The notes under the pieces: model-generated
Databases searched by the model: none
What the model was told of the DNA's origin: nothing
What the model saw: only the letters and a program-made list of their open reading frames with translations
Shown: positions 1 to 64,000 of the stretch, piece by piece
Position numbering within the stretch: the first letter of the stretch is position 1
How the letters are laid out: each line of letters begins with the position of its first letter
Position numbers and translations under genes: made by a program
DNA from: Bradyrhizobium sp. NFR13
GTDB lineage: Bacteria; Pseudomonadota; Alphaproteobacteria; Rhizobiales; Xanthobacteraceae
Direction of reading: 5' to 3'
Assembly (NCBI RefSeq): GCF_900114605.1
Contig: NZ_FOTP01000003.1
Coordinates: 186,001 to 250,000, forward strand
Length of the DNA: 64,000 nucleotides

Positions 1-1693
1 TCAGCGGGAAAAAATCGCGGCCGACCGAGACCAGCATAACACCGCCGAGACCAATGACCAGCAACGCGGCCACCGGCACGGCGATGCGATTCTTGAGCAG
101 CTGGGTCAGCAGCGCGACGTAACCAGTACGCATCCGCTCGAAGCCGCGTTCGAACGCACCCGATAGCCGCGCGAACAGCCCCTTCGGATGGCCATCGTCT
201 GGGCCGTGCTTTTCGTACCGCAGCAGCAACCCGATGGTGATCGGGGTAAGCGTCCGCGACAGGCCGTAGGATGCGAGCATGGCGAATACGACCGCCAGGC
301 CAAGCGGCGTGAACAGATATTTCGCGGGGCCATCGAGAAACACCACCGAGGTGAAGACGCAACTGATAGCCAGCGTCGAGACCAGCGTCGGAATCGCGAT
401 GCCGGCTGCACCATGCAGGGTCGCTTCCGGCAGCGCCATGTGCTCCTCGGTCAGAAGCCGATGCGTATTCTCGATCGTCACTGTGGAATCATCGACCAGA
501 ATGCCGACCGCGAGCGCGAGGCCACCAAGCGTCATCGTGTTGAGCGTCTCGCCGAGGAAATACAACACCACGAGCGACGACAGGATCGCCAGCGGGATCG
601 AGATCATCACCACAAGCGTTGAGCGCCATGATCCCAGGAAGAGCAGGATCATCAGCGCCGTCAGGCCGGCAGCGATCGCGCCTTCGTGCAGCACGCCCGT
701 CACCGACGACTTGACGAATACGGACTGATCGAACAACTCGTTGATCTTTAACCCGGCGGGCGCTGCTGCCCGCGCCTGTTTAAGCACGTCCTTGACTGCA
801 TTGACCACGGTCAGCGTCGAGGCGTTGCCGTTCTTGATGATACTCAGCAGCACCGACCGCCGGCCGTCCTGGCGCACGATATTCTGCTGCACTGCCGATC
901 CGTCGCGAACCTGGGCAACGTCCTTCAGAAAGATCGTCGCACCGTTGACAAACTTGACCGGGATCATGTTGAGGTCAGCGATGCTGGCGGGCGTCGCGTT
1001 TGTACGCATCGTATACTGCTTGTCACCGATCTTGGCCGTTCCGGTCGGCAGCGTCAGGTTCTGAGTGTTGACCGCATTGACGACATCGAGCGGCGTCAGT
1101 CCGCGCGACAGCAGCTTGTCAGGATCGAGATCAACCATGATCTGGCGATACTTGCCGCCAGCCGGGGTAGGTAGCGTCACGCCATGCACCGGCGCCAGCT
1201 GCTGGCGGATCCTGTAGATGCCGAAATCATACAACTGCTGTTCGTTCAGCGTATCGGAGTTGAGGCTAAGCTGCAGCACCGGAACGCTGGAGGCATTGAA
1301 CTGCACCACGATTGGCGGCTGGATACCAGGCGGCATCAGCGCACGGATCGCATTTGTAGCCGAAACGATCTGCGAAATCGCGAGGTCGAGATTGACGTCG
1401 GGTTGGAAGTAGATCTTCTGGATCGAGAGTCCGTTCAGAGTCTGTGCTTCGATATTCTTGATGCCGTTGACGTTGGCGCTGATGGAGTACTGGCTGTAGG
1501 TCGAGACCCGATCTTCCATCTCAGGTGTCGAAAGACCCGTATAGCTCCAGATCACCGTTACGACGGGAATTCGGATCTCTGGAAAAATGTCGGTCGGCAT
1601 CGAGCGGATGGCAACGCCGCCGAGAAACAGAATCAGCACCGCCACCACGTAATAGGTATACGGAAATCTCAGTGCAAACCGCACGATGCCCAT
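1..1693 (-). CDS. RND-family efflux permease (AcrB/HAE1/CzcA-like), partial: N-terminal half only
   Basis: Inner-membrane proton-driven efflux pump subunit that would work with a periplasmic adaptor and an outer-membrane channel. The gene runs off the left edge, so only about 564 residues of an expected 1030-1060 are present. Visible are a first membrane helix near residues 12-32 (FPYTYYVVAVLILFLGGVA), a long periplasmic porter domain, a helix cluster from about residue 330, and the Asp-Asp pair in LAVGILVDDST near residue 401 that belongs to the proton relay of RND pumps. Start chosen at the ATG at 1693, preceded by GGAG 7 nt upstream. A small secreted protein lies 72 bp upstream on the same strand. 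The substrate cannot be told: the N-terminal half does not separate drug from metal or solvent exporters. No adaptor gene is inside the window; it may lie beyond the left edge. Confidence 0.9.
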   Translation of the reverse strand, partial: MGIVRFALRFPYTYYVVAVLILFLGGVAIRSMPTDIFPEIRIPVVTVIWSYTGLSTPEMEDRVSTYSQYSISANVNGIKNIEAQTLNGLSIQKIYFQPDVNLDLAISQIVSATNAIRALMPPGIQPPIVVQFNASSVPVLQLSLNSDTLNEQQLYDFGIYRIRQQLAPVHGVTLPTPAGGKYRQIMVDLDPDKLLSRGLTPLDVVNAVNTQNLTLPTGTAKIGDKQYTMRTNATPASIADLNMIPVKFVNGATIFLKDVAQVRDGSAVQQNIVRQDGRRSVLLSIIKNGNASTLTVVNAVKDVLKQARAAAPAGLKINELFDQSVFVKSSVTGVLHEGAIAAGLTALMILLFLGSWRSTLVVMISIPLAILSSLVVLYFLGETLNTMTLGGLALAVGILVDDSTVTIENTHRLLTEEHMALPEATLHGAAGIAIPTLVSTLAISCVFTSVVFLDGPAKYLFTPLGLAVVFAMLASYGLSRTLTPITIGLLLRYEKHGPDDGHPKGLFARLSGAFERGFERMRTGYVALLTQLLKNRIAVPVAALLVIGLGGVMLVSVGRDFFPL

Positions 1694-1765
1694 TGCTCGC
1701 TCCAAGATTGCCCGTACGTGGAAGAATTCTACAACTGTCCTTAAGTGCCGCGTGGAAGTTGAGCA

Positions 1766-2035
1766 TCAGCACCGGCAGATGTTCAGCGACTTGTCGAGCT
1801 GCTCGTCCAGCAGATGCTGCTGGGCATCGAACTTCGAAAGCCGCTGCTCTTCGTCCGCGTTCGCATCTTCGTCTGACAGAAAGCCATTGGGGGTCGGCTG
1901 GGCATGCCCGACCGGAGCCGGTAGGGGCTTCGATGCAACGATGGATTCACGGGCCATCGCGACATTCGGAGCTGCTGCGATGGCGATCAACGCGATGAAG
2001 ACTGCTGACACTACCGGCGCGAGATTTGAGCGCAT
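1766..2035 (-). CDS. Small secreted hypothetical protein (89 aa)
   Basis: Begins with MRSNLAPVVSAVFIALIAIA followed by an Ala-rich stretch ending AMA, a clear Sec signal peptide with cleavage expected near residue 25. The mature part of about 60 residues is acidic and hydrophilic (SDEDANADEEQ) and ends with a Cys-containing tail (NICRC). Start at 2035 is preferred because GGAAGG sits 8-13 nt upstream; an upstream in-frame extension lacks the signal peptide. It lies 72 bp upstream of the RND permease on the same strand, so the two may be co-transcribed and the protein could be a periplasmic accessory, but I recognise no family. Confidence 0.6.
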   Translation of the reverse strand: MRSNLAPVVSAVFIALIAIAAAPNVAMARESIVASKPLPAPVGHAQPTPNGFLSDEDANADEEQRLSKFDAQQHLLDEQLDKSLNICRC

Positions 2036-2200
2036 GGGATCATTCCTTCCTTGACGCCCAACCGGATTGGAATCCAGCGGCGCGCGACTGTTGGGTCTTC
2101 GGAAGACATAATGATGCGATGCGGCAGGCCAACTAAATAACGATTTAGGAAACGACGCACGGAGCAACGGACAGCGATCTCGCAGCGATGTGATCGCGGT

Positions 2201-3574
2201 CTAGACTTTTATCTCGGAAGCGTTAGGAAATCCGATTTCGATCACGCACCCCGCCCCCGAAAAGATCGTCAACCGAAAGCCGTGCAACTTGGCAATCGTG
2301 GCAACAAGAGTGAGGCCAAGCCCAAGACCTGGTGTCTTGCGAAACGCATCGGAGCGATAGAACCGCCGCAGCACTGCGCTACGCTCGTGTTCGCCTATCC
2401 CCGCGCCGGTGTCCGTGATGCGCAGGATACTCTCGCCATCGCCGGACACCGTCGTGATCTGGACCTGCCCACCCCGCGGCGTGAACTTGACGGCATTATC
2501 GACCAGATTGGCGATCGCTTCCATCAGCAGGTCACGATCTCCCTCGACGATCGGGGCATGAACGATATCGGTGCGCAGCGTGATGCCCTTGTCCTCGGCG
2601 ATCGGCGCATAGAGATCGCGGACCTCGTGCAGCAGTTCCCCCAGTGCGACCTTGCCAAATCCGGTGGAGCGACGGCTGTTCTCGATCTCGGCCAGCCTCA
2701 GCAGCGCCGCAGCAATCGCCAGCGATTGGTCCATGCTCGCGATGGCCTTGTCGACCACAGATCGCAGTTCGGGCAGCGTCCTGGCGTTGTCCCGGCCGCG
2801 CTCCAGGGCCAGGCGCGCCCGGGTCAATGGGGTCCGCAGGTCGTGCGCGATGTCATTGCCGACTCCGGCAATCGTGTGGATCAGCGTTTCGATCTCGTCC
2901 AGCATGCTGTTGACCATGCCAGCAAGTTGAGTGAACGGATCGCGGCCGCGATTGACCGGGAGTCGTTCGTGCAGACTGCCCGCCACGATGCGCTGAATGC
3001 GCTCATTAACGCCGGCGATCCGACGCTCGGCGCGCAGACTGAGCAGTGCGCCCAGCGCGAGGCATAGCAGCAGGGCCGGGATCAGACCGAGAGCCAGAGC
3101 CTGGCTGACAACCATAGACAGCTGAAGCGCCTCATCCACATAGCGGCCGATCACCAATATCTCGCCGTCCGGCAACTGCTGGCCTATGGCCTGAACGGTT
3201 AGTTGCTCCGGGCCAGCGGGGCGCTGCCTTATAATCTCGACGGTCTGCACCGTGGCGTCCAGCCGTAGCGACGCCGGCGGGCGTTCGAGATTGCCGACGA
3301 CCCGGCTTCCATCCGCCCGGAACAGGCCGATAAAATGCACCTCGCGCGAATCCTGGCTGAGTTGAAGATGAAGCGCGTCGAGCCTGCGTTCATTCGGCAA
3401 CGCGGCCACCGTTTGCAGCTGCAAGGCGATGACATGGTCGGAGCGGCTCACCAGCAGGCGGTCGGTCTTCCAATATATGAAGCCGAACAGGACCAGCACG
3501 AACACAGAAAGCGCGACAGCCGCAACCGTAGCGGCGCGGAACGTTGAACTACTCGCAAACTCGGCCAGATTCAT
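2201..3574 (-). CDS. Two-component sensor histidine kinase (457 aa), paralogue of the kinase at 5409-6791
   Basis: Membrane sensor kinase that should autophosphorylate on His and pass the phosphate to an OmpR-type regulator. Order of parts: membrane helix near residues 13-35, periplasmic loop of about 125 residues, second helix near 160-185, HAMP linker, H-box NDIAHDLRTPLTRARL near residue 245, N-box (ANLVDNAVKFTP), G1 box (DTGAGIG) and G2 box (GLGLGLTLV). Start at 3574 (MNLAEF) is favoured over an upstream ATG because it puts the first helix at the usual place. No regulator gene adjoins it; the nearest is at 6751-7428, beside a second kinase that shares the H-box context (AHDLRTPLTR), the DLLxEAIxNLVDNAVKxTP segment and overall layout. 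It may therefore be an orphan or a second input to the same regulator. Confidence 0.9.
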   Translation of the reverse strand: MNLAEFASSSTFRAATVAAVALSVFVLVLFGFIYWKTDRLLVSRSDHVIALQLQTVAALPNERRLDALHLQLSQDSREVHFIGLFRADGSRVVGNLERPPASLRLDATVQTVEIIRQRPAGPEQLTVQAIGQQLPDGEILVIGRYVDEALQLSMVVSQALALGLIPALLLCLALGALLSLRAERRIAGVNERIQRIVAGSLHERLPVNRGRDPFTQLAGMVNSMLDEIETLIHTIAGVGNDIAHDLRTPLTRARLALERGRDNARTLPELRSVVDKAIASMDQSLAIAAALLRLAEIENSRRSTGFGKVALGELLHEVRDLYAPIAEDKGITLRTDIVHAPIVEGDRDLLMEAIANLVDNAVKFTPRGGQVQITTVSGDGESILRITDTGAGIGEHERSAVLRRFYRSDAFRKTPGLGLGLTLVATIAKLHGFRLTIFSGAGCVIEIGFPNASEIKV

Positions 3575-3667
3575 CGCGTGAGTGGCCCGTGAGGGACATT
3601 TGGGCCGCCAACATAACGGATTTCCCGCGCTTGCGCGATTCGTCATCGTTCGCCGGAATGCCGCAAT

Positions 3668-4621
3668 TCAGTGCGTTACCAACGCCGGGGCGCCGGTGTG
3701 ACGCCGATCATGCGAAAGCTTGCGCGCTGCCGACTGCACCTTCTCGAACGCCCGCTGCTCAATCTGGCGGATCCGCTCGCGCGACAGCCCATAGTGCTGC
3801 GCGAGGTCTTCGAGCGTATCCGGCTCGTCGGCGAGATAACGCGCCTCGAAGATGTGCCGCTCGCGCGCATTGAGTACGTCGATCGCGCGTACCAGAACCT
3901 GACGCCGATGATCGATTTCGTCCTGCTCGACCGTGACCATTTCTGGCGTGGGCGCCTCGTCGATCAAATAGTCCTGCCACTCGGCGGCGCCCTCGTCATC
4001 GTGCAACAGCCCATTGAGCGAAGCATCGCCGCCGAGCCGACGGTTCATGTCGACGACGTCCTTCTCGGTCACGCCCAGATCGGTGGCTATCAGGGTCACC
4101 TGGTCGGGCCGCAAGTCGCCGCCTCCCAGCGCCGAAATCCTGCTCTTGGCCGAACGCAGCTTGAAGAACAATTTCTTCTGACTCGCGGTGGTGCCGATCT
4201 TCACCAGCGACCATGAGCGCAGGATGTAATCCTGGATCGCCGCACGGATCCACCACACCGCATAGGTGGAGAAGCGGAATCCCCTGTCAGGGTCGAACCC
4301 GTCAAGAGCCTGCATCAGGCCGAGATTGGCCTCCGAAGTAATTTCCGACAGCGGCAGCCCGTAACCACGATAGTTCATGGCCATCTTGGCGGCGAGGCGT
4401 AAGTGGCTGGTGACAAGTTGCTCGGCTGCAGTACGGTCGCCGTGATCGCGCCAGCGTATCGCCAGCACGTATTCCTGCTCACGTTCGAGCATCGCAAAAC
4501 GCTGGATGTCGGTTCGATAATTCAGGGCGGCGCCGGTTGCCGCGGGCGACCGCAGCCCGATCGGAGCCGCCAGACCAGACGCCGGTGTGGAATACTCCGT
4601 CGACGTTCCATCGGTATTCAT
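3668..4621 (-). CDS. rpoH: RNA polymerase sigma-32 (RpoH-type) factor, 317 aa
   Basis: Alternative sigma factor of the heat-shock group. Region 2 is present (VTSHLRLAAKMAMNYRGYG, then FSTYAVWWIRAAIQDYIL), followed by the RpoH-specific box QKKLFFKLRS and a region 4 helix-turn-helix (LEDLAQHYGLSRERIRQIEQRA). Length fits RpoH (about 285-320 aa). The start at 4621 (MNTDGTS) has a strong GGAGG 8-12 nt upstream and is better than the start 57 nt upstream. Alphaproteobacteria often carry two or three rpoH genes; the lone position among two-component genes, rather than beside rluD, suggests an additional copy, but which one cannot be decided here. It precedes the sensor kinase at 2201-3574 by 93 bp on the same strand. 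Confidence 0.92.
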   Translation of the reverse strand: MNTDGTSTEYSTPASGLAAPIGLRSPAATGAALNYRTDIQRFAMLEREQEYVLAIRWRDHGDRTAAEQLVTSHLRLAAKMAMNYRGYGLPLSEITSEANLGLMQALDGFDPDRGFRFSTYAVWWIRAAIQDYILRSWSLVKIGTTASQKKLFFKLRSAKSRISALGGGDLRPDQVTLIATDLGVTEKDVVDMNRRLGGDASLNGLLHDDEGAAEWQDYLIDEAPTPEMVTVEQDEIDHRRQVLVRAIDVLNARERHIFEARYLADEPDTLEDLAQHYGLSRERIRQIEQRAFEKVQSAARKLSHDRRHTGAPALVTH

Positions 4622-4843
4622 GTCAGCCCCTCCGCTATGATTGATCTGTTGCTGATCGATGTCCGGGGCCGATGTCACGGCCTTTACGGATGATCCTCAA
4701 AAGATAGCGGCGGCGATCACGGGAACCATTAAATTACAGGTTAAGCATATAAATTCGAATTCAGGTTCGGCTTGCGGCACGAACAAGGCGGGCGTGACGT
4801 GGCTTCCGCAACGTTACGCCCGTGATGCCTTGCAGGAGGCTCG

Positions 4844-5284
4844 TCAGCTGCAGCCAGCGACCCAGGGATAATGGTGGGGATGCAGCGGGCCGTAAACATA
4901 CGGACAGCCGTAGCCGTAATCATCGTAGTAACCCGGGAAGCCGAAACTACGGCCGGTATGTCTGACGAGGTGATGCCCGGTAAAATCGCGCGATCCGAAG
5001 CCGCCTCCTGCGAAACGCTGGCCGCCTATTCCGCCGAGATGCTCGCCGCCGATTCCACCCACGTGACCGGCGGCAATGCCTGCTATATGGCCGCCGCCGG
5101 CTCCGAAGCCGCCCATGTGACCACCACCGAAGCCGCCGCCAAAGCCGCCCATATGGCCACCACCGCTGCCGAAACCACCACCGTGGCCACCACCACCTCC
5201 GCCGCCGCGTGCATCAGCGGCGGTGGCTAGCAGGCTCAACGCCAGCGCAGCCGTTGCGAATACCTTGAATGTACGTCCTTTCAT
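4844..5284 (-). CDS. Glycine/histidine-rich secreted protein (146 aa)
   Basis: Starts with a Sec signal peptide (MKGRTFKVFATAALALSLLA, cleavage near ADA-RGG) and continues with a low-complexity Gly-rich domain built on GGGFGGGHMGG-like units, then a C-terminal part rich in Tyr, Pro and His (YYDDYGYGCPYVYGP). Start at 5284 has AAGGA about 10 nt upstream. Such Gly-rich exported proteins are common in this bacterial group and may be surface or envelope-stress proteins, but the function is unknown. The His residues could bind metal; that is only a guess. It lies between rpoH and the two-component operon on the same strand, separated by 222 bp from rpoH and 124 bp from the kinase. Confidence 0.75.
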   Translation of the reverse strand: MKGRTFKVFATAALALSLLATAADARGGGGGGGHGGGFGSGGGHMGGFGGGFGGGHMGGFGAGGGHIAGIAAGHVGGIGGEHLGGIGGQRFAGGGFGSRDFTGHHLVRHTGRSFGFPGYYDDYGYGCPYVYGPLHPHHYPWVAGCS

Positions 5285-5408
5285 GATCTCATCCTTTCCA
5301 TCGATGCCGTTGTTGCCGTAAGCGCCCATATGGCATCGAGGCAACAACGCGATCTACGAAACATGGTGAGGGGACACGGCGAGACGACTAAAATGTCCTT
5401 CAGACAGA

Positions 5409-6791
5409 TCACCTTTCCGGCAATGGACAGGCGATCTCCGCGACGCAGCCGGGACCGGTCGACAGCGTCAGCTGGAATCCATGCAGCTTGACGATCGCGG
5501 AAACGAGGCTGAGGCCAAGACCGGTGCCAACAGTCCTGCGACTCTTGTCGGAGCGATAGAACCGCCGCAGCACTGCTTCACGCTCGTCTTCTCCAATGCC
5601 GGGTCCGGTGTCCGATATTCTGATAATGACATCGCTGGGCCCTCGCACCAGAGCCAGCCGGACGCATCCGTGGGGGGGCGTCAACTTGACCGCGTTATCG
5701 ACCAGGTTGATGATAGCCTCCTGCAGCAGATCGCGGTCGCATCGGACAATGGCATCGTCCTCGACATCGACGCGCAGGCTGACCTGCTTGTCTTCAGCGA
5801 TCGGTTCGTAGAGGTCGCAGGCCTCACGTAGTAAACCCGCCAGCACCACATCGCCGAATCCCCTGCGGTCGCCATAATGTTCGATCTCCTGGATACGTAG
5901 CAGACTGGTGATAATGGTCAGCACTTCGTCCACACCAGTGATCGCGCGGTCGGCGACCGCCTGCAGGTCCGCGACCGTTGCGGCATTGGCGCGGCCGCGC
6001 TCGAGGCCAACGCGGACACGGGTCAGTGGCGTGCGCAGGTCATGCGCGATCTCGTTGCCGGTCCCTGCCATTTCGGTGACCAGCACTTCAATCTCGTCGA
6101 GCATGCCGTTGGCGATGATGGCGAGCTTATCGAAGGGGTGGTCGAGGTTGGCCGTGGGAAGTCGCTCGCGCAGGTCGGCATCGATAATGCGCCTGACCTG
6201 TGCATGGAGTTCATCGACACGACGCTGCACCCGCAGGCTGAGCACGCCACCGATCGCCAGACTGAGGGCGCCCGCCACCGGCAGACCGAGCAGCAGGGCG
6301 CGGCCGATCGCCGCCGCCAGTTCTTTGAGCTCGCCGCTGTGGCGCGCGATGACCAACACTTGGCCGTCAGGCAAGCGACGACCGATGGCGCGCACGGACA
6401 TCGACTCCGGCTTGTGCGGATCGATCCTGACCATCTGCGTCGCATGAATCCGCGCGTCGATCGCCAATTGCGGCGGGATATCGCGCAGATTGCCGGCGAT
6501 CCGTTTTCCGTCAGCTGTGAACAGACCGGCCAACCGGGTCCGGCGCGGATCGGACGCCAGGCGGTCCTCGATGGCGATGACCCTGCGCTCCGGCACATCC
6601 GACGCGATCGCCTCGCTTGCCTCCGCGATCGAAGCGTCCATGTCAGCCCGCATCGAACTGCCAGCCTCCCAGTACACGAAGGCCGAGAACAAAAGAATGC
6701 AGAGCGCGATCGCGATGGACGTCCACCGGAACGTCGTTGTGCGGACGAAATCAGGAAGGCGCACGAAGAATAAATCCTGCGCCGCGGACAT
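5409..6791 (-). CDS. Two-component sensor histidine kinase (460 aa), partner of the regulator at 6751-7428
   Basis: Domain order: cytoplasmic start, membrane helix near residues 23-43, periplasmic sensor of about 125 residues with a MRADMDASIAEASEAIASD helix, second helix near 165-190, HAMP, H-box NEIAHDLRTPLTRVRVGLERG near residue 250, N-box (INLVDNAVKLTPPHG), G1 (DTGPGIGEDE), F-box (LRRFYRSD) and G2 (GTGLGLSLVSAIVKLHG). The start codon lies inside the end of the regulator gene (41 bp overlap), typical of translational coupling in regulator-kinase operons; a GTG 27 nt downstream also overlaps. It is clearly related to the kinase at 2201-3574, so one arose by duplication. The signal is unknown. 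Confidence 0.92.
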   Translation of the reverse strand: MSAAQDLFFVRLPDFVRTTTFRWTSIAIALCILLFSAFVYWEAGSSMRADMDASIAEASEAIASDVPERRVIAIEDRLASDPRRTRLAGLFTADGKRIAGNLRDIPPQLAIDARIHATQMVRIDPHKPESMSVRAIGRRLPDGQVLVIARHSGELKELAAAIGRALLLGLPVAGALSLAIGGVLSLRVQRRVDELHAQVRRIIDADLRERLPTANLDHPFDKLAIIANGMLDEIEVLVTEMAGTGNEIAHDLRTPLTRVRVGLERGRANAATVADLQAVADRAITGVDEVLTIITSLLRIQEIEHYGDRRGFGDVVLAGLLREACDLYEPIAEDKQVSLRVDVEDDAIVRCDRDLLQEAIINLVDNAVKLTPPHGCVRLALVRGPSDVIIRISDTGPGIGEDEREAVLRRFYRSDKSRRTVGTGLGLSLVSAIVKLHGFQLTLSTGPGCVAEIACPLPER

Positions 6792-7428
6792 TGTGGATCA
6801 TCGGCGGATCGCCCGGCGTGTCCACCTTGTGCCGCAGCCGCCCCATATGAACATCGACAAGATTGGTGTCCGGGACGAATTTATAGTTCCAGACCTCCTC
6901 CAGCAACATCGCCCGCGTCAGCAGCTGCTCGTTACGTTGCATCATGTATTCGAGAAGGCGGAATTCCCGCGGCAGCAATTCGATCTCCCGCTCGCCACGG
7001 CGCGCTGTGCGTTCGATCAGGTCGAGTTCGAGCGGTCCCACCCGCAACATGGTCTCCCGCGTTTCGATCGGACGGCGCAACAGGGCCTCGATCCGCGCCA
7101 CCAGTTCGACGATCGCAAAAGGCTTGGTCAGATAATCATCGCCGCCCATACGTAATCCACGTACGCGATCATCGACCGCTCCGAGCGCGCTCAGGATAAG
7201 TACGGGCGTGCGAATCTGGTCATTCCGCAGCGCCTCGACGATGGTGAGTCCGTCCATTCCCGGTAACATGCGATCGACGACCATCAAGTCCGGCTTGATG
7301 GAGCGAGCCTTGTCGAGTCCTTCGATACCGCTCGCCGCATGTTCGACCTCGAAGCCGCGCTGCGTCAGTTCGGCCGCGAGTTCCTCGGCGGTCTCAACGT
7401 CGTCCTCGATCAGCAGAATCTTGGTCAT
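6751..7428 (-). CDS. OmpR/PhoB-family response regulator (225 aa)
   Basis: DNA-binding regulator: receiver domain at residues 2-115 (acidic pair in LLIEDDVE, phospho-acceptor Asp in PDLMVVDRMLPG, Thr/Ser switch in LILSALGA, Lys in YLTKPF) and winged-helix effector at about 125-222 (ELLPREFRLLEYMMQ, then TRAMLLEEVWNYKF and VDVHMGRLRHKV). Start at 7428 (MTKILL) is set by the normal start of the receiver domain; longer in-frame starts would add an unstructured tail. The kinase overlaps its 3' end, and a DUF305-like secreted protein ends 95 bp upstream, so the three probably form one operon. Confidence 0.92.
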   Translation of the reverse strand: MTKILLIEDDVETAEELAAELTQRGFEVEHAASGIEGLDKARSIKPDLMVVDRMLPGMDGLTIVEALRNDQIRTPVLILSALGAVDDRVRGLRMGGDDYLTKPFAIVELVARIEALLRRPIETRETMLRVGPLELDLIERTARRGEREIELLPREFRLLEYMMQRNEQLLTRAMLLEEVWNYKFVPDTNLVDVHMGRLRHKVDTPGDPPMIHNVRGAGFILRAPS

Positions 7429-7523
7429 CTGGAGTATCTCGGGCACCGTTTGATCTGAAGACACGACAAGGTGCGACCGCGCCGTAGCATAGCGGAAAAC
7501 GTCGTCATCTTGTCGAAACTCGG

Positions 7524-7991
7524 TCATTTCGTCCATCCGGTCGGTACAAGCCTCACCGCTGCGACAGGGACCAAGGATCCCGGGGTCGCGTACGGCGTTG
7601 CTGCGGCATCGGTATGCCGTGTCACCATGATCTGCCGGGCCAGGCCGCGGAGATTTTCCTCGTGTCCGTAGTACAGCACGGCCTGCGCCATATCGATTAC
7701 GTCCGGTCCTCGCGATACCAGTTCCGCAATCACATCCTGATCCCTGTCCGCCATCGGCCGGAGATTGATATCAGCGGCCATCTTGTCGAATGCAGAGCAG
7801 CTGTTGAGAGCGAGCGGACTCGCTCCAATGAACGCGGCCGCAGTGGCCGGGCGACGCTCAATCGCTGCCGGTTGAAACGGCGGCGACTTGTGCGGCGGGC
7901 GCGCCACCGCAAATGCGGTTGCGGCAAGCAACAGCGATACCCCTAACGAGATCGCACCTTGTCGAACGAACGACGTGAGAATTCCAAGCAT
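7524..7991 (-). CDS. Exported DUF305-like protein (155 aa)
   Basis: N-terminal hydrophobic segment (GAISLGVSLLLAATAFAVA) acts as signal peptide or anchor. The C-terminal half resembles the DUF305 ferritin-like helical domain: paired helices with a VIDMAQAVLYYG segment followed by LRGLARQIMVTR, as in DUF305 proteins where MA..VL.YG and LA..II alternate. The usual His-His metal motif of DUF305 is not obvious, so this may be a degenerate member. Start at 7991 has AGGTGG about 6 nt upstream. It is first in the operon with the regulator and kinase and may supply a periplasmic signal-related function; that is inferred from position only. Confidence 0.6.
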   Translation of the reverse strand: MLGILTSFVRQGAISLGVSLLLAATAFAVARPPHKSPPFQPAAIERRPATAAAFIGASPLALNSCSAFDKMAADINLRPMADRDQDVIAELVSRGPDVIDMAQAVLYYGHEENLRGLARQIMVTRHTDAAATPYATPGSLVPVAAVRLVPTGWTK

Positions 7992-8097
7992 CGGCCCACC
8001 TGCGAACGGCGCCCATTGGCGCAACAGCCATCGGAACTCGCCCAGCCGGACGGCGAACCAATAGCCACAACATCTTCGGAAGGCTTGTATTCTTCAA

Positions 8098-8113
8098 TTA
8101 AATACGAATTTAA
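8098..8113. promoter_or_regulatory. Inverted repeat TTAAAT-ACGA-ATTTAA, operator candidate upstream of the type III PKS operon
   Basis: A perfect 6+6 bp inverted repeat with a 4 bp spacer, about 190 bp upstream of the PKS start. The same arms with the same spacer length recur at 8206-8221. Such spaced dyads are typical of dimeric repressor sites. No cognate regulator adjoins the operon. Confidence 0.45.
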
Positions 8114-8205
8114 CTTACGACGCAGCGACGCTCCATGCGCAACGATTGCCCGTCAGACACCTGCCATCCCCCCGGCAGCAACCGAAGCCGAGCATCGGTC
8201 CGTTC

Positions 8206-8221
8206 TTAAATCGCAATTTAA
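8206..8221. promoter_or_regulatory. Inverted repeat TTAAAT-CGCA-ATTTAA, second operator candidate
   Basis: Second perfect copy of the TTAAAT-N4-ATTTAA dyad, centred 108 bp from the first and about 80 bp before the PKS start. Only the spacer differs, as expected for a protein-binding site rather than a recent duplication. Confidence 0.45.
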
Positions 8222-8300
8222 TCGCTCCGCGGACTTTCTTCGCTATCTCGACCTTCATCGGCCGGCGCTCATTTCGGCGGAGGCATACGGAGGGATTCCC

Positions 8301-9377
8301 TTGCCAGCAGCTTATGTCAATCGTGTCGCAACGGCTGTGCCGCCTTACGACGTTCATGATGCCTTTCGCCGCTTCGCACAGTCGACGCTCCATCTGGCCA
8401 GCCCGCGTCAGGCGCGCCTGTTCGAACGCATGGCCGACAAGTCCGGTATCGAGCACCGCTTCTCGTGCCTTACGCCGAGCAATCGGCCGGAAGGCGACCA
8501 TTTCGATGCCGGCGGCTTCTATGCCCGTAGTGGTTTTCCCGATACGGCGACGCGGATGGAGCAATATGAGCGACATGCGCCCGAACTGGCGCAAGCCGCC
8601 GTCGAACGCCTGCATCTCGGAGCGGATCGTGACCGCATCACGCACCTGATCGTCACCAGTTGCACAGGTTTCTCCGCGCCCGGCCTCGACCTCGATCTCA
8701 TCGCGCGTTGCGAGCTTCCAACGACGGTCGAACGTACCGTGATCGGCTTCATGGGTTGCTACGCCGCCATCAACGCGCTGAAGCTGGCCTATCATATCGT
8801 CCGCTCCGAGGCGTCGGCGCGCGTACTGGTCGTCAACCTCGAACTCTGTACCCTGCATCTCAAGGAAAACGCCGATCTCGAACAGATGCTCTCGTTCCTG
8901 CTGTTCGCCGATGGTTGTGCGGCAAGCCTTGTGAGCGCTGAGCCGTCCGGCATCGCGCTCGACAGTTTCCGCGCAATGCTGGTCCCCGATACCCGCGATC
9001 TGATCACATGGAACATCCGCGACGCCGGCTTCGACATGGTGTTGTCGGGACGCGTTCCGGCCGTCATTCAAGACGGCCTACGGCGGAGCGCCGATGAGAT
9101 CCTGGCCGGAGCGCCCGCGGCGTCCATCGACCTGTGGGCGGTGCATCCCGGCGGCCGGACCGTTCTCGACGCGGTGGAGCGAGCCTTCGCGCTCGCACCG
9201 ACCGCACTGGCGACGTCGCGCGACGTGCTGCGCCGTTATGGAAACATGTCGTCGGCGACGGTCATGTTCGTGATCGAGCGGTTGATGCGTTCGGGCGCAC
9301 GCGGCCGCAGCGGGTGCGCGATGTCGTTCGGGCCCGGACTGATCGCCGAAACCATGCTTTTTCGAACCGCGGCCTGA
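8301..9377 (+). CDS. Type III polyketide synthase (chalcone/alkylresorcinol synthase family), 358 aa
   Basis: Homodimeric condensing enzyme expected to extend an acyl-CoA starter with malonyl-CoA units and cyclise the chain to a resorcinol, pyrone or phloroglucinol. The triad is present: Cys121 in TSCTGFSAPG, His282 in VHPGGR and Asn315 in YGNMSSATV, numbered from the chosen start. GFMGCYAAINALKLAY is typical of bacterial type III enzymes. Start is a TTG at 8301 with GGAGGG 6 nt upstream, giving the usual family length; the frame is open further upstream, so a longer N-terminus cannot be fully excluded. It heads a tight operon: methyltransferase 4 bp downstream, then an FAD oxidoreductase and an MFS exporter with 4 bp overlaps. 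The starter unit cannot be read from sequence. Confidence 0.9.
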   Translation: MPAAYVNRVATAVPPYDVHDAFRRFAQSTLHLASPRQARLFERMADKSGIEHRFSCLTPSNRPEGDHFDAGGFYARSGFPDTATRMEQYERHAPELAQAAVERLHLGADRDRITHLIVTSCTGFSAPGLDLDLIARCELPTTVERTVIGFMGCYAAINALKLAYHIVRSEASARVLVVNLELCTLHLKENADLEQMLSFLLFADGCAASLVSAEPSGIALDSFRAMLVPDTRDLITWNIRDAGFDMVLSGRVPAVIQDGLRRSADEILAGAPAASIDLWAVHPGGRTVLDAVERAFALAPTALATSRDVLRRYGNMSSATVMFVIERLMRSGARGRSGCAMSFGPGLIAETMLFRTAA

Positions 9378-9381
9378 CCCC

Positions 9382-10119
9382 ATGAGCACATTCAGCACCA
9401 CCCACGCTGCAGCGACGGACCTGTCGCAGCGAAGTACCGAAGCCGAATGGCTGGACAGCGCCGACGCAAGTCCGGAAGAGCTCGAACTTGTGCTGCGCGA
9501 CCTCGCCCGCTTCAACGGCGCGATGCTCGGGCACAGGGCGGTGATCGCCTGGCTGGACGCCGCCATCCAGCGGATACCTGAAAGCACCGAGCTCACGCTC
9601 GTCGATGTCGGTTGCGGCTATGGCGACCTGCTGCGAGCGATCCGCAGCTGGGCCGCCGGGCGCGGCCGGCGGATCAAGCTGATCGGGCTCGATCTCAATC
9701 GCGAGACGGTCCGCATCGCGCAGTCGGCGACAGGAAACGATCTCAATATCGAATATCAGGTGATGGATATCTTCAATTTCATCCCGCCCTCCCCCATCGA
9801 CTTCGTCGTCAGCAGCCTGCTCACGCATCATATGTCCGACGAGATGATCGTGACGTTCCTGTGCTGGATGGAGAGGAACGCGCAGCGCGGCTGGATGATC
9901 TACGATCTGCAGCGCCACCGGGTGCCGTTCCATTTCATCGGCCTGATGGGCTGGCTGACGCGGCTGCATCCCATTGTCATTCACGACGGCCGGATCTCGG
10001 TTGCGAGAGCCCTCACCCGCACGGAATGGATGGCACGGTTACGCGATGCCGGTATCTCGCCGCGCGCGGTGCGCCTGCGATGGTTCCTGTTCCGCTTCGT
10101 GATCGGACGTGTGCGATGA
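9382..10119 (+). CDS. Class I SAM-dependent methyltransferase, polyketide-associated (245 aa)
   Basis: Motif I VDVGCGYGDLL at about residues 74-84 binds SAM, followed by an acidic loop end (LIGLDLN near 100) and a motif-II-like region (VMDIFNF). The rest matches small-molecule methyltransferases, with a helical lid (LLTHHMSDEMIVTFLCWMERN). Start at 9382 lies 4 bp after the PKS stop, and the stop overlaps the next gene as ATGA, so translation is coupled. The likely job is O- or C-methylation of the polyketide product; the context supports this and nothing else nearby does. Confidence 0.85.
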   Translation: MSTFSTTHAAATDLSQRSTEAEWLDSADASPEELELVLRDLARFNGAMLGHRAVIAWLDAAIQRIPESTELTLVDVGCGYGDLLRAIRSWAAGRGRRIKLIGLDLNRETVRIAQSATGNDLNIEYQVMDIFNFIPPSPIDFVVSSLLTHHMSDEMIVTFLCWMERNAQRGWMIYDLQRHRVPFHFIGLMGWLTRLHPIVIHDGRISVARALTRTEWMARLRDAGISPRAVRLRWFLFRFVIGRVR

Positions 10120-11261
10120 TCCAGGTCGAGACAATCGTCATCGGCGGCGGGCCGGCCGGCAGCGCGGTGGCCTGCGGTCTGGCCAGTTATGGCCACGACG
10201 TCATGCTGATCGAGCGCACGGCGACCTCCCAGCATAAAGTGTGTGGCGAATTCCTCAGCGTCGAGACACAGCTGCTGTTACGGCGGCTGGGCGTCGATCC
10301 ACTGGCGCTCGGCGCCGTGCCGGTCGATGAGGTGGCATTGTATTCCGCGCGCCGCAGCGTGACCTCGGCACTACCGTTTCACGGGCTGTCGCTCTCGCGC
10401 TATCGTCTCGACGCTGCGCTGCTGCGACACGCGCATTTCAGCGGCGCCCGCCTGCATCGAGACGTGACTGTGAAAACGGCGAGACCCGATGGATCCGGCT
10501 GGCTGGTCGTGTGCGACAATGGCCACACAATCAGTTGCCGAAATCTCGTATTAGCCACCGGCAAGCTGGGTTTGCGCGGCATCGACGACACGCGCGACGG
10601 CTCGCAGGTCGGGTTGAAAATGCACCTGCGGCCTGCCCCCGACATTCGCCGAGCGCTTGAGGGTCGGGTCGAGCTTTACTTTCTCGAGGCCAGCTATATT
10701 GGCCTAGAACTGGTCGAAGACGGTATCGCCAACCTCTGCTTGGTGCTGCCGGGTGAAACCATGAGCCGGTTCGGATCCGGCTGGACCGCGCTGCGCAACC
10801 ATGTGGCCGCGACATTTCCCGCACTGGCGGAGCGGCTAGCAGACGCCGAGCCGCTGTGGGACAAGCCCAAGGCCGTGGTCTGTCCCAGCGGCGGGCATCT
10901 TCATCGCGAGCGGAACGCTGCAGCCTATCGGGTAGGCGACCGTCTCGCACACATCCCGCCCTTCACCGGCGACGGCCTTGCCATCGCCCTTGGATCGGCC
11001 GCGCTGGCAGTCGCTCATATCCGAGGGGGACTTTCACCTGATGTGTATCTGGCGGCCGCGCGAAAACTCATTGCCGGACCGATCCGACTGGCGAGCATCG
11101 TCTCCTGCCTTGCCGGACATCGCATCAGCCGAAACCTGATGTTCGCCGCGGCCACGCACGGCCCGGACCTGATCAGCTCGATCGTCCGCCGCACCCGGTT
11201 GACCCATGCGATGGACCTTGACCCTGCCGTGCTGCCGGCCCCACCGCTCGTGAACCCATGA
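10116..11261 (+). CDS. FAD-dependent oxidoreductase (geranylgeranyl-reductase-like group), 381 aa
   Basis: Starts at the ATG at 10116 inside the ATGA overlap with the methyltransferase. N-terminal Rossmann fold with GGGPAGSAVA at about residues 9-18 and an acidic strand end (MLIERT) binds FAD. A Cys-Gly-Glu segment (HKVCGEFLS) near residue 44 is seen in the geranylgeranyl reductase/tryptophan halogenase-like superfamily, and the C-terminal FAD motif PFTGDGLAIAL is present. In type III PKS clusters such enzymes hydroxylate or reduce the aromatic product. It is followed with a 4 bp overlap by an exporter gene. Substrate and reaction direction are not decided by the sequence. Confidence 0.85.
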   Translation: MIQVETIVIGGGPAGSAVACGLASYGHDVMLIERTATSQHKVCGEFLSVETQLLLRRLGVDPLALGAVPVDEVALYSARRSVTSALPFHGLSLSRYRLDAALLRHAHFSGARLHRDVTVKTARPDGSGWLVVCDNGHTISCRNLVLATGKLGLRGIDDTRDGSQVGLKMHLRPAPDIRRALEGRVELYFLEASYIGLELVEDGIANLCLVLPGETMSRFGSGWTALRNHVAATFPALAERLADAEPLWDKPKAVVCPSGGHLHRERNAAAYRVGDRLAHIPPFTGDGLAIALGSAALAVAHIRGGLSPDVYLAAARKLIAGPIRLASIVSCLAGHRISRNLMFAAATHGPDLISSIVRRTRLTHAMDLDPAVLPAPPLVNP

Positions 11262-12796
11262 CGACCCTGCGGACCGAACTGCCCCTCGCCGACACCCGCA
11301 CATGGTTTGGCTTTGTCCTGATGTGCCTTGGGATGTTCATGGCGATCCTCGACATTCAGGTGGTCGCAACATCGCTGCCGACCATTCAGAATGCCCTAGC
11401 CATCTCCCCGGAGACGATGAGCTGGATCCAGACCTCCTATTTGATTGCCGAGATCATAGCCATTCCCCTGACGGGCTGGCTAACGCATGTGCTCTCGATG
11501 CGCTGGCTGTTTGCCTCCGCCCTCGCTCTCTTCACGCTGGCGTCGATCGGCTGCGCCGCGAGTGGCACCTTCGCCGCCCTCGTATCGTTTCGTGTGCTAC
11601 AGGGATTCGCGGGCGGCACGCTCATCCCGGCGGTATTCGCCGCAGTCTTCCTGCTGTTCCCGCCGCGCAGCCAAGGTATCGCCACGACGATCGCCGGCAT
11701 CGTGGCTGTGCTGGCGCCGACGGTCGGACCTGTGGTCGGCGGCTGGATCACGCAGACCTGGTCCTGGCACTGGCTGTTCCTGATCAACGTCGTACCCGGG
11801 CTGATCGCTTGCCTTGTGGCGCCTCCTCTGTTGCCCCAGCAGCAGCTGAACTTTGGCGACGTTGCGGAAATCGATTGGCGGTCGCTAGCTCTGATGGCGA
11901 TGTCGCTTGCCGCTCTGGAGATCGGACTGAAGCAGTCACCCCATGATGGCTGGGCGTCGGCCACCTGCACGGGCCTGTTCACAATCAGTGCTCTCTGCGG
12001 CGGCCTATTCGTACGACGCACATTGCGTGCTGCCTATCCTGTCGTGCAGCTTGGCCCGTTCCGAAACCGCTCATTCGCGATCGGATGTGCGTTGAGTTTT
12101 TGTCTGGGCGCGGGCCTGTACGGCTCGGTCTATCTCATCCCGGTTTTTCTGGCTTACGTCAGGGGCTACGACGCCCTGCAGATTGGTTCGACGATGCTGG
12201 TGACCGGTGCCGCACAACTGACGATGTCGCCCATCGCCGTCGCGCTGGAACGACGACTCAATGCGCGCTGGCTGACCGCCGTAGGTTTTGCAGTGTTTGG
12301 TATCGGACTCGCCCTCAGCATGTTTCAGACACGCGACACCGATTTCAACCAGATGTTCTGGCCACAGATCGTGCGCGGCATCGCCATCATGTTCTGCCTG
12401 TTGCCGCCGACCCGCCTTGCGTTGGGCTCCCTACCGGAAGCGCAGGTGCCGGCAGCGAGCGGCCTGTTCAACCTGATGCGCAATCTGGGCGGCGCGATCG
12501 GCATCGCGCTGATTGACACCATCCTCTATAGCCGCGCCCACATCTACGCCGACGCGTTGCGGATGCGGTTGTTATCGGGCGACGCCACGGCGGCAACGGC
12601 CATTGGCCTCGATCCCGCATTGCTGACAAGCGGTCTCTCCGGCCCACCCACTCCTGCCATAGAAGCCCTGGTCCGGCCTATGATCGAAAAGGCGGCCTTT
12701 GTCTGGAGTGTGAACGATGCCTGGGCAATGCTGGCAGCAACCGCGCTGCTTGCCGTGCTGCTGGTGCCATTCGCATGGGGCAGGCGCGAGCGGTAG
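11258..12796 (+). CDS. DHA2-family MFS drug/proton antiporter (EmrB/QacA-like), 512 aa
   Basis: Fourteen-helix exporter of the inner membrane. The N-terminus carries the DHA2 hallmark GMFMAILDIQVVATSLPTIQ in helix 1, the PLTGWLTHVLSMRW loop 2-3 motif A variant, and the motif C proline/glycine helix (LAPTVGPVVGGWI) of antiporters. Length fits 14 helices. Starts in an ATGA overlap with the oxidoreductase and ends the four-gene operon. It most likely exports the modified polyketide or gives self-protection. No membrane-fusion partner gene (EmrA) is next to it. Confidence 0.9.
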   Translation: MTTLRTELPLADTRTWFGFVLMCLGMFMAILDIQVVATSLPTIQNALAISPETMSWIQTSYLIAEIIAIPLTGWLTHVLSMRWLFASALALFTLASIGCAASGTFAALVSFRVLQGFAGGTLIPAVFAAVFLLFPPRSQGIATTIAGIVAVLAPTVGPVVGGWITQTWSWHWLFLINVVPGLIACLVAPPLLPQQQLNFGDVAEIDWRSLALMAMSLAALEIGLKQSPHDGWASATCTGLFTISALCGGLFVRRTLRAAYPVVQLGPFRNRSFAIGCALSFCLGAGLYGSVYLIPVFLAYVRGYDALQIGSTMLVTGAAQLTMSPIAVALERRLNARWLTAVGFAVFGIGLALSMFQTRDTDFNQMFWPQIVRGIAIMFCLLPPTRLALGSLPEAQVPAASGLFNLMRNLGGAIGIALIDTILYSRAHIYADALRMRLLSGDATAATAIGLDPALLTSGLSGPPTPAIEALVRPMIEKAAFVWSVNDAWAMLAATALLAVLLVPFAWGRRER

Positions 12797-12934
12797 TTCG
12801 ACCCGGGCGAGCAGCGCTACCGCCGCTATCTCGAGAAGCGAAAGACGCGTTCCACAGCGTTCCCCTTTTCAAAATGATCTCGTTTTCCGCACAAGATACT
12901 ACTATCGACCGGGCCGCGCCGCTCGCAAAGGCGC

Positions 12935-13237
12935 TCAGTACCGGGCACGCCACCCGTCAGGCGTTCGCTCATAACTACCGCGGAAATCGATATTCTCCAC
13001 GCAGTTGGCGTGCATGTCGGCCGCGGCCTGCAGACATTCCTGATAATCATAGTAGCCGCAGATCTGCGGTGCGCCCCCTGGACCATTGGATGAGCCCGGC
13101 AACAGACAGAACGGCGACGCATCACGGTGCAGTGGCGCAGCTTCGGCTGGTTGCGATCTCAGCGCTGCAAACGAAAGCACGACGGCAACGGCAAAGGCCG
13201 TGGTGAGATACCTGGGTTGTCGATCGAAAATCATCAT
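12935..13237 (-). CDS. DUF3551 secreted protein (about 100 aa)
   Basis: Signal peptide (AFAVAVVLSFAALRSQPAEA) followed by a short mature protein with four spaced cysteines (PFCLLPG, QICGYYDYQECLQAA, HANCVENIDF), the layout of DUF3551 proteins that are numerous in Bradyrhizobium relatives. The Cys probably form two disulfides in the periplasm. Two ATG codons at 13237 and 13234 are both possible; GGAG lies 7 nt before the second. It is monocistronic, convergent with the MFS exporter gene. Function unknown. Confidence 0.75.
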   Translation of the reverse strand: MMIFDRQPRYLTTAFAVAVVLSFAALRSQPAEAAPLHRDASPFCLLPGSSNGPGGAPQICGYYDYQECLQAAADMHANCVENIDFRGSYERTPDGWRARY

Positions 13238-13655
13238 CCATCTCCATCTGCTGTGAACCTCAAAGCGTGCCGCTCGCGGTCCCGCAATCGCGTTGATCAG
13301 GAAATCGCGATTGCAAAGTCTGCGAGACGGGCAGCCGAGGGCTACATTTCCGAGATCATCGTGCGCTGGAAATTCAAGATTTTCTTCGCACAGGTCTCAT
13401 ACTGAGGAGATAGGAAATTCTATGTATTTCTCGAATAAATACGTGTTTAACTTTCGAAGGCGCTCGGATCGATCCCAGTCGACGTTCCGAATGAACATCT
13501 GACTGACGGCAGGAAATCGGCCTCTCGAATTTCCGCAATCCGTCTAAACTATTTTTGTGTGATGTTGTGTAAGGCCTTCTCACACTTCAAAAGAAATCAC
13601 GGGCAAAGGCATCTCCCTGCCCGCGACGCTTAATTCATAGATTTATCTGCTCGAC
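13238..13655. other. 418 bp intergenic region, AT-rich in its second half
   Basis: Contains the promoter region of the DUF3551 gene, a short possible ORF at 13422-13502, and an imperfect dyad at 13435-13450 that resembles the two inverted repeats upstream of the PKS operon. I see no gene, RNA or terminator with confidence. Confidence 0.4.
13422..13502 (+). CDS. Possible 26-aa peptide ORF
   Basis: ATG at 13422 with AGGAG about 12 nt and AGGAAA 4 nt upstream; stop at 13500-13502. The peptide begins MYFSNKYVFNFRRRSD. It resembles the in-frame translation upstream of the PKS at 8085-8130 (LYSSIKYEFNLRRSD). The likeness extends to the DNA, so it may reflect a conserved DNA element rather than a protein. 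Too short for coding evidence. Confidence 0.2.
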   Translation: MYFSNKYVFNFRRRSDRSQSTFRMNI

Positions 13656-14882
13656 CTACTTCTTGCTCATCACCATAGGGCAAGCGCTCGCTGAGAGCGG
13701 CGAGAACGCGTCTTCGCCCTTCACCGTGGCGAGGATCCTGAACACATCATAGCTATCGGTGACCTCGGAGGGCTTCTTGACCTCGGCGAGATACATGTCG
13801 TGGACCATCAGATTGTCCGGACGCAGCTTTCCATTACGCAGGAAGGCATCGTCAAAGGTACGTCCCTGCAGATCCTTGACCACGGCGGCAGGATCCTTGG
13901 TATTCGCGGCTTCCACCGACTTGATGTAGTTCAGCGTCGAGGAATAGACACCGGCCTGCATCATGCTCGGCGGCTTGCCCATCTTGGCTGCGTAACGCTT
14001 GGAGAATGCACGCGTACGGTCGTCCATGTTCCAGTAGAATCCGGACGTCACCAGCAGGCCTTGCGCGCTCTTCAATCCGACGCTTCGGATGTCATTGACG
14101 TCGATCAAGAGCGCAATCATCTTCTGATCGCCGCCCATCAAACCGAACTCTTCCGCCTGCTTGATGGCGTTCTGCGTATCGCTGCCGGCATTGGCAATAG
14201 CGATGACCTTGGCGCCCGACGACTTGGCCGTCAGAAGCTGCGAGGAGAAATCCGCCGTGTTTATCGGATGGGGCGCACGGCCAAGCGCCTTGCCGCCGCC
14301 CTTCACGGCAACGTCCGTCACGTCACGCTCGAGCGCCTGACCAAAGGCATAATCCGCAACAACGAAGAACCATGTATCGCCACCACGCTGAAGCATCGCC
14401 TTGCCAGCGACATTTGCGAGCGCATAGGTATTGTAGGTCCACTGAATGAAGTTCGGCGAGCAGAACTTGCCGCTGAGATCCGCCGAACCGCCGGCCGATG
14501 TGATGAACATCTTGTTGCGATCCTTGGCGAAGGTCTGCACGGCGATGCAAACAGACGACACCGGCACGTCGAGAATGACGTCAACACCTTCCTGATCATA
14601 CCACTGGCGCGCAATATTGCCGCCGACATCGGGCTTGTTGAGATGGTCGGCCTGGATCAATTCGATTGTCTTGCCAAGCACCTTGCCGCCGCATTCCTCA
14701 ATCGCGAGCTGCGCCGCGGCCACCGAACCCTGCCCGCCATTGTCAGCGAACAGGCCCGTCATGTCGGAGAGCACGCCGAATTTCAGCGGCGTATCCGCGG
14801 CGGCGCGAACGATCGCCGGAGAAAAAACTGCAGTGCTGACGCCAGTCGCACCGAGGCCAGCCAGGAACGTACGTCGCTTCAT
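13656..14882 (-). CDS. ABC transporter substrate-binding protein, HAAT/LivJ-like, probably Tat-exported (408 aa)
   Basis: Periplasmic binding protein of the branched-chain/aromatic acid (Peripla_BP_6) family. The N-terminus MKRRTFLAGLGATGVSTAVF has a twin-arginine pattern and ends with a signal cleavage near VRAA. The core has the family opening LKFGVLSDMTGLFADNGGQG, then PDVGGNIARQWYDQEGVDVI and DMYLAEVKKPSEV near the C-terminus. Start at 14882 has GGGAGGA 7-13 nt upstream. It lies 61 bp downstream of the AtuA-like pair and is likely in the same operon, opposite a LysR gene, so it may import the substrate of that pathway. No permease or ATPase is adjacent. Confidence 0.88.
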   Translation of the reverse strand: MKRRTFLAGLGATGVSTAVFSPAIVRAAADTPLKFGVLSDMTGLFADNGGQGSVAAAQLAIEECGGKVLGKTIELIQADHLNKPDVGGNIARQWYDQEGVDVILDVPVSSVCIAVQTFAKDRNKMFITSAGGSADLSGKFCSPNFIQWTYNTYALANVAGKAMLQRGGDTWFFVVADYAFGQALERDVTDVAVKGGGKALGRAPHPINTADFSSQLLTAKSSGAKVIAIANAGSDTQNAIKQAEEFGLMGGDQKMIALLIDVNDIRSVGLKSAQGLLVTSGFYWNMDDRTRAFSKRYAAKMGKPPSMMQAGVYSSTLNYIKSVEAANTKDPAAVVKDLQGRTFDDAFLRNGKLRPDNLMVHDMYLAEVKKPSEVTDSYDVFRILATVKGEDAFSPLSASACPMVMSKK

Positions 14883-14943
14883 CAATAGTCCTCCCGTTTT
14901 TAGTTTTTTGGTATGAAAGTATCGTCGCCTATTGTGACGAAGA

Positions 14944-15279
14944 TCATGGTGAGCCGGATAACGCTCCTTTGTCCGGCAGATCGAGTTCAAGTAGCGCAGA
15001 GCTCAATGATTTTCCGTGCGTATCCAGCGCGAGCGACCTCACCACGCCGCCGCCAAGCGCCCCCGTCAGTACGAAGTTCAGGGCGCCGAGCGCCGGCAGT
15101 TCGTAGCGCGTGACGGCGCCGGTGATGGTGTCGCCGAAATGATCCGCAACGAAATCAGCAGTCACGTGCTCGGCCAAAAATGAGAAGTCCCTCATATCGA
15201 AGGCAATGACGGAAATGTTGGACGTGTCGCCCTTGTCGCCGCTGCGTGAATGCGCGATCTCATGGAGTTTCATGGTCAT
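14944..15279 (-). CDS. AtuA-like C-terminal domain protein (111 aa)
   Basis: Contains SRSGDKGDTSNISVIA near the N-terminus, the hallmark of the small ferredoxin-fold domain usually found at the C-terminus of AtuA/DUF1446 proteins. In many bacteria it is fused; here it is a separate ORF that starts in an ATGA overlap with the large AtuA-like gene, so the two are translated together and probably form a complex. Second ATG two codons later is an alternative start. Exact enzymatic role unknown; AtuA is required for acyclic terpene (citronellol/geraniol) catabolism in Pseudomonas, but this family is wider than terpene users. Confidence 0.8.
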   Translation of the reverse strand: MTMKLHEIAHSRSGDKGDTSNISVIAFDMRDFSFLAEHVTADFVADHFGDTITGAVTRYELPALGALNFVLTGALGGGVVRSLALDTHGKSLSSALLELDLPDKGALSGSP

Positions 15280-16610
15280 CCGTCCATGAACGTAACTGAT
15301 GGCGTCACGACACTCTCCGGCAACAGGGCTGAAGCAACTCCAACGATCTCGCGGGCCGATTTCCAGGCCCCGCCGCCGCCAGCCGGGCCATTGGTATAGA
15401 GCGTTTCGACTTCATTACCGATCTTCACCGCTTCCGCGAGCGTCTCGGTACGCGCGGCAACGCGGACGCGGACTTCATAGGGATCGCGACCCTCTGCCAG
15501 GCCGCCGCCATGCAGCGCATTGACGCCGATCAGATCGAAGCGGCTTTCCGTCATTTTCACGCCCGTAAGCGCGAGACGTTCACGCACGATGTCGAGTGCA
15601 AGCCGCCCGCGCGCAGCGGCATTGGCGCCGGCGTAGGAGATTTCGCCCTCGCCGATATAGCTGTCGAGATAGCCGACGGATGTTTTCAGAAAGCCCGTCT
15701 TAGGCGCCCCGCTCCCACCTGTGACGCGGACGCGGTCCGGCCCCACTTCCTCGACACGCACCTGCGAGAAATCGGCAACCACGTCCGGCTGGTAATAGCG
15801 AGTCGGATCATGAATCTCATAGAGCAACTGCTCCGTCACCGTGGCACGCGTGATCTGGCCGCCCGAACCGGTAACCTTCGTGACGACGAGATCACCGTCT
15901 TCACGCACCTCGCCGATAGGAAAACCAAGCCGCGCGAGGCCTTGCACGTCCTTGACGCCGGGATCGGCGAAATAGCCGCCGGTGATCTGGCCGGCACATT
16001 CCAGGAGATGGCCGACCATGGTGCCCTTGCCGAGCAACTCCCAGTCATCCATCGCCCAGTCAAATTCATGCACCAATGGCCCGAGAAACAGCGCCGGATC
16101 GGCCGCACGGCCCGTGATCACGACATCGGCGCCACCGGCGAGCGCCTCGGCGATCGGAGCCGCACCGGTATAGGCATTGGCTGAGATCACGCGATTGCCC
16201 AGCGCCTTGACGGAGCCGCCTTCGTCCAGCGCAACATCGGAAGCGCGCGCCTGCTCCAGCACATCGTCGCCGGTCACGGCCGCAACCTTCAACCCGGTCA
16301 GACCAAGGGCCTTGGCGATGTCACGGGTCGCCTGCGCTGCCGCGACAGGATTGGCCGCGCCCATATTGGTGATGATCTTGACGCCGTTCCTCCGGCAGAT
16401 GGGGAGCACCGCTTTCATGCGATCGGCCAGCAACGGATCGAAGCCGCCTTGCGGGTCTCTCAGCCGGTCCTGCTGGGCAAGTGCAATGGTGCGTTCGGCG
16501 AGGCACTCGAAGACGAGATAATCGAGGTTGCCGCTCTCGGCGAGTTCGATCGCCGGTTCGATACGGTCACCCGAATAGCCGGCGCCGGATCCGATCCTGA
16601 TGGTGCGCAC
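15276..16610 (-). CDS. AtuA-like/DUF1446 family protein (444 aa)
   Basis: Opens with VRTIRIGSGAGYSGDR and contains NLDYLVFECLAERT, NMGAANPVAAA and VVITGRAADPALFLGPL, all typical of the acyclic terpene utilisation family AtuA (DUF1446). Start chosen at GTG 16610, where GGGAG lies 8 nt upstream; an in-frame TTG at 16616 is too close to that site. The 3' end overlaps the small AtuA C-terminal protein by 4 bp, and a binding-protein gene follows. The gene is divergent from a LysR regulator. The family acts on acyl-CoA-like intermediates by unknown chemistry, so I infer a role in a CoA-linked catabolic pathway without naming the substrate. Confidence 0.85.
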   Translation of the reverse strand: MRTIRIGSGAGYSGDRIEPAIELAESGNLDYLVFECLAERTIALAQQDRLRDPQGGFDPLLADRMKAVLPICRRNGVKIITNMGAANPVAAAQATRDIAKALGLTGLKVAAVTGDDVLEQARASDVALDEGGSVKALGNRVISANAYTGAAPIAEALAGGADVVITGRAADPALFLGPLVHEFDWAMDDWELLGKGTMVGHLLECAGQITGGYFADPGVKDVQGLARLGFPIGEVREDGDLVVTKVTGSGGQITRATVTEQLLYEIHDPTRYYQPDVVADFSQVRVEEVGPDRVRVTGGSGAPKTGFLKTSVGYLDSYIGEGEISYAGANAAARGRLALDIVRERLALTGVKMTESRFDLIGVNALHGGGLAEGRDPYEVRVRVAARTETLAEAVKIGNEVETLYTNGPAGGGGAWKSAREIVGVASALLPESVVTPSVTFMDG

Positions 16611-16765
16611 GAGCAATTCTCCCTGGGTCAGACATACCTGCAGTCACATCGCGAAGGCGCGATCGCTGCATGTCATCTCCCGACCTCTTCTTGCGGACAT
16701 GCCATCGGCCCGAATAGGTGATTACGCGCATGTCGTTGCAGGTATTGAAGCCAGAAGCCTCCCCA

Positions 16766-16779
16766 TATTCAATTGAATA
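16766..16779. promoter_or_regulatory. Palindrome TATTCAATTGAATA, probable LysR-type binding site
   Basis: A perfect 14 bp palindrome containing the ATTC...GAAT arms of LysR boxes, placed in the divergent region between the AtuA-like operon and the LysR gene, 28 bp before the regulator start. Position and symmetry fit autoregulation plus activation of the opposite operon. Confidence 0.5.
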
Positions 16780-16807
16780 AATTTTATCCCATTGATAGAA
16801 ATTCACT

Positions 16808-17719
16808 ATGGATGTAAATCTCAAGCAGATCAGGACATTCGTCGTCGTTGCCCAGGCCGGCAGCTTTACCCGGGCCGCGGAGCTGCTGCATCTGGCCCAG
16901 CCGACATTGACGGTTCAAATCAGACGCCTCGAGGAAACGCTCGAGGTGAAACTGTTCGATCGCAACACGCGCTCTGTCGAACTGACGCGGGTCGGCCGCG
17001 AGCTTCTGCCGGTGTTTCAGCGCATGATCCGCGATCTCGATGCCGTGGTCGTCGATACCCGCGATATCGCGGCCAAGCGCCGGGGCGTCGTCCGGATCGC
17101 AGCACTCCCCTCGGTGGCCGCGGGCGCCCTGCCCGAGGCCATCAAGTCGTTTCGCGAGCTGCAGCCCGGCGCGTCTTTCGTCCTGAAGGACGTGATCGCC
17201 AACCGCGTTCTTGATCTCGTCCGCTCGGAGGACGTCGATCTCGGCATCATGGGCGGCAGCGTCACCGGCCACGATGTGGAAGTGCTGCTTGAGGTGCGCG
17301 ACCGCATGCATGTGGTGTTTCCGGCAAAGCACCCGATCGGCGGCATCCGCAAGGTCACCATCGGCGATCTAATGAAGTATCCGCTGGTGCTGATGGACCC
17401 CGCGACCAGCGTCCGTGCTGTCGTCGACAGTGCCTTCCTGAAAGCAGGACACATCGCGCAGCCAACCTGCGAGGCGACCTATATGATGACCGCCGTCGCC
17501 ATGGTGCGCGCCGGACTCGGCATCACGATCCTGCCGGGCTCGGCCCGCGAGATCGGAGCGGAGCCCGACCTGCGGTCGCGGCAGATCGACGTCGCGAATT
17601 TTTCGCGCGCGATCACCATCATCAAGAAGAGCGGCCGCACCCTGCCGCCGATCAGCGAAGCCTTTGGTGATCACCTCGCCAAGTCGATCAGCGCGCAGCC
17701 ACTATTCGCGCGACGATAA
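16808..17719 (+). CDS. LysR-family transcriptional regulator (303 aa)
   Basis: Helix-turn-helix at residues 3-60 (LKQIRTFVVVAQAGSFTRAA, QPTLTVQIRRLEETL, LFDRNTRSVELT) and a periplasmic-binding-protein-like effector domain from about residue 90 (GVVRIAALPSVAAGALPEAI). Usual length for the family. It is transcribed away from the AtuA-like operon with 197 bp between starts, so it probably controls that operon and itself in response to a pathway metabolite. Effector unknown. Confidence 0.92.
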   Translation: MDVNLKQIRTFVVVAQAGSFTRAAELLHLAQPTLTVQIRRLEETLEVKLFDRNTRSVELTRVGRELLPVFQRMIRDLDAVVVDTRDIAAKRRGVVRIAALPSVAAGALPEAIKSFRELQPGASFVLKDVIANRVLDLVRSEDVDLGIMGGSVTGHDVEVLLEVRDRMHVVFPAKHPIGGIRKVTIGDLMKYPLVLMDPATSVRAVVDSAFLKAGHIAQPTCEATYMMTAVAMVRAGLGITILPGSAREIGAEPDLRSRQIDVANFSRAITIIKKSGRTLPPISEAFGDHLAKSISAQPLFARR

Positions 17720-17729
17720 CCAGCGCAAG

Positions 17730-18710
17730 CTACTTCATCGCGTCATAGACCACGAAACTGTAGGCGCCCTCCGGTTTCTTGGTGATTACCGGATCTGATC
17801 CGCCGGACATCAGCGTCGCGACCGTGCGATCATAGTCCTTGACGTCGAGCTTGCCATTGGCATCGCCGAGCAATTTGCTGACCTCGGTCATCATCCGCTT
17901 CTGGTCTTTGGCGGTCTTGGCACCCGTGGAGTCGCCAGCCAAAATGATCTTCACGGCTTCGTCGGGATTGGCCTTGGCATAATCCCAGCCTTTCATCGAT
18001 GCCTTCACGAATTTAGCCATCTTGGCGACGAAGGCTGGATCCTTGAGATTCTTGTCGAGCACCCAGAGACCGTCCTCCAGCGTCGCAACGCCTTCATCCT
18101 CGTATTTAAACACGGTGAGCTGGCTTGGCTTGTAGCCACCATCGATCACCTGCCAATATTCGTTATAGGCCATCGTCGAGACGCAATCGACCTGCTTCTG
18201 CAGCAGCGGATCGACATTGAAGCCCTGCTTGATGATCTTGACGCCGGCAGGCGAACCATCGGTCTTGTAGCCGAGCTTCGACATCCATGACAGGAACGGA
18301 TATTCGTTGCCGCCATACCAGACACCGGTGATTTTTCCTTTCAGATCTGTCGGCTTCTTGATGCCGGTCTCGGCGCGGCAGGTGAGTTCGAGCCCGGACC
18401 TCTTGAAGGTCTGCGAGATATTGACCAGTGACACGCCCTTTTCGCGCGAAGCCAGTGCCGAGGGCATCCAGTCCACCACGACATCGGCACCGCCGCCCGC
18501 GATCACCTGCGGTGGAGCCACGTCAGGGCCACCCGGCTTGATGGTGACGTCGAGGCCGGCATCCTTATAGAAGCCCTTCTCCTTGGCGACGAAGTAACCG
18601 GCGAACTGGGCCTGCGCGACCCATTTGAGCTGGATGGTGACCTTGTCCGCCGCTTGTGCGGAGCCGAGCGAGAGAGCCATCGCTGCGCCGAATGCCATGA
18701 TCTTCTTCAT
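17730..18710 (-). CDS. NitT/TauT-type ABC transporter substrate-binding protein (NMT1/THI5-like), 326 aa
   Basis: Signal peptide (IMAFGAAMALSLGSAQAA) then VTIQLKWVAQAQFAGYFVA and KEKGFYKDAGLDVTI, the start typical of NMT1-like binding proteins that bind pyrimidine precursors, riboflavin, sulfonates or related small molecules. Closest-looking features (QLKW..QAQFAGY) recall ThiY/RibY proteins. Start at 18710 has GGAG 6 nt upstream; a TTG two codons earlier is unlikely. It is last in an operon ATPase-permease-permease-binding protein. Ligand not decided; no TPP or FMN riboswitch was found upstream. Confidence 0.88.
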   Translation of the reverse strand: MKKIMAFGAAMALSLGSAQAADKVTIQLKWVAQAQFAGYFVAKEKGFYKDAGLDVTIKPGGPDVAPPQVIAGGGADVVVDWMPSALASREKGVSLVNISQTFKRSGLELTCRAETGIKKPTDLKGKITGVWYGGNEYPFLSWMSKLGYKTDGSPAGVKIIKQGFNVDPLLQKQVDCVSTMAYNEYWQVIDGGYKPSQLTVFKYEDEGVATLEDGLWVLDKNLKDPAFVAKMAKFVKASMKGWDYAKANPDEAVKIILAGDSTGAKTAKDQKRMMTEVSKLLGDANGKLDVKDYDRTVATLMSGGSDPVITKKPEGAYSFVVYDAMK

Positions 18711-18741
18711 GCTCAACTCCAGAATTGGCGAACCTGCCGAA

Positions 18742-19872
18742 CTAGGTCCGCATGGATGGATGCCAAAACGTCGTCACGCGTTCGGCGAGCGCAACAAGTC
18801 CATAAAATGCCATTCCCGCGATCGCAGCCAGCGCGATTTCCGCCCACACCATATCGAGCGCCATGCGCCCGGCCTCGGTGGAAATCCGAAAGCCGATGCC
18901 CTGCGTCGGCGTCCCGAAGAATTCTGCAACGATGGCACCTATCAAGGCCAGTGTGGCATTGATCTTCAAGGCGTTGAAGATGAAAGGTAGTGCAGCAGGC
19001 AGATACAACTTGATGAGAGTCTGGGCATAGCTCGCGCCATAGGAGCGCATCAGATCGCGCTCCATATCACCGGCGGCCTGCAGACCGGCCAGCGCATTCA
19101 CCAGCATCGGAAAGAATGTCACCAGCGCCACAACCGCAGCCTTCGACGGCCAGTCGAAGCCGAACCACATGACCATGATCGGCGCGACGCCAACCAGCGG
19201 CAGTGCCGAGAAGAAGTTACCCAAGGGTAGCAGCCCGCGGCCGAGAAATTCAAAGCGATGCGCGAGGATCGCCACTAGAAGCCCGGCGCCACAGCCGATG
19301 GCATAGCCGATCAGCACACCACGGATGAAGGTCTGCACGAAATCCGCGCCCAGTGTCGGCAGCGACGCCATGAACTTTGCGGCCGCCGCGCTCGGCGACG
19401 GCAGCAACACCGGCGGCACGCCCGCCCCGCGCACCACGACTTCCCAGAGATAGAACACGGCTGCACCGAACAGCAGCGGAATGGCGAGATCGATGATCTT
19501 CCGAAATACGCTGTTGCGCGATTTCAGCCCCGCGAGCGCGACGACGCAGATCCAAGATGCCAGCCAGACGCCGATCACGACCATCCAGAAGCCTGATGCC
19601 GCATCGCCGGCGATCAAGGGATCGCGGAGCAGCATCAGTGTCATATCCGCAGTGATGCCTGCCCCGACAAGCCCGATCACGATGGCAGGCAGGCCACGGA
19701 AGCCGGCAGCGAAAGCGAACACAAGCACGATGACGCCGGTCAGCAGAAACGTCAGCGGGCGCGCCATCAGCGCGGCGACAGGCACACCCGAGAGCGGCAA
19801 TGGCAGCATCAGTGTGATCAGCACGCACACCGCCGACATGATGAAGCCCAGGCGTATCTGGCGACGATTCAT
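18742..19872 (-). CDS. NitT/TauT-type ABC permease with an extra N-terminal membrane domain (376 aa)
   Basis: The C-terminal 250 residues form a standard binding-protein-dependent permease with the EAA-type loop (DLMRSYGASYAQTLIKLYLPAALPFI) contacting the ATPase. Ahead of it lie about 120 residues with some four extra membrane helices (VCVLITLMLPLPLSG, LTFLLTGVIVLVFAFAAG, and two more), unusual for this family. Start at 19872 is inside an ATGA overlap with the upstream permease gene, which supports this start and thus the extension. Forms a heterodimer with the permease at 19869-20795. Confidence 0.88.
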   Translation of the reverse strand: MNRRQIRLGFIMSAVCVLITLMLPLPLSGVPVAALMARPLTFLLTGVIVLVFAFAAGFRGLPAIVIGLVGAGITADMTLMLLRDPLIAGDAASGFWMVVIGVWLASWICVVALAGLKSRNSVFRKIIDLAIPLLFGAAVFYLWEVVVRGAGVPPVLLPSPSAAAAKFMASLPTLGADFVQTFIRGVLIGYAIGCGAGLLVAILAHRFEFLGRGLLPLGNFFSALPLVGVAPIMVMWFGFDWPSKAAVVALVTFFPMLVNALAGLQAAGDMERDLMRSYGASYAQTLIKLYLPAALPFIFNALKINATLALIGAIVAEFFGTPTQGIGFRISTEAGRMALDMVWAEIALAAIAGMAFYGLVALAERVTTFWHPSMRT

Positions 19873-20795
19873 GCCCGCGCCCCCATCCGCTGCGCGACCT
19901 TGCGTTCGGCATAGCTCACAATCGCAATCAGGCCCGAGGCCAGCACGGCGGCGGCAACCAGCGCCGACCAGATCTGGATGGTCTGGCCGTAATAGGAGCC
20001 GGCCAGCAGGCGTGCACCGATGCCGGCTTCCGCGCCGGTCGGCAATTCCGCGACAATGGCGCCGATCAGCGAAATGGTGATGGCGACCTTGAGGCTGGCA
20101 AAGAGATATGGCACCGCCCACGGCCAGCGCAGTTTCGACAGCACCTGCCTAGATGTCGCTGACCATGTCCGCATCAGATCCATCTGCATCGGATCGGGCG
20201 AGGTGAAGCCCTTCACCATGCCGATGGTGACGGGGAAGAAGCTCAGATAGGCCGAGATGATCGATTTCGGCAGCAGGCCCTGCAGGCCGATGGCGCCGAG
20301 CACCACGATGAAGATCGGCGCCAGCGCCAATATGGGCACCATCTGCGAGCAGATGATCCACGGCATCAGGCTGCGCTCCAACACGCGGCTGTGCACGATG
20401 GCCAGCGCCAGAACGATGCCGAGCAGCGCCCCCAGCGCGAAACCGAGCAAGGTGGCCGATAGTGTCACCACGGAATGGTAGACAAGGCTGCGCGGTGCCG
20501 TCGGCGCATAGCCGAACACACCATCGATGAAGGCGCCCACCACCTGATGGGGCGCCGGCAACAGTGGCCGCTCCGCACTCATGGTGCCTTCCAGCAGCTC
20601 CATGGTCGTATAGGGCGATTCTTCGCGCTCGAAGCCGCCGCGCACGAGCGACAGGTTCATCAACACCGCACCGACGTACCAGACGACGATCAGCACCGCG
20701 ACGATAGTCACGACCGGTGCGTTGCGCGTCACTAGCGGATGCGTGCGCAATGCAGCCCTCGCGATCGGCATCGTGTTCACCGCACTACTCGTCAT
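19869..20795 (-). CDS. NitT/TauT-type ABC permease (308 aa)
   Basis: Inner-membrane subunit with a first helix near residues 28-48 and the conserved permease core; the EAA-like loop reads MRTWSATSRQVLSKLRWPWAVPYL. A roughly 50-residue periplasmic insertion (RGGFEREESPYTTMELLEG) after helix 1 is characteristic of one subunit of ThiX/RibX-like pairs. Its start overlaps the end of the ATPase gene and its stop overlaps the next permease as ATGA, showing a tight operon. Confidence 0.9.
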   Translation of the reverse strand: MTSSAVNTMPIARAALRTHPLVTRNAPVVTIVAVLIVVWYVGAVLMNLSLVRGGFEREESPYTTMELLEGTMSAERPLLPAPHQVVGAFIDGVFGYAPTAPRSLVYHSVVTLSATLLGFALGALLGIVLALAIVHSRVLERSLMPWIICSQMVPILALAPIFIVVLGAIGLQGLLPKSIISAYLSFFPVTIGMVKGFTSPDPMQMDLMRTWSATSRQVLSKLRWPWAVPYLFASLKVAITISLIGAIVAELPTGAEAGIGARLLAGSYYGQTIQIWSALVAAAVLASGLIAIVSYAERKVAQRMGARA

Positions 20796-21615
20796 AGGAG
20801 TGCCCGGCGCGCAGGCCCGTCCGCACGCGCTGCGCGATGGCCATGAATTCCGGTGTCTCGCGGATTTCCAGCGTACGATCGCGCGGAAAATTGCAGTCGA
20901 TGACGTCAGTGATACGCCCCGGCCGCGGCGACATCACCACGATCCTCGTGGAGAGAAATACCGCTTCAGGAATGGAGTGCGTCACGAACAGCACGGTCTT
21001 GCGGGTCTTGGCCCACAACTGCAGCAACTGTTCGTTGAGATGATCCCTGACGATCTCGTCCAGTGCGCCGAACGGCTCGTCCATCAAGAGCAATTCCGGA
21101 TCGAACGACAGCGCACGCGCGATCGAGACGCGCTGTTGCATGCCGCCCGAGAGCTGCCAGGGGAATTTCCGCTCGAAACCGATGAGATTGACCAGCTCCA
21201 AATAGCGCGCCGCGCGCTGTTTCTGTTCGGTCGGCGAGAAGCCCATCAATTCCAACGGCAGTTTGAGGTTGGCCTCGATGCTGCGCCACGGAAACAATGC
21301 GGGCGCCTGAAACACATAGCCGTAATTGCGCCCGAGCCGCGCCTGTTCGGCGCTCATACCGTTGACGGTGACGGTGCCCGAACTCGGCTGCTGCAGGTCG
21401 GCGATCACGCGTAGCAGCGTGGTCTTGCCGCAGCCCGAGGGGCCGATGAAAGAGACGAATTCGCCGCCGCCGATTTGCAGATCGACATTGGATAAGGCTT
21501 CGACCTTGCCATCGGCCGTGTCGAAGGTGAGCGACACCTTGCTGACATCGACCGCGACAGGGCGTGTCACTGTGGATTGATAGATGTGAGGTTCAACGTC
21601 GGCAGTTGAGTTCAT
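20785..21615 (-). CDS. NitT/TauT-type ABC transporter ATP-binding protein (276 aa)
   Basis: All nucleotide-binding motifs are present: Walker A GPSGCGKTT, Q-loop in YVFQAPALFPWRS, signature LSGGMQQRVSIARAL, Walker B ELLLMDEPFGALD, and the switch His in VTHSIPEA. Start at 21615 (MNSTADV) is favoured; an upstream extension is Pro/Gly-rich and unlikely to be translated. It is the first gene of the importer operon (ATPase, two permeases, binding protein). The 273 bp upstream contain no recognisable riboswitch. Confidence 0.93.
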   Translation of the reverse strand: MNSTADVEPHIYQSTVTRPVAVDVSKVSLTFDTADGKVEALSNVDLQIGGGEFVSFIGPSGCGKTTLLRVIADLQQPSSGTVTVNGMSAEQARLGRNYGYVFQAPALFPWRSIEANLKLPLELMGFSPTEQKQRAARYLELVNLIGFERKFPWQLSGGMQQRVSIARALSFDPELLLMDEPFGALDEIVRDHLNEQLLQLWAKTRKTVLFVTHSIPEAVFLSTRIVVMSPRPGRITDVIDCNFPRDRTLEIRETPEFMAIAQRVRTGLRAGHSYDE

Positions 21616-21888
21616 GCGCACCGGTTCGACCAGAGGGTCACGCAGCCCGGCCAGTCCTTCAGGGCCTATGAGCCCTGCGGGACGTGGCAATATGCCGCCT
21701 ATCGGGGGATGATATCGGCATTGATCGCTGCTTCAACACAATAGTGCCGCCCCCCTTCCGCCGCTCGCTGATAGTTTGCGCAAGGACAGCGGACTTATTG
21801 GGCAGTTATGATCCGCCGCGCCGCATCACCCAAACAAAAAGCGGCCGGGCTGAGCCCGGCCGCTACAATCGTAATTGATAAAATGAGA
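21616..21888. other. 273 bp intergenic region upstream of the ABC operon
   Basis: Holds the phyR terminator at its right end and presumably the promoter of the NitT/TauT operon. I looked for TPP and FMN riboswitch cores on the minus strand because of the ThiY/RibY-like binding protein and saw neither. Confidence 0.4.
21831..21863 (-). terminator. Rho-independent terminator of phyR
   Basis: A 10 bp perfect stem (GCGGCCGGGC / GCCCGGCCGC) with loop TGA at 21841-21863, followed on the minus strand by a T-rich run (TTTTTGTTTG). It lies 26 bp after the phyR stop. Confidence 0.85.
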
Positions 21889-22689
21889 TCAGGAGGCCCT
21901 GGCAGTTTTGTTCTTCGAGTTGCGCTGGAAGAACAGGGCCTGGCTGGCGACGGCCGAGACCATCGCCGGCTGGAACGGCTTCGAGATCAGGAACGCCGGC
22001 TCCGGACGTTCGCCGGTCAGGAAACGCTCCGGATAGGCGGTGATGAAGACCACGGGCACTTCGAAGAGGCGCAGCAACTCGTTCACCGCGTCGAGACCCG
22101 AGCTACCATCGGCGAGCTGGATATCGGCGAGGATCAGGCCAGGCTTCTTGTTCTTTGCGAGCGCCACCGCATCCGCATGGGTACGGGCAACGCCGATGAC
22201 GTTATGACCGAGGTTCTTCACGAGGCTTTCGAGATCCATCGCGATGAAGGTTTCGTCCTCGATGATGAGCACGTCGGTGGCGATCTCGGCGGCCATTTCG
22301 CGACCGGCGGTGTCGGCCAGCGTACGCACTTCCGCCACGTCAGCGTCGAGTACGAAGGCCACTTCCTCTTCCGAGAAGCCTTCGAGCGACAGCAACAGGA
22401 AGGCCTGTCGTGGCAGCGGGGTGATGTTGGAAATGCGCTTCTCGGAGGCGGCCTGCAGCGACGAGACATCCGGATTGTCATTCAGGGCGACTGAGTTCCA
22501 GATCTGAGTGAACAGGCGAAACAAGCCGGCGCGAGCTCCGTGTTGCTCGTCAAGCAGCGATTGATCCTGCAGCAACGCTTCCAGCATGGCGCCGACATAA
22601 GCATCGCCTGACGCTTGGTTGCCCGTGAGGGCTCGGGCATAGCGCCGCAACAGCGGCAAGTGTTCAGCTACGAGCTGTGATCGGGACAT
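21889..22689 (-). CDS. phyR: PhyR, anti-anti-sigma response regulator of the general stress response (266 aa)
   Basis: N-terminal sigma-like domain (residues 1-130: LVAEHLPLLRRYARALTGNQ through TPLPRQAFLLLSLEGFSEEEVAFVL) and C-terminal receiver from about 139 (LIIEDETFIAMDLE) with phospho-acceptor Asp189 in LILADIQLADG and Lys in ISKPF. Phosphorylated PhyR binds NepR and frees the sigma factor EcfG. Start at ATG 22689 with GGAG 5 nt upstream; a GTG two codons earlier is possible. It is divergent from nepR-ecfG, the standard arrangement in Rhizobiales. No HWE/PhyK kinase gene is next to it. Confidence 0.96.
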   Translation of the reverse strand: MSRSQLVAEHLPLLRRYARALTGNQASGDAYVGAMLEALLQDQSLLDEQHGARAGLFRLFTQIWNSVALNDNPDVSSLQAASEKRISNITPLPRQAFLLLSLEGFSEEEVAFVLDADVAEVRTLADTAGREMAAEIATDVLIIEDETFIAMDLESLVKNLGHNVIGVARTHADAVALAKNKKPGLILADIQLADGSSGLDAVNELLRLFEVPVVFITAYPERFLTGERPEPAFLISKPFQPAMVSAVASQALFFQRNSKNKTARAS

Positions 22690-22762
22690 CCCCACTCCAT
22701 CCTATTCTAAGCCAAAGCCAAAGGGGTACCAGAATACAACCGGTTCCTTCGATGTGCGTGTC

Positions 22763-22787
22763 TACGTTCCAGTAAGACAAAAGTTCC
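22763..22787 (-). promoter_or_regulatory. Candidate EcfG-type promoter for phyR
   Basis: On the minus strand GGAAC (22783-22787), a 16 bp spacer, then CGTA (22763-22766). The alphaproteobacterial EcfG consensus is GGAAC-N16/17-CGTT, so one base differs. It sits about 75 bp upstream of the phyR start, as expected for an autoregulated gene. Confidence 0.5.
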
Positions 22788-22795
22788 ACCAACTC

Positions 22796-22820
22796 GGAAC
22801 TTTCCGCCGCGCTCCGCATT
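22796..22820 (+). promoter_or_regulatory. Candidate EcfG-type promoter for nepR-ecfG
   Basis: GGAAC at 22796-22800, a 16 bp spacer, then CATT at 22817-22820; one base off the CGTT consensus. It is about 90 bp upstream of nepR and lies back-to-back with the phyR candidate promoter. Confidence 0.45.
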
Positions 22821-22911
22821 AGATCGCCGACAGACGCCGCAAAGGCTTCAAAAATCAAGAAAATTTCTCAAATTCCAGGGGGCGTATCTTCTGGGGAATG
22901 TGGAACGGGTC

Positions 22912-23109
22912 ATGAAAGATGTGAAGCCAAAGGGCGGATTAAACGCCGAAATCCAGTCACGGATCGGGCATCAGTTGCGCGCCATGTACGACGATGTCGT
23001 GCGACAGGGCGTGCCGGACCGATTTGCGGAGCTGATCCGCAAGCTGGACGGGGCTGAGGCTCAAGCCCAGATCGCTGGCGATCCTGGCAAAAATGAAGGA
23101 GGGGAATAA
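22912..23109 (+). CDS. nepR: NepR anti-sigma factor (65 aa)
   Basis: Small helical protein with the NepR core LNAEIQSRIGHQLRAMYDDV followed by GVPDRFAELIRKLD. It holds EcfG inactive until phosphorylated PhyR binds it. Start at ATG 22912 gives the usual N-terminus (MKDVKPKGG); a GTG 12 nt upstream is also in frame. The stop codon overlaps the ecfG start as TAATG, so the two are coupled and made in fixed proportion. Confidence 0.93.
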   Translation: MKDVKPKGGLNAEIQSRIGHQLRAMYDDVVRQGVPDRFAELIRKLDGAEAQAQIAGDPGKNEGGE

Positions 23110-23657
23110 TGCCTCTCACAGACTCACTCCGCGACGACATTCTGGCGTCGGTGCCCAGCCTGCGCGCCTTCGCGATCTCGCTCTCCGGCAATGGCGATCG
23201 GGCCGATGACCTCGTACAGGAAACGCTGTTGCGCGCTCTCGCCAATATCGACTCCTTCCAGGTGGGCTCGAACCTGCCTGCGTGGTTATTCACCATTCTG
23301 CGCAACCTGTTCCGGTCGGACTATCGCAAGCGGCGGCGCGAAGTTGAGGATGCGGATGGCAGCTATGCCAAGACTCTGAAGACCCAGCCGGCACAAAACG
23401 CCCATCTGGAATTTGAGGAGTTTCGCGCGGCGCTCGAGAAGCTTCCTCAGGATCAACGCGAAGCACTCATTCTGGTCGGTGCCTCCGGCTTCTCCTATGA
23501 AGACGCGGCCACGATCTGCGGCTGCGCCGTCGGCACCATCAAGAGCCGCGTCAATCGCGCGCGCTCGAAGCTCAGCGCCCTGCTCTATGTGGATGGCGCG
23601 GAAGACTTCGGCCCGGACGATACAGTCCGTGCAGTGATTGGCGGATCGGGCGGTTAG
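23109..23657 (+). CDS. ecfG: EcfG, ECF sigma factor of the general stress response (182 aa)
   Basis: Sigma region 2 (LRAFAISLSGNGDRADDLVQETLLRALANIDSF, with LPAWLFTILRN) and region 4 (LEKLPQDQREALILVGASGFSYEDAATICGCAVGTIKSRVNRARSKL) split here by a short linker. It directs RNA polymerase to GGAAC...CGTT promoters after release from NepR. Starts at the last base of nepR. A terminator follows at 23686-23711. Confidence 0.95.
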   Translation: MPLTDSLRDDILASVPSLRAFAISLSGNGDRADDLVQETLLRALANIDSFQVGSNLPAWLFTILRNLFRSDYRKRRREVEDADGSYAKTLKTQPAQNAHLEFEEFRAALEKLPQDQREALILVGASGFSYEDAATICGCAVGTIKSRVNRARSKLSALLYVDGAEDFGPDDTVRAVIGGSGG

Positions 23658-23685
23658 GTCGGTCCTTCAACTCAGACGAGAAAAA

Positions 23686-23711
23686 GCGACCGCCTCGGTG
23701 GCCACTTTTTT
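23686..23711 (+). terminator. Terminator after ecfG
   Basis: Stem GCgACCG / CGGTgGC with loop CCT and one internal mismatch, followed by six T residues, 28 bp after the ecfG stop. Confidence 0.65.
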
Positions 23712-23809
23712 GGGTACGAGTTAGTATGGCCGTATCAGCAGTGCGCCGACCTCTTCCCGCAATCGGGGACGAAGGGAACCGCCACCATCTTTCCGCCACA
23801 CAGAAAGTG

Positions 23810-23834
23810 CCCCTCGCGATCACATCGCGAGGGG
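23810..23834 (+). terminator. Strong hairpin upstream of the binding-protein array
   Basis: An 11 bp perfect stem (CCCCTCGCGAT / ATCGCGAGGGG, loop CAC) followed by ATTTCTGTT. It closely resembles the terminators after binding-protein genes 1-3 of the array and lies 62 bp before the first gene, although no binding-protein gene precedes it. Confidence 0.7.
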
Positions 23835-23896
23835 ATTTCTGTTGATGCATATGCCATCAGCGCCTCACGATGAACGGCCGCGAGGATCACTCTGGA

Positions 23897-25123
23897 ATGA
23901 ACACGTTTCGACGACACGCCACTCTACCTTTGGCCGTTGCACTGAGCCTCGCTTGTGCTGGCCATGCCCTCGCGCAGAAGCAATACGATCCCGGCGCATC
24001 CGACACCGAGATCAAGATCGGCAACATCATGCCCTATAGCGGACCGGCTTCGGCCTATGGCATCGCCGGTGTGATCGAGGCCGCCTATTTCCGTATGATC
24101 AATGATCAGGGCGGTATCAACGGCCGCAAGATCAGCTTCATCAGCTATGACGATGCCTACAATCCGTCAAAGGCTGTCGAGCAGGCGCGCAAGCTCGTGG
24201 AATCAGACGAGGTACTCGTGGTGTTCAATCCGCTCGGCACACCGTCAAACGCGGCGATCCAGAAATATCTCAACATTAAGAAGGTGCCACAGCTGTTCGT
24301 CGCTGCCGGCGCGACCTATTTCGGCAATCACAAAGCATTCCCATGGACCATGGCATGGCAGCCGCCTTATGAGAGCGAAGGCCGCATCTATGGGAAATAT
24401 CTGCTGACGGAAAAGTCCAACGCGAAGATCGCAGTGCTCTATCAGAACGACGACCTCGGCAAGGATGTGCTGAAGGGTTTGAAGGACGGCCTCGGCGACA
24501 AGGCATCGACGATGCTCGTGGCCGCCGAAAGCTATGAGGTCACCGAGCCGACCATTGACTCCCACGTTATCAATCTGAAGGCCTCAGGCGCCGATACGTT
24601 CATCAGCGTCACCACACCGAAGTCCGCGGTACAGAGCATTCGCAAGGTAGCTGAACTCGGCTGGAAACCGCTCTACATTCAGGGCTATGCCAGTGCGTCG
24701 ATCAGTTCGGTGCTGAAGCCGGCGGGACAGGAGATCTCGCAGGGCATCCTGTCGGCCTATTACGCCAAGGACGGCTCCGATCCGCAATGGGACAATGACC
24801 CCGGCATGCAGCGCTTCTATGCGTTCCTCACCAAATACGCACCGGATGCCCGCCGCAATGACATCTCGGTAGTCTACGGCTACGGCGCAGCTCAGACCAT
24901 GGTGCAGGTGCTGAAGCAGGCCGGCGATGATCTCACCCGTGCCAATGTGATGAAGCAAGCCGCCAGCCTGAAGGACTTTGCGCCAGACACGATGCTGCCG
25001 GGCGTTAAACTCAACACGTCGGCGACTGATTTCTACCCGATCGAACAGTTGCAGATGATGCGCTTCAAGGGCGACAAATGGGAGCTATTTGGCCCTGTGA
25101 TCTCGGGCGAGATCAGCCACTGA
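23897..25123 (+). CDS. HAAT-family ABC substrate-binding protein, array copy 1 (408 aa)
   Basis: Periplasmic binding protein of the branched-chain amino acid/aromatic acid class. Signal peptide MNTFRRHATLPLAVALSLAC with cleavage after ALAQ; the mature start KQYDPGASDTEIKIGNIMPY and SGPASAYG are shared by all five array copies. Later family blocks include DDAYNPSKAVEQARKLVESD, QNDDLGKDVLKGLKDGLGD and LQMMRFKGDKWELFG. Start at 23897 has GAGGA about 9 nt upstream. This copy differs from the others most: it has VLKQAGDDLTR where the rest have a Cys, and TKYAPDARRNDIS. No permease is adjacent; the nearest is livH at 33050. Ligand may be an aromatic acid, inferred from the catabolic genes downstream. 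Confidence 0.92.
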   Translation: MNTFRRHATLPLAVALSLACAGHALAQKQYDPGASDTEIKIGNIMPYSGPASAYGIAGVIEAAYFRMINDQGGINGRKISFISYDDAYNPSKAVEQARKLVESDEVLVVFNPLGTPSNAAIQKYLNIKKVPQLFVAAGATYFGNHKAFPWTMAWQPPYESEGRIYGKYLLTEKSNAKIAVLYQNDDLGKDVLKGLKDGLGDKASTMLVAAESYEVTEPTIDSHVINLKASGADTFISVTTPKSAVQSIRKVAELGWKPLYIQGYASASISSVLKPAGQEISQGILSAYYAKDGSDPQWDNDPGMQRFYAFLTKYAPDARRNDISVVYGYGAAQTMVQVLKQAGDDLTRANVMKQAASLKDFAPDTMLPGVKLNTSATDFYPIEQLQMMRFKGDKWELFGPVISGEISH

Positions 25124-25162
25124 ATTATGCCGGGGGACGGCATATCCATTGCCCAATAAAGC

Positions 25163-25195
25163 AGCCCTTCGCGGTGTCGTCGCGAAGGGCTTTTT
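25163..25195 (+). terminator. Terminator after array copy 1
   Basis: Perfect 11 bp stem AGCCCTTCGCG / CGCGAAGGGCT with a 7 nt loop, followed by TTTTT. Same stem core (CGCG) as the hairpins at 23810 and 27960. Confidence 0.88.
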
Positions 25196-25283
25196 GTTGC
25201 CGCATACAAGCGAACGGTGTTCAATCCGGCCGGAGCCGCAAAGGCCCGCAAAACAAGACGAATAAAAATCAGGGAGTTCTGAA

Positions 25284-26519
25284 ATGCCTTCGATCCGATC
25301 GCGCGCACTGGCTTTATCGGTTGCCGCGGCCCTCAGCGTCGCGGCCAGCGGCAGCGCGCTGGCCCAGAAGAAATACGACACCGGCGCCACTGACACCGAA
25401 ATCACGATCGGCAACATTATGCCGTATAGCGGCCCTGCCTCATCCTACGGACTGATCGGCAAGACTGAAACCGCCTATTTCAAAATGATCAACGACCAGG
25501 GCGGCATCAACGGCCGCAAGATCAATTTCATCAGCTACGACGACGCCTATTCGCCGCCCAAGGCGGTCGAACAGGCCCGCAAGCTGGTCGAAAGCGACGA
25601 GGCACTGTTCATCTTCAATTCGCTCGGCACGCCGTCGAATACCGCGTTCCAGAAATACATGAATGCCAAGAAGGTGCCGCAACTCTTCGTCGCCACCGGC
25701 GCCAGCAAGTGGAACGATCCGAAGCACTTCCCGTGGACGATGGGCTGGCAGCCGAGCTACGCGGTCGAAGCACAAATCTACGCAAAATATCTGATGAAGG
25801 AGAAGCCGGACGCCAAGGTCGCGGTGATCTATCAGAACGACGATTTCGGCAAGGACTACCAGAAGGCGTTCAAAGAAGCGCTGGGTGCCAAGGCTGCCAC
25901 GATGCTGGTCACGGAAGAGAGCTATGAGATTTCCGAGCCGACCATCGATTCCCACATCGTGAAAGTGAAGTCGCTCAATCCTGATGTTGTCGTCCATTTC
26001 GTAACGCCGAAATTCGCGGCTCAAGGCATCAAGAAGATCGGTGAACTCGGCTGGAAGCCGCTGCAGCTCGTGACCAATGTCAGCGTCTCCGTCGGAGCAG
26101 TGATGCAGCCGGCAGGCTTTGCCAATGCAGAGGGCGTCCTGTCGGCCGACTACCGCAAGGACGGCGCGGATTCGCAATGGAAAGACGATGCGGGCATGAA
26201 GAAATGGTCGGCCTTCATCGACAAATACATGCCGGGCGCCGATCGCACCGACAACAGCCTCGTCTACGGTTATGGCGCCGCGCAGACACTGGTGAAGGTG
26301 CTGGAGATGTGCGGTGACAACCTGACCCGCGAGAATGTCATGAAGCAGGCGGCAAGCCTGAAGGACTTCGCGCCAGACACGCTGCTGCCGGGCATTACCA
26401 TCTCCACCTCGGCCACCGACTATGCGCCGATCGCGCAGTTGCGGATGATGCGCTTCAAGGGTGACAAGTGGGAGCTGTTCGGCGACGTGATCAATGCCGA
26501 TACAACTGCGCCGGACTAG
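25284..26519 (+). CDS. HAAT-family ABC substrate-binding protein, array copy 2 (411 aa)
   Basis: Signal peptide MPSIRSRALALSVAAALSVA ending ALAQ, mature start KKYDTGATDTEITIGNIMPY. Family blocks: DDAYSPPKAVEQARKLVESD, ATGASKWNDPKHFPWTMGWQ, QNDDFGKDYQKAFKEALGAK. A Cys is present in LEMCGDNLTR. Start at 25284 with AGGGAG 7-8 nt upstream. Closest by eye to copy 3, with long identical blocks in the C-terminal lobe. Separated from its neighbours by 160 and 156 bp, each with a terminator, so it probably has its own promoter or depends on read-through. Confidence 0.93.
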   Translation: MPSIRSRALALSVAAALSVAASGSALAQKKYDTGATDTEITIGNIMPYSGPASSYGLIGKTETAYFKMINDQGGINGRKINFISYDDAYSPPKAVEQARKLVESDEALFIFNSLGTPSNTAFQKYMNAKKVPQLFVATGASKWNDPKHFPWTMGWQPSYAVEAQIYAKYLMKEKPDAKVAVIYQNDDFGKDYQKAFKEALGAKAATMLVTEESYEISEPTIDSHIVKVKSLNPDVVVHFVTPKFAAQGIKKIGELGWKPLQLVTNVSVSVGAVMQPAGFANAEGVLSADYRKDGADSQWKDDAGMKKWSAFIDKYMPGADRTDNSLVYGYGAAQTLVKVLEMCGDNLTRENVMKQAASLKDFAPDTLLPGITISTSATDYAPIAQLRMMRFKGDKWELFGDVINADTTAPD

Positions 26520-26556
26520 TGCCGCAGCACTTTGCACTGCACCACTGAAATAACCG

Positions 26557-26590
26557 AGCCCCTGCGATTTGGTCGCAGGGGCTTATTCTT
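26557..26590 (+). terminator. Terminator after array copy 2
   Basis: Perfect 11 bp stem AGCCCCTGCGA / TCGCAGGGGCT, loop TTTGG, then the T-rich tail TATTCTTGT. Confidence 0.8.
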
Positions 26591-26624
26591 GTGACTGGCG
26601 CATCAGGGGTATTCAATGCGGACA

Positions 26625-26640
26625 GGAGTCGCAGAACTCC
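26625..26640 (+). promoter_or_regulatory. Leader hairpin GGAGT-CGCAGA-ACTCC before array copy 3
   Basis: A 5 bp stem with a 6 nt loop, 36 nt before the start of copy 3. The leader of copy 4 has the same loop and the same stem with a compensating base-pair change (T-A to C-G), which suggests that RNA structure is kept. Confidence 0.4.
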
Positions 26641-26675
26641 ACCAAAGACCTGGGAAGAAATGATCACGGAGATCC

Positions 26676-27911
26676 ATGATGCTCGCACGATCCATGCGCC
26701 TTGCAGCACTGCCTGCTGCTATGGCGCTTCTGGCCGCCAGTGTGTCCGGCGCGCTCGCGCAAAAGAAATACGACACCGGCGCCACCGATACCGAAATCAA
26801 GATCGGCAACATCATCCCTTATAGCGGCCCGGCATCCGCCTATGGAACGATCGGCAAGACCGAGACTGCCTATTTCAACATGATTAATGCCCAAGGCGGC
26901 ATCAACGGACGCAAGATCAACTTCATCAGTTACGACGACGCGTACTCGCCGCCGAAGGCCGTCGAGCAGGTGCGAAGGCTGGTGGAGAGCGACGAGGTGC
27001 TGGTGGTGTTCAACCCACTCGGCACGCCGTCCAATACCGCGATTCAGAAATATCTGAACGGCAAGAAAGTGCCGCAGCTCTTCGTCGCCACTGGCGCCAC
27101 CAAGTGGAACGACCCGAAGAATTTTCCCTGGACGATCGGCTGGCAGCCCTCCTATCAGAGCGAAGCGCAGATCTATGCAAAGTATCTTCTGAAGGAGAAA
27201 CCGAACGCGAAAATTGGCGTGCTTTACCAGAACGACGACTTCGGCAAGGATTATCTGAAGGGCTTCAAGGACGGTCTCGGCGCCAAGGCGTCGTCGATGA
27301 TTACCATCGAGGATAGCTACGAGATCGCCGAGCCGACCATTGATACCCATGTGGTGAAGCTGAAAGCCGCGAACCCCGACGTGCTGATGATCTTCACGAC
27401 GCCAAAATTCGCGGCACAGACTATCAAGAAGACCGCAGAGCTTGGCTGGAAGCCGCTACAGATTCTCGCCAACGTCAGCGTCTCCGTGGGAGCGGTGATG
27501 CAGCCCGCTGGCTTTGACAATGCACAGGGCGTGCTGTCCGCCTCCTACACCAAGGACGGTACCGACTCGCAGTGGAAGGACGATCCAGGCATGAAGAAGT
27601 GGAACGCGTTTCTCGATAAATACATGCCGGACGCCAACAAGGCGGATTCGAGCACGGTCTATGGCTATGGTGCTGCGCAAACGCTTGTCAAGGTGCTGCA
27701 GATGTGCGGCGACGACCTGACCCGGGCGAATGTCATGAAGCAGACCGCCAACCTGAAGGACTTCACGCCGGACACGCTACTGCCGGGCATCACCATCAAT
27801 ACCTCGCCCACCGACTTCGCGCCGATCTCGCAATTGCAGATGCAGCGCTTCAAGGGCGACAAATGGGAGCGCTTCGGCGAGATCTTCAGCGCCGACGCCG
27901 TCACGCAATAA
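26676..27911 (+). CDS. HAAT-family ABC substrate-binding protein, array copy 3 (411 aa)
   Basis: Signal peptide ending VSGALAQ, mature start KKYDTGATDTEIKIGNIIPY. Shares DDAYSPPKAVEQVRRLVESD, QNDDFGKDYLKGFKDGLGAK and MCGDDLTRANVMKQ with the other copies. The start may be the ATG at 26676 (GGAG 4 nt upstream) or the next codon ATG at 26679 with better spacing. Differences from copy 2 are concentrated in the middle lobe (EDSYEIAEPTIDTHVVKLKA), where ligand-cleft residues of this family lie, so the copies may bind different but related acids. Confidence 0.93.
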   Translation: MMLARSMRLAALPAAMALLAASVSGALAQKKYDTGATDTEIKIGNIIPYSGPASAYGTIGKTETAYFNMINAQGGINGRKINFISYDDAYSPPKAVEQVRRLVESDEVLVVFNPLGTPSNTAIQKYLNGKKVPQLFVATGATKWNDPKNFPWTIGWQPSYQSEAQIYAKYLLKEKPNAKIGVLYQNDDFGKDYLKGFKDGLGAKASSMITIEDSYEIAEPTIDTHVVKLKAANPDVLMIFTTPKFAAQTIKKTAELGWKPLQILANVSVSVGAVMQPAGFDNAQGVLSASYTKDGTDSQWKDDPGMKKWNAFLDKYMPDANKADSSTVYGYGAAQTLVKVLQMCGDDLTRANVMKQTANLKDFTPDTLLPGITINTSPTDFAPISQLQMQRFKGDKWERFGEIFSADAVTQ

Positions 27912-27959
27912 CTCTGCAGCGCGTGCAGCTCTGCTGCATCAGCGAACACGAATTATACC

Positions 27960-27989
27960 GCTCTCGCGACCACGTCGCGGGGGCTTTTT
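27960..27989 (+). terminator. Terminator after array copy 3
   Basis: Stem GCTCTCGCGA / TCGCGGGGGC (two G-U pairs), loop CCACG, followed by TTTTT at 27985-27989. Confidence 0.8.
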
Positions 27990-28026
27990 CTTGCTGGCGA
28001 TCCCGCGCGGGTGTTGAATGTCGTCA

Positions 28027-28042
28027 GGAGCCGCAGAGCTCC
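28027..28042 (+). promoter_or_regulatory. Leader hairpin GGAGC-CGCAGA-GCTCC before array copy 4
   Basis: Same loop and stem length as the hairpin at 26625-26640, with the closing pair changed from T-A to C-G. It is 46 nt before the copy 4 start. Flanking bases (GTGTTGAATG and CAGGAG) are also shared. Confidence 0.4.
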
Positions 28043-28087
28043 ACGTCAAGAAACACGACACATCACAATTGATCAGGGAGATCAGAA

Positions 28088-29329
28088 ATGCCCGCAATTC
28101 ATCTGCGCCTGGCCGCACTTCCGGCTGCCTCTTTGGCTGGCTTGGCTTTGCTCGCCGCATCCGCCACCGGGGCGCTCGCCCAGAAAAAATACGACACCGG
28201 CGCCTCCGATACCGAAATCAAGATCGGCAACATCATGCCCTATAGCGGACCCGCCTCCGCCTATGGCGTGATCGGAAAAACCGAGGAAGCCTACTTCAAA
28301 AAGATCAATGCTGCTGGCGGCATCAACGGCCGCAAGATCAACTTCATCAGTTATGATGATGCCTATTCGCCGCCAAAAACCGTCGAGCAGGCGCGCAAGC
28401 TGGTGGAATCGGACGAAGTTCTGCTGGTGTTCAACTCGCTCGGCACACCGCCGAACTCGGCGATCCAGAAATACATGAACAGCAAGAAGGTGCCGCAACT
28501 GTTCGTGGCCACCGGCGCCACCAAGTGGAACGACCCGAAGGACTTCCCCTGGACCATGGGCTGGCAGCCCAACTACCAGAGCGAGACGCAGATCTATGCA
28601 AAATATCTTTTGAAGGAAAAGCCCGGCGCGAAGATTGCCGTCCTTTACCAGAACGATGACTACGGCAAGGACTATCTCAAAGGTCTGAAGGACGGCCTTG
28701 GCGCAAAGGCCGCCTCGATGATCGTAGTGGAGGAGAGCTACGAGACCTCCGAGCCGACCATCGACAATCACATCGTCAAGCTGAAGTCGTTGAACGCCGA
28801 CGTATTCGTCAACATCACGACGCCGAAATTTGCGGCGCAGGCTATCAAGAAGGCCGCCGAGATCGGCTGGAAACCGATGCACTTCCTCAACAACGTGTCC
28901 AACTCGATCGGCAGCGTGATGAAGCCGGCCGGCTTCGAAAACTCGCAGGACATTATTTCCGCAGCGTATCTGAAGGACGTCGCGGATACCCAGTGGAACA
29001 ACGACCCCGGCATGAAGGAATTTCTCGCCTTCCTCGACAAGGACTTTCCGGAAGGCAACAAGCTCGACGGATTGATCGTCACCGGCTACGGGGTCGCTCA
29101 GACGCTGGTCGAGGTTCTCAAGAAGTGCGGTGACAACCTGACCCGCGAAAACGTCATGAAGCAGGCCGCCAGCCTGAAGGACTTTCGAACCGAGGTGCTG
29201 CTGCCGGGCATCAAGATCAACACATCTTCGACCGACTTTGCACCGATCAGCCAGCTTCAGCTGATGCGGTTCAAGGGCGATAAATGGGAACTGTTCGGCG
29301 AGGTCATTAGCGCTGACGTGGGCGGCTGA
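28088..29329 (+). CDS. HAAT-family ABC substrate-binding protein, array copy 4 (413 aa)
   Basis: Signal peptide MPAIHLRLAALPAASLAGLA ending TGALAQ, mature start KKYDTGASDTEIKIGNIMPY. Core blocks as in the other copies, with copy-specific substitutions such as KTEEAYFKKINAAGGINGRK, NNVSNSIGSVMKPAGFENSQ and FLDKDFPEGNKLDGLIVTGYG. Start at 28088 has AGGGAG 9 nt upstream. The replacement of the usual YGYGAAQT by TGYGVAQT near the hinge suggests a distinct ligand preference. Confidence 0.93.
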   Translation: MPAIHLRLAALPAASLAGLALLAASATGALAQKKYDTGASDTEIKIGNIMPYSGPASAYGVIGKTEEAYFKKINAAGGINGRKINFISYDDAYSPPKTVEQARKLVESDEVLLVFNSLGTPPNSAIQKYMNSKKVPQLFVATGATKWNDPKDFPWTMGWQPNYQSETQIYAKYLLKEKPGAKIAVLYQNDDYGKDYLKGLKDGLGAKAASMIVVEESYETSEPTIDNHIVKLKSLNADVFVNITTPKFAAQAIKKAAEIGWKPMHFLNNVSNSIGSVMKPAGFENSQDIISAAYLKDVADTQWNNDPGMKEFLAFLDKDFPEGNKLDGLIVTGYGVAQTLVEVLKKCGDNLTRENVMKQAASLKDFRTEVLLPGIKINTSSTDFAPISQLQLMRFKGDKWELFGEVISADVGG

Positions 29330-29360
29330 CCGCCCCCATTCCACATAACGGAAAATATGT

Positions 29361-29402
29361 AAGGCCCGCGTCAAAAAACAACGCGGGCCTTACTGCGTTT
29401 TT
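29361..29402 (+). terminator. Terminator after array copy 4
   Basis: Perfect 11 bp stem AAGGCCCGCGT / ACGCGGGCCTT with a 9 nt A-rich loop; a run of T residues follows at 29398-29402. Its sequence is unrelated to the other array hairpins. Confidence 0.75.
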
Positions 29403-29512
29403 GGTCGCTTTCCATTTGAGCCATTGTGCAATCGCGGTATGACTATCTCGCAGGCGTAAAAGAGCCTGCAGAACAAGAAAATCTCGCCTTGCAAGCAAGG
29501 GAAGGAACTCAA

Positions 29513-30754
29513 ATGTCTGCCACGTTCGCGCGGCTGTTGTCGCTCTCGGTCGCCGCCATGTTGCTCGCCGTCTCCTCGACCCACGTCCTTGCCCAGAAGA
29601 AATACGACACCGGCGCCAGCGACACCGAAATCAAGCTCGGCAATATCGTGCCCTATAGCGGTCCCGCTTCGGCCTATGGCGCGGTGGGCAAGGCGCAGGC
29701 AGGCTATTTCAAGATGATCAACGATCAGGGCGGCATCAACGGCCGCAAGATCAACTACATCAGCTATGACGATGCCTATTCGCCGCCGAAGGCTGTTGAG
29801 CAGACCCGCAAACTGGTCGAGTCCGACGAAGTGCTCTTGATGTTCTCGGCGCTCGGCACGCCGTCCAATACGGCGATCCAGAAATATCTCAACGCCAAGA
29901 AGGTGCCGCAGCTGTTCCTCGCCACCGGCGCAACCAAATGGGCCGATCCGAAGAACTTCCCCTGGACCATGGGCTGGCTGCCCAGCTACCAGAGCGAAGG
30001 CCGCATCTACGCCAAGTACCTGCTTAAGGAAAAGGCCGGCGCGAAGATCGGCGTGCTCTTTCAGAATGACGACTTCGGTAAGGATTATCTCAAGGGCGTC
30101 AAGGACGGCCTTGGCGACAAGGCCTCGTCCATCGTCATCGAGGAGAGCTATGAGCTCACCGAGCCGACCGTGGATTCCCACATCGTCAAGATGAAGTCGC
30201 TCGATCCCGATGTGGTCATCATCTTCGCCACGCCGAAATTCGCCGCGCAGACGATCAAGAAGATCGCTGAACTCGGCTGGAAGCCGACCATGATCGTGCC
30301 GGGCGTCAGCGTCTCGATCGGTCAGGTGCTGCGTCCGGCGGGCTTCGAGAATGCACAGGGCCTGCTCTCCGCGCATTACTCCAAGGACGCCACCGACCCG
30401 CAGTGGAATGACGATCCGGGCATCAAGGCCTATCGTGAGTTCCTCGCCAAATACGTCCCGGACGGCAACCCGTCGGATTCGTCGCTGATGTCCGGCTACA
30501 ATATCGCCGAGACCATGGCGATCTTGCTCAAGCAGTGCGGTGACGACCTCACCCGCGCCAATGTGATGAAGCAGGCGGCCAACCTGAAGGATGTCCAGCA
30601 GTCGACGCTGCTGCCTGGCGTCAAGGTCAACACCTCGCCTACCGACTTCTCGCCCATCGAGCAGATGCAGCTGATGCGTTTCGAAGGCGAGAACTGGAAA
30701 CTGTTCGGTGACGTGCTGACCGGTGAACTCGGCGAAAGTGGCAAGGGCGGTTAG
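29513..30754 (+). CDS. HAAT-family ABC substrate-binding protein, array copy 5 (413 aa)
   Basis: Signal peptide MSATFARLLSLSVAAMLLAV ending THVLAQ, mature start KKYDTGASDTEIKLGNIVPY. Conserved blocks DDAYSPPKAVEQTRKLVESD, QNDDFGKDYLKGVKDGLGDK and QCGDDLTRANVMKQ. Start at 29513 with AAGGAA about 7 nt upstream. Copy-specific features: MSGYNIAETMAILLKQ in place of YGYGAAQT and a C-terminal GELGESGKGG tail. Unlike copies 1-4 it is followed by a repetitive GC-rich stretch rather than a simple terminator. Confidence 0.93.
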   Translation: MSATFARLLSLSVAAMLLAVSSTHVLAQKKYDTGASDTEIKLGNIVPYSGPASAYGAVGKAQAGYFKMINDQGGINGRKINYISYDDAYSPPKAVEQTRKLVESDEVLLMFSALGTPSNTAIQKYLNAKKVPQLFLATGATKWADPKNFPWTMGWLPSYQSEGRIYAKYLLKEKAGAKIGVLFQNDDFGKDYLKGVKDGLGDKASSIVIEESYELTEPTVDSHIVKMKSLDPDVVIIFATPKFAAQTIKKIAELGWKPTMIVPGVSVSIGQVLRPAGFENAQGLLSAHYSKDATDPQWNDDPGIKAYREFLAKYVPDGNPSDSSLMSGYNIAETMAILLKQCGDDLTRANVMKQAANLKDVQQSTLLPGVKVNTSPTDFSPIEQMQLMRFEGENWKLFGDVLTGELGESGKGG

Positions 30755-30760
30755 TTCTTA

Positions 30761-30915
30761 CTTCCCCTCTCCCCCAGCGCAGCAAAGCTGCGCGCGGCGG
30801 GAGAGGGCCCCTTGCTTCTTAAGCGAAGCCCCCCTCTCCCGTCTCGAACCGCTCCGCGGTTCGATCCACCCTCTCCCACCAGTCGCGGCTGCGCCGCGTC
30901 CGGGGGCGAGGGAAG
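30761..30915. repeat. GC-rich intergenic repeat with recurring CCCTCTCCC / GGGAGAGGG
   Basis: CCCTCTCCC occurs three times (near 30765, 30833 and 30870) and GGGAGAGGG once in inverted orientation, interspersed with short palindromes such as CGAACCGCTCCGCGGTTCG. This resembles REP-type intergenic elements of Bradyrhizobium relatives and may end transcription of the binding-protein array. Confidence 0.55.
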
Positions 30916-30953
30916 CGCTTGCCGTCCCTGCCGTAGAGCGTCATAACCCCGGC

Positions 30954-32234
30954 ATGACCGATAAACGCCCCCTGCTCCGCGCAATTTTCGATGCCGCAGT
31001 TGCCGCGGCCCATCCCGATGTCATCCTCAGCGCCCATCTGCCGGCGCCGCCGAAAGGCCGCATCATCTGCCTCGCCGCCGGCAAGGGCGCCGCCGCCATG
31101 GCTGCCGCCGCGGAGAAGCACTATCTCGACACGCTGAAGCTCGATCCCGCGCGCCTCACCGGCATCGCCACCACGCGCCATGGCCATGGCGTGCCGACAC
31201 GGCGTATCCGCGTGGTCGAGGCCGGCCATCCCGTGCCGGACGAAGCCGGGCTCAAGGGCGCCGACGATTCACTGAAACTCGCGGCGGAAGCCACCGCCGA
31301 CGACCTACTGCTGGTGCTGATCTCGGGCGGCGGCTCGGCCAACTGGACCGCACCGGTGGCGGGCATCAGCTTCCAGCAGAAGCAACAGCTCAACCGCGCG
31401 CTGCTGCGCTCAGGCGCGGTGATCGGCGAGATCAACACAGTGCGCAAGCATCTATCGCGCATCAAGGGCGGCCGCCTCGCCCGTGCCGGCCAGAAAGCGG
31501 AGATCGTCACGCTGGCGATCTCCGACGTGCCGCATGACGATCCCGCCGTAATCGCGTCGGGACCGACCGTACCGGATACGACGACGCTGGCCGATGCGCG
31601 CGCCATTATCGCCAAGTTCAACCTCACCACCGATGATGCGGTGCGCGCGGCGCTCAACGACGCGGCCAATGAAAGCGTGAAGCCGAATGATCCAGCGCTC
31701 TCGCGCGCACGCTTCGAGCTGATCGCGCGGCCACGCGAGTCGCTCGATGCCGCGATCAAGGTGGCGAAAGATGCCGGCTATGAGATCATCGATCTCGGCG
31801 CCGATCTCGAAGGCGAAGCGCGTGAAGTAGCGGTGGAACATGCGAAGCTCGCCCTCAAGGCGAAGGCCGACAGCAGGAAGCTCGCTATCCTCTCCGGCGG
31901 AGAACTGACCGTCACTGTGACCGGCAACGGTCGCGGCGGCCCGAACCAGGAATATGCGCTAGCGCTGGTCGAGGCTTTCAAGGACACCAGCGGCATTGTC
32001 GCGCTCGCCGGTGACACCGACGGCGCCGATGGTGGCGCCGGCAGTGCCAGCGATCCCGCCGGCGCGATCATCGATGCACGCACGTTCGAGGCGATGCGCG
32101 CGCAGAAGCTCGATGCGAAGGCAACGCTTGCAAACAATGATGCGACGACGTTCTTCACCGCGACGGGCGATCTGCTGCACACTGGGCCGACGCTGACCAA
32201 TGTGAATGATGTCAGGGTGATTTTGGTGGATTGA
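30954..32234 (+). CDS. Glycerate 2-kinase, MOFRL family (426 aa)
   Basis: Cytoplasmic kinase of the GckA/TtuD type that phosphorylates D-glycerate to 2-phosphoglycerate. Domains: N-terminal glycerate kinase domain (LAAGKGAAAM near 45, VVEAGHPVPDEAG near 95, LISGGGSANW near 130, TVRKHLSRIKGGRLA near 175) and C-terminal MOFRL domain from about 310 (AILSGGELTVTVTGNGRGGPNQEYAL, DTDGADG). Length fits the family. Start at 30954 lacks a clear ribosome site but matches the normal N-terminus. It stands alone between the binding-protein array and the MarR gene; no link to aromatic catabolism is obvious. Confidence 0.92.
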   Translation: MTDKRPLLRAIFDAAVAAAHPDVILSAHLPAPPKGRIICLAAGKGAAAMAAAAEKHYLDTLKLDPARLTGIATTRHGHGVPTRRIRVVEAGHPVPDEAGLKGADDSLKLAAEATADDLLLVLISGGGSANWTAPVAGISFQQKQQLNRALLRSGAVIGEINTVRKHLSRIKGGRLARAGQKAEIVTLAISDVPHDDPAVIASGPTVPDTTTLADARAIIAKFNLTTDDAVRAALNDAANESVKPNDPALSRARFELIARPRESLDAAIKVAKDAGYEIIDLGADLEGEAREVAVEHAKLALKAKADSRKLAILSGGELTVTVTGNGRGGPNQEYALALVEAFKDTSGIVALAGDTDGADGGAGSASDPAGAIIDARTFEAMRAQKLDAKATLANNDATTFFTATGDLLHTGPTLTNVNDVRVILVD

Positions 32235-32241
32235 GATTTAC

Positions 32242-32360
32242 GCTCGTCATTCCGGGGCGCGAGCACCACTTGGCGGTCGCGAACCCGGAATCTCCGAGTG
32301 ATGAACATTATGAGATTCCGGGTTCGCACGCGAAGGCGCATGCGCCCCGGAATGACGAGC
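32242..32360. repeat. 119 bp nested palindromic intergenic element
   Basis: Ends are 19 bp perfect inverted repeats (GCTCGTCATTCCGGGGCGC and its complement at 32342-32360). Inside is a second perfect 16 bp inverted pair, GCGAACCCGGAATCTC (32279-32294) and its complement (32312-32327). It fills the gap between two convergent genes and would fold into a double hairpin. Related, less perfect copies occur at 40086, 46421 and 57147. Confidence 0.85.
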
Positions 32361-32866
32361 TAAAACTCCCGGGCGATCTTCGCCATCATGCCCAGCAGCG
32401 CCTTGTGCTCAGCCGGCCCCAGCACCTCGATCAACCGGGCTTCATGCCGCGTTGCCACCAGCTTCTTGGCGCGGATGAGCGTGGCGCGGCCCTTGTCCGT
32501 GAGCATCAGCACGTGGGAGCGGCGATCGCTCGGCGAGCGCATCCGCGTCAGCAAGTCGCGGCTCTCCAAGGCGTCGAGCAGCGAAACAAAATTCGGACGG
32601 AGAATGCCGAGCGTATTGGCGATTTCGGTCTGATTGCGGCCAGGGTTCTTGTCCAGCAGCAAAAGCACCGAGAACTGCGCCGGCGTCAGCTGCAACGGCG
32701 CCATGCAGCGCAGGAAGTCTTCGAATACCTTCAACTGCGCGCGTTTCAACGAATAGCCCAACAGTTCAGAGAGTTCACCGAGCTGCAGCGCACCACTCTC
32801 CTCATCGAACCCGACGGGCGTGACTTGCTTGGCTTGATCCTGAGACGACGTTTTTGAAACAGTCAT
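32360..32866 (-). CDS. MarR-family transcriptional regulator (168 aa)
   Basis: Winged helix-turn-helix regulator: dimerisation helices at both ends and a DNA-binding core at about residues 55-125 (LTPAQFSVLLLLDKNPGRNQTEIANTLG, then the wing RMRSPSDRRSHVLMLTDKG). MarR proteins near aromatic pathways usually act as repressors released by an aromatic acid or its CoA thioester. It is divergent from livHMGF; the shared AT-rich region contains the dyad at 32950-32964, which also occurs before the crotonase-ligase operon and between dctP and pobA. By analogy with BadR/CouR-type regulators it may control all three, but the binding is an inference. Confidence 0.9.
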   Translation of the reverse strand: MTVSKTSSQDQAKQVTPVGFDEESGALQLGELSELLGYSLKRAQLKVFEDFLRCMAPLQLTPAQFSVLLLLDKNPGRNQTEIANTLGILRPNFVSLLDALESRDLLTRMRSPSDRRSHVLMLTDKGRATLIRAKKLVATRHEARLIEVLGPAEHKALLGMMAKIAREF

Positions 32867-32949
32867 TGCTCGCTTTCCGCGGTATCCGGCAGCTTGAATG
32901 AAACACCCGATCGAAGTGCGACGGGGCCTTGAGATTATGTTTGATAATC

Positions 32950-32964
32950 GTTATGAGATATATC
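32950..32964. promoter_or_regulatory. Operator candidate A (GTTATG-AGA-TATATC) between marR and livH
   Basis: AT-rich dyad in a GC-rich genome, 84 bp before marR and 86 bp before livH. It matches sites at 42904-42918 and 47688-47702 (consensus GTTATR-N3-TATAAT/TATATC). A wider inverted pair TTTGATA (32940-32946) and TATCAAA (32961-32967) overlaps it. Confidence 0.5.
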
Positions 32965-33049
32965 AAATAGAGGGCGGGTTTCAACCGCCATTGTTGATCG
33001 TCCCGCGCCTATGGTATCCGGCGCAGACAGTGTGGGGGAGCGCGCGGCT

Positions 33050-34090
33050 TTGAATACGACGATTTTGCTGTTCCTTTTGCAGGACGGCATCACCAATGGC
33101 GCGATCTATGCGCTGCTAGGGCTGGCCCTGGTGCTGGTCTTTGCGGTTACACGCATCATCCTGATCCCCCAGGGCGAATTTATCACCTTTGGTGCGCTGA
33201 CTTATGCCAGCCTCTCGGCCGGCCAGATGCCGGGCACCATCAAGCTCGCGGTCGCCATGGGCGTCGTGGCCTTTGCCTTCGATCTCTTCACCTTCCGCAA
33301 GGCGCTCCATGCCAAGCGCGTATTGCGCTCGATCGCGGTGAACATCGTATTCCCGATGGCGATCTGGGGCGTGATGTGGGCGCTGGGTGGACGGCCGGGG
33401 AATATCGCCCTCAACATCGCGCTGTCGCTGCTGATCGTCGCCGCCATCGGCCTTTATCTCTATCGCATCGCGTTCCAGCCGATCGCCCACACCTCCGTGC
33501 TAGTGCTGCTGATCGCCTCCGTGGGCTGCCACCTGGCGCTACAGGGCTTCGGCCTCGTCTTCTTCGGCGCTGAGGGCCAGCGCGGCCCGGCGATCTCCTC
33601 AGACGCCATCACCATCGGCGCGCTGCGCTTCACCGGCCAGAGCATCGCCGTCTACGGCATCACCATCGCGCTGATCGTCGGGTTGTGGCTGTTCTTCGGT
33701 TACACGCTTTATGGCAAGGCGCTGCGCGCTACGGCGGTGAACCGCCTCGGTGCCCGCCTCGCCGGCATTCGGACCTCGCTGTCCGGCCAGATCGCGTTCC
33801 TGCTGGCCTCGGTCATCGGCGCCATCTCAGGCATTCTGATCGTGCCGATCACCACGCTCTATTACGACACCGGCTTCCTGATCGGCCTGAAGGGCTTCAT
33901 CGCCGCAATCATCGGCGGCCTCGTCAGCTATCCGCTGACGGCCGCCGCCGCGATCCTGGTTGGCTGCGTCGAGGCCTTCTCGTCTTTCTATGCGAGCAAC
34001 TACAAAGAGGTCATCGTCTTCACGCTGATCCTTCCGGTTCTGGTGCTGCGCTCGCTCGCCGCACCTGAAGTCGAAGAAGAGAAGGATTAA
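33050..34090 (+). CDS. livH: Branched-chain amino acid-type ABC permease LivH (346 aa)
   Basis: Inner-membrane permease subunit of a HAAT importer; opens with TTILLFLLQDGITNGAIYAL and contains IPQGEFITFGALTYA and the coupling-loop region LRATAVNRLGARLAGI. Start at TTG 33050 is favoured: GGGGGAG lies 9 nt upstream and it gives the normal LivH N-terminus; an ATG 39 nt upstream has no ribosome site. Slightly longer than typical LivH (about 290-310) because of extra helices (AFDLFTFRKAL, VNIVFPMAIWGVMWALGG). First gene of livH-livMG-livF and the likely partner of many of the nearby orphan binding proteins. Confidence 0.9.
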   Translation: MNTTILLFLLQDGITNGAIYALLGLALVLVFAVTRIILIPQGEFITFGALTYASLSAGQMPGTIKLAVAMGVVAFAFDLFTFRKALHAKRVLRSIAVNIVFPMAIWGVMWALGGRPGNIALNIALSLLIVAAIGLYLYRIAFQPIAHTSVLVLLIASVGCHLALQGFGLVFFGAEGQRGPAISSDAITIGALRFTGQSIAVYGITIALIVGLWLFFGYTLYGKALRATAVNRLGARLAGIRTSLSGQIAFLLASVIGAISGILIVPITTLYYDTGFLIGLKGFIAAIIGGLVSYPLTAAAAILVGCVEAFSSFYASNYKEVIVFTLILPVLVLRSLAAPEVEEEKD

Positions 34091-34095
34091 ACGCC

Positions 34096-35868
34096 ATGCG
34101 ACAGCGTCTCCTTCCCATTCTCGTCTTCGCGCTGGTAATGGCCGCGATCCCGTTCGTGCCGGGTGTGCCGCCATTCTGGATCGTGCTGCTCGACAATATC
34201 GGCCTCGCCGCGCTCGTCGCCATGGGCCTCGTGTTGCTCACCGGCGTCGGTGGCCTGACCTCATTCGGCCAGGCAGCGTTCTGCGGTTTCGGCGCCTATA
34301 CGACGGCCTATCTCACCACCGCCTATGGCATGTCGCCGTGGCTGACGCTGCCGATGTCACTGATCGTCTCGGGCCTCGCCGCGGTGCTGCTCGGCATCAT
34401 CACCATGCGTCTGTCGGGCCACTATCTTCCGCTCGGCACCATCGCCTGGGGCATCAGCCTGTTCTATCTGTTCAGCAAGCTGGAATTCCTCGGCCGTAAC
34501 GACGGCATCTCGGGCATCCCGCCGCTGTCGATCGGTACGTGGAAGATGCTGGATCCCGGCTCGATCTATTTCCCGATCTGGATTGCGGTCATCATCTGCG
34601 CGCTGTTGTCGATGAACCTTCTGGACTCGCGGACTGGCCGCGCCATCCGCGCGCTGCGCCGTGGCCATATCGCAGCCGAAGCCTTCGGCGTGCAGACGGC
34701 GCGCGCGAAGCTACTGGTCTTCATCTATGCAGCAGTTCTCGCCGGCCTATCCGGTTGGCTCTATGCGCATTTCCAGCGCGCTGCGAATCCGACGCCATTC
34801 GGACCGCATCTCGGCATCGAATATCTGTTCATCGCGGTGGTCGGCGGCGCCGGCTATGTCTGGGGCGGCGTGCTCGGTGCGGCCGTGGTCGTGATCCTCA
34901 AGGAAGTGCTGCAAAGCTATCTGCCGTTGATCTTCGGCGGCGGCGGCCAGCTCGAAACCATCGTGTTCGGCATCCTGCTCGTCGCGCTGCTCCAGCTCGC
35001 ACCGACTGGCATGTGGCCGTGGCTGACCGCGTGGCTGCCGTCTGGCGACAGCCGCAAGCGCCCCGCGCCAGCCGATGCGCTGCCCGCCCGTAACGACCAC
35101 CGTCCGGATACCGGCGTACTGCTGCAGGTCGACAAGGCGCGTAAGCAGTTTGGCGGCGTGGTCGCCGTCAACGACGTGTCGTTCAACGTGCAAGCGCGCG
35201 AGATCGTCGCTTTGATCGGCCCCAACGGCGCCGGCAAGAGCACGACCTTCAACCTCATCACCGGCGTGCTGGCCGCGACCGCCGGCAAGGTCGCGGTATT
35301 CGGCAAGAGTATCTCTGGCGCACGACCACAAGAGATCGTCAACCTCGGCATTGCCCGTACCTTCCAGCATGTGAAGCTGGTGCCCGACATGACTGTGCTG
35401 GAAAACGTCGCCCTCGGTGCCCATCTGCGCGGACGTTCGGGTGCCCTCGCCAGCATGCTGCGACTCGACCGCGCCGACGAAGCTAAACTGTTGGCGGAGG
35501 CCGCCAAGCAGATCGAGCGCGTCGGCCTCGGCGACCAGATGAACCAGCTTGCAGGATCCCTGTCTCTCGGCCAGCAGCGCATCGTCGAGATCGCTCGCGC
35601 ACTCTGCGTCGATCCGCTGCTGCTGCTGCTCGACGAACCCGCGGCCGGCCTGCGTCACATGGAGAAGCAGCAGCTTGCAGCGCTTTTGCGACAACTGCGC
35701 GATGGCGGCATGTCGGTGCTGCTGGTCGAACACGACATGGGCTTCGTCATGAATCTCGCCAACCGCATCGTGGTGCTCGATTTCGGCACCAAGATTGCCG
35801 AGGGCACACCGGCTGACATCAAGACCAATCCCGACGTCATCAAGGCCTATCTGGGAGCGGTCGCATGA
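34096..35868 (+). CDS. Fused LivM-LivG: ABC permease plus ATP-binding domain (590 aa)
   Basis: Residues 1-315 form the LivM permease ([40 protein letters not shown], coupling loop [16 protein letters not shown]). After a linker at about 316-345 ([20 protein letters not shown]) the LivG ATPase follows: Walker [10 protein letters not shown] at about 375-383, signature [15 protein letters not shown] near 490, Walker [12 protein letters not shown] near 510, switch His in VEHDMG. LivM and LivG are usually separate proteins; such fusions are known in this transporter class. The gene lies 5 bp after livH and overlaps livF by 4 bp. Confidence 0.93.
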
Positions 35869-36596
35869 GCACCTTGCTGCAAGTCACCGATGCGCATGTC
35901 GCCTATGGCAAGGTCGAGGCGGTCCGTGCGGTCAATCTCGAGGTTCGTGAAGGCGAGATCGTCACCATCATCGGCGCCAATGGTGCCGGCAAGACAACAT
36001 TGCTGAATGCGACGATGGGAATCCTGCCGCTGAAAGGCGGCGTGACATTCACGGGACAGGATATATCCAAACTCGATATCGAGGATCGTGTCGCAGCTGG
36101 CCTGAGCCTAGTTCCCGAACATCGCGAATTGTTCGCCACCATGAATGTGGAAGACAATCTGCTGCTCGGCGCCTTCCGCATCGACAAGGCAACGGCCGCG
36201 CGTTCGTTCGAGCGAGTCTACACGCTATTTCCGCGCCTCAAGGAACGTCGCAAGCAGCTGGCCGGCACGATGTCCGGCGGCGAACAGCAGATGCTGGCGA
36301 TGGGTCGTGCGCTGATGGGAGCGCCGAAGCTGCTGATGCTCGACGAGCCGAGCCTCGGCCTCGCCCCGATCATCGTCGCCGACATCTTCCGCATAGTCAG
36401 CGAGCTCAGGGCAGCCGGCGTCTCGGTGCTGCTAGTCGAGCAAAACGCACAGGCCGCGCTGAAGATCGCCGACCGTGCTTATGTGATGGAGCTTGGCGAG
36501 TTCATCCTCGATGGAAACGCCAGCGACATCGCCAGTAACCAACGCGTGGTCGCGAGCTACCTTGGCTTTCAGCACGAAGGCGCGAGCGCAATCTGA
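35865..36596 (+). CDS. livF: Branched-chain amino acid-type ABC transporter ATP-binding protein LivF (243 aa)
   Basis: Walker A GANGAGKTT at about residues 36-44, signature MSGGEQQMLAMGRAL near 135, Walker B KLLMLDEPSLGL near 155, switch region LVEQNAQAAL. The helical domain contains LSLVPEHRELFATMNVEDNLLLG typical of LivF. Starts in an ATGA overlap with livMG and ends the operon, followed by a bidirectional terminator. Confidence 0.95.
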   Translation: MSTLLQVTDAHVAYGKVEAVRAVNLEVREGEIVTIIGANGAGKTTLLNATMGILPLKGGVTFTGQDISKLDIEDRVAAGLSLVPEHRELFATMNVEDNLLLGAFRIDKATAARSFERVYTLFPRLKERRKQLAGTMSGGEQQMLAMGRALMGAPKLLMLDEPSLGLAPIIVADIFRIVSELRAAGVSVLLVEQNAQAALKIADRAYVMELGEFILDGNASDIASNQRVVASYLGFQHEGASAI

Positions 36597-36609
36597 TCTC
36601 GATCATATG

Positions 36610-36642
36610 AAAAAACCGGCTGTCTCGCGGCAGCCGGTTTTT
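36610..36642. terminator. Bidirectional terminator between livF and the convergent binding-protein gene
   Basis: Perfect stem ACCGGCTG / CAGCCGGT flanked by AAAAA on the left and TTTTT on the right, so it can act on both strands. Confidence 0.88.
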
Positions 36643-36661
36643 GTTTGAGCTGTGCTCCAGT

Positions 36662-37813
36662 TTATTTCGCCGGAACGTATTTGCCGTCCTTCACCGTCAA
36701 CAGGATCCGCGAACGATCGTCGACGCCGTTACGGTCCTTTTCGCTGTAGTTGTAGACGCCCTGCGTCGCGGCGATTTCCTTCTCGCTTATCAGCGCCTGG
36801 CGGATGGCTTCGCGGAATTCCGGGGTGCTGGGCTTGGCGGTCTTCAGCGCCACGGGCACGACGCGCTTCAGCACTTCGAACACGTCATAGGCGTGGCCGG
36901 CGAACTGACTGCGGCTGTTAGCGCCGTATTTGGCTTCATAGGCCGCGTTGAGTTCGAGGCCGGGCTTCTTGGTCAGCGCCGTGTCCGGCTGACCTTCCGG
37001 ATACATCACGGGACCAGCGGCCATCAGCACACCTTCGGCCGACTTGCCGGCGATGCGGATGAAGTCGCTCGAGGCGGCGCCATGGGTCTGGTAGATCAGC
37101 CCCTTGTAGCCGCGGTCACGCAGCTCGGACTGCGGCATACCGGCACCGGTGCCAGCAGCGCCGATCAGGATCGCATCGGGATTGGCAGCAATAAGCTTCA
37201 GCGCCTGACCGGTGATCGACGTATCCGGACGTGCGAAACGCTCGTCGTCGACGATGGACATGCCCATCGCTGACGTCTGGGCCTTGAGGTCATTGAACCA
37301 CAGGTCGCCATAGCTGTCTGAGTAACCGACATAGGCGATGGTCTTCACCCCATGGGCCCTCATGTGGTCGTACATGACCTTGCCGACGATCTCGACTGGC
37401 TGCGGCATGTCCACCGACCACTTCACACGCGCTGGCGTAAACGGCATCGGCGACAGGCTGAAATGCGGCACACCGGCTTCGTTGGCGACCGCCGACATGG
37501 CGACTGAGGACGGTACGATCGACGAGCCGACCATGATGTCGGCCTTGGATTCCGACACGAAACGGCGCGCATTGGTGGTCGCGATGGACGGATCACCGCC
37601 GTCATCGAGCACAATCAGCTTCAGCGGCACGCCGCCGATGTCCTTCGGCACGAATTCCAGCGCGTTGCGCTCAGGCACGCCCAGCGCCGCCGCAGGGCCC
37701 GTGGTGGAGATGCTGATGCCGACGGTGATCTCGGCGGCGGTCTGGGTTTCGGCGGGGGTGGCAGTCGCCAGCGAGACGGCAACAGCCGCGATCGCCAGGT
37801 GAAGCTTGGACAT
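36662..37813 (-). CDS. HAAT-family ABC substrate-binding protein (383 aa), second subfamily
   Basis: Signal peptide MSKLHLAIAAVAVSLATATP with cleavage near AETQTA; mature start EITVGISISTTGPAAALGVP. Blocks GDPSIATTNARRFVSESKAD, KTIAYVGYSDSYGDLWFNDL and YKGLIYQTHGAASSDFIRIA belong to a subfamily distinct from the five-copy array and shared with the neighbour at 38005-39153. Start at 37813 has AGAAAG about 9 nt upstream. Convergent with livF; probably uses the LivHMGF membrane complex. Ligand unknown, an aromatic or phenylpropanoid acid being plausible from context. Confidence 0.92.
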   Translation of the reverse strand: MSKLHLAIAAVAVSLATATPAETQTAAEITVGISISTTGPAAALGVPERNALEFVPKDIGGVPLKLIVLDDGGDPSIATTNARRFVSESKADIMVGSSIVPSSVAMSAVANEAGVPHFSLSPMPFTPARVKWSVDMPQPVEIVGKVMYDHMRAHGVKTIAYVGYSDSYGDLWFNDLKAQTSAMGMSIVDDERFARPDTSITGQALKLIAANPDAILIGAAGTGAGMPQSELRDRGYKGLIYQTHGAASSDFIRIAGKSAEGVLMAAGPVMYPEGQPDTALTKKPGLELNAAYEAKYGANSRSQFAGHAYDVFEVLKRVVPVALKTAKPSTPEFREAIRQALISEKEIAATQGVYNYSEKDRNGVDDRSRILLTVKDGKYVPAK

Positions 37814-37911
37814 GTCGTATCTTTCTCGTGTGGACGCAGAGAGCGCTGAAAGCGGCAGCGATACCGGCAGACGTGGCGCTGGTTGTGATCGCGCGAAGCC
37901 TCGCGCGCAGC

Positions 37912-37940
37912 AAAAAGCCGACCCTCTGGCGAGGGCCGGC
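37912..37940 (-). terminator. Terminator after the binding-protein gene at 38005-39153
   Basis: On the minus strand GCCGgCCCTC / GAGGGtCGGC with a 4 nt loop, followed by TTTTT. It separates the two tandem binding-protein genes, so the second likely has its own promoter. Confidence 0.75.
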
Positions 37941-38004
37941 CTTGTTATCGAAAAATACCGGCAAAGCAAAGGCGCTTGGCGCCCTGCCCTCCGTCAGATC
38001 TGCA

Positions 38005-39153
38005 TTACTGGGCGAGAACGTATTTACCGTCCTTCACCGTCAGCAGGATGCGCGAGCGCTCATCAAGGCCGTAACGATCCTTTTCGGTGAAGTTGTAGAC
38101 GCCCTGGGTGGCGGCAATCTCACGCTCGGTGAGCAGCGCTTGCCGGATCGCCTCGCGGAACTCGGGGGTGCCGGGCTTGGCGGTCTTCAGCGCCGTCGGG
38201 ATCACCCGCTTCAGCACCTCGAAGGCGTCATAGGAGTGGCCGGCGAACTGGCTGCGGCTGTTCGGGCCATATTTGGCCTCATAGGCGGTGTTGAGCGTCA
38301 TGCCGGGCTTCTTGGTCAGCGCGGTGTCGGCCTGGCCTTCCGGATACATCACCGGGCCGGAGGCCATCAGCACGCCTTCGGCAGCTTTGCCGGCAATGCG
38401 GATGAAGTCCATCGAGGCGGCGCCGTGGGTCTGATAGATCAGGCCCTTGTAGCCCTTGTCGCGCAGTTCGGTCTGCGGTAGCGCGGCCGCGGTGCCCGAG
38501 GCGCCGATCAGGATCGCGTCAGGATTGGCGGCGATCAGTTTCAGCACCTGGCCAGTCACCGACGTATCCGGACGGGCAAAACGCTCTTCCGCCGCGATAT
38601 TGATGCCCATCGGCACCGCCTGGGTCTTGAGATCGTTGAACCACAGATCGCCGTAGCTATCGGAATAGCCGATATAGCCGATGGTCTTGATGCCCTTGGA
38701 CTTCATGTGGTCGTACATCACCTTGCCGACGATTGGCACGGGCTGGGGCATGGCCACCGACCACTTGGCGCGTTCCGGCGTGATCGGCAGCGGCGACAGG
38801 GCGAAATGCGGGATGCCAGCTTCGTTGGCCACGTTGGACACCGCAATGCTGGTTGGCGTCACCGCCGAACCCATGATGATGTCGGCCTTGGATTCGGTCA
38901 TGAAACGGCGGGCATTGGTGGTCGCGGTGGTCGGATCGCCGCCATCGTCGAGCACGATGATCTTGAGCGGCACGCCGCCGATTTCCTTCGGCACGAATTC
39001 CAGCGCGTTGCGTTCGGGAATGCCCAGCGCGGCCGCGGGACCCGTGGTCGACGTGGTGATGCCGATGGTGATGTCGGACGTCTGCGCAAAAGCCGGTGCG
39101 GCGAGTGCCAGCGAAGCGGCAACAGCCGCGATCGCCAAGTGATGCTTGGTCAT
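38005..39153 (-). CDS. HAAT-family ABC substrate-binding protein (382 aa), paralogue of 36662-37813
   Basis: Signal peptide MTKHHLAIAAVAASLALAAP ending AFAQ; mature start TSDITIGITTSTTGPAAALG. Very similar to the next gene (NSRSQFAGH, EFREAIRQAL, RSRILLTVKDGKYV blocks), so the pair is a tandem duplication. Start at 39153 has GGGAGAG 5-11 nt upstream. Followed by its own terminator. It lies 130 bp downstream of the SDR gene of the crotonase-ligase operon. Confidence 0.92.
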   Translation of the reverse strand: MTKHHLAIAAVAASLALAAPAFAQTSDITIGITTSTTGPAAALGIPERNALEFVPKEIGGVPLKIIVLDDGGDPTTATTNARRFMTESKADIIMGSAVTPTSIAVSNVANEAGIPHFALSPLPITPERAKWSVAMPQPVPIVGKVMYDHMKSKGIKTIGYIGYSDSYGDLWFNDLKTQAVPMGINIAAEERFARPDTSVTGQVLKLIAANPDAILIGASGTAAALPQTELRDKGYKGLIYQTHGAASMDFIRIAGKAAEGVLMASGPVMYPEGQADTALTKKPGMTLNTAYEAKYGPNSRSQFAGHSYDAFEVLKRVIPTALKTAKPGTPEFREAIRQALLTEREIAATQGVYNFTEKDRYGLDERSRILLTVKDGKYVLAQ

Positions 39154-39231
39154 GGGTCTCTCCCTCAGGGTCAATTTTTTATGTGGTCAGCTAAATCAAA
39201 GTTCGGCTGGCTTATCAGCCCCTTCTTTAGG

Positions 39232-39268
39232 TCAGTGCGCCCGTACCGGTAAAGGGCTAGCGCACTGA
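39232..39268 (-). terminator. Possible weak terminator after the SDR gene
   Basis: Inverted repeat TCAGTGCGC / GCGCACTGA (9 bp, 19 nt loop) just after the SDR stop; no clear T-run. Confidence 0.4.
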
Positions 39269-39283
39269 TGCTTTGCCGCAGGC

Positions 39284-40045
39284 TTAACGTGGCGCCATGC
39301 GCAGCGAGGCGTCGAGCCGGACCACCTCGCCGTTCAGATATGGATTATCGATCATGTGCAGTGCGAGAGACGCGAATTCGTCGGCATGGCCGAGTCGGCG
39401 CGGAAATGGGATCGCCGCGGCGAGGCTGTCCTGAGCCTCCTGCGGCAGACCTGCCAGCAGCGGCGTCATGAACAGACCCGGTGCGATGGTCAGCACGCGA
39501 ATGCCAAACTGGGCCATTTCGCGCGCGATCGGCAGCGTCATGCCGACGATGCCCCCCTTCGACGCCGAATAGGCGGACTGGCCGATCTGGCCGTCATAGG
39601 CGGCCACCGAGGCCGTCGAGATCACCACGCCGCGCTCGCCGGTTTCCAGCGGCTCCAGCTTGGACATAGGATCGGTCGCCAGACGGATCATGTTGAAGGA
39701 CCCGATCAGATTGACGCGGATGACCTTGTCGAAATCGCCGAGCGCCATCGGACCATCGCGGCCAATCACGCGCTTGGCGACGCCAATGCCGGCGCAGTTC
39801 ACCAGCACGCGCGCCGGGCCGTGCGCCTTGGCGGCGACGGCGACCGCGGCTTCAGCGGACGCAGCGTCCGACACATCGCAGGAGATCGCGATGCCGCCGA
39901 TTTCCCTAGCGACGGTTTCGGCGAGTGTCGTGTTGAGATCAAGCAGCGCGACTTTCGCGCCTTGCGCAGCGAGCCTGCGCGCTGTCGCAGCGCCGAGGCC
40001 GGATGCGCCGCCGGTGACAATGGCGGATTGATTTGTGAGTTGCAT
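39284..40045 (-). CDS. Short-chain dehydrogenase/reductase, 3-hydroxyacyl-CoA dehydrogenase-like (253 aa)
   Basis: NAD-binding Rossmann fold with TGGASGLG at residues 11-18 and an Asp at the end of strand 2 (VALLDLN) favouring NAD. Catalytic residues: Ser in STASVAAYDG, Tyr and Lys in YSASKGG. It resembles the type-2 (HSD10-like) 3-hydroxyacyl-CoA dehydrogenases that oxidise the hydroxyacyl-CoA produced by a crotonase. Start at 40045 with GGGAGAG 5-11 nt upstream. Last gene of the operon crotonase - ligase - SDR, consistent with beta-oxidation-like shortening of a phenylpropenoyl-CoA side chain. Confidence 0.88.
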   Translation of the reverse strand: MQLTNQSAIVTGGASGLGAATARRLAAQGAKVALLDLNTTLAETVAREIGGIAISCDVSDAASAEAAVAVAAKAHGPARVLVNCAGIGVAKRVIGRDGPMALGDFDKVIRVNLIGSFNMIRLATDPMSKLEPLETGERGVVISTASVAAYDGQIGQSAYSASKGGIVGMTLPIAREMAQFGIRVLTIAPGLFMTPLLAGLPQEAQDSLAAAIPFPRRLGHADEFASLALHMIDNPYLNGEVVRLDASLRMAPR

Positions 40046-40085
40046 GACGCTCTCCCGTGTTTAGCTCTTCTGGTAATCCCCGTTC

Positions 40086-40128
40086 GTCGTTCTGGGCTCG
40101 TGTGCAGCTGACGCTGCCCCGGAATGAC
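40086..40128. repeat. Degenerate copy of the GTCATTCCGG palindromic element
   Basis: Left arm GTCGTTCTGGG is diverged, right arm CCCCGGAATGAC is intact. It sits between the SDR and the ligase genes of one operon. Confidence 0.5.
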
Positions 40129-40135
40129 CGTGTGG

Positions 40136-42019
40136 TCAGATCGCAATGACTTTCGCTGCTTCCGCATTCCCATAGATGTCGTCGATCAGTTTAGCGCGAT
40201 GCTCGAGCACCGCGCGCTGATTCACCGAGCCCTTGTCGGTGACTTCGCCGCGATCGATCGACAGCGGTGTATCGAGCAGCACAGCCTTGGCGATGCGCGT
40301 CGATGAACCGGTGGCGCCGGCCATGAAGCGCGCGAGGCGCTCGCGAAACGCGTTGCGGATGATCGGATCATTGGCTGCCGCAGCAAGGTCGCCCGCAGGA
40401 AGATCGGGATTGATCACACGGCAGCCGTCGAGATCGAGAATGACGAGAGCTGCGAGTTCATCGCGGTTGATGCCAGCGATGACGACATCGCGCACCAGCG
40501 GCGCGCAAGTACCGACGAAGCGCGCGCGCAGCGGGCCAACACTGACCCAGGTGCCGCTGCCGAGCTTGAAATCCTCGGAGATACGGCCGTCGAAATCGAA
40601 GCCTGCGGAAAGATCATTGGGATCGACCGCTTTGAGCGCATCGCCGAAGATGTAATAGCCCTCCTCGTCAAACGCCTTCGCGGTCAGTTCCGGCTCGCGC
40701 CAATAGCCCGGCGTGATGTTCGGCCCTTTTGCGCGTACTTCCATCTTGCCGTTATTCGGCACCAGCTTGGCATCGTTGCCCGGCACCGGGAGACCGACAT
40801 GGCCGGAGCGACTGGTGACAGGATTGACACACATGAAGAAGGGCGAGGTCTCGGTCGCGCCGAGACCTGTCAGCATCGGCACGCGCACGCCGGTGGTCTG
40901 GACCGACAGTTCATCGAGACTGTCCCAGACATAGGCCGACAGCGCAGCACCCGAGAAAAACATCGCATGCAGCCGTGTGAAAAATTTCTCGCGCAACGCC
41001 GCATCCTCGCGCAGATAGGGCAGCAGCGATTCATAGCCTTTAGGAACGTTAAAATAGACCGTGGGTGAAATCTCGCGGAGATTGCGGATGGTCTGCTCGA
41101 TGCCAGCCGGTGTCGGCTTGCCGTCGTCGAGATACATCGAGCCGCCATTGAACAGTGTCAGCCCGATATTGTGATTGCCGCCGAAAGTATGATTCCACGG
41201 CAGCCAGTCGATGATGACAGGCGGCTCGTCCTTCAGGAAAGCCAGCGTGTCGCGCAGCATGATTTGGTTGGCGCACATCATGCGCTGGGTATTGATCACA
41301 GCCTTCGGATTGCCTGTCGAGCCCGAAGTCAGCAGAAATTTGGCGATTGTGTCAGGACCGATGGCAGCATTCGCGGCGTCGAGATTGGCTGCCTCCTGCG
41401 TCGTGAGAAACTCAGAGAGCTTTGTCACACCGCGATCCGGCAGCATGCCGCGGGACACGACGACTTCGACATCGGCCGGGACATTGACGCGGACCGCATC
41501 CGCGAACACGTCGCCGTCGTCGACGAACACCAACCCTGGCGTCAGCAGCTTCATGAGATAGCCGAGCTTGCCGTAATCCTTCGACACCAGCGAATAAGCC
41601 GGCGACACCGGCGCATAGGGGATACCGGCATAGAGCGCGCCAAAAGCGATCAGTGCGTGATCGACCGAATTTCCGGAGAGGATGACGATGGGCCTGTCGG
41701 CCGACAGCCCGCGGGTCAGCAGAGCCGAGGCGATGTGGCGCGCTGCGTCCAGCATCTGGGCGTAAGTGACTTCACGCCAGCCGCCGCCTTCCGCGCGCTC
41801 GGCCATGAAGACGCGACCCGGCGTCTCCCTGGCCCAGTGATGCAAATAATCGGTGACGCGATCCGGATAGTCGCCGATGGCTTTGGCCGGCCGCAGGTAG
41901 ATAGTGCCGTTATCGTGGCGCTCGATAGTGACAGCGGGGTCGCCGTAGGATATCGGCCGCAACGGATGCGCCGCCTCTGCCCGCTTGGTCTGATCGATCT
42001 TGTCGGCACTTGCAGACAT
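40136..42019 (-). CDS. Feruloyl-CoA synthase-like acyl-CoA ligase (627 aa)
   Basis: ANL-superfamily enzyme that activates a carboxylic acid to its CoA thioester through an acyl-adenylate. The phosphate-binding motif LLTSGSTGNPKAV is near residue 225, the A5 region GLGATETSPF near 385, and the C-terminal domain carries GRISEDFKLGSGTWV. The long form with the N-terminal PISYGDPAVTIERHDNGTIY segment and the C-terminal SIDRGEVTDKGSVNQRAVL belongs to the group annotated as feruloyl-CoA synthases. Start at 42019. Lies 65 bp after the crotonase gene. A paralogue occurs at 61887-63761. Substrate probably a hydroxycinnamate or related aryl acid, not proven. Confidence 0.88.
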   Translation of the reverse strand: MSASADKIDQTKRAEAAHPLRPISYGDPAVTIERHDNGTIYLRPAKAIGDYPDRVTDYLHHWARETPGRVFMAERAEGGGWREVTYAQMLDAARHIASALLTRGLSADRPIVILSGNSVDHALIAFGALYAGIPYAPVSPAYSLVSKDYGKLGYLMKLLTPGLVFVDDGDVFADAVRVNVPADVEVVVSRGMLPDRGVTKLSEFLTTQEAANLDAANAAIGPDTIAKFLLTSGSTGNPKAVINTQRMMCANQIMLRDTLAFLKDEPPVIIDWLPWNHTFGGNHNIGLTLFNGGSMYLDDGKPTPAGIEQTIRNLREISPTVYFNVPKGYESLLPYLREDAALREKFFTRLHAMFFSGAALSAYVWDSLDELSVQTTGVRVPMLTGLGATETSPFFMCVNPVTSRSGHVGLPVPGNDAKLVPNNGKMEVRAKGPNITPGYWREPELTAKAFDEEGYYIFGDALKAVDPNDLSAGFDFDGRISEDFKLGSGTWVSVGPLRARFVGTCAPLVRDVVIAGINRDELAALVILDLDGCRVINPDLPAGDLAAAANDPIIRNAFRERLARFMAGATGSSTRIAKAVLLDTPLSIDRGEVTDKGSVNQRAVLEHRAKLIDDIYGNAEAAKVIAI

Positions 42020-42084
42020 TGTTTCCGCCCTGTGTATTCGTCTCGATTATTGCTTTTATTTTTGTTCGTTGTCGTCTTGCCGGA

Positions 42085-42876
42085 TTAGCCAGGTTTCACC
42101 TTGCCGGCCTTGCGCTCCAGAAAATCCCTGATGCGATTTTTCGCCTCCTGATCGCTCTGCGCCACCGAGGCCATCAACGCTTCGAGCATCAGGCCGGTCT
42201 GCGGACTGGCTTCGGCGATCAGCGGCAAGGCCTGCAACACGGCAAAATTTGTCAACGGCGCGTTCTGCGCAACACGTTCGGCAAGCTCTATGGCCTTGGG
42301 CAACGCGCCGTCGGCTTCCGTCAGATATTGCGCGAAGCCGAGCGACATACCCTCTTCCGCCTTATAGACGCGGCCCGTGAGCATCATGTCGGCCATCCGG
42401 TGCACACCGATCAGACGCGGCAGGCGCATCGAACCGCCGCCACCAACGAAAATGCCGCGGCTGCCTTCCGGCAGCGCGTAGTAGACCGAGGGATCGGCAA
42501 CGCGGATATGCGCGGAGCAAGCCAGTTCAAGCCCGCCGCCGATCACTGCCCCCTGTAGTGCGGCAATCACCGGGACGCGGCAATGCTGGATGATATCGAA
42601 CACCCGGTGCCACATCCGTGAATGCATCAGGCCGGCCGTCGCGTCGCGCTCGGTGAGTTCGGACAGATCGAGACCCGCGGAAAAATGCCCACCGATGCCG
42701 TGCACCACCACCGCACCGATGTCGTCCGGCAGTGATGCGAAGCAACGCTCGATCTCCAGGATCAGCCCATCATTCAGCGCGTTGCGCTTGGCGGGACGGT
42801 TCAGGCCCACGATCAACACGCGGCCCTGGGTTTCGATCTGGAGCATGGCGGCGGCAGCGGCGACGGCTTGGTTCAT
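42085..42876 (-). CDS. Crotonase-family enoyl-CoA hydratase/lyase (263 aa)
   Basis: Crotonase fold with the oxyanion-hole segments GHFSAGLDL near residue 63 and IGGGLELACSA near 112, keeping the first catalytic Glu, and LPEGSRGIFVGGGG near 138 with the second Glu position filled. Start at 42876. First gene of the operon with the CoA ligase and SDR, so it should hydrate or cleave the ligase product. Operator candidate B lies 28-42 bp upstream of the start and overlaps a TATAAT hexamer, so expression is probably repressed there. Confidence 0.88.
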   Translation of the reverse strand: MNQAVAAAAAMLQIETQGRVLIVGLNRPAKRNALNDGLILEIERCFASLPDDIGAVVVHGIGGHFSAGLDLSELTERDATAGLMHSRMWHRVFDIIQHCRVPVIAALQGAVIGGGLELACSAHIRVADPSVYYALPEGSRGIFVGGGGSMRLPRLIGVHRMADMMLTGRVYKAEEGMSLGFAQYLTEADGALPKAIELAERVAQNAPLTNFAVLQALPLIAEASPQTGLMLEALMASVAQSDQEAKNRIRDFLERKAGKVKPG

Positions 42877-42903
42877 GAGCGCTATTAGGTCCTAGCTAGA
42901 ATA

Positions 42904-42918
42904 ATTATATCTTATAAC
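42904..42918 (-). promoter_or_regulatory. Operator candidate B upstream of the crotonase-ligase-SDR operon
   Basis: On the minus strand GTTATA-AGA-TATAAT. The right arm is a perfect -10 hexamer, so a bound repressor would block the promoter. The arms are identical to those of site C at 47688-47702. Confidence 0.55.
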
Positions 42919-42963
42919 GAATGTCGCATGAGTCAATCTTGCGGTGCAATAGAGGGGCACAAC

Positions 42964-43007
42964 AGCGATCCGGTCTGGCCTGACCCGCAGGGATAGACCG
43001 GATCGCT
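42964..43007 (-). terminator. Hairpin after the cyclase gene
   Basis: Perfect 13 bp inverted repeat AGCGATCCGGTCT / AGACCGGATCGCT, 14 bp after the cyclase stop. It lacks a strong T-run but probably ends the TRAP-cyclase operon. Confidence 0.6.
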
Positions 43008-43020
43008 TCCCTTACGAGGG

Positions 43021-43956
43021 CTAGCGGATCGCCACCGGGTTGATCATGCTCTGCACACCGCCCTTGAAGCGGGGCTGGCCAAGCACGAACAGGAACTCGT
43101 AGCCTCTGTCGTTGGCCAGTTCGGACGTGTCCATGTTTTCGAGGATATAGGTCCCGTTCATCGCCAGCAGTATCTGGTGGATTTCGAACACATTGCCGGT
43201 TTCGAACGGCAGCACCTCGACGCCCCAGGTATCGGCACCGACCGCGACGACACCCTTGCTGGTCAGATACTTGGCGCCCTCGGCGCCAAGACCGGGCTCG
43301 CCGGCATTGTAGCGTTTATCGTCCTTGCCGAGCAGGCTGAGCCATCCGGTGTGAAACAGCACGACGTCGCCTTGCCTGATCTCGACACCCTGGGCCTTGG
43401 CGACCTCCTCGATTTCCTTGACGTTGAAAGCCGTGCCTTCCTTGACCACGTCTGTCTTGTAATAGGCCGCCATGTCCAGCAGCACGCCACGGGTGACCAG
43501 CGGCGGCACCTTATCGATGCCGAGCTTCTTCAGGCCAGTGGGATCACCGAAGTCTGCAATTTTGTTGCCGTTATAGTAGACGTGATTGACGCCGAGATGG
43601 CCGAGTCCGTCCATCTGGCTGCCGACGCCGACCCAACCGTTGAGCATGTCGTCGTTGTAGGTTGCATGATTGGGACCGAGTCCGGGATTGCCGGCCTGAC
43701 CGGGCTGCACCACGGTGATCTTGAAACCGCGGGGCGGATAGGCCGGCGTGTCCGCGCCCACCGGAATGCCGAGTGCGTAGGTCTTCCCGGTTTTCACCAG
43801 TTGCACGGCTGACTTCACGAGGTCGGGCTTCATGTAGTTCGCGGCGCCGATCTCATCGTTCGGCCCCCACTTCAATTTGGTCCAGTCCTGAGCAGATGCA
43901 GGCAAAATGATCGCAAACACAGAGATCGAACACCCAAGCACGCAAGCCTTCAGCAT
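43021..43956 (-). CDS. Exported cyclase-family (PF04199, kynurenine formamidase-like) protein, 311 aa
   Basis: Signal peptide (MLKACVLGCSISVFAIILPA, cleavage near ASAQ) directs it to the periplasm. The family fold is recognised from WVGVGSQMDGLGHLG, VTRGVLLDMAAY, GDVVLFHTGWLSLLG and VAVGADTWGVE. The metal motif usually reads HxGTHxDxPxH; here it is GSQMDGLGH, keeping only Asp and the last His, as in a separate subfamily. Start at 43956 with GGGAGGA 7-13 nt upstream. It ends an operon with a TRAP importer and a DUF3237 protein, so it may hydrolyse a ring or amide substrate outside the cytoplasm before uptake. Confidence 0.85.
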   Translation of the reverse strand: MLKACVLGCSISVFAIILPASAQDWTKLKWGPNDEIGAANYMKPDLVKSAVQLVKTGKTYALGIPVGADTPAYPPRGFKITVVQPGQAGNPGLGPNHATYNDDMLNGWVGVGSQMDGLGHLGVNHVYYNGNKIADFGDPTGLKKLGIDKVPPLVTRGVLLDMAAYYKTDVVKEGTAFNVKEIEEVAKAQGVEIRQGDVVLFHTGWLSLLGKDDKRYNAGEPGLGAEGAKYLTSKGVVAVGADTWGVEVLPFETGNVFEIHQILLAMNGTYILENMDTSELANDRGYEFLFVLGQPRFKGGVQSMINPVAIR

Positions 43957-44050
43957 GTTGTATCCTCCCGATATGTGCCGGCTTTTGCCGGTCAACCGTA
44001 GTTAACAACACGAAGTGGGAGAAAGTAAGCACGGCCCGACCGCGCAGACC

Positions 44051-44515
44051 TCACAGCACCTGATGCACCGCGAGCTCGACACGGTCGGGATGCCGTGCTC
44101 CGACGCCGATGAACAGGTTCTGCATCAGCCAGCGATACCTGGGATGCCCTGTCTCAAATTTCGGCACTGAGCGGAAATAGATCAGCGCGGGATCGACCGC
44201 CTCGCCCCGCGCGATGCGATCAAGCGCGTCCTTCGGGCCAAAGCGGACACCTATATTCTCGATGTAGACCACAGCGCCATCATCGAGCTCAAACGCGTAT
44301 TTCGCCTCAAGTTCGGTAAAGCCGTCCGGACGAATGACCTGGAAGTCCGCACCGCCCGAATGGATCGTGCCCTTGATGCCTTCGCCCAGCACAGTGCCGC
44401 CAAGGACCGGGATGACGCGGCGGATGCCATAGCCGAGATCGCCGGCCACGATCGGCGTGCCGACCTTGATCGACAGGCTGAACACATACTTTGTCGCAAG
44501 CGGCGGTGTGGTCAT
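44051..44515 (-). CDS. DUF3237 family protein (154 aa)
   Basis: Small beta-barrel-like protein with the DUF3237 blocks VGTPIVAGDLGYGIRRVIPV and VLGEGIKGTIHSGGADFQ, ending with ETGHPRYRWLMQNLFIGVG. No signal peptide, so it is cytoplasmic. Start at 44515; a TTG four codons upstream is in frame but would overlap the TRAP permease further. DUF3237 genes are often found in aromatic degradation operons with unknown role. It directly follows dctM and precedes the cyclase. Confidence 0.85.
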   Translation of the reverse strand: MTTPPLATKYVFSLSIKVGTPIVAGDLGYGIRRVIPVLGGTVLGEGIKGTIHSGGADFQVIRPDGFTELEAKYAFELDDGAVVYIENIGVRFGPKDALDRIARGEAVDPALIYFRSVPKFETGHPRYRWLMQNLFIGVGARHPDRVELAVHQVL

Positions 44516-44519
44516 GGCA

Positions 44520-45830
44520 TCACCCAATCATCCGCATCGGCAGCCATGTGGCGATCAGCGGGAACAGGATCAGCAAAATCAGGCGGATCAGGTCAGTGGC
44601 CACGAACGGCAGCACGCCCTTGAAGATCGTGGCCATGCTGACATCCTTGATCACGCTCTTGATGACGAACACGTTCATGCCCACCGGCGGATGGATCAGG
44701 CCGAGTTCGACGGTCATGACGATGACAATGCCGAACCAGATCGGATCAAAGCCCAGCGCCATCACCACCGGAAACACGATCGGTACGGTGAGGATCACCA
44801 TCGCCATGGCGTCCATCAGACAGCCGAGCACCAGATACATCAGAAGGATCAGCGCCAGCACGCCATAGGGGCCGATGCCCAAACCAGTAAGGAATTCGGT
44901 GACGTGTTGCGGCGTCTGCGTGATGGTGAGGAAGTAACCGAAGCACAGCGCACCGATCAGCACGGTGAACACGGCGGCAGCGGTGCGCGTCGCCTGCAAC
45001 AGCGATTGCAGGATGCCGTCTTTCGTCAGCTTGCCACGTAACACGCCGATGATGAAGGCGCCGACTGCCCCCACCGCGCCGGCTTCGGTCGGGATGAAGA
45101 AGCCGCCATAAAGGCCGCCAATCACGAAGACGAAAAGCAACAATGGCGACCAGACGTCGCGGATCGCCGCGGCGCGCTCGCGCCATGACGCCTTCGGGCC
45201 TGCCGGCAGGAAACCGGGTTTTGCAACGCCGATAATCGCGATGGTGATCATGTGCATGACGATGGCAAGCAGACCGGGCACAATGCCGGCAATAAACAGC
45301 TTGCCGATGTCCTGCTGGGTAATGATGCCGTAAACTGCCAGCACTGTGGACGGCGGCAGCATCGCACCGAGCGTGCCGCCGACGGCGATGACGCCGGTCG
45401 CAAAGCTCTGCGGATAGTTGAAGCGACGCATTTCCGGATAGGCCACGGCGGAGAATGTCGCAGCCGTCGCGACCGACGAGCCGGAGATCGCAGCGAAACC
45501 GCCGCAGGCGGCGATGGTCGCGATGCCCAGACCACCTTTCCAGTGGCCGACAAAGGTGTTGGCCGCGCGAAACAGTTCACGGCTAATACCCGATACCGAG
45601 ACGAAAGCGCCCATCAGGAGGAACATCGGGATCACGCCGAAGGAATAATCAGTCACCGTCCGCATCGTGGTCTGGCCGACCAGCTTCAACGCCGGCGCAA
45701 AGCCGGTGAGATAACCGAAGCCCGTGATGCCCACGAGGCCCATCGCCATGCCGACAGGCACGCGTAGCAACATTAGCACGAACAGGCTGACAAAGCCGAT
45801 GACGGCAACCGCTTCGTTACTAAGATCCAT
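44520..45830 (-). CDS. dctM: TRAP transporter large permease DctM (436 aa)
   Basis: Twelve-helix ion-coupled transport subunit of a TRAP importer. Typical segments: LRVPVGMAMGLVGITGFGY near the N-terminus, GISRELFRAANTFVGHWKGG, AAISGSSVATAATFSAVAYP, and MLPPSTVLAVYGIITQQDIG. Start at 45830 (MDLSNEA) gives the normal length; it lies 5 bp after dctQ. Imports a carboxylate delivered by the binding protein; an aromatic acid is likely from the neighbouring pobA and ligase genes. Confidence 0.94.
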   Translation of the reverse strand: MDLSNEAVAVIGFVSLFVLMLLRVPVGMAMGLVGITGFGYLTGFAPALKLVGQTTMRTVTDYSFGVIPMFLLMGAFVSVSGISRELFRAANTFVGHWKGGLGIATIAACGGFAAISGSSVATAATFSAVAYPEMRRFNYPQSFATGVIAVGGTLGAMLPPSTVLAVYGIITQQDIGKLFIAGIVPGLLAIVMHMITIAIIGVAKPGFLPAGPKASWRERAAAIRDVWSPLLLFVFVIGGLYGGFFIPTEAGAVGAVGAFIIGVLRGKLTKDGILQSLLQATRTAAAVFTVLIGALCFGYFLTITQTPQHVTEFLTGLGIGPYGVLALILLMYLVLGCLMDAMAMVILTVPIVFPVVMALGFDPIWFGIVIVMTVELGLIHPPVGMNVFVIKSVIKDVSMATIFKGVLPFVATDLIRLILLILFPLIATWLPMRMIG

Positions 45831-45835
45831 GCGAC

Positions 45836-46402
45836 TTACTCTGCCGTCTTGATTTCGGGTTCGCGCATCTCTTCCGGATGGAAGATCAGCCGATAGGTGC
45901 GGATCGCGATCAACAGCACTGCCGAGACATCGCCGATCCATGACAACAGGAAGAACGGCCAGACCGGCAGTTGCAGATCCATGGTGACGATGTGGCTGGA
46001 ATAGGTATCGGCCACCTTATCGAACAGCGTGTAGGTCTGCACCGAGACGACAAACAACAGCACCAAGGTCGCGAACACGTCGATCCAGCGCTGATATTTC
46101 GGCTTGGCATTGGCCCAGACCAGATCGACGGTGATGTGCGAGCCGCGATAGGAGGTCGCAGCGATGCCCCAGAAGATCAGCACGCCGAGCATGAACTGAC
46201 CGATATTGTAGTAATCGGGAATCGTGACCGCGAAGAATTTTCGCATGAACACCGCGACGAAGGTGTTCAGCGCGACGATGCCGACGAAGAACGCGGCGAT
46301 CCATTCGATGGAATCGATAAAGCGATCCATCACGTTCTTGCGGGGCGGATCCGGCGGAATGCCGAGGGCGCTGGATTGGGAGATTTCGGACGTGGCGGTC
46401 AT
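45836..46402 (-). CDS. dctQ: TRAP transporter small permease DctQ (188 aa)
   Basis: Four membrane helices with the family marks VMDRFIDSIEWIAAFFVGIV, RKFFAVTIPDYYNIGQFMLG and WGIAATSYRGSHITVDLVW. Stabilises the large permease. Separated from dctP by 170 bp filled with a palindromic repeat, and from dctM by 5 bp. Confidence 0.92.
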   Translation of the reverse strand: MTATSEISQSSALGIPPDPPRKNVMDRFIDSIEWIAAFFVGIVALNTFVAVFMRKFFAVTIPDYYNIGQFMLGVLIFWGIAATSYRGSHITVDLVWANAKPKYQRWIDVFATLVLLFVVSVQTYTLFDKVADTYSSHIVTMDLQLPVWPFFLLSWIGDVSAVLLIAIRTYRLIFHPEEMREPEIKTAE

Positions 46403-46420
46403 GATGGTTTCGATTTCAGT

Positions 46421-46564
46421 TCGTCATTCCGGACCAGAAACTCGTCGTTCCGGGGCGTGCGGGCGAAACCCGCACGAACCCGGAATCTCGACATGGCTGA
46501 ACACTTCGGGATTCCGGGGCGCTTTATCGATGCTAACGCACCGACAAAGCGCCCCGGAATGACA
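46421..46564. repeat. GTCATTCCGG palindromic element inside the TRAP operon
   Basis: Outer arms GTCATTCCGG (46423) and GCCCCGGAATGAC (to 46563), inner copies of CCCGGAATCTCG and CGGGATTCCGGGGCGC. Same family as 32242-32360 but imperfect. It separates dctP from dctQ and may lower expression of the permeases relative to the binding protein. Confidence 0.75.
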
Positions 46565-46572
46565 GTGGTGGA

Positions 46573-47595
46573 TTACAGCCCCGCGTCGTGCTTCTTCAAC
46601 ATTGCTTTGAGGTCCGCATCGATGGCATCGGCATCGCCGCCGGTCTTCTTCACCGCCGCAGCCCAGGCAGCGTTGAGCGGTTGAACACCCTTCTTCCACT
46701 CGGCAAGCTGCTCGGGCGTCAGCTTGTAGACCTCATGATCCGGCAGCGCCTTCATCTTGGTGCGGCCATTGGCCTCGAAATCGACCCAGGGATCGGTGAC
46801 CTTCGAGGCCCATTCCGCCGTGCAGTGATCGTCGATGATCTTTTTCTGCGCGGGCGACATCGAATTATATTTGGCGAGGTTGATATTGTAGGTGAACACC
46901 GTCGAATAGAGTGGCACATCGATGTGATACTTCACCACCTTGTCGATGCCGAACAGGAAGATCGAGCCCCAGGGGAATGCAATCTCATCCGCCACGCCGC
47001 GCTCGATGGCGTCGCGCGATTCCGGCGCCGAGGCCTGCACATTGGTACCACCGAACAGTTTGACCATTTCGCCGATGGTGCTCTGCGCCGGGCGCACCTT
47101 CACGCCGTTGAGGTCACCGGGCACCACGATCTTCTTCTTGCCATGCAGCGAGCCGGGGTCGTGAATGAAGGCGAAGCACAGCTTCGTGTCCTTCATCTCG
47201 GTCTTCGCGTATTTCTGATACCATTCGTTGAGCGCCAGGGTGCCCTTCTTGCCGTCCGAGAACACGAACGGTAGCTGGCCCGCGGCCACGATGGGGAAAC
47301 GGCCGGGCTGATAGCCGGGATTCACGTAAGTGATGTCGGCGATACCGTCGCGCGCCATGTCGTAATGGTCGAACGCCTTGCCAAGCTGCTCGGATGGGAA
47401 CACCGACATCTTGATGCTACCGCCCGAGACCTTCTCGATATCGGCGGCCCAAGCCTGCGTGGCAGGCACCAGCGGATGCGCCGGGGGCACCCACAGCGAT
47501 ACCTTCATATTGACGGTTTTGTCTTGCGCCTGAGCGGGCGTGAGTACTGGCATGATACAGCCAGCCGCCAGCAATGCGAGAATTGCCTTCCTCAT
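46573..47595 (-). CDS. dctP: TRAP transporter substrate-binding protein DctP (340 aa)
   Basis: Signal peptide MRKAILALLAAGCIMPVLTP ending AQAQ, then the DctP fold: VSLWVPPAHPLVPATQAWAA, IKMSVFPSEQLGKAFDHYDM and IADITYVNPGYQPGRFPIVA. The ligand-binding Arg expected in the VKVRPAQSTIGEMVKLFGG segment is present. Start at 47595 with GGGAGAG 3-9 nt upstream. First gene of the TRAP-DUF3237-cyclase operon, divergent from pobA with operator candidate C between them. Confidence 0.93.
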   Translation of the reverse strand: MRKAILALLAAGCIMPVLTPAQAQDKTVNMKVSLWVPPAHPLVPATQAWAADIEKVSGGSIKMSVFPSEQLGKAFDHYDMARDGIADITYVNPGYQPGRFPIVAAGQLPFVFSDGKKGTLALNEWYQKYAKTEMKDTKLCFAFIHDPGSLHGKKKIVVPGDLNGVKVRPAQSTIGEMVKLFGGTNVQASAPESRDAIERGVADEIAFPWGSIFLFGIDKVVKYHIDVPLYSTVFTYNINLAKYNSMSPAQKKIIDDHCTAEWASKVTDPWVDFEANGRTKMKALPDHEVYKLTPEQLAEWKKGVQPLNAAWAAAVKKTGGDADAIDADLKAMLKKHDAGL

Positions 47596-47687
47596 CGTCT
47601 CTCCCTTTACGCCCGTTTGGACGTGTTCTCTCGAACTTGTTCTATCGAACTTGTTCACCGGACCTTGAACGGCCCTTTGCGAATATT

Positions 47688-47702
47688 GTTATATGTTATA
47701 AT
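47688..47702. promoter_or_regulatory. Operator candidate C between dctP and pobA
   Basis: GTTATA-TGT-TATAAT; arms identical to site B. TATAAT can serve as a -10 hexamer towards pobA. It lies 93 bp from dctP and 110 bp from pobA and could control both. Confidence 0.55.
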
Positions 47703-47761
47703 CATCATTGCAAGCAGTGCGATTGCACATGCTGGGTGGCCAGTCTCGCGACAACGCTTGA

Positions 47762-48985
<1,224 letters not shown>

Positions 48986-49100
48986 TATCGTAGGACGCCC
49001 CCTGTTTTAAACGTCCCGCCAGACCCGTTTGAAACTTTGTTGGTCTGTCCTTCTTGGACAAATTGGTTTTGATGGCGCAAACAATCCAGACGGATGCACC

Positions 49101-49520
49101 ATGACCGACACCGCTATCCCCGAGGGCTTCGCGCTACACTATCGCAAGAGCCCCCTCACCGCACCGTGGGAGCCGATCTATTCCAAGGTGACCGACGCCA
49201 ACGTCATCCTCGGTCTCCGCATCGCCGAAGCACATACCAATTCGCGGGGCACGGCGCATGGTGGGCTGATCACGGCGCTTGCCGACAATGCGATGGGCCT
49301 AAGCTGCGGCCATGTGCTGGGTGGTGGCACGCGGTTGGTGACAGTCAATCTGTCCGCTGATTTTCTCGGCTCCGCACAGATCGGGCAATGGCTGCAGATC
49401 GAAACTGAGGTGATCAAGACCGGAAAACGTCTCTGCTTTGCGCAGGCGCTGATATCAGCAGATGGCGAGCCTTGCGCCCGAGCGAATGGCACCTTCAGCG
49501 TAGCGCCGCCAAAAGTGTAG
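49101..49520 (+). CDS. PaaI-type hotdog thioesterase (139 aa)
   Basis: Hotdog-fold acyl-CoA thioesterase; the motif HTNSRGTAHGGLITALADNAMG at about residues 46-67 holds the HGG and catalytic Asp/Asn positions of PaaI-like enzymes, and TVNLSADFLGSAQIGQWLQIE forms the central strand. Start at 49101 (MTDTAIP). It follows pobA by 115 bp on the same strand and could release aryl-CoA dead ends or hydroxybenzoyl-CoA to feed PobA; the latter is an inference from context. Confidence 0.87.
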   Translation: MTDTAIPEGFALHYRKSPLTAPWEPIYSKVTDANVILGLRIAEAHTNSRGTAHGGLITALADNAMGLSCGHVLGGGTRLVTVNLSADFLGSAQIGQWLQIETEVIKTGKRLCFAQALISADGEPCARANGTFSVAPPKV

Positions 49521-49526
49521 CGATCG

Positions 49527-50426
49527 CTATCGCTTGCTGAAATCCCACTGGCAGGTATCGGCAGCGAGATCGATGAAGACGCGCACTTTCGCCGATAACA
49601 AACGCGAATTTGGATAAACGATGTGGATCGGCACCGCCGGCGGCTCGAACTCCGTGAGCACACGTTTGAGACGCCCGGCCGCCAGCGCGTCTGCTGCCTG
49701 ATAGGCCAGCACGCGGGTCAGGCCGCCACCATGTTCAGCGTGCCAGATGGCGGCATCGGCAACATCGGCCGTGAAACGCGGCGTATGCGTGATGCGGATA
49801 TCGTCACCGTTCTGCACGAAGCGCCATTCCGGCGCTGATGCAATGGTACCGAACTGGATCGTATCGTGCTTCACGATATCGTCCGGCACATTTGGCTCGC
49901 CGCGCCGCGCCAGATAATCCAGCGACGCAACGACGATACGCGGCATGCTGCCAACATGGCGCGCCACCAGACTGGAATCGGGGAGATGGCCGATCCGGAC
50001 AGCGACATCGATTCCGTCCTCGACCAAACTGACCATGCGATCGGTCAGCCGCAATTCGCCGGACACATCCGGAAAGCGCTGCAGATAGGCTGAGACCAGC
50101 GGCGTGACATGCAGGCGCCCGAAACCGACCGGTGCGGAGACAACCAAACGCCCGCTGGGCCGCGCCCGTTCGGCCTGTGCGGAGCCTTCGGCCTCCTCGA
50201 TATCCGCGAGAATCTGGCGCGCCCGGTGCAGATAGCGCGCGCCAACATCGGTCAGCATGACTGAGCGCGTGGTCCGTTGCAGCAGGCGGGCGCCAAGCCG
50301 TTCCTCCAGCGCCGCCACCATGCGGGTGACCGCCGAAGCGGACAGCCCGAGCTTGCGGGCCGCAGGCGCGAACCCCTGCAGGTCCGCCACAGCGACGAAG
50401 ACGGTCATGGCTTCGATGCGATCCAT
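49527..50426 (-). CDS. LysR-family transcriptional regulator (299 aa)
   Basis: N-terminal helix-turn-helix (MTVFVAVADLQGFAPAARKL, SASAVTRMVAALEERL, LLQRTTRSVMLTDVG) and effector domain from residue 90 (SGRLVVSAPVGFGRLHVTPL). The second subgroup of LysR, close to DsdC/AphB-like single-gene regulators. Divergent from the PPOX gene at 50552 with 125 bp between, so that gene is the probable target. Confidence 0.92.
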   Translation of the reverse strand: MDRIEAMTVFVAVADLQGFAPAARKLGLSASAVTRMVAALEERLGARLLQRTTRSVMLTDVGARYLHRARQILADIEEAEGSAQAERARPSGRLVVSAPVGFGRLHVTPLVSAYLQRFPDVSGELRLTDRMVSLVEDGIDVAVRIGHLPDSSLVARHVGSMPRIVVASLDYLARRGEPNVPDDIVKHDTIQFGTIASAPEWRFVQNGDDIRITHTPRFTADVADAAIWHAEHGGGLTRVLAYQAADALAAGRLKRVLTEFEPPAVPIHIVYPNSRLLSAKVRVFIDLAADTCQWDFSKR

Positions 50427-50551
50427 CGCACCATTTCATATCCTGCAATAATGTAGTGTCAATTCCGATGATTGTTCTTGCAAGACGAAAGAGCCACATT
50501 TGCGGGGCGCTGGGAACGTGTCCGCTCCAAGCTCCAATCAGGGAGTAAGCA

Positions 50552-51178
50552 ATGGCCGACCTTCACATCTATTCGAGCGACATTGCCTTCACGCCGACCG
50601 TCAAGGCGATCCAGACCCGCAAGGGGTCGCGTTCCGGCTATGCGCATGTCGAGGAAAACGGCGGCTGGCGCACCGAGGTCGACGACAATCTCGCAGCGTT
50701 TCTCGCCGAGGCGAATAGCTTCTTTCTGGCTACCGCCAGCGCTGACGGCCAGCCTTACATGCAGCATCGCGGCGGGCCTAAGGGCTTCGTGAAGGTGCTC
50801 GACAAGCATACGCTGGCCTTCGCGGACTATAGCGGCAATCGGCAATACATCACCCAGGGCAATCTCGCCGAGAATCCGAAGGCCAACATCTTCATTATGG
50901 ATTACGCGCATCGCCGACGCGTCAAGCTGTGGGGCACCGCGCGGGTGGTCGAAGATGACCCGGCACTGATCGCATCGCTGATGCCACAAGGCTATCGCGC
51001 GAAACCCGAGCAGGTGATCCTGTTCACGATCGCCGCATGGGACACCAATTGCCCGCAGCATATCCCGCAGAAATTTGATGCGGCCGATGTCGCGACGGCA
51101 CTGGCAGCACGCGATGCGCGGATTGAGGAATTGGAAGCCGAACTGGCGACGCTGAAAGGTGCAGCGTCGCCGCATTGA
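50552..51178 (+). CDS. Pyridoxamine 5'-phosphate oxidase-like flavoprotein (208 aa)
   Basis: Split-barrel FMN-binding protein: ANSFFLATASADGQPYMQHRGGPKG and TLAFADYSGNRQYITQGNL are typical of the PPOX general-stress/phosphohydrolase-associated subgroup, followed by RRRVKLWGTARVVEDD. The C-terminus ends with a short coiled segment (ARIEELEAELATLKG). Start at 50552 with AGGGAG 6 nt upstream. Divergent from a LysR gene. Substrate unknown; family members reduce or bind flavin-dependent substrates. Confidence 0.88.
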   Translation: MADLHIYSSDIAFTPTVKAIQTRKGSRSGYAHVEENGGWRTEVDDNLAAFLAEANSFFLATASADGQPYMQHRGGPKGFVKVLDKHTLAFADYSGNRQYITQGNLAENPKANIFIMDYAHRRRVKLWGTARVVEDDPALIASLMPQGYRAKPEQVILFTIAAWDTNCPQHIPQKFDAADVATALAARDARIEELEAELATLKGAASPH

Positions 51179-51191
51179 AGGGCACGCTGCC

Positions 51192-51917
51192 TCAGGCAGC
51201 GACGCTGCACTGCCAAGCGTGCTTGGGATAATACTCTGCCATCATGCGATCGACGTAGACGACGAGATTGCCGTAGCGCTGCAACTGGCCCTGCAGAGGT
51301 GATGGAAACAGCGGAGCCAGGATCCCCGCAAGGACGGCGAATGCGGTCGCATCGACTCCGGCCGGGCGGTTGCTCATCAGGTGGGACTTTCCGGCCAGAA
51401 GCACCGACAGCGCCATCAGGGAACGGTCGGCGAGTTGCTGGGCCTCATCTGCCGGGTGGCGGCCGAGGCCGTTCGCCAGATGATTCTGAATGACAGACTT
51501 TCGCGCGGATGCACGGATGTCGTCGCGCTGCGCTTCTGGAATGCCGTCAAAGAAGTGCGACGGTCCCTTGGCGAAGTTGTCGGCATCGACCCAGCGTACG
51601 CCGACCAACGACCAGTAAAGATGATGCTCGATCATGCGCTCGATCGCCCAAGCCTGCGCACGCTGCGACAGATCAAGACCCCGATCGAAATCCACATCAT
51701 ATTTGCGCTCGATATGGGCGCGAATGAAGGTGGAGTCGGCGATGGTCTCGGCGCCGTCATCGATATAGGGCATCTGCCCTTTCGGCGAATCCTGCGGCCG
51801 TGCCGGTTGCTTCTGATAGGGCAAGCCGGCCATCTTGAGCTGGACTTCCGTCTTGGTGACGAAAGGGCTGATTTCCGGCAGGCCGAAGCCCGCGCCTGCG
51901 CCGTGAAGGACGATCAT
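51192..51917 (-). CDS. Glutathione S-transferase family protein, metaxin/Tom37-like (241 aa)
   Basis: Thioredoxin-like N-terminal domain (SPFVTKTEVQLKMAGLPYQK, then KGQMPYIDDGAETIADSTFI with the cis-Pro and Glu/Asp-Ser glutathione site) and an all-helical C-terminal domain (FAVLAGILAPLFPSPLQGQL). This is the group related to the cadmium-induced protein CDR-1 and metaxins. Start at 51917 with TTGGAG 8 nt upstream. A small ORF at 51976-52179 lies upstream on the same strand, and a WYL regulator is divergent. Confidence 0.88.
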   Translation of the reverse strand: MIVLHGAGAGFGLPEISPFVTKTEVQLKMAGLPYQKQPARPQDSPKGQMPYIDDGAETIADSTFIRAHIERKYDVDFDRGLDLSQRAQAWAIERMIEHHLYWSLVGVRWVDADNFAKGPSHFFDGIPEAQRDDIRASARKSVIQNHLANGLGRHPADEAQQLADRSLMALSVLLAGKSHLMSNRPAGVDATAFAVLAGILAPLFPSPLQGQLQRYGNLVVYVDRMMAEYYPKHAWQCSVAA

Positions 51918-51975
51918 GTGGTTTCTCCAAGTGATAGGGACAAGAGACTAGGCAGTCGCTGCTGCCACCGTGGTG

Positions 51976-52179
51976 TCAGCAGCCGTAACGCCGCGTCATG
52001 CTGGCGACCCGGACACGCGTATGGGCTGCCACAGCGGAGACCACGCGCCAGCCAAGCCCGATCAGGGCCCAGCGAAGGTCTCCCGACAGGACGAAAATTG
52101 TGCGTTCGAGAAGCCATGCCCGGATGCGCCAGAGCCGGTCATCATGCGAAAATGCCTCGAGACTATCGAAAGCGGTCAT
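51976..52179 (-). CDS. Small hypothetical protein (67 aa)
   Basis: Start at 52179 (MTAFDSLEAFSHDDRLWRIR) has AAGGA about 8 nt upstream. The protein has one amphipathic or weakly membrane-seeking segment (TIFVLSGDLRWALIGLGWRVV) and a basic tail. It ends 58 bp before the GST start on the same strand and would be co-transcribed, opposite the WYL regulator. I recognise no family. Confidence 0.5.
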   Translation of the reverse strand: MTAFDSLEAFSHDDRLWRIRAWLLERTIFVLSGDLRWALIGLGWRVVSAVAAHTRVRVASMTRRYGC

Positions 52180-52237
52180 TGCAGAATCCTTCGTTCGTTT
52201 GAACCTGGCGCCTGTATGATTGCCCCCTGCTGCCAAC

Positions 52238-52250
52238 ATGCTGTCAGCAT
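52238..52250. promoter_or_regulatory. Palindrome ATGCTG-T-CAGCAT, operator candidate for the WYL regulator
   Basis: Perfect 6+6 bp inverted repeat with one central base, 34 bp before the WYL gene and 59 bp before the divergent small ORF. A further partial arm (CTGCTGCCAACATG) precedes it. Confidence 0.45.
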
Positions 52251-52283
52251 CGACAGTGGACCCAACAAGACAGAGAGACGACC

Positions 52284-52982
52284 ATGAGACGCGCGGACCG
52301 CCTGTTTCAGATCATCCAGGTGCTTCGGCGCACGCGGAAGCCTCTGACGGCGGACGCCATTGCCACCGAACTGGAAACGTCAAAACGGACGATCTATCGC
52401 GACATCGCGACACTGATGGCGCAGCGCGTCCCGATCCGTGGCGAAGCCGGCATGGGCTATATTCTCGAACGCGGCTTCGACATGCCGCCGCTGATGCTGA
52501 CGCCCGACGAGATCGAAGCCGCCGTGCTTGGCGCGCAATGGGTGATGGGTCACGCCGATCCGGCCTTGGCCAAGGCGGCACAGGATCTCATTGCGAAGAT
52601 CGCGGACACCGTGCCCGAGCGCTTGCGCCCCTTCGTGCTGGAACCCGCGAGTCGCGCACGGCCGGATTTCCACGGAGCAGCCGACAGTATGGATATGGTG
52701 CAGATGCGTGCGCATATTCATGCGGGCAAGAAGGTCCGGCTGCTTTACCGGGACGAAGCCGGTCGCAACAGCGAGCGCATCGTCTGGCCGATCGCGGTGG
52801 GTTATCTGGAAGCCGTGCGACTGCTGGCGGCGTGGTGCGAGCTTCGCAAGGATTTCCGCAGTTTTCGCACCGATCGAGCGATCGAGGCACATTTTCTCGA
52901 TGAGAAATATCCGGAGCGGCGCGAAACGCTGCGCAGCAAATGGCGCAAGACGCTGAGCTGGGAGCGGCCACGGGATACCTGA
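52284..52982 (+). CDS. YafY-type transcriptional regulator with WYL domain (232 aa)
   Basis: N-terminal winged helix (LFQIIQVLRRTRKPLTADAI, LETSKRTIYRDIATL, GEAGMGYIL) and a WYL effector domain at about residues 135-215 (IHAGKKVRLLYRDEAGR, WPIAVGYLEAVRLLAAWCEL, RTDRAIEAH). WYL domains sense small ligands or nucleic acids. The divergent GST locus and the palindrome between them suggest it controls detoxification there. Confidence 0.92.
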   Translation: MRRADRLFQIIQVLRRTRKPLTADAIATELETSKRTIYRDIATLMAQRVPIRGEAGMGYILERGFDMPPLMLTPDEIEAAVLGAQWVMGHADPALAKAAQDLIAKIADTVPERLRPFVLEPASRARPDFHGAADSMDMVQMRAHIHAGKKVRLLYRDEAGRNSERIVWPIAVGYLEAVRLLAAWCELRKDFRSFRTDRAIEAHFLDEKYPERRETLRSKWRKTLSWERPRDT

Positions 52983-53042
52983 AACAGCCGGGCCTGCATC
53001 TGCGCGGCTGGTGAAACCCGCCCGATCGCGATAAACCGCGGC

Positions 53043-53372
53043 ATGACAAATGACGCAGCCACGATCAGCGAAGCCAGCCCGTGCCAAGCCTGTGGTGCGT
53101 GCTGTTCGTATTCCAGCAACTGGCCGCGTTTCACCATCGAGGACGATGCGGACCTCGATCTGATCCCGGCCAAATATGTCAACGATCGTGAATCGGGAAT
53201 GCGCTGCGACGGAGACCGCTGCAGCGCGCTGACCGGAAAAATTGGAGAGGCAACGGCCTGCGGGATTTATGCTGTGAGGCCGGACGTGTGCCGAACCTGC
53301 ATGCCCGGCGATCCCGAATGCGCAATGGCGCGGCGCCGGCACGGGCTGCCAATTCTGGCAGCCACAGAGTAG
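53043..53372 (+). CDS. YkgJ-family cysteine cluster protein (109 aa)
   Basis: Eight or more Cys in the family spacing: PCQACGACCSYSSNW near the N-terminus, RCDGDRCSALTG in the middle and GIYAVRPDVCRTCMPGDPEC towards the C-terminus. Such proteins bind zinc or an iron-sulfur cluster; the function is unknown. Located 60 bp after the WYL regulator on the same strand, without a clear link. Confidence 0.88.
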   Translation: MTNDAATISEASPCQACGACCSYSSNWPRFTIEDDADLDLIPAKYVNDRESGMRCDGDRCSALTGKIGEATACGIYAVRPDVCRTCMPGDPECAMARRRHGLPILAATE

Positions 53373-53383
53373 TTGATGTCAGC

Positions 53384-53800
53384 TTACGCCGTGACGGTGT
53401 AAACGAGTTCCTTGTCATCCAGCTCGTCGTCGAGATCATCATCCATCGGCGCCAGCGTCGAGAGCGGCTTGGTCGATAGCGTGATCGCCTTGCGGCTGTG
53501 ATAGGCCGAGACCGAAGGACGCGCCACGGCGGTGTCGTGCGACAACGCGTAGAGTGTGGAACCAACGCGGCCACCGAATTCGATCAGCTCACGCTCGCTA
53601 CAGCTCGATGCGATCGAGATCGCCAGAGCGTGCAGATGACTGCGGCGATAGCAGAACAGTGCCAGCATCGCGCGGACATCGGATGAAACGCTGGCCACAA
53701 GATGGGGCAGGCCATTTTCATTTGCACGATACATCGCACCGAGCAGGTCTTCCTCGACGGGGCAAAAATCGTTCTCGAAAGCTTGACGGCTGGACCGCAT
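53384..53800 (-). CDS. Conserved-looking hypothetical protein (138 aa)
   Basis: Start at 53800 (MRSSRQAFENDF) has a strong GAGGAG 8-13 nt upstream, which supports real translation. The sequence has a Cys-containing helical core (DVRAMLALFCYRRSHLHALA, ASSCSERELIEFGGRVG) and an acidic stretch near the end (MDDDLDDELDDKE). No signal peptide or membrane helix. I do not recognise a family. Confidence 0.65.
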   Translation of the reverse strand: MRSSRQAFENDFCPVEEDLLGAMYRANENGLPHLVASVSSDVRAMLALFCYRRSHLHALAISIASSCSERELIEFGGRVGSTLYALSHDTAVARPSVSAYHSRKAITLSTKPLSTLAPMDDDLDDELDDKELVYTVTA

Positions 53801-53956
53801 GGGGTTTCTCCTCGTTAATGAGGATGCGGTTGAATTTCCTAACGCGGGGTTAACCAACAGCCTTAATGGCCGTCTGCGACTCTTGAGTAACAGTTTGAAA
53901 TGTGGCAGCCGTGCCGCGATACCGCCACATTGGAACTCGATGCGTTCAAACGCGCA

Positions 53957-54346
53957 TCAGCTGTTGGCGACGATGAAGATCGCAAGAAAGAAGTCGGTCA
54001 GGTGATGCAGCGCCTGATCGATGCCGATCAGCCACCAGAACCAGCGATGGCCCTGCGTGACGCCGAAATGCGACACGCACAGTCCTTTGGCCCGATCGAT
54101 GGTGATGTGGATCGCGAAGTCGACCAGTCCAATGAACCAGAGCTTCGGCTGTACGGCGGCCACGAACAACGTCGTGAGGACGCCATGGATTGCACAATGG
54201 ACCAAGAGCGGCAGTGCCCACCCGGTTCGCTGATCCTTGCCCATCGCCATCCAGGCGTTCTGTAGCAGGAAATCCGCGATCACGTGCTTGACGGTGAGGA
54301 CGAGCATCCACCCGACGAGCCCGCCCAGAGCAATCGACGACGACAT
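53957..54346 (-). CDS. DUF3307 membrane protein (129 aa)
   Basis: Three to four membrane helices with the DUF3307 marks: LTVKHVIADFLLQNAWM, LLVHCAIHGVLTTLF, FAIHITIDRAKGLC and GIDQALHHLTDFFLA. The His and Asp spaced along the helices may bind a metal or protons. Start at 54346 (MSSSIAL) chosen because the helix follows at once; a GTG 39 nt upstream is also possible. Function unknown; related domains occur in regulatory SatD-associated proteins. Confidence 0.8.
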   Translation of the reverse strand: MSSSIALGGLVGWMLVLTVKHVIADFLLQNAWMAMGKDQRTGWALPLLVHCAIHGVLTTLFVAAVQPKLWFIGLVDFAIHITIDRAKGLCVSHFGVTQGHRWFWWLIGIDQALHHLTDFFLAIFIVANS

Positions 54347-54532
54347 TGCAGGAAACAACAAGCTGACGTCCCTCTTACCGGTCACGACAGAACGGCACGC
54401 CCAGCCCGCTCCGATCGCTCGCCCTATTTATGACACTCCAAAACCGGGAATGCACGCTGCCGAACCTGAAACCCACCGCTTCCTTGAAGAGCCACGTGAT
54501 CGTGTAAACGCCGCAAACATGCCACTTCCGCG

Positions 54533-55378
54533 CTAGTCCATCACTGCATGCGCTCGGAGTTCACCGATCGCCCTGCGCAATTGGTCACCTTTCGGGTCGC
54601 GCGGCACCGCACGCGCACGCGTGATCGCGTCCGCCAGGTCGGTGATAGCCAGCGTCCCATCGAAAGCCGGTTTGGCCAGCCCGTCGATGATCTGATGCCA
54701 GGCGGCCATGCCATGACGGTAGCCCGTACCGTAACCTTCGATCATGGTGGCCGTCTGCACAATGGCCATTGCCGCGTCCGGCTGCTTGGTCAGTGCGCGA
54801 TCAATCATGTGCAGCCAGCGTTCGACCCAGACGCGCTCGGTCTCATAACGCGTCGACAACAGGCGCCACCGCCGTAGCCAGGATTCGAACTCAAGGCGCT
54901 TGATCCCCCAGATGCTCACCTTGCTGAAACGGATCGGCACCGTGCGATGCGCGCAATAGATTCGCTCCAGCGCCCACATCAGGGGATCGCCGACGATCTC
55001 CGGCAATGCCGACACCAACTCGTCGAGGCGAAAACGCCGTCTGTCGACGACAGGCGGCCGGCCGGGCATCACGGGCTCCTGCAGCTTGAGCTGCGCGATG
55101 CGGATCGGATCGTGATAGCTCATGCGCATCGCGAGCAGCCGCGCAATCTCCCTGAACAATTCGTCGCTTACATTACGCCGTCCGACAAAGCGACGCAGCC
55201 GGTCGCTGTAGAGCTGCGCATAGACCGCGCTCTGATAGTTGATCAGCAGCGCCACGCCATCTTCCGCCACAGGACGCACCGCTGCCGGCAGGCCCACCGG
55301 CAAAACCGGCGCTGCAGGTTCGTTCCTGTTCGCCAGTTCGGCGAGCGTGGAGCGGATAACGTTGATGAAGCCTGCCAC
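54533..55378 (-). CDS. Stand-alone DUF6537-like protein (281 aa)
   Basis: The pattern YAQLYSDRLRRFV followed by DELFREIARLLAMRMSYHDP and IRIAQLKLQEP is that of the DUF6537 domain normally found at the end of indolepyruvate ferredoxin oxidoreductases. Here it is alone, with extra C-terminal sequence (IEGYGTGYRHGMAAWHQIID). Start at 55378. It follows the CNMP-binding membrane protein by 15 bp on the same strand, so the two form an operon. No oxidoreductase catalytic gene is near. Role unknown. Confidence 0.7.
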   Translation of the reverse strand: MAGFINVIRSTLAELANRNEPAAPVLPVGLPAAVRPVAEDGVALLINYQSAVYAQLYSDRLRRFVGRRNVSDELFREIARLLAMRMSYHDPIRIAQLKLQEPVMPGRPPVVDRRRFRLDELVSALPEIVGDPLMWALERIYCAHRTVPIRFSKVSIWGIKRLEFESWLRRWRLLSTRYETERVWVERWLHMIDRALTKQPDAAMAIVQTATMIEGYGTGYRHGMAAWHQIIDGLAKPAFDGTLAITDLADAITRARAVPRDPKGDQLRRAIGELRAHAVMD

Positions 55379-55393
55379 GAGACGTCCTGATGC

Positions 55394-56053
55394 TTATGCG
55401 TGCTGCGGCGCCATTGGCAATGCGGGCGCGTCCTGCTTCATCAGACGCGCTTCCAGCTTGTCGATATTCTCGAACAATCGCGCGCTGGCGAGACGCAGGA
55501 AGAAGAAACCGAATTCCGGATTCTGCACGTAGAGCTCTTCGACCTGGCTGTAGCTAACGCTGAGCACCATGCCGGGTTCGATACATTCCAGCGTCTGGGT
55601 GCGTTCGTTCAAGGGCGACAGCATACCAAGCTCGCCAACGATAGCGCCGACCGGCAGCTCGATGCCGGACTCGACGAGACGATAGCGGCCGGACACGATG
55701 TAGAACATGTCCTCGGCCTTCTCGTCCTTGTAGAACAGGATCTCACCGGCCTTGCAGGGACGCTTGGTCATGAACGGCTTCAGCCATTCCATCGACAGGT
55801 CCGAATTTACCGACTTTTTCACGTCCTGGACCAATTGCAACATCTGGCGCAGACGGTAGATGTTGAGCGGCAGCAGCACCGCGTGCAGCGCCATGGTCGG
55901 ATAGTTGTGGGTCGGGATCGAGATCGCGATCAGCAGGACATTGGCCATGATGCCAAACACCCGCAACGGGATCATCGTGCGCATCGTGCAGGTCGCCACT
56001 ACGAAGATGGTGGCGAAGGCGCTGCCGGCGTGATGGAGATAGGACATATCCAT
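55394..56053 (-). CDS. Membrane protein with C-terminal cyclic-nucleotide-binding domain (219 aa)
   Basis: Two to three membrane helices at the N-terminus (FATIFVVATCTMRTMIPLRV, IMANVLLIAISIPTHNYP, MALHAVLLPLNIYRL), then a CNMP-binding domain from about residue 90 (CKAGEILFYKDEKAEDMFYI, VSGRYRLVESGIEL, PVGAIVGELGMLSP). The canonical phosphate-binding FGE..L..R..A pattern reads VGELGMLSPLNERTQTLE, close but changed. No catalytic or DNA-binding domain follows. Start at 56053 is uncertain (a second ATG two codons later). Paired with the DUF6537 gene. Confidence 0.82.
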   Translation of the reverse strand: MDMSYLHHAGSAFATIFVVATCTMRTMIPLRVFGIMANVLLIAISIPTHNYPTMALHAVLLPLNIYRLRQMLQLVQDVKKSVNSDLSMEWLKPFMTKRPCKAGEILFYKDEKAEDMFYIVSGRYRLVESGIELPVGAIVGELGMLSPLNERTQTLECIEPGMVLSVSYSQVEELYVQNPEFGFFFLRLASARLFENIDKLEARLMKQDAPALPMAPQHA

Positions 56054-56331
56054 GGGAGCAAACCGGGTTTCCAGGAACGGCCGCAACGTCACCCGCCGAC
56101 ATGAAGGACGGATGACCAAGCCTTTGCGTGTGCAATATAGCCCATCCGGTTAAAATAGCCCGTCTTGTAACCGCCCAAAATCACGGTCCGGTGCTCGGAT
56201 TGACGTGCCATCCGGGTGCGGGCACGGTCCCCCGCCGCTGGCGCGCGAGGCGCGCGCCTTTAGATTTGACGCGTTTTCTGAACGCGAACCGGACATCCAC
56301 TTCGCTCGAAAACGCTATGGAGAAGAACAAC

Positions 56332-57138
56332 ATGTCGGAAACGACGGAAGCCGCATCTGACCAGTCCTCGCCCCCCATTCTGACCATCGACGGCCCCCGC
56401 GCGACCATCCGCCTGAACCGCCCCCAGAAGCTGAACCGGCTGTCCCAGCTCGACCTGGACACCCTGATGGAGCTGTTCGATCGCATAGAGGCGGATCGCG
56501 CCGTCCGGGTGCTGGTCCTGACCGGCACCGGCCGCGCCTTCAGCGCCGGCTTCGACCTCAACGCCATCTCCGAGCGGGCCGCCAGCACACCCAAGCCAGT
56601 GGCGGAAGGTTCGTCCGGGTCGGCCTTTGAGGCCGTGGCCAACCGGCTGGAGGACCTGGCGCTGCCGACCATCTGCCGGCTCAATGGCGGCGTCTATGGT
56701 GGCTCCACCGACCTGGCGCTGGCCTGCGATTTCCGGATCGGCATCGACACCTGCGAGATGTTCATGCCGGCTGCCCGGCTCGGCCTGCACTATTATAAAA
56801 GCGGCATCAAACGCTATGTGAGCCGGCTCGGCGTCGATAATGCCAAGCGGCTGTTTCTCACGGCGCAGAAGATCGAGGCCAGCGAGATGCTGCGGATCGG
56901 GTATCTCACCGATGTCGTGCCGCCCGAAGCGCTGGATGAGGAAGTCGACAAACTCGCCACCATCCTGGCAGGCAATGCACCGCTCGCCATGCGCGGCATG
57001 AAGCAGGCCATCAACGAATTCGCCCGCGGGGAGCTGGACGAGGCTGCGGCAGACCAGCGCGCGCGGGACAGCATGCGCGGCGACGAGATCAAGGAAGGGA
57101 CCAAGGCGTTTGCGGAGAAGCGGGCACCGAGGTTCTAG
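56332..57138 (+). CDS. Crotonase-family protein with changed catalytic residues (268 aa)
   Basis: Enoyl-CoA hydratase/isomerase fold: ATIRLNRPQKLNRLSQLDLD, LTGTGRAFSAGFDLNAI (first oxyanion loop), LNGGVYGGSTDLALACDFRI (second). At the position of the first catalytic Glu there is Asp (TDLALACD) and at the second Glu position Ala (MPAARLGL), and the usual GAGG loop is replaced by HYYKSGIK. So it is unlikely to be a standard hydratase and may be an isomerase, lyase or thioester-binding protein. Start at 56332 with GGAG 9 nt upstream; an ATG five codons earlier is possible. Stands alone, convergent with the nitroreductase gene. Confidence 0.85.
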   Translation: MSETTEAASDQSSPPILTIDGPRATIRLNRPQKLNRLSQLDLDTLMELFDRIEADRAVRVLVLTGTGRAFSAGFDLNAISERAASTPKPVAEGSSGSAFEAVANRLEDLALPTICRLNGGVYGGSTDLALACDFRIGIDTCEMFMPAARLGLHYYKSGIKRYVSRLGVDNAKRLFLTAQKIEASEMLRIGYLTDVVPPEALDEEVDKLATILAGNAPLAMRGMKQAINEFARGELDEAAADQRARDSMRGDEIKEGTKAFAEKRAPRF

Positions 57139-57146
57139 AAATGCTC

Positions 57147-57277
57147 GTCATTCCGGGATGAGCTGCTGACGGCGTAGCCGTCGAAAGCTCAGACCCGGAA
57201 TCTCGAAGTGTTCAGCCATGTCGGGATTCGGGTTCGCCTGCATGCGACTTCGTCGCATTCCAGCGCCCCGGAATGAC
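57147..57277. repeat. GTCATTCCGG palindromic element between convergent genes
   Basis: Outer arms GTCATTCCGG (57147-57156) and CCGGAATGAC (57268-57277); inner CCCGGAATCTCG and CGGGATTCGGG. Same family as 32242-32360 and likewise located between two convergent stops. Confidence 0.75.
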
Positions 57278-57285
57278 AGTCAAGA

Positions 57286-57963
57286 TCACTCCACAAACGT
57301 CGCCACATCTCCAAGCCCTGCCCGGCTCGTCCGGTAGCTATTCACCTTGTGCTCGCGGTCCGGATAGCCGAACGAGATACCGCAGACGACGCGTCGGTCG
57401 TCGCTCATGCCGAAATGCTTGCGCACCACGGCCGCGTGAAACGCCAGCGCCGCCTGTGGCACGGTCGCAAGGCCGAGCGCCTGCGCAGCCAGCATGAAAT
57501 TGTTCACATAGCCTCCGCAGTCCACAGCGCCATAAACACCGAGTGCTTCATCCGACGTGATGATCGCCACATGCGGCGCGCCGAAGAAGTTGAAGTTCTG
57601 CAGAGCTTGCTCGGCATAGGCCGTCTTGTCGCCGCGTGCGATCCCCAGCGTGTTGTAGAGCTGGAAGCCGCTTTCACGGCGACGATCCAGATAGACGCCG
57701 CGATATTCGCGCGGGAACGGGAAGTCACCGGAATTCGGCGTGCCCGCCGCCGCGACGGGATAGAGCACGTCGCGAAACTTCTTGGTGGCTTCGCCTGACG
57801 TAATCGTCACCTGCCACGGCTGGCTGTTGCACCATGACGCCGTTTTCTGCGCGGCATTGAGAATGCGGTCGATGATGGCGCGCGGCACCTGCTCGGTCTT
57901 GTAGGCGCGACAGGAGTGGCGGTCGCCGAGCAGGGTTTCGAGAGTCGAGATGGAGTCGGTCAT
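57286..57963 (-). CDS. Nitroreductase family protein (225 aa)
   Basis: FMN-dependent oxidoreductase: SCRAYKTEQVPRAIIDRILN near residue 17, WCNSQPWQVTITSGEATKKF (FMN contact) and VDCGGYVNNFMLAAQALGLA, then VCGISFGYPDREHKVNSYRT at the C-terminus. The family reduces nitro groups, quinones or enones with NAD(P)H. Start at 57963. It is the last gene on the minus strand of the acyl-CoA region, 144 bp after the first acyl-CoA dehydrogenase with a repeat between, so operon membership is uncertain. Confidence 0.9.
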   Translation of the reverse strand: MTDSISTLETLLGDRHSCRAYKTEQVPRAIIDRILNAAQKTASWCNSQPWQVTITSGEATKKFRDVLYPVAAAGTPNSGDFPFPREYRGVYLDRRRESGFQLYNTLGIARGDKTAYAEQALQNFNFFGAPHVAIITSDEALGVYGAVDCGGYVNNFMLAAQALGLATVPQAALAFHAAVVRKHFGMSDDRRVVCGISFGYPDREHKVNSYRTSRAGLGDVATFVE

Positions 57964-57980
57964 GAGGTTTCGAACTTTCT

Positions 57981-58100
57981 TGTCCCGGACGCGGTGCAGC
58001 ACCCTTGCGTTGCGCCGCAGAACCGGGACCGTTGCGAGCTCCGTCGTTTCGGGCGGTCCCGGTTCTGCGAAGCGGCGTTACACGCTGCATCGCGCCCGGC
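57981..58100. repeat. Nested palindromic element, second family
   Basis: Perfect 15 bp inner arms CGCAGAACCGGGACC (58016-58030) and complement (58055-58069), with imperfect outer arms CCGGACGCGGTGCAGCAC near 57984 and its counterpart near 58081. Sequence is unrelated to the GTCATTCCGG family. Confidence 0.7.
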
Positions 58101-58107
58101 ACCGTTA

Positions 58108-59349
58108 CTACCGTCCCTTGGTCGGGACCTTGTTGAATGGCACGTCCTTGTCGACGCGAATATCGCCGGGCAGGCCGAGCACGCGCTCGGCGATGATGTT
58201 GCGCAGGATCTCGTCTGTGCCGCCAGCGATACGCATCGAGGGCGAGCCGAGGATGGTCGCCTGGAATTCGCCGGCAGCTTCGGCATCGGCGCCGACCAAC
58301 GCGCCCGAGGCACCCTGCAGATCGGCCGCGAACATCGCGATGTCCTGCATCATCATGCCCGAGACCAGCTTGCCAATGGAGTTCTCCGGGCCCGGACGTT
58401 CGCCCTTCGACAGCGCCGAGATCGAGCGATAGCTGGTGTATTTCAGGCCGGAATTCTTCACCGCCCAACCCGCCAGCTTCGAACGCACATTGGGATCGTC
58501 GATAGCGAGGCCATCTTCGATCATCAGATTGCTGCAATACTCGAACAGCTCCGGGAAGCCTGTCGCGACGCGTGAGCCGATCGACATACGCTCGTTCATG
58601 AGCGTGGTCAGCGACACGTTCCAGCCGTCACCGACTGCGCCGAGCCGCTGGCTATCTGGAATCCGCACATTGGTGAAGAACACCTCGTTGAATTCCTGCA
58701 TGCCATTGGCCTGCTTGATCGGCTTCACCTCAACGCCTTCGCTCTTCATGTCGAGGAAGAACATGGTGAGGCCCTTGTGCTTGGGCACATTCGGGTCGGT
58801 GCGGGTGATCAGGATGCCATAATCCGAGTAATGCGCGCCGGAGGTCCAGATCTTCTGGCCGTTGACGATCCAGTCGTCACCATCCTTCTCCGCTCGAGTA
58901 CGAAGGCCAGCGACGTCGGAACCACCGGCGGGTTCGGAGAAGAGCTGACACCAGACCTTCTCGCCGGAGGCTAGCGGCGGCAGATATTTGCGCTTCTGGT
59001 CTTCGGAGGCATAGGCCATCACTGTCGGACCGCACATGCCCTGCCCGATGGCGAAGGGCCGCGCGAGCTTGTCATAGACGCCCTCTTCCTGCTGCCAGAT
59101 CACGCGTTCGATCGGCGTCGAGCCACGGCCGCCATATTCCTTCGGCCAATGCAGACAGGCCCAGCCGGCATCGGCCTTCTTCTTCTGCCAGGCCTTGGCG
59201 ACATCGAGCATCGCGTCGCGCTTCTCGCTGGCGCGCTTGGCTGACGGCTTGGTCAGCTCGGCTTCCAGATGCTTGGGCGCATTGGCATCGATCCACTTGC
59301 GCGCGATAGCGCGGAATTCGGCTTCCTGCGGCGTGTCATCGAAATTCAT
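58108..59349 (-). CDS. Acyl-CoA dehydrogenase (413 aa)
   Basis: FAD enzyme of CoA-ester beta-oxidation. Family blocks: WQQEEGVYDKLARPFAIGQG, CQLFSEPAGGSDVAGLRTRA (FAD/substrate site), VNGQKIWTSGAHYSDYGIL and the C-terminal RIAGGTDEILRNIIAERVLG. The N-terminus MNFDDTPQEAEFRAIARKW is shared with the next dehydrogenase at 59470-60714, of which it is a close paralogue. Start at 59349 with AAGGA 8-12 nt upstream. The two genes are separated by a palindromic repeat. Confidence 0.93.
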   Translation of the reverse strand: MNFDDTPQEAEFRAIARKWIDANAPKHLEAELTKPSAKRASEKRDAMLDVAKAWQKKKADAGWACLHWPKEYGGRGSTPIERVIWQQEEGVYDKLARPFAIGQGMCGPTVMAYASEDQKRKYLPPLASGEKVWCQLFSEPAGGSDVAGLRTRAEKDGDDWIVNGQKIWTSGAHYSDYGILITRTDPNVPKHKGLTMFFLDMKSEGVEVKPIKQANGMQEFNEVFFTNVRIPDSQRLGAVGDGWNVSLTTLMNERMSIGSRVATGFPELFEYCSNLMIEDGLAIDDPNVRSKLAGWAVKNSGLKYTSYRSISALSKGERPGPENSIGKLVSGMMMQDIAMFAADLQGASGALVGADAEAAGEFQATILGSPSMRIAGGTDEILRNIIAERVLGLPGDIRVDKDVPFNKVPTKGR

Positions 59350-59378
59350 GGCAGTCGTCCTTAATGAGAAAAGAAAGC

Positions 59379-59461
59379 GTAGGATGGGTAGAGCCCTTGC
59401 GAACCCCATCGATGGGCTTGCGCGGACATTGATGGGTTTCGCTGCGCTCTACCCATCCTAC
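59379..59461. repeat. Palindromic element GTAGGATGGGTAGAGC, third family
   Basis: 16 bp perfect terminal inverted repeats (59379-59394 and 59446-59461), with inner arms GCGAACCCCATCGAT and ATTGATGGGTTTCGC. Elements of this type (GTAGGATGGGTAGAGC...) are frequent between genes in Bradyrhizobium relatives. Confidence 0.85.
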
Positions 59462-59469
59462 AGGCTGAC

Positions 59470-60714
59470 TTATCGTCCCTTGGTCGGGATCTTGTTGAAT
59501 GGTACGTCCTTGTCGACGCGGATGTCGCCGGGGAGACCCAGCACGCGTTCCGCGATGATATTGCGCAGGATCTCGTCGGTGCCGCCCTCAACGCGCGTCG
59601 CGGGCGACCGCAGCAGCATCGCCTGGAATTTGCCGGCAACCTCCGCATCCTCCGGCCCGTTGAGCACGCCGGCCGCACCCTGCAGATCGAGCGCATATGT
59701 CGCGATATCCTGCAGCATCGCGCCGGCGACGAGTTTGCCGATGGAGTTTTCAGGCCCCGGCCGCTCGCCGCGCGACAGCGCCGAGATGGCGCGGAAGCTG
59801 GTGTAACGAAGGCCGCTGGCGCGCACCGCCCAGTTGGCGAGCCTGGAGCGCACCGCGGGATCGTCGATCGCCGGACCGTCATCCAGCATCAGGCTGTTGC
59901 AGAACTCGAACAGTTCGGGAAAGCCGGTGGCGACATTGGCGCCGATCGCCATGCGCTCGTTCATCAGCGTGGTCAGCGACACGTTCCAGCCGTCGCCCAC
60001 AGCGCCGAGCCGCTGCGCATCGGGTATCCGTACGTCGGTGAAATACACCTCGTTGAACTCGGCCTGCCCGTTGGCCTGCTTGATCGGCTTCACCTCCACG
60101 CCCGGGCTCTTCATGTCCAGGAAGAACATGGTGAGGCCCTTGTGCTTCGGCACGGTGGGATCGGTACGGGTGATCAGGATGCCGTAATCCGAGTAGTGCG
60201 CGCCGGAGGTCCAGATCTTCTGGCCGTTGATGACCCAGTCGTCGCCGTCCTTTTCCGCACGGGTGCGCAGACCCGCGACGTCGGATCCGCCGGCGGGTTC
60301 GGAGAACAACTGGCACCAGATCTTCTCGCCGGAGGCCAGCGGCGGCAGATACTGCCGTTTATGCTCCTCGGCGGCATAGGCCATCATGGTCGGGCCGCAC
60401 ATGCCGTGGCCGATGATGAAGAGCGCGCCGAGCTTGCCGAACACGCCCTCTTCCTGCTGCCAGATCACCCGCTCGATCGGCGATGCGCCGCGACCGCCAT
60501 AGTCCTTTGGCCAGTGCGGTACGGCCCAGCCGGCATCGGCCTTCTTCTTCTGCCAGGCTTTCGCGACTTCCAGAATATTCGCACTCTTGAGCTGAATGCG
60601 GCCGAGCGCGGCCTTTTTCAGCTCGTCTTCATATTGCTTCGGCGCATTGGCCGCGATCCAGGCTTTCGCCTCGGCGCGAAACGCGGCCTCCTGCGGGGTG
60701 TCATCGAAATTCAT
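59470..60714 (-). CDS. Acyl-CoA dehydrogenase (414 aa), paralogue of the preceding gene product
   Basis: Same architecture as the 58108-59349 protein: MNFDDTPQEAAFRAEAKAWI at the start, CQLFSEPAGGSDVAGLRTRA, SGAHYSDYGILITRTDPTVP and the end motif RVEGGTDEILRNIIAERVLG. The two share long identical blocks and differ mostly in the N-terminal helices and the LQGAAGVLNGPEDAEVAG region, so they may form a heteromer or handle two chain lengths. Start at 60714 with AAGGA 10 nt upstream, 12 bp after the next gene's stop. Confidence 0.93.
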   Translation of the reverse strand: MNFDDTPQEAAFRAEAKAWIAANAPKQYEDELKKAALGRIQLKSANILEVAKAWQKKKADAGWAVPHWPKDYGGRGASPIERVIWQQEEGVFGKLGALFIIGHGMCGPTMMAYAAEEHKRQYLPPLASGEKIWCQLFSEPAGGSDVAGLRTRAEKDGDDWVINGQKIWTSGAHYSDYGILITRTDPTVPKHKGLTMFFLDMKSPGVEVKPIKQANGQAEFNEVYFTDVRIPDAQRLGAVGDGWNVSLTTLMNERMAIGANVATGFPELFEFCNSLMLDDGPAIDDPAVRSRLANWAVRASGLRYTSFRAISALSRGERPGPENSIGKLVAGAMLQDIATYALDLQGAAGVLNGPEDAEVAGKFQAMLLRSPATRVEGGTDEILRNIIAERVLGLPGDIRVDKDVPFNKIPTKGR

Positions 60715-60726
60715 CGCGATTGGTCC

Positions 60727-61854
60727 TTACGCCGCGTTCTTCTGGCGCATGCGCTCGATCAACTGGTCTTCCCAATAGGACAGCGAGCCGAGCCCAACCG
60801 CCACCGCGTTGGAGCGGCGGTAGTAGAGGTGGCAGTCGAACTCCCAAGTGAAGCCCATGCCGCCATGAACCTGGATGTTGTTCTTCGAGCAGTGCTGGAA
60901 TGCCTGCGTCGCGCTGATGCGTGCTGCAGCGGCGGCTTCCGGCAGTTCGGACGCGTTGGTCGAGAGCGCCCAGGCGCCGTAATAGCAATTCGAGCGCGCC
61001 AGCGTCGCGGAGACATACATGTCCGCGAGCATGTGCTTCACAGCCTGGAAAGAGCCGATCTGGCGGCCGAAGGCAATGCGGTCGAGCGCGTAGTCGCGGC
61101 CCATTTCCAGCGCGCGGTCGGAACCGCCGACCTGTTCGAAGCCGATCAACACCGCGGCGCGGTCGAGCACCTGCGAGAGGATGCTCCAGCCTTCATTCGC
61201 AGCGCCGAGCAGCTCAGCCTTGACATTCTTGAACGAGATCTCGGCCTGATTGCGCGAGGGATCGATGGATGTCAGTGCCTTGGCCTCGACGCCCTCGCTG
61301 GTGAGATCGACAAGATACAGCGCGATGTCGGTATCGCGGCCAGTCGAACCGGTGCGCGCGGCGACGATCGCGAAGTCAGCGATGGCGCCATCGGCCACCG
61401 GCTTCTTGGTGCCGTTGAGCACGCCGTTAGCCGCGGTGAGCTTGATCGCCTTTGGCGACGGATTACCGGAACCTTCGAACAGCGCCAGCGTGCCGACGGC
61501 ATTGCCCTGTGCAATCGCCGGCAGCCACTTCTGCTTTTGCGCATCGGAACCGGCGAGCAGCAGCGCTTCTGCGGCGAGGTAGACCGTCGAGGAGAACGGC
61601 ACCGGGGCGAGTGCACGGCCCATTTCCTCGGCGATCACGCAGAGTTCGAGATGACCGGCACCCGAGCCGCCAAAGGCTTCCGGGATGGCGACGCCGAGGA
61701 AGCCCATATCCGCAAGGCCCTTCCAGAGCTCGCGATCATAGGGCGCCTTGCCGTCGATCACGGCGCGCACAGCCTTCGGCGGGCACTTCTCGGTGAGAAA
61801 ACGCCGGGCCTCGTCGCGGAGCTGCTTCTGGTCGTCGGAGAAATCGAAGTTCAT
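60727..61854 (-). CDS. Acyl-CoA dehydrogenase, small FadE-type (375 aa)
   Basis: Distinct from the two dehydrogenases downstream: starts MNFDFSDDQKQLRDEARRFL, has FGGSGAGHLELCVIAEEMGR, the FAD signature RIAFGRQIGSFQAVKHMLAD, and the C-terminal VHGGMGFTWEFDCHLYYRRS. It lacks the canonical GGTxEI end, as usual for the subunits that pair with a larger dehydrogenase in steroid- and aryl-CoA pathways. Start at 61854. 32 bp after the ligase and 12 bp before the next dehydrogenase, clearly one operon. Confidence 0.92.
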   Translation of the reverse strand: MNFDFSDDQKQLRDEARRFLTEKCPPKAVRAVIDGKAPYDRELWKGLADMGFLGVAIPEAFGGSGAGHLELCVIAEEMGRALAPVPFSSTVYLAAEALLLAGSDAQKQKWLPAIAQGNAVGTLALFEGSGNPSPKAIKLTAANGVLNGTKKPVADGAIADFAIVAARTGSTGRDTDIALYLVDLTSEGVEAKALTSIDPSRNQAEISFKNVKAELLGAANEGWSILSQVLDRAAVLIGFEQVGGSDRALEMGRDYALDRIAFGRQIGSFQAVKHMLADMYVSATLARSNCYYGAWALSTNASELPEAAAAARISATQAFQHCSKNNIQVHGGMGFTWEFDCHLYYRRSNAVAVGLGSLSYWEDQLIERMRQKNAA

Positions 61855-61886
61855 GGCGGTGTACTCTGTTCTGATCGATGGAAAGT

Positions 61887-63761
61887 CTAGTTGAGGATGA
61901 TGACGTCTTCGCCGGGGTGCTCGGCGTAAAGCTGGGCGACCAGTGCCGCGCGGCGTTCGAGGCCGGCGCGTTGGTTGATGTAGCCCTTGTCGGTGAGTTC
62001 GTTGCCGTCGATGGACGCCGGCTCGACCATGAACATCGCGCGCGCAATGCGCCTGCTGCTGGCGCCTTCGCACGACGCATTATGTGCCTGCAGCCCCTTC
62101 TTCAGACAGGCAAGAACCGCAGGATGTTTCACCACATCGGCAAATGTCGCCTCGGGCTCGCCGATCATGATGCGGCAGGCCGGCAGGTTGGGCCAGGCGA
62201 GCACGCCGATATAGGGGCGATCCTGTCCCGTGATCAGCGCGTCCTGCACCACCGGCGTCGCCGCAGCGATCACATCGGTGCGCAACGAGCCGACATGCAC
62301 GAAGGTGCCGGTCGTCAGCTTGAAGTCCTCCACCACGCGGCCGGAGAAGATCAGGCCCTGCACGGGGTCATTGTCGTCGACGAAAATGCCAGCGTCGCCG
62401 ATCTTGTAGAAGCCTTCCTCGTCGAAGGCCGCTTTGGTGAGGTCCGGCTGGCGATAGTAGCCCGGCATCACGTTGACGCCGCGCAAGCGCAATTCGTATT
62501 TCGAATCCACCGGCACCATCTTGAGTTCGACGCCGGGGAACGGCAGGCCGATCAGGCCGACGCGCTCTGTGTCCCAATAGGTGCCGGTCGAGGTCGGCGA
62601 GGTCTCGGTGCAGCCCCAACCGGTATAGAACACGATGCGCTCGCCGGTGGCGCGCACGGCCAGCGCCTGCATCCGGTCGTAGAGATCATCCGGGAGACGC
62701 GCGCCGCCATAGGCCATCAGATTCAGGTTCTTGAAGAACGAGCGCGCCAGCGCATCGTCTTTCTCCATCGCGCTGGCAATCGCCGCATAGCCGGCGGGAA
62801 CATTGGCGTAATAGGTCGGCGAGATTTCGCGCAGATTGCGCAGCGTCTCGTCGATCATGCCGGGCATCGGCCGGCCGTCGTCGATATAGAGCGTGCCGCC
62901 ATCGATCAGCAGCGGGTTGAACAAAGCGTTGCCGCCCATGGTGTGATTCCACGGCATCCAGTCGAGATAGACCGGCGGCTGCGCGTTCGGATCGCGCGGG
63001 CGCGTCTGCATCATCATCGCGGCATTCGCCGTCATCATCCGCTGCGTGTTGATGACCGCCTTGGGCATGCCGGTGGAGCCCGAGGTGAACAGCAGCTTGC
63101 CGACCGTATCGGGCATGATCTGCGCGAGCGATGCGTCGACCGTGGGCGTAACCATGGTCGCGACCATGTCGGCATAGGCGGTGCTGGCGATCCCCGTCGG
63201 CGGGCGCGCCACATGGATGATCTTGATGTCGGTGAGATCGAGCGCATCCAGCGCCTTCTGGAAGGTCGGCCCGTCCTGCACCATGACCGCGACAGGCTTG
63301 ATCAGGTCGAACAGATATTTGAGCTTGGCGTGATCCTGGCTCATCAGCGAATAGGCCGGCGACACCGGCGCTGCCGGATGCCGCGCCTGCATCGCCGCCA
63401 TGGTCATTAGTGCATGCTCGATGGAATTGCCCGAAAGGATCGCAACCGGTCCATCGGCCGCGAGCTTCATGTCGAGTAGCGCCTGGGTCAGCGCATCGGC
63501 GGTCCGCTTCGCCTCGCCATAGCTGAGCCGACGCCATTGCCGGTCATCGCCGGCGCGCTGGGCCAGCCAGGTGTGATCGGGACGCTCCTTGGCCCACTTC
63601 GCCAGAGACGCCGGCAGATGCGTCTCATAGGGCATCAACGGTATCAGCGACTTCATGACGATGACGCCGTCCGGCCGGCGCTCGACATCGATGTCGCGCT
63701 CCATCCAGTGGATCTTGCGGAAGGCGGGCTTTGTCAGCACCGCGGCAGCCTGGGCGTTCAT
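61887..63761 (-). CDS. Feruloyl-CoA synthase-like acyl-CoA ligase, second copy (624 aa)
   Basis: Acyl-adenylate/CoA ligase with LFTSGSTGMPKAVINTQRMM near residue 230, GWGCTETSPTSTGTYWDTER near 400, GRVVEDFKLTTGTFVHVGSL near 475 and SIDGNELTDKGYINQRAGLE at the C-terminus. Same subfamily as the ligase at 40136-42019, with matching motif order (SGSTG.PKAVINTQRMM, SPAYSL, LDDGKPTP/IDDGRPMP) but clearly divergent, so the two likely activate different acids. Start at 63761 with GGGAG 8 nt upstream. Lies 78 bp after a crotonase gene and before the dehydrogenases. Confidence 0.88.
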   Translation of the reverse strand: MNAQAAAVLTKPAFRKIHWMERDIDVERRPDGVIVMKSLIPLMPYETHLPASLAKWAKERPDHTWLAQRAGDDRQWRRLSYGEAKRTADALTQALLDMKLAADGPVAILSGNSIEHALMTMAAMQARHPAAPVSPAYSLMSQDHAKLKYLFDLIKPVAVMVQDGPTFQKALDALDLTDIKIIHVARPPTGIASTAYADMVATMVTPTVDASLAQIMPDTVGKLLFTSGSTGMPKAVINTQRMMTANAAMMMQTRPRDPNAQPPVYLDWMPWNHTMGGNALFNPLLIDGGTLYIDDGRPMPGMIDETLRNLREISPTYYANVPAGYAAIASAMEKDDALARSFFKNLNLMAYGGARLPDDLYDRMQALAVRATGERIVFYTGWGCTETSPTSTGTYWDTERVGLIGLPFPGVELKMVPVDSKYELRLRGVNVMPGYYRQPDLTKAAFDEEGFYKIGDAGIFVDDNDPVQGLIFSGRVVEDFKLTTGTFVHVGSLRTDVIAAATPVVQDALITGQDRPYIGVLAWPNLPACRIMIGEPEATFADVVKHPAVLACLKKGLQAHNASCEGASSRRIARAMFMVEPASIDGNELTDKGYINQRAGLERRAALVAQLYAEHPGEDVIILN

Positions 63762-63839
63762 GTGGTTTCTCCCAAAACCGTTCTTGTCGAACCATGGTCT
63801 CGTTTGTCGGACCTTGTATTCGGTGCGTGAGATCACGCT

Positions 63840-64000
63840 TCAACGTGTGACGTAAACCGGCTTTCGTTTCTCGATGAATGCGCGAATGCCTTCCTCGAAA
63901 TCTTCCGAGCGACTGCACAGCACCTGATTGCGATCTTCCATGGCGATCACGGCCTCAATGGAGCCGGCATCGACGGACATGTTGATACATTCCTTCGACA
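63840..64000 (-). CDS. Enoyl-CoA hydratase/isomerase, partial (C-terminal 52 residues)
   Basis: Reading leftward the fragment encodes CINMSVDAGSIEAVIAMEDR, NQVLCSRSEDFEEGIRAFI and EKRKPVYVTR before the stop at 63840-63842. EG..AFIEKRKPVY is the usual crotonase C-terminus. The rest of the gene lies beyond the right edge. It would be upstream of the ligase and the dehydrogenases in the same operon. Confidence 0.82.
   Translation of the reverse strand, partial: SKECINMSVDAGSIEAVIAMEDRNQVLCSRSEDFEEGIRAFIEKRKPVYVTR

Follow-up and report, generated by a model that had tools for sequence, protein, structure and literature searches.

A Tardiphaga copy of the CouR regulon: predicted operators, pobA as a likely target and a candidate box before luxR-luxI

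Does a short AT-rich palindrome that recurs in the promoter regions of a cluster of putative aromatic-acid genes act as the operator of the MarR-type protein encoded beside it, and which genes would it then bring together? In the window, i.e., the whole analyzed stretch of 64,000 nt, the first-pass annotation had pointed to three such 15-mers, at 32950 (plus strand), 42904-42918 (minus strand) and 47688 (plus strand), and all three are present as written. It had noticed no further copy in the stretch, a statement that has to be corrected twice: ATTATGTTTGATAAT at 32934-32948 was missed, with a higher score than the site at 32950, and at the genome level an exact copy lies outside the window on another contig, at C7:58796.

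Judged by its sequence, the MarR-family regulator encoded at 32360..32866 (minus strand) is an orthologue of CouR of Rhodopseudomonas palustris. A phmmer comparison with PDB sequences matched it to 6c28 (CouR) with an E value of 1.9e-69 and 235.9 bits, the next chain reaching 46 bits, i.e., 190 bits lower; over the 146 residues compared, a part of the protein, it is 78% identical to R. palustris CouR. CouR is found at ≥67% identity in 35 of 149 family genomes, where the next full-length best match has 51% identity and one partial match covers 66 residues (65% identity). Because of this orthology, hydroxycinnamoyl-CoA is predicted as a more likely ligand than 4-hydroxybenzoate.

The regulator gene is followed on the plus strand by an ABC transporter of the CouSTU kind (33011..36596; Pfam BPD_transp_2 and ABC_tran, name given from position), composed of a permease (33011-34090), a permease-ATPase fusion (34096-35868) and an ATPase (35865-36596). 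The minus strand then encodes a periplasmic aromatic-acid binding protein, couP (38005..39174), named by position and family, whose PDB matches 3tx6, 4jb0, 3ukj and 3uk0 (E ≤5.9e-196) are deposited under generic names, and beside it a second periplasmic binding protein (36662..37969; Pfam Peripla_BP_6), for which no separate match was found among 28 loci outside the genus. Also on the minus strand, the couAB operon contains a short-chain dehydrogenase (SDR) gene (39284..40045; Pfam adh_short), couB (40136..42019), an AMP-binding protein in the same place as couB and putatively a hydroxycinnamate-CoA ligase (742.9 bits against PRK12582, slightly below the cut-off of 777), and couA (42085..42876; ECH_1), a putative enoyl-CoA hydratase/aldolase (406 bits against PRK08150, cut-off 232). 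Putative cyclase and DUF3237 genes (43021..44527, minus strand; Pfam Cyclase and DUF3237) separate couA from the TRAP transporter genes tarM, tarQ and tarP (44520..47658, minus strand; Pfam DctM, DctQ and DctP), the counterpart of TarPQM, in which tarP probably starts at the ATG at 47595. Finally, pobA (47813..48985, plus strand) encodes a 4-hydroxybenzoate 3-monooxygenase (696.2 bits against TIGR02360, cut-off 538.7).

Four predicted CouR boxes with the consensus RTTATAnnnTATAAY were located in the window and scored with a matrix built from 72 boxes of other genera, the own genus being left out. Two form a tandem pair in the couR/livH promoter, namely ATTATGTTTGATAAT (32934..32948, plus strand; 20.9 bits), 67 nt before the couR ATG, and the weaker half of the pair, GTTATGAGATATATC (32950..32964, plus strand; 17.0 bits). 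The couA-operon box, GTTATAAGATATAAT (42904..42918, minus strand; 27.2 bits), lies 27 nt before the couA ATG, and the box between tarP and pobA, GTTATATGTTATAAT (47688..47702, plus strand), is the best of the window with 27.6 bits. The matrix ranks these four first, the next position having 6.2 bits (a gap of 10.8 bits), and under a first-order model 0.001 positions of ≥27.2 bits are expected per genome. With up to three mismatches, GTTATANNNTATAAT has 15 matches in the window against a shuffle mean of 4.56 (sd 2.33), a number reached by none of 100 dinucleotide shuffles; its exact form occurs only at 42904 and 47688, the site at 32950 differing at three positions. The genome-wide search used patterns only. 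The looser core RTTATNNNNNATAAY has six places in the 6.22 Mb genome (backward pattern, one), three of them inside the 15 kb stretch, at 32934, 42904 and 47688; across 18 genomes of the genus the enrichment is not strong, with 101 places versus 69 for the backward control. Among other candidate sites, C6:844115, despite 16.4 bits, was rejected as an operator as it covers the probable start ATG of a putative phospholipase-D-like frame; C7:103230 has a matrix score of 10.4. A PADLOC scan of two neighbouring proteins gave no match.

Enrichment at orthologous promoters, a check named in the first-pass annotation, was borne out. A box with ≤1 mismatch precedes couA in 28/28 relatives, tarP in 23/25 (two lack it) and pobA in 24/26 (two lack it), and couR promoters carry one in 22/34 cases at ≤1 mismatch and in 34/34 at ≤2, twelve having it only at two mismatches. 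Shuffled upstream regions contain a box in at most 0.1% (≤1 mismatch) or 1.2% (≤2) of cases; seven other cluster genes have ≤1-mismatch boxes in 0-2 of 15-33 cases, none preceding the control genes livF (0/33), couB (0/28) and SDR (0/15), while lysR promoters show a 2-mismatch site in 3/17. The 16 bp tandem spacing at couR/livH is constant in all 34 loci of the relatives; couR adjoins an ABC permease in each of these 34, and couR, the first permease gene, couP, couB, couA and tarP all lie within 20 kb in 25 of them. Exact RTTATANNNTATAAY sites number 62 across the 35 CouR-bearing genomes (2 for the backward control) and 16 across the 114 genomes that lack CouR (24 for the backward control). 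In the latter the exact motif is thus no commoner than its control, so the motif alone does not prove an operator. The proposal that the MarR protein is the regulator of this regulon is supported, at the level of sequence, by the CouR orthology together with the conservation of the boxes, which are very probably operators of the repressor encoded at 32360-32866.

Could the sites instead be common AT-rich parts of promoters, namely -10 hexamers whose likeness is due to chance? They all lie within promoters, and the right arm had indeed been taken for a -10 hexamer; the letters TATAAT are present at two sites, but in a consensus scan an overlapping sigma-70-like promoter (TTGACT-16-TAAGAT) was found only at the 42904 box, with none in the other two promoter regions. 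Such a chance origin is hardly credible and can be set aside given the shuffles, the matrix ranking and its minute genomic expectation, the retention of boxes before couA, tarP and pobA as opposed to control genes, and the invariant tandem spacing. Another MarR-type regulator, for example a CouR-like paralogue, might own the motif, with CouR reading only some of the boxes; in other genomes (L200, L203 and L204) exact sites do adjoin regulators that share 38-47% identity with CouR, but the boxes here flank couR itself, whose syntenic orthologue is reported to control these same genes, and we regard this explanation as very improbable.

Under CouR control, for which binding in this organism is presumed by analogy, CouR dimers would occupy the palindromes RTTAT(A)nnn(T)ATAAY when hydroxycinnamate is lacking. 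Two dimers on the tandem pair would couple couR autoregulation to control of ABC uptake, one would sit before couAB-SDR-SBP and another between the TRAP operon and pobA, with bound CouR presumably occluding RNA polymerase. Once p-coumarate or a related acid enters, CouB would form the CoA thioester and CouR would be released, so that uptake by both transporters would be induced together with CoA activation, removal of the side chain and hydroxylation of the 4-hydroxybenzoate thus formed.

The box at 47688 stands alone between tarP and pobA, with 92 nt to the likely ATG of tarP and 110 nt to pobA, so that it could serve either gene. A box is kept before tarP in four loci without an adjoining pobA match (L104, L107, L109 and L115), and in the portions of the R. 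palustris literature searched for it the gene name pobA is absent and no report of its control by CouR was found. It might therefore be that only the couR, couA and tarP boxes are CouR operators, the 47688 box serving tarP alone and pobA being controlled separately. Against this, pobA keeps its box in 5/5 loci without tarP (L117-L120 and L122), 53-161 nt upstream with scores of 21.5-30.0; separate control is accordingly unlikely, and pobA is a likely CouR target on sequence grounds. In four of these tarP-less loci the box is possibly shared with a gene on the opposite side, couA in L117 and L118 and couP in L119 and L120. As a target, pobA would extend the candidate regulon to ring hydroxylation.

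The cluster is a Tardiphaga copy of an already known regulon. In R. palustris, CouR is reported to respond to p-coumaroyl-CoA and to have ABC, TRAP and enzyme genes among its targets (PMC3610893), and reviews likewise describe common CouR control and the response to p-coumaroyl-CoA (PMC10458429, PMC5487221). There too the genes form a cluster, with orthologues of the regulator, the ligase, the hydratase and both the ABC and the TRAP transporter (CouR RPA1794, couAB, CouPSTU, TarPQM RPA1782-1784), and a common palindrome at the couR/ABC, couAB and TRAP promoters is shared with the R. palustris-type regulon. This genus differs in adding the second binding protein and the cyclase gene, and a box before luxR-luxI is found in this clade. 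Four loci which we take to be Rhodopseudomonas (L103, L105, L106 and L108), with CouR 88-92% identical to the PDB sequence, bear boxes of the same motif, also before pobA, which is thus no sequence difference. CouR of Rhodococcus jostii RHA1 is similar in being a MarR-type repressor of p-hydroxycinnamate genes, described as released by p-coumaroyl-CoA from the box cATTGA-5 bp-TCAATg (PMC4737184). A regulator of that type was ruled out here, as the boxes read RTTATAnnnTATAAY and 5cyv, named in the literature as a coumaroyl-CoA complex, matches the window protein with just 45.9 bits.

Beyond the likely target pobA, the additions to the known regulon are boxes before pcaH and an amidohydrolase gene in other genera and the box before luxR-luxI. 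Of the first two, pcaH would be a candidate target in ring cleavage and the amidohydrolase gene a further candidate; both were rejected for this genome, where no box precedes its own pcaH, and no box (best score -4.8) occurs within 300 nt upstream of the amidohydrolase gene among 16 orthologues in 18 genomes of the genus.

The luxR-luxI box is the only surprising element of the case. The site at C7:58796 has the best score found (30.0 bits), exceeding every cou box of the genome, and sits 53 nt before the luxR start of a luxR-luxI pair. Among the luxR promoters of the genus, 13 of 14 were readable (L161 being left out); five of these 13 carry the box, which varies by species; an old operon feature is ruled out by the eight promoters without it, and no ≤1-mismatch box was found within about 1.5 kb of luxI in 24 LuxI loci outside the genus (L067-L090). 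The best PDB match of this LuxI is RpaI (6wn0; E 8.5e-30), of the p-coumaroyl-HSL system RpaI-RpaR of R. palustris, closely followed by BjaI (7.5e-26). It differs from that system in matching the presumed Rhodopseudomonas genus at only 36-38% (G028, G108 and G125) and 43-44% (G089 and G141), and relatives outside its own genus reach at best 51% identity. We tentatively suggest that in the Tardiphaga robiniae clade CouR may also repress luxR-luxI; p-coumaroyl-CoA, the product of CouB and a usable substrate of RpaI-type synthases, would then switch on both phenolic breakdown and a cell-to-cell signal. For the backward control, exact sites average 0.06 per CouR-bearing genome and 0.2 per genome lacking CouR; a chance exact site thus has to be reckoned with, which lowers the odds of this suggestion. 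The link between p-coumaroyl-CoA and quorum sensing described in PMC10305029 runs via supply only, CouB of R. palustris GJ-22 feeding p-coumaroyl-CoA to RpaI.

Overall, a motif spotted by eye in raw sequence marks a real, conserved regulon. Its analysis yields a 72-site CouR matrix, a tandem operator whose 16-bp spacing is constant, and candidate targets that reach past uptake and activation. Should the luxR-luxI box be functional, a plant-derived metabolite would directly license quorum sensing.

The MarR regulator gene (32360-32866, minus strand) is accompanied, according to Pfam and NCBIfam, by genes for a Liv-type ABC transporter with two binding proteins, an SDR, an acyl-CoA synthetase, a crotonase, a putative cyclase, a DUF3237 protein, a TRAP transporter, PobA and a LysR regulator. 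Its product matches PDB entry 6c28 ('CouR') with 78% identity over 146 residues (E-value 1.9e-69, 235.9 bits; next chain, 46 bits). CouR at 67% identity or above was found in 35 of the 149 family genomes, the next full-length matches reaching 51% and one 66-residue partial match 65%; the proteins nearest to 6c28 (88-92%) come from four fetched loci of a single genus (g28), presumed to be Rhodopseudomonas. At 36662-39174 a single ABC transporter has two adjacent periplasmic binding proteins, while fetched loci outside the genus have one.

The first-pass annotation had listed three related 15-mers, at 32950 (couR/livH promoter), 42904 (couA, minus strand) and 47688 (between tarP and pobA), all of which were found in place. 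GTTATANNNTATAAT is exact at two of them, with three mismatches at 32950; the list was incomplete, since it omitted ATTATGTTTGATAAT at 32934-32948, adjoining the 32950 site. The sharing of sites is confirmed, with 32934 added. The RTTATNNNNNATAAY core occurs at six places in the whole genome (6,224,354 bases, 17 contigs; window at C8:186001-250000), three of them within this 15 kb, and the backward control (the pattern read in reverse over the same DNA) at one. Over 18 genomes of the genus it was counted at 101 places versus 69 for the control (hand sums), which makes this loose core weak evidence by itself; the comparative tests are stronger. A 19-column matrix, built from 72 boxes of 28 loci outside the genus with one site per promoter, gave scores of 27.6 (47688), 27.2 (42904), 20.9 (32934) and 17.0 (32950), the next-best position in the window scoring 6.2. 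A first-order model of the window predicts 0.001, 0.19 and 1.4 positions per genome with scores of at least 27.2, 20.9 and 17, respectively.

The cou loci of the 34 other genomes with CouR (two of them, L123 and L124, short) were compared. In all 34, couR adjoins the ABC permease gene, and in 25 couR, the permease, couP, couB, couA and tarP all lie within 20 kb. With RTTATANNNTATAAY sites sought in the 300 nt upstream at no more than one (two) mismatches, boxes were found before couR in 22 (34) of 34 loci, couA in 28 (28) of 28, tarP in 23 (24) of 25 and pobA in 24 (25) of 26. The other promoters gave 2 (2) of 31 for couP, 2 (2) of 31 for SBP2, 0 (1) of 28 for couB, 0 (3) of 17 for lysR, 0 (0) of 33 for livF, 1 (1) of 25 for DUF3237, 0 (0) of 15 for SDR and 0 (0) of 4 for the cyclase; no MOFRL gene was scorable, and the SBP2 and couP counts are largely the same data, as outside the genus the SBP2 query matches couP. 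Shuffled upstream regions (20 per region) carried a site in at most 0.1% (one mismatch) or 1.2% (two mismatches) of cases. The tarP and pobA counts are not independent, because they mostly concern one common intergenic region; where pobA occurs without tarP, the box is kept 53-161 nt upstream in all five loci (L117-L120, L122), with couP opposite pobA in L119 and L120 and couA in L117 and L118.

At couR/livH the best and second-best sites are exactly 16 bp apart in 34/34 loci, the second-best (scores 10.8-18.7) lying 31 times on one side and three times on the other. This fixed spacing of about 1.5 helical turns suggests that a pair of CouR dimers binds almost opposite faces of the DNA. A long hairpin (32245-32357; -90.7 kcal/mol, z -12) separates the MOFRL and couR genes, which converge on it; its 16-base end, CGTCATTCCGGGGCGC, has 130 copies in the genome at no more than one mismatch (59 plus, 71 minus; backward control 0). 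The hairpin is one copy of a palindromic repeat scattered through the genome, others lying near 46443-46564 and 57263, and may act as a terminator.

When RTTATANNNTATAAY was sought without mismatches, the 35 genomes that have CouR yielded 62 sites (backward control 2) and the 114 that lack it 16 (control 24; hand sums). Half of the 62 are within cou loci (29 in L091-L124, two in the window). Among the 31 elsewhere, 17 (one in each of 17 genomes) stand before an amidohydrolase gene (PF04909) of unassigned role, six pcaH, two a TRAP binding protein gene (one opposite a pobA-like gene), one a crotonase gene whose product is 78% identical to CouA, one a tannase/feruloyl esterase gene, one another marR and two luxR, with one next to no recognisable gene. 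These targets were named by Pfam for one amidohydrolase (L180), one PcaH (L196), L186, L189, L192 and L200; L188 and the remaining members of the amidohydrolase and pcaH groups were assigned by common N-terminal sequence, by eye or script. In genomes lacking CouR, 13 of the 16 sites were inspected (the other three are in G101 and G134): six precede a couA-like crotonase gene (57% identical in L205, which was tested; the rest by eye), three an ABC binding protein gene, one DctP and one Phenol_MetA_deg, and two have no obvious target. The inspected sites mostly precede plausible genes, though their number is not above the control. The same palindrome adjoins MarR regulators just 38-47% identical to CouR (L200, L203, L204), and a wider regulator group may therefore share the operator. 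The pcaH, amidohydrolase (Amidohydro_2) and tannase/feruloyl esterase boxes belong to other genera (L125-L130, L179-L201), and some of the amidohydrolase genes have a MaoC-like gene opposite. In a genus-mate an exact box (L179:2472; G140:C1:476971) has no reading frame of at least 90 codons starting within 380 nt.

The sole surprising item lies outside the window, on contig C7, the cou genes being on C8. There, a luxR-type gene (L030:6009-6743, minus strand; PF03472, PF00196) has an exact box (C7:58796-58810; L030:6797-6811) 53 nt before its ATG. It is followed by a luxI-type gene (L030:5312-6007, minus strand; PF00765), whose probable start is the second methionine, about 82 nt past luxR. With a score of 30.0 the box heads the seven scored places of the genome (six core palindromes and 32950). 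Positions of this grade are expected at <0.00005 per genome under the window model and 0.0018 with the luxR-upstream composition applied genome-wide, although real genomes hold more palindromes than the model predicts, the backward control giving 26 exact sites in 149 genomes. Fourteen luxR orthologues occur in the 18 genus genomes, 13 with readable promoters: five have a box at no more than one mismatch (proteins 96-100% identical) and eight have none. The five boxes score 30.0, 26.4, 21.9, 18.3 and 15.6, and one is shifted by about 14 nt, whereas in these genomes every couA and tarP box is exact. Outside the genus, the box was found in 0 of the 24 LuxI loci fetched (30 in all, out of 59 genomes with a match). 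The best solved relatives of LuxI are the 4-coumaroyl-HSL synthase RpaI (E-value 8.5e-30) and an autoinducer synthase (7.5e-26) that we take to be BjaI; orthology of LuxI to RpaI is not evident. Control of the luxR-luxI operon by CouR appears possible, if somewhat doubtful. Titles and abstract beginnings of the open-licence papers listed in literature searches yielded no report of such control; in R. palustris GJ-22 the link described in PMC10305029 is the supply of p-coumaroyl-CoA by CouB.

The CouR operator is a palindrome, and the sites of R. palustris and Rhodococcus differ, as stated in PMC9594313. For R. palustris, PMC3610893 reports that CouR responds to p-coumaroyl-CoA and has the orthologous enzyme, ABC and TRAP transporter genes among its targets. 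The word pobA is absent from that paper, and the conserved upstream box makes this gene a likely further CouR target. The proposal that the MarR protein governs the three promoters is supported: a known regulon, that of CouR, has been found again in another genus.
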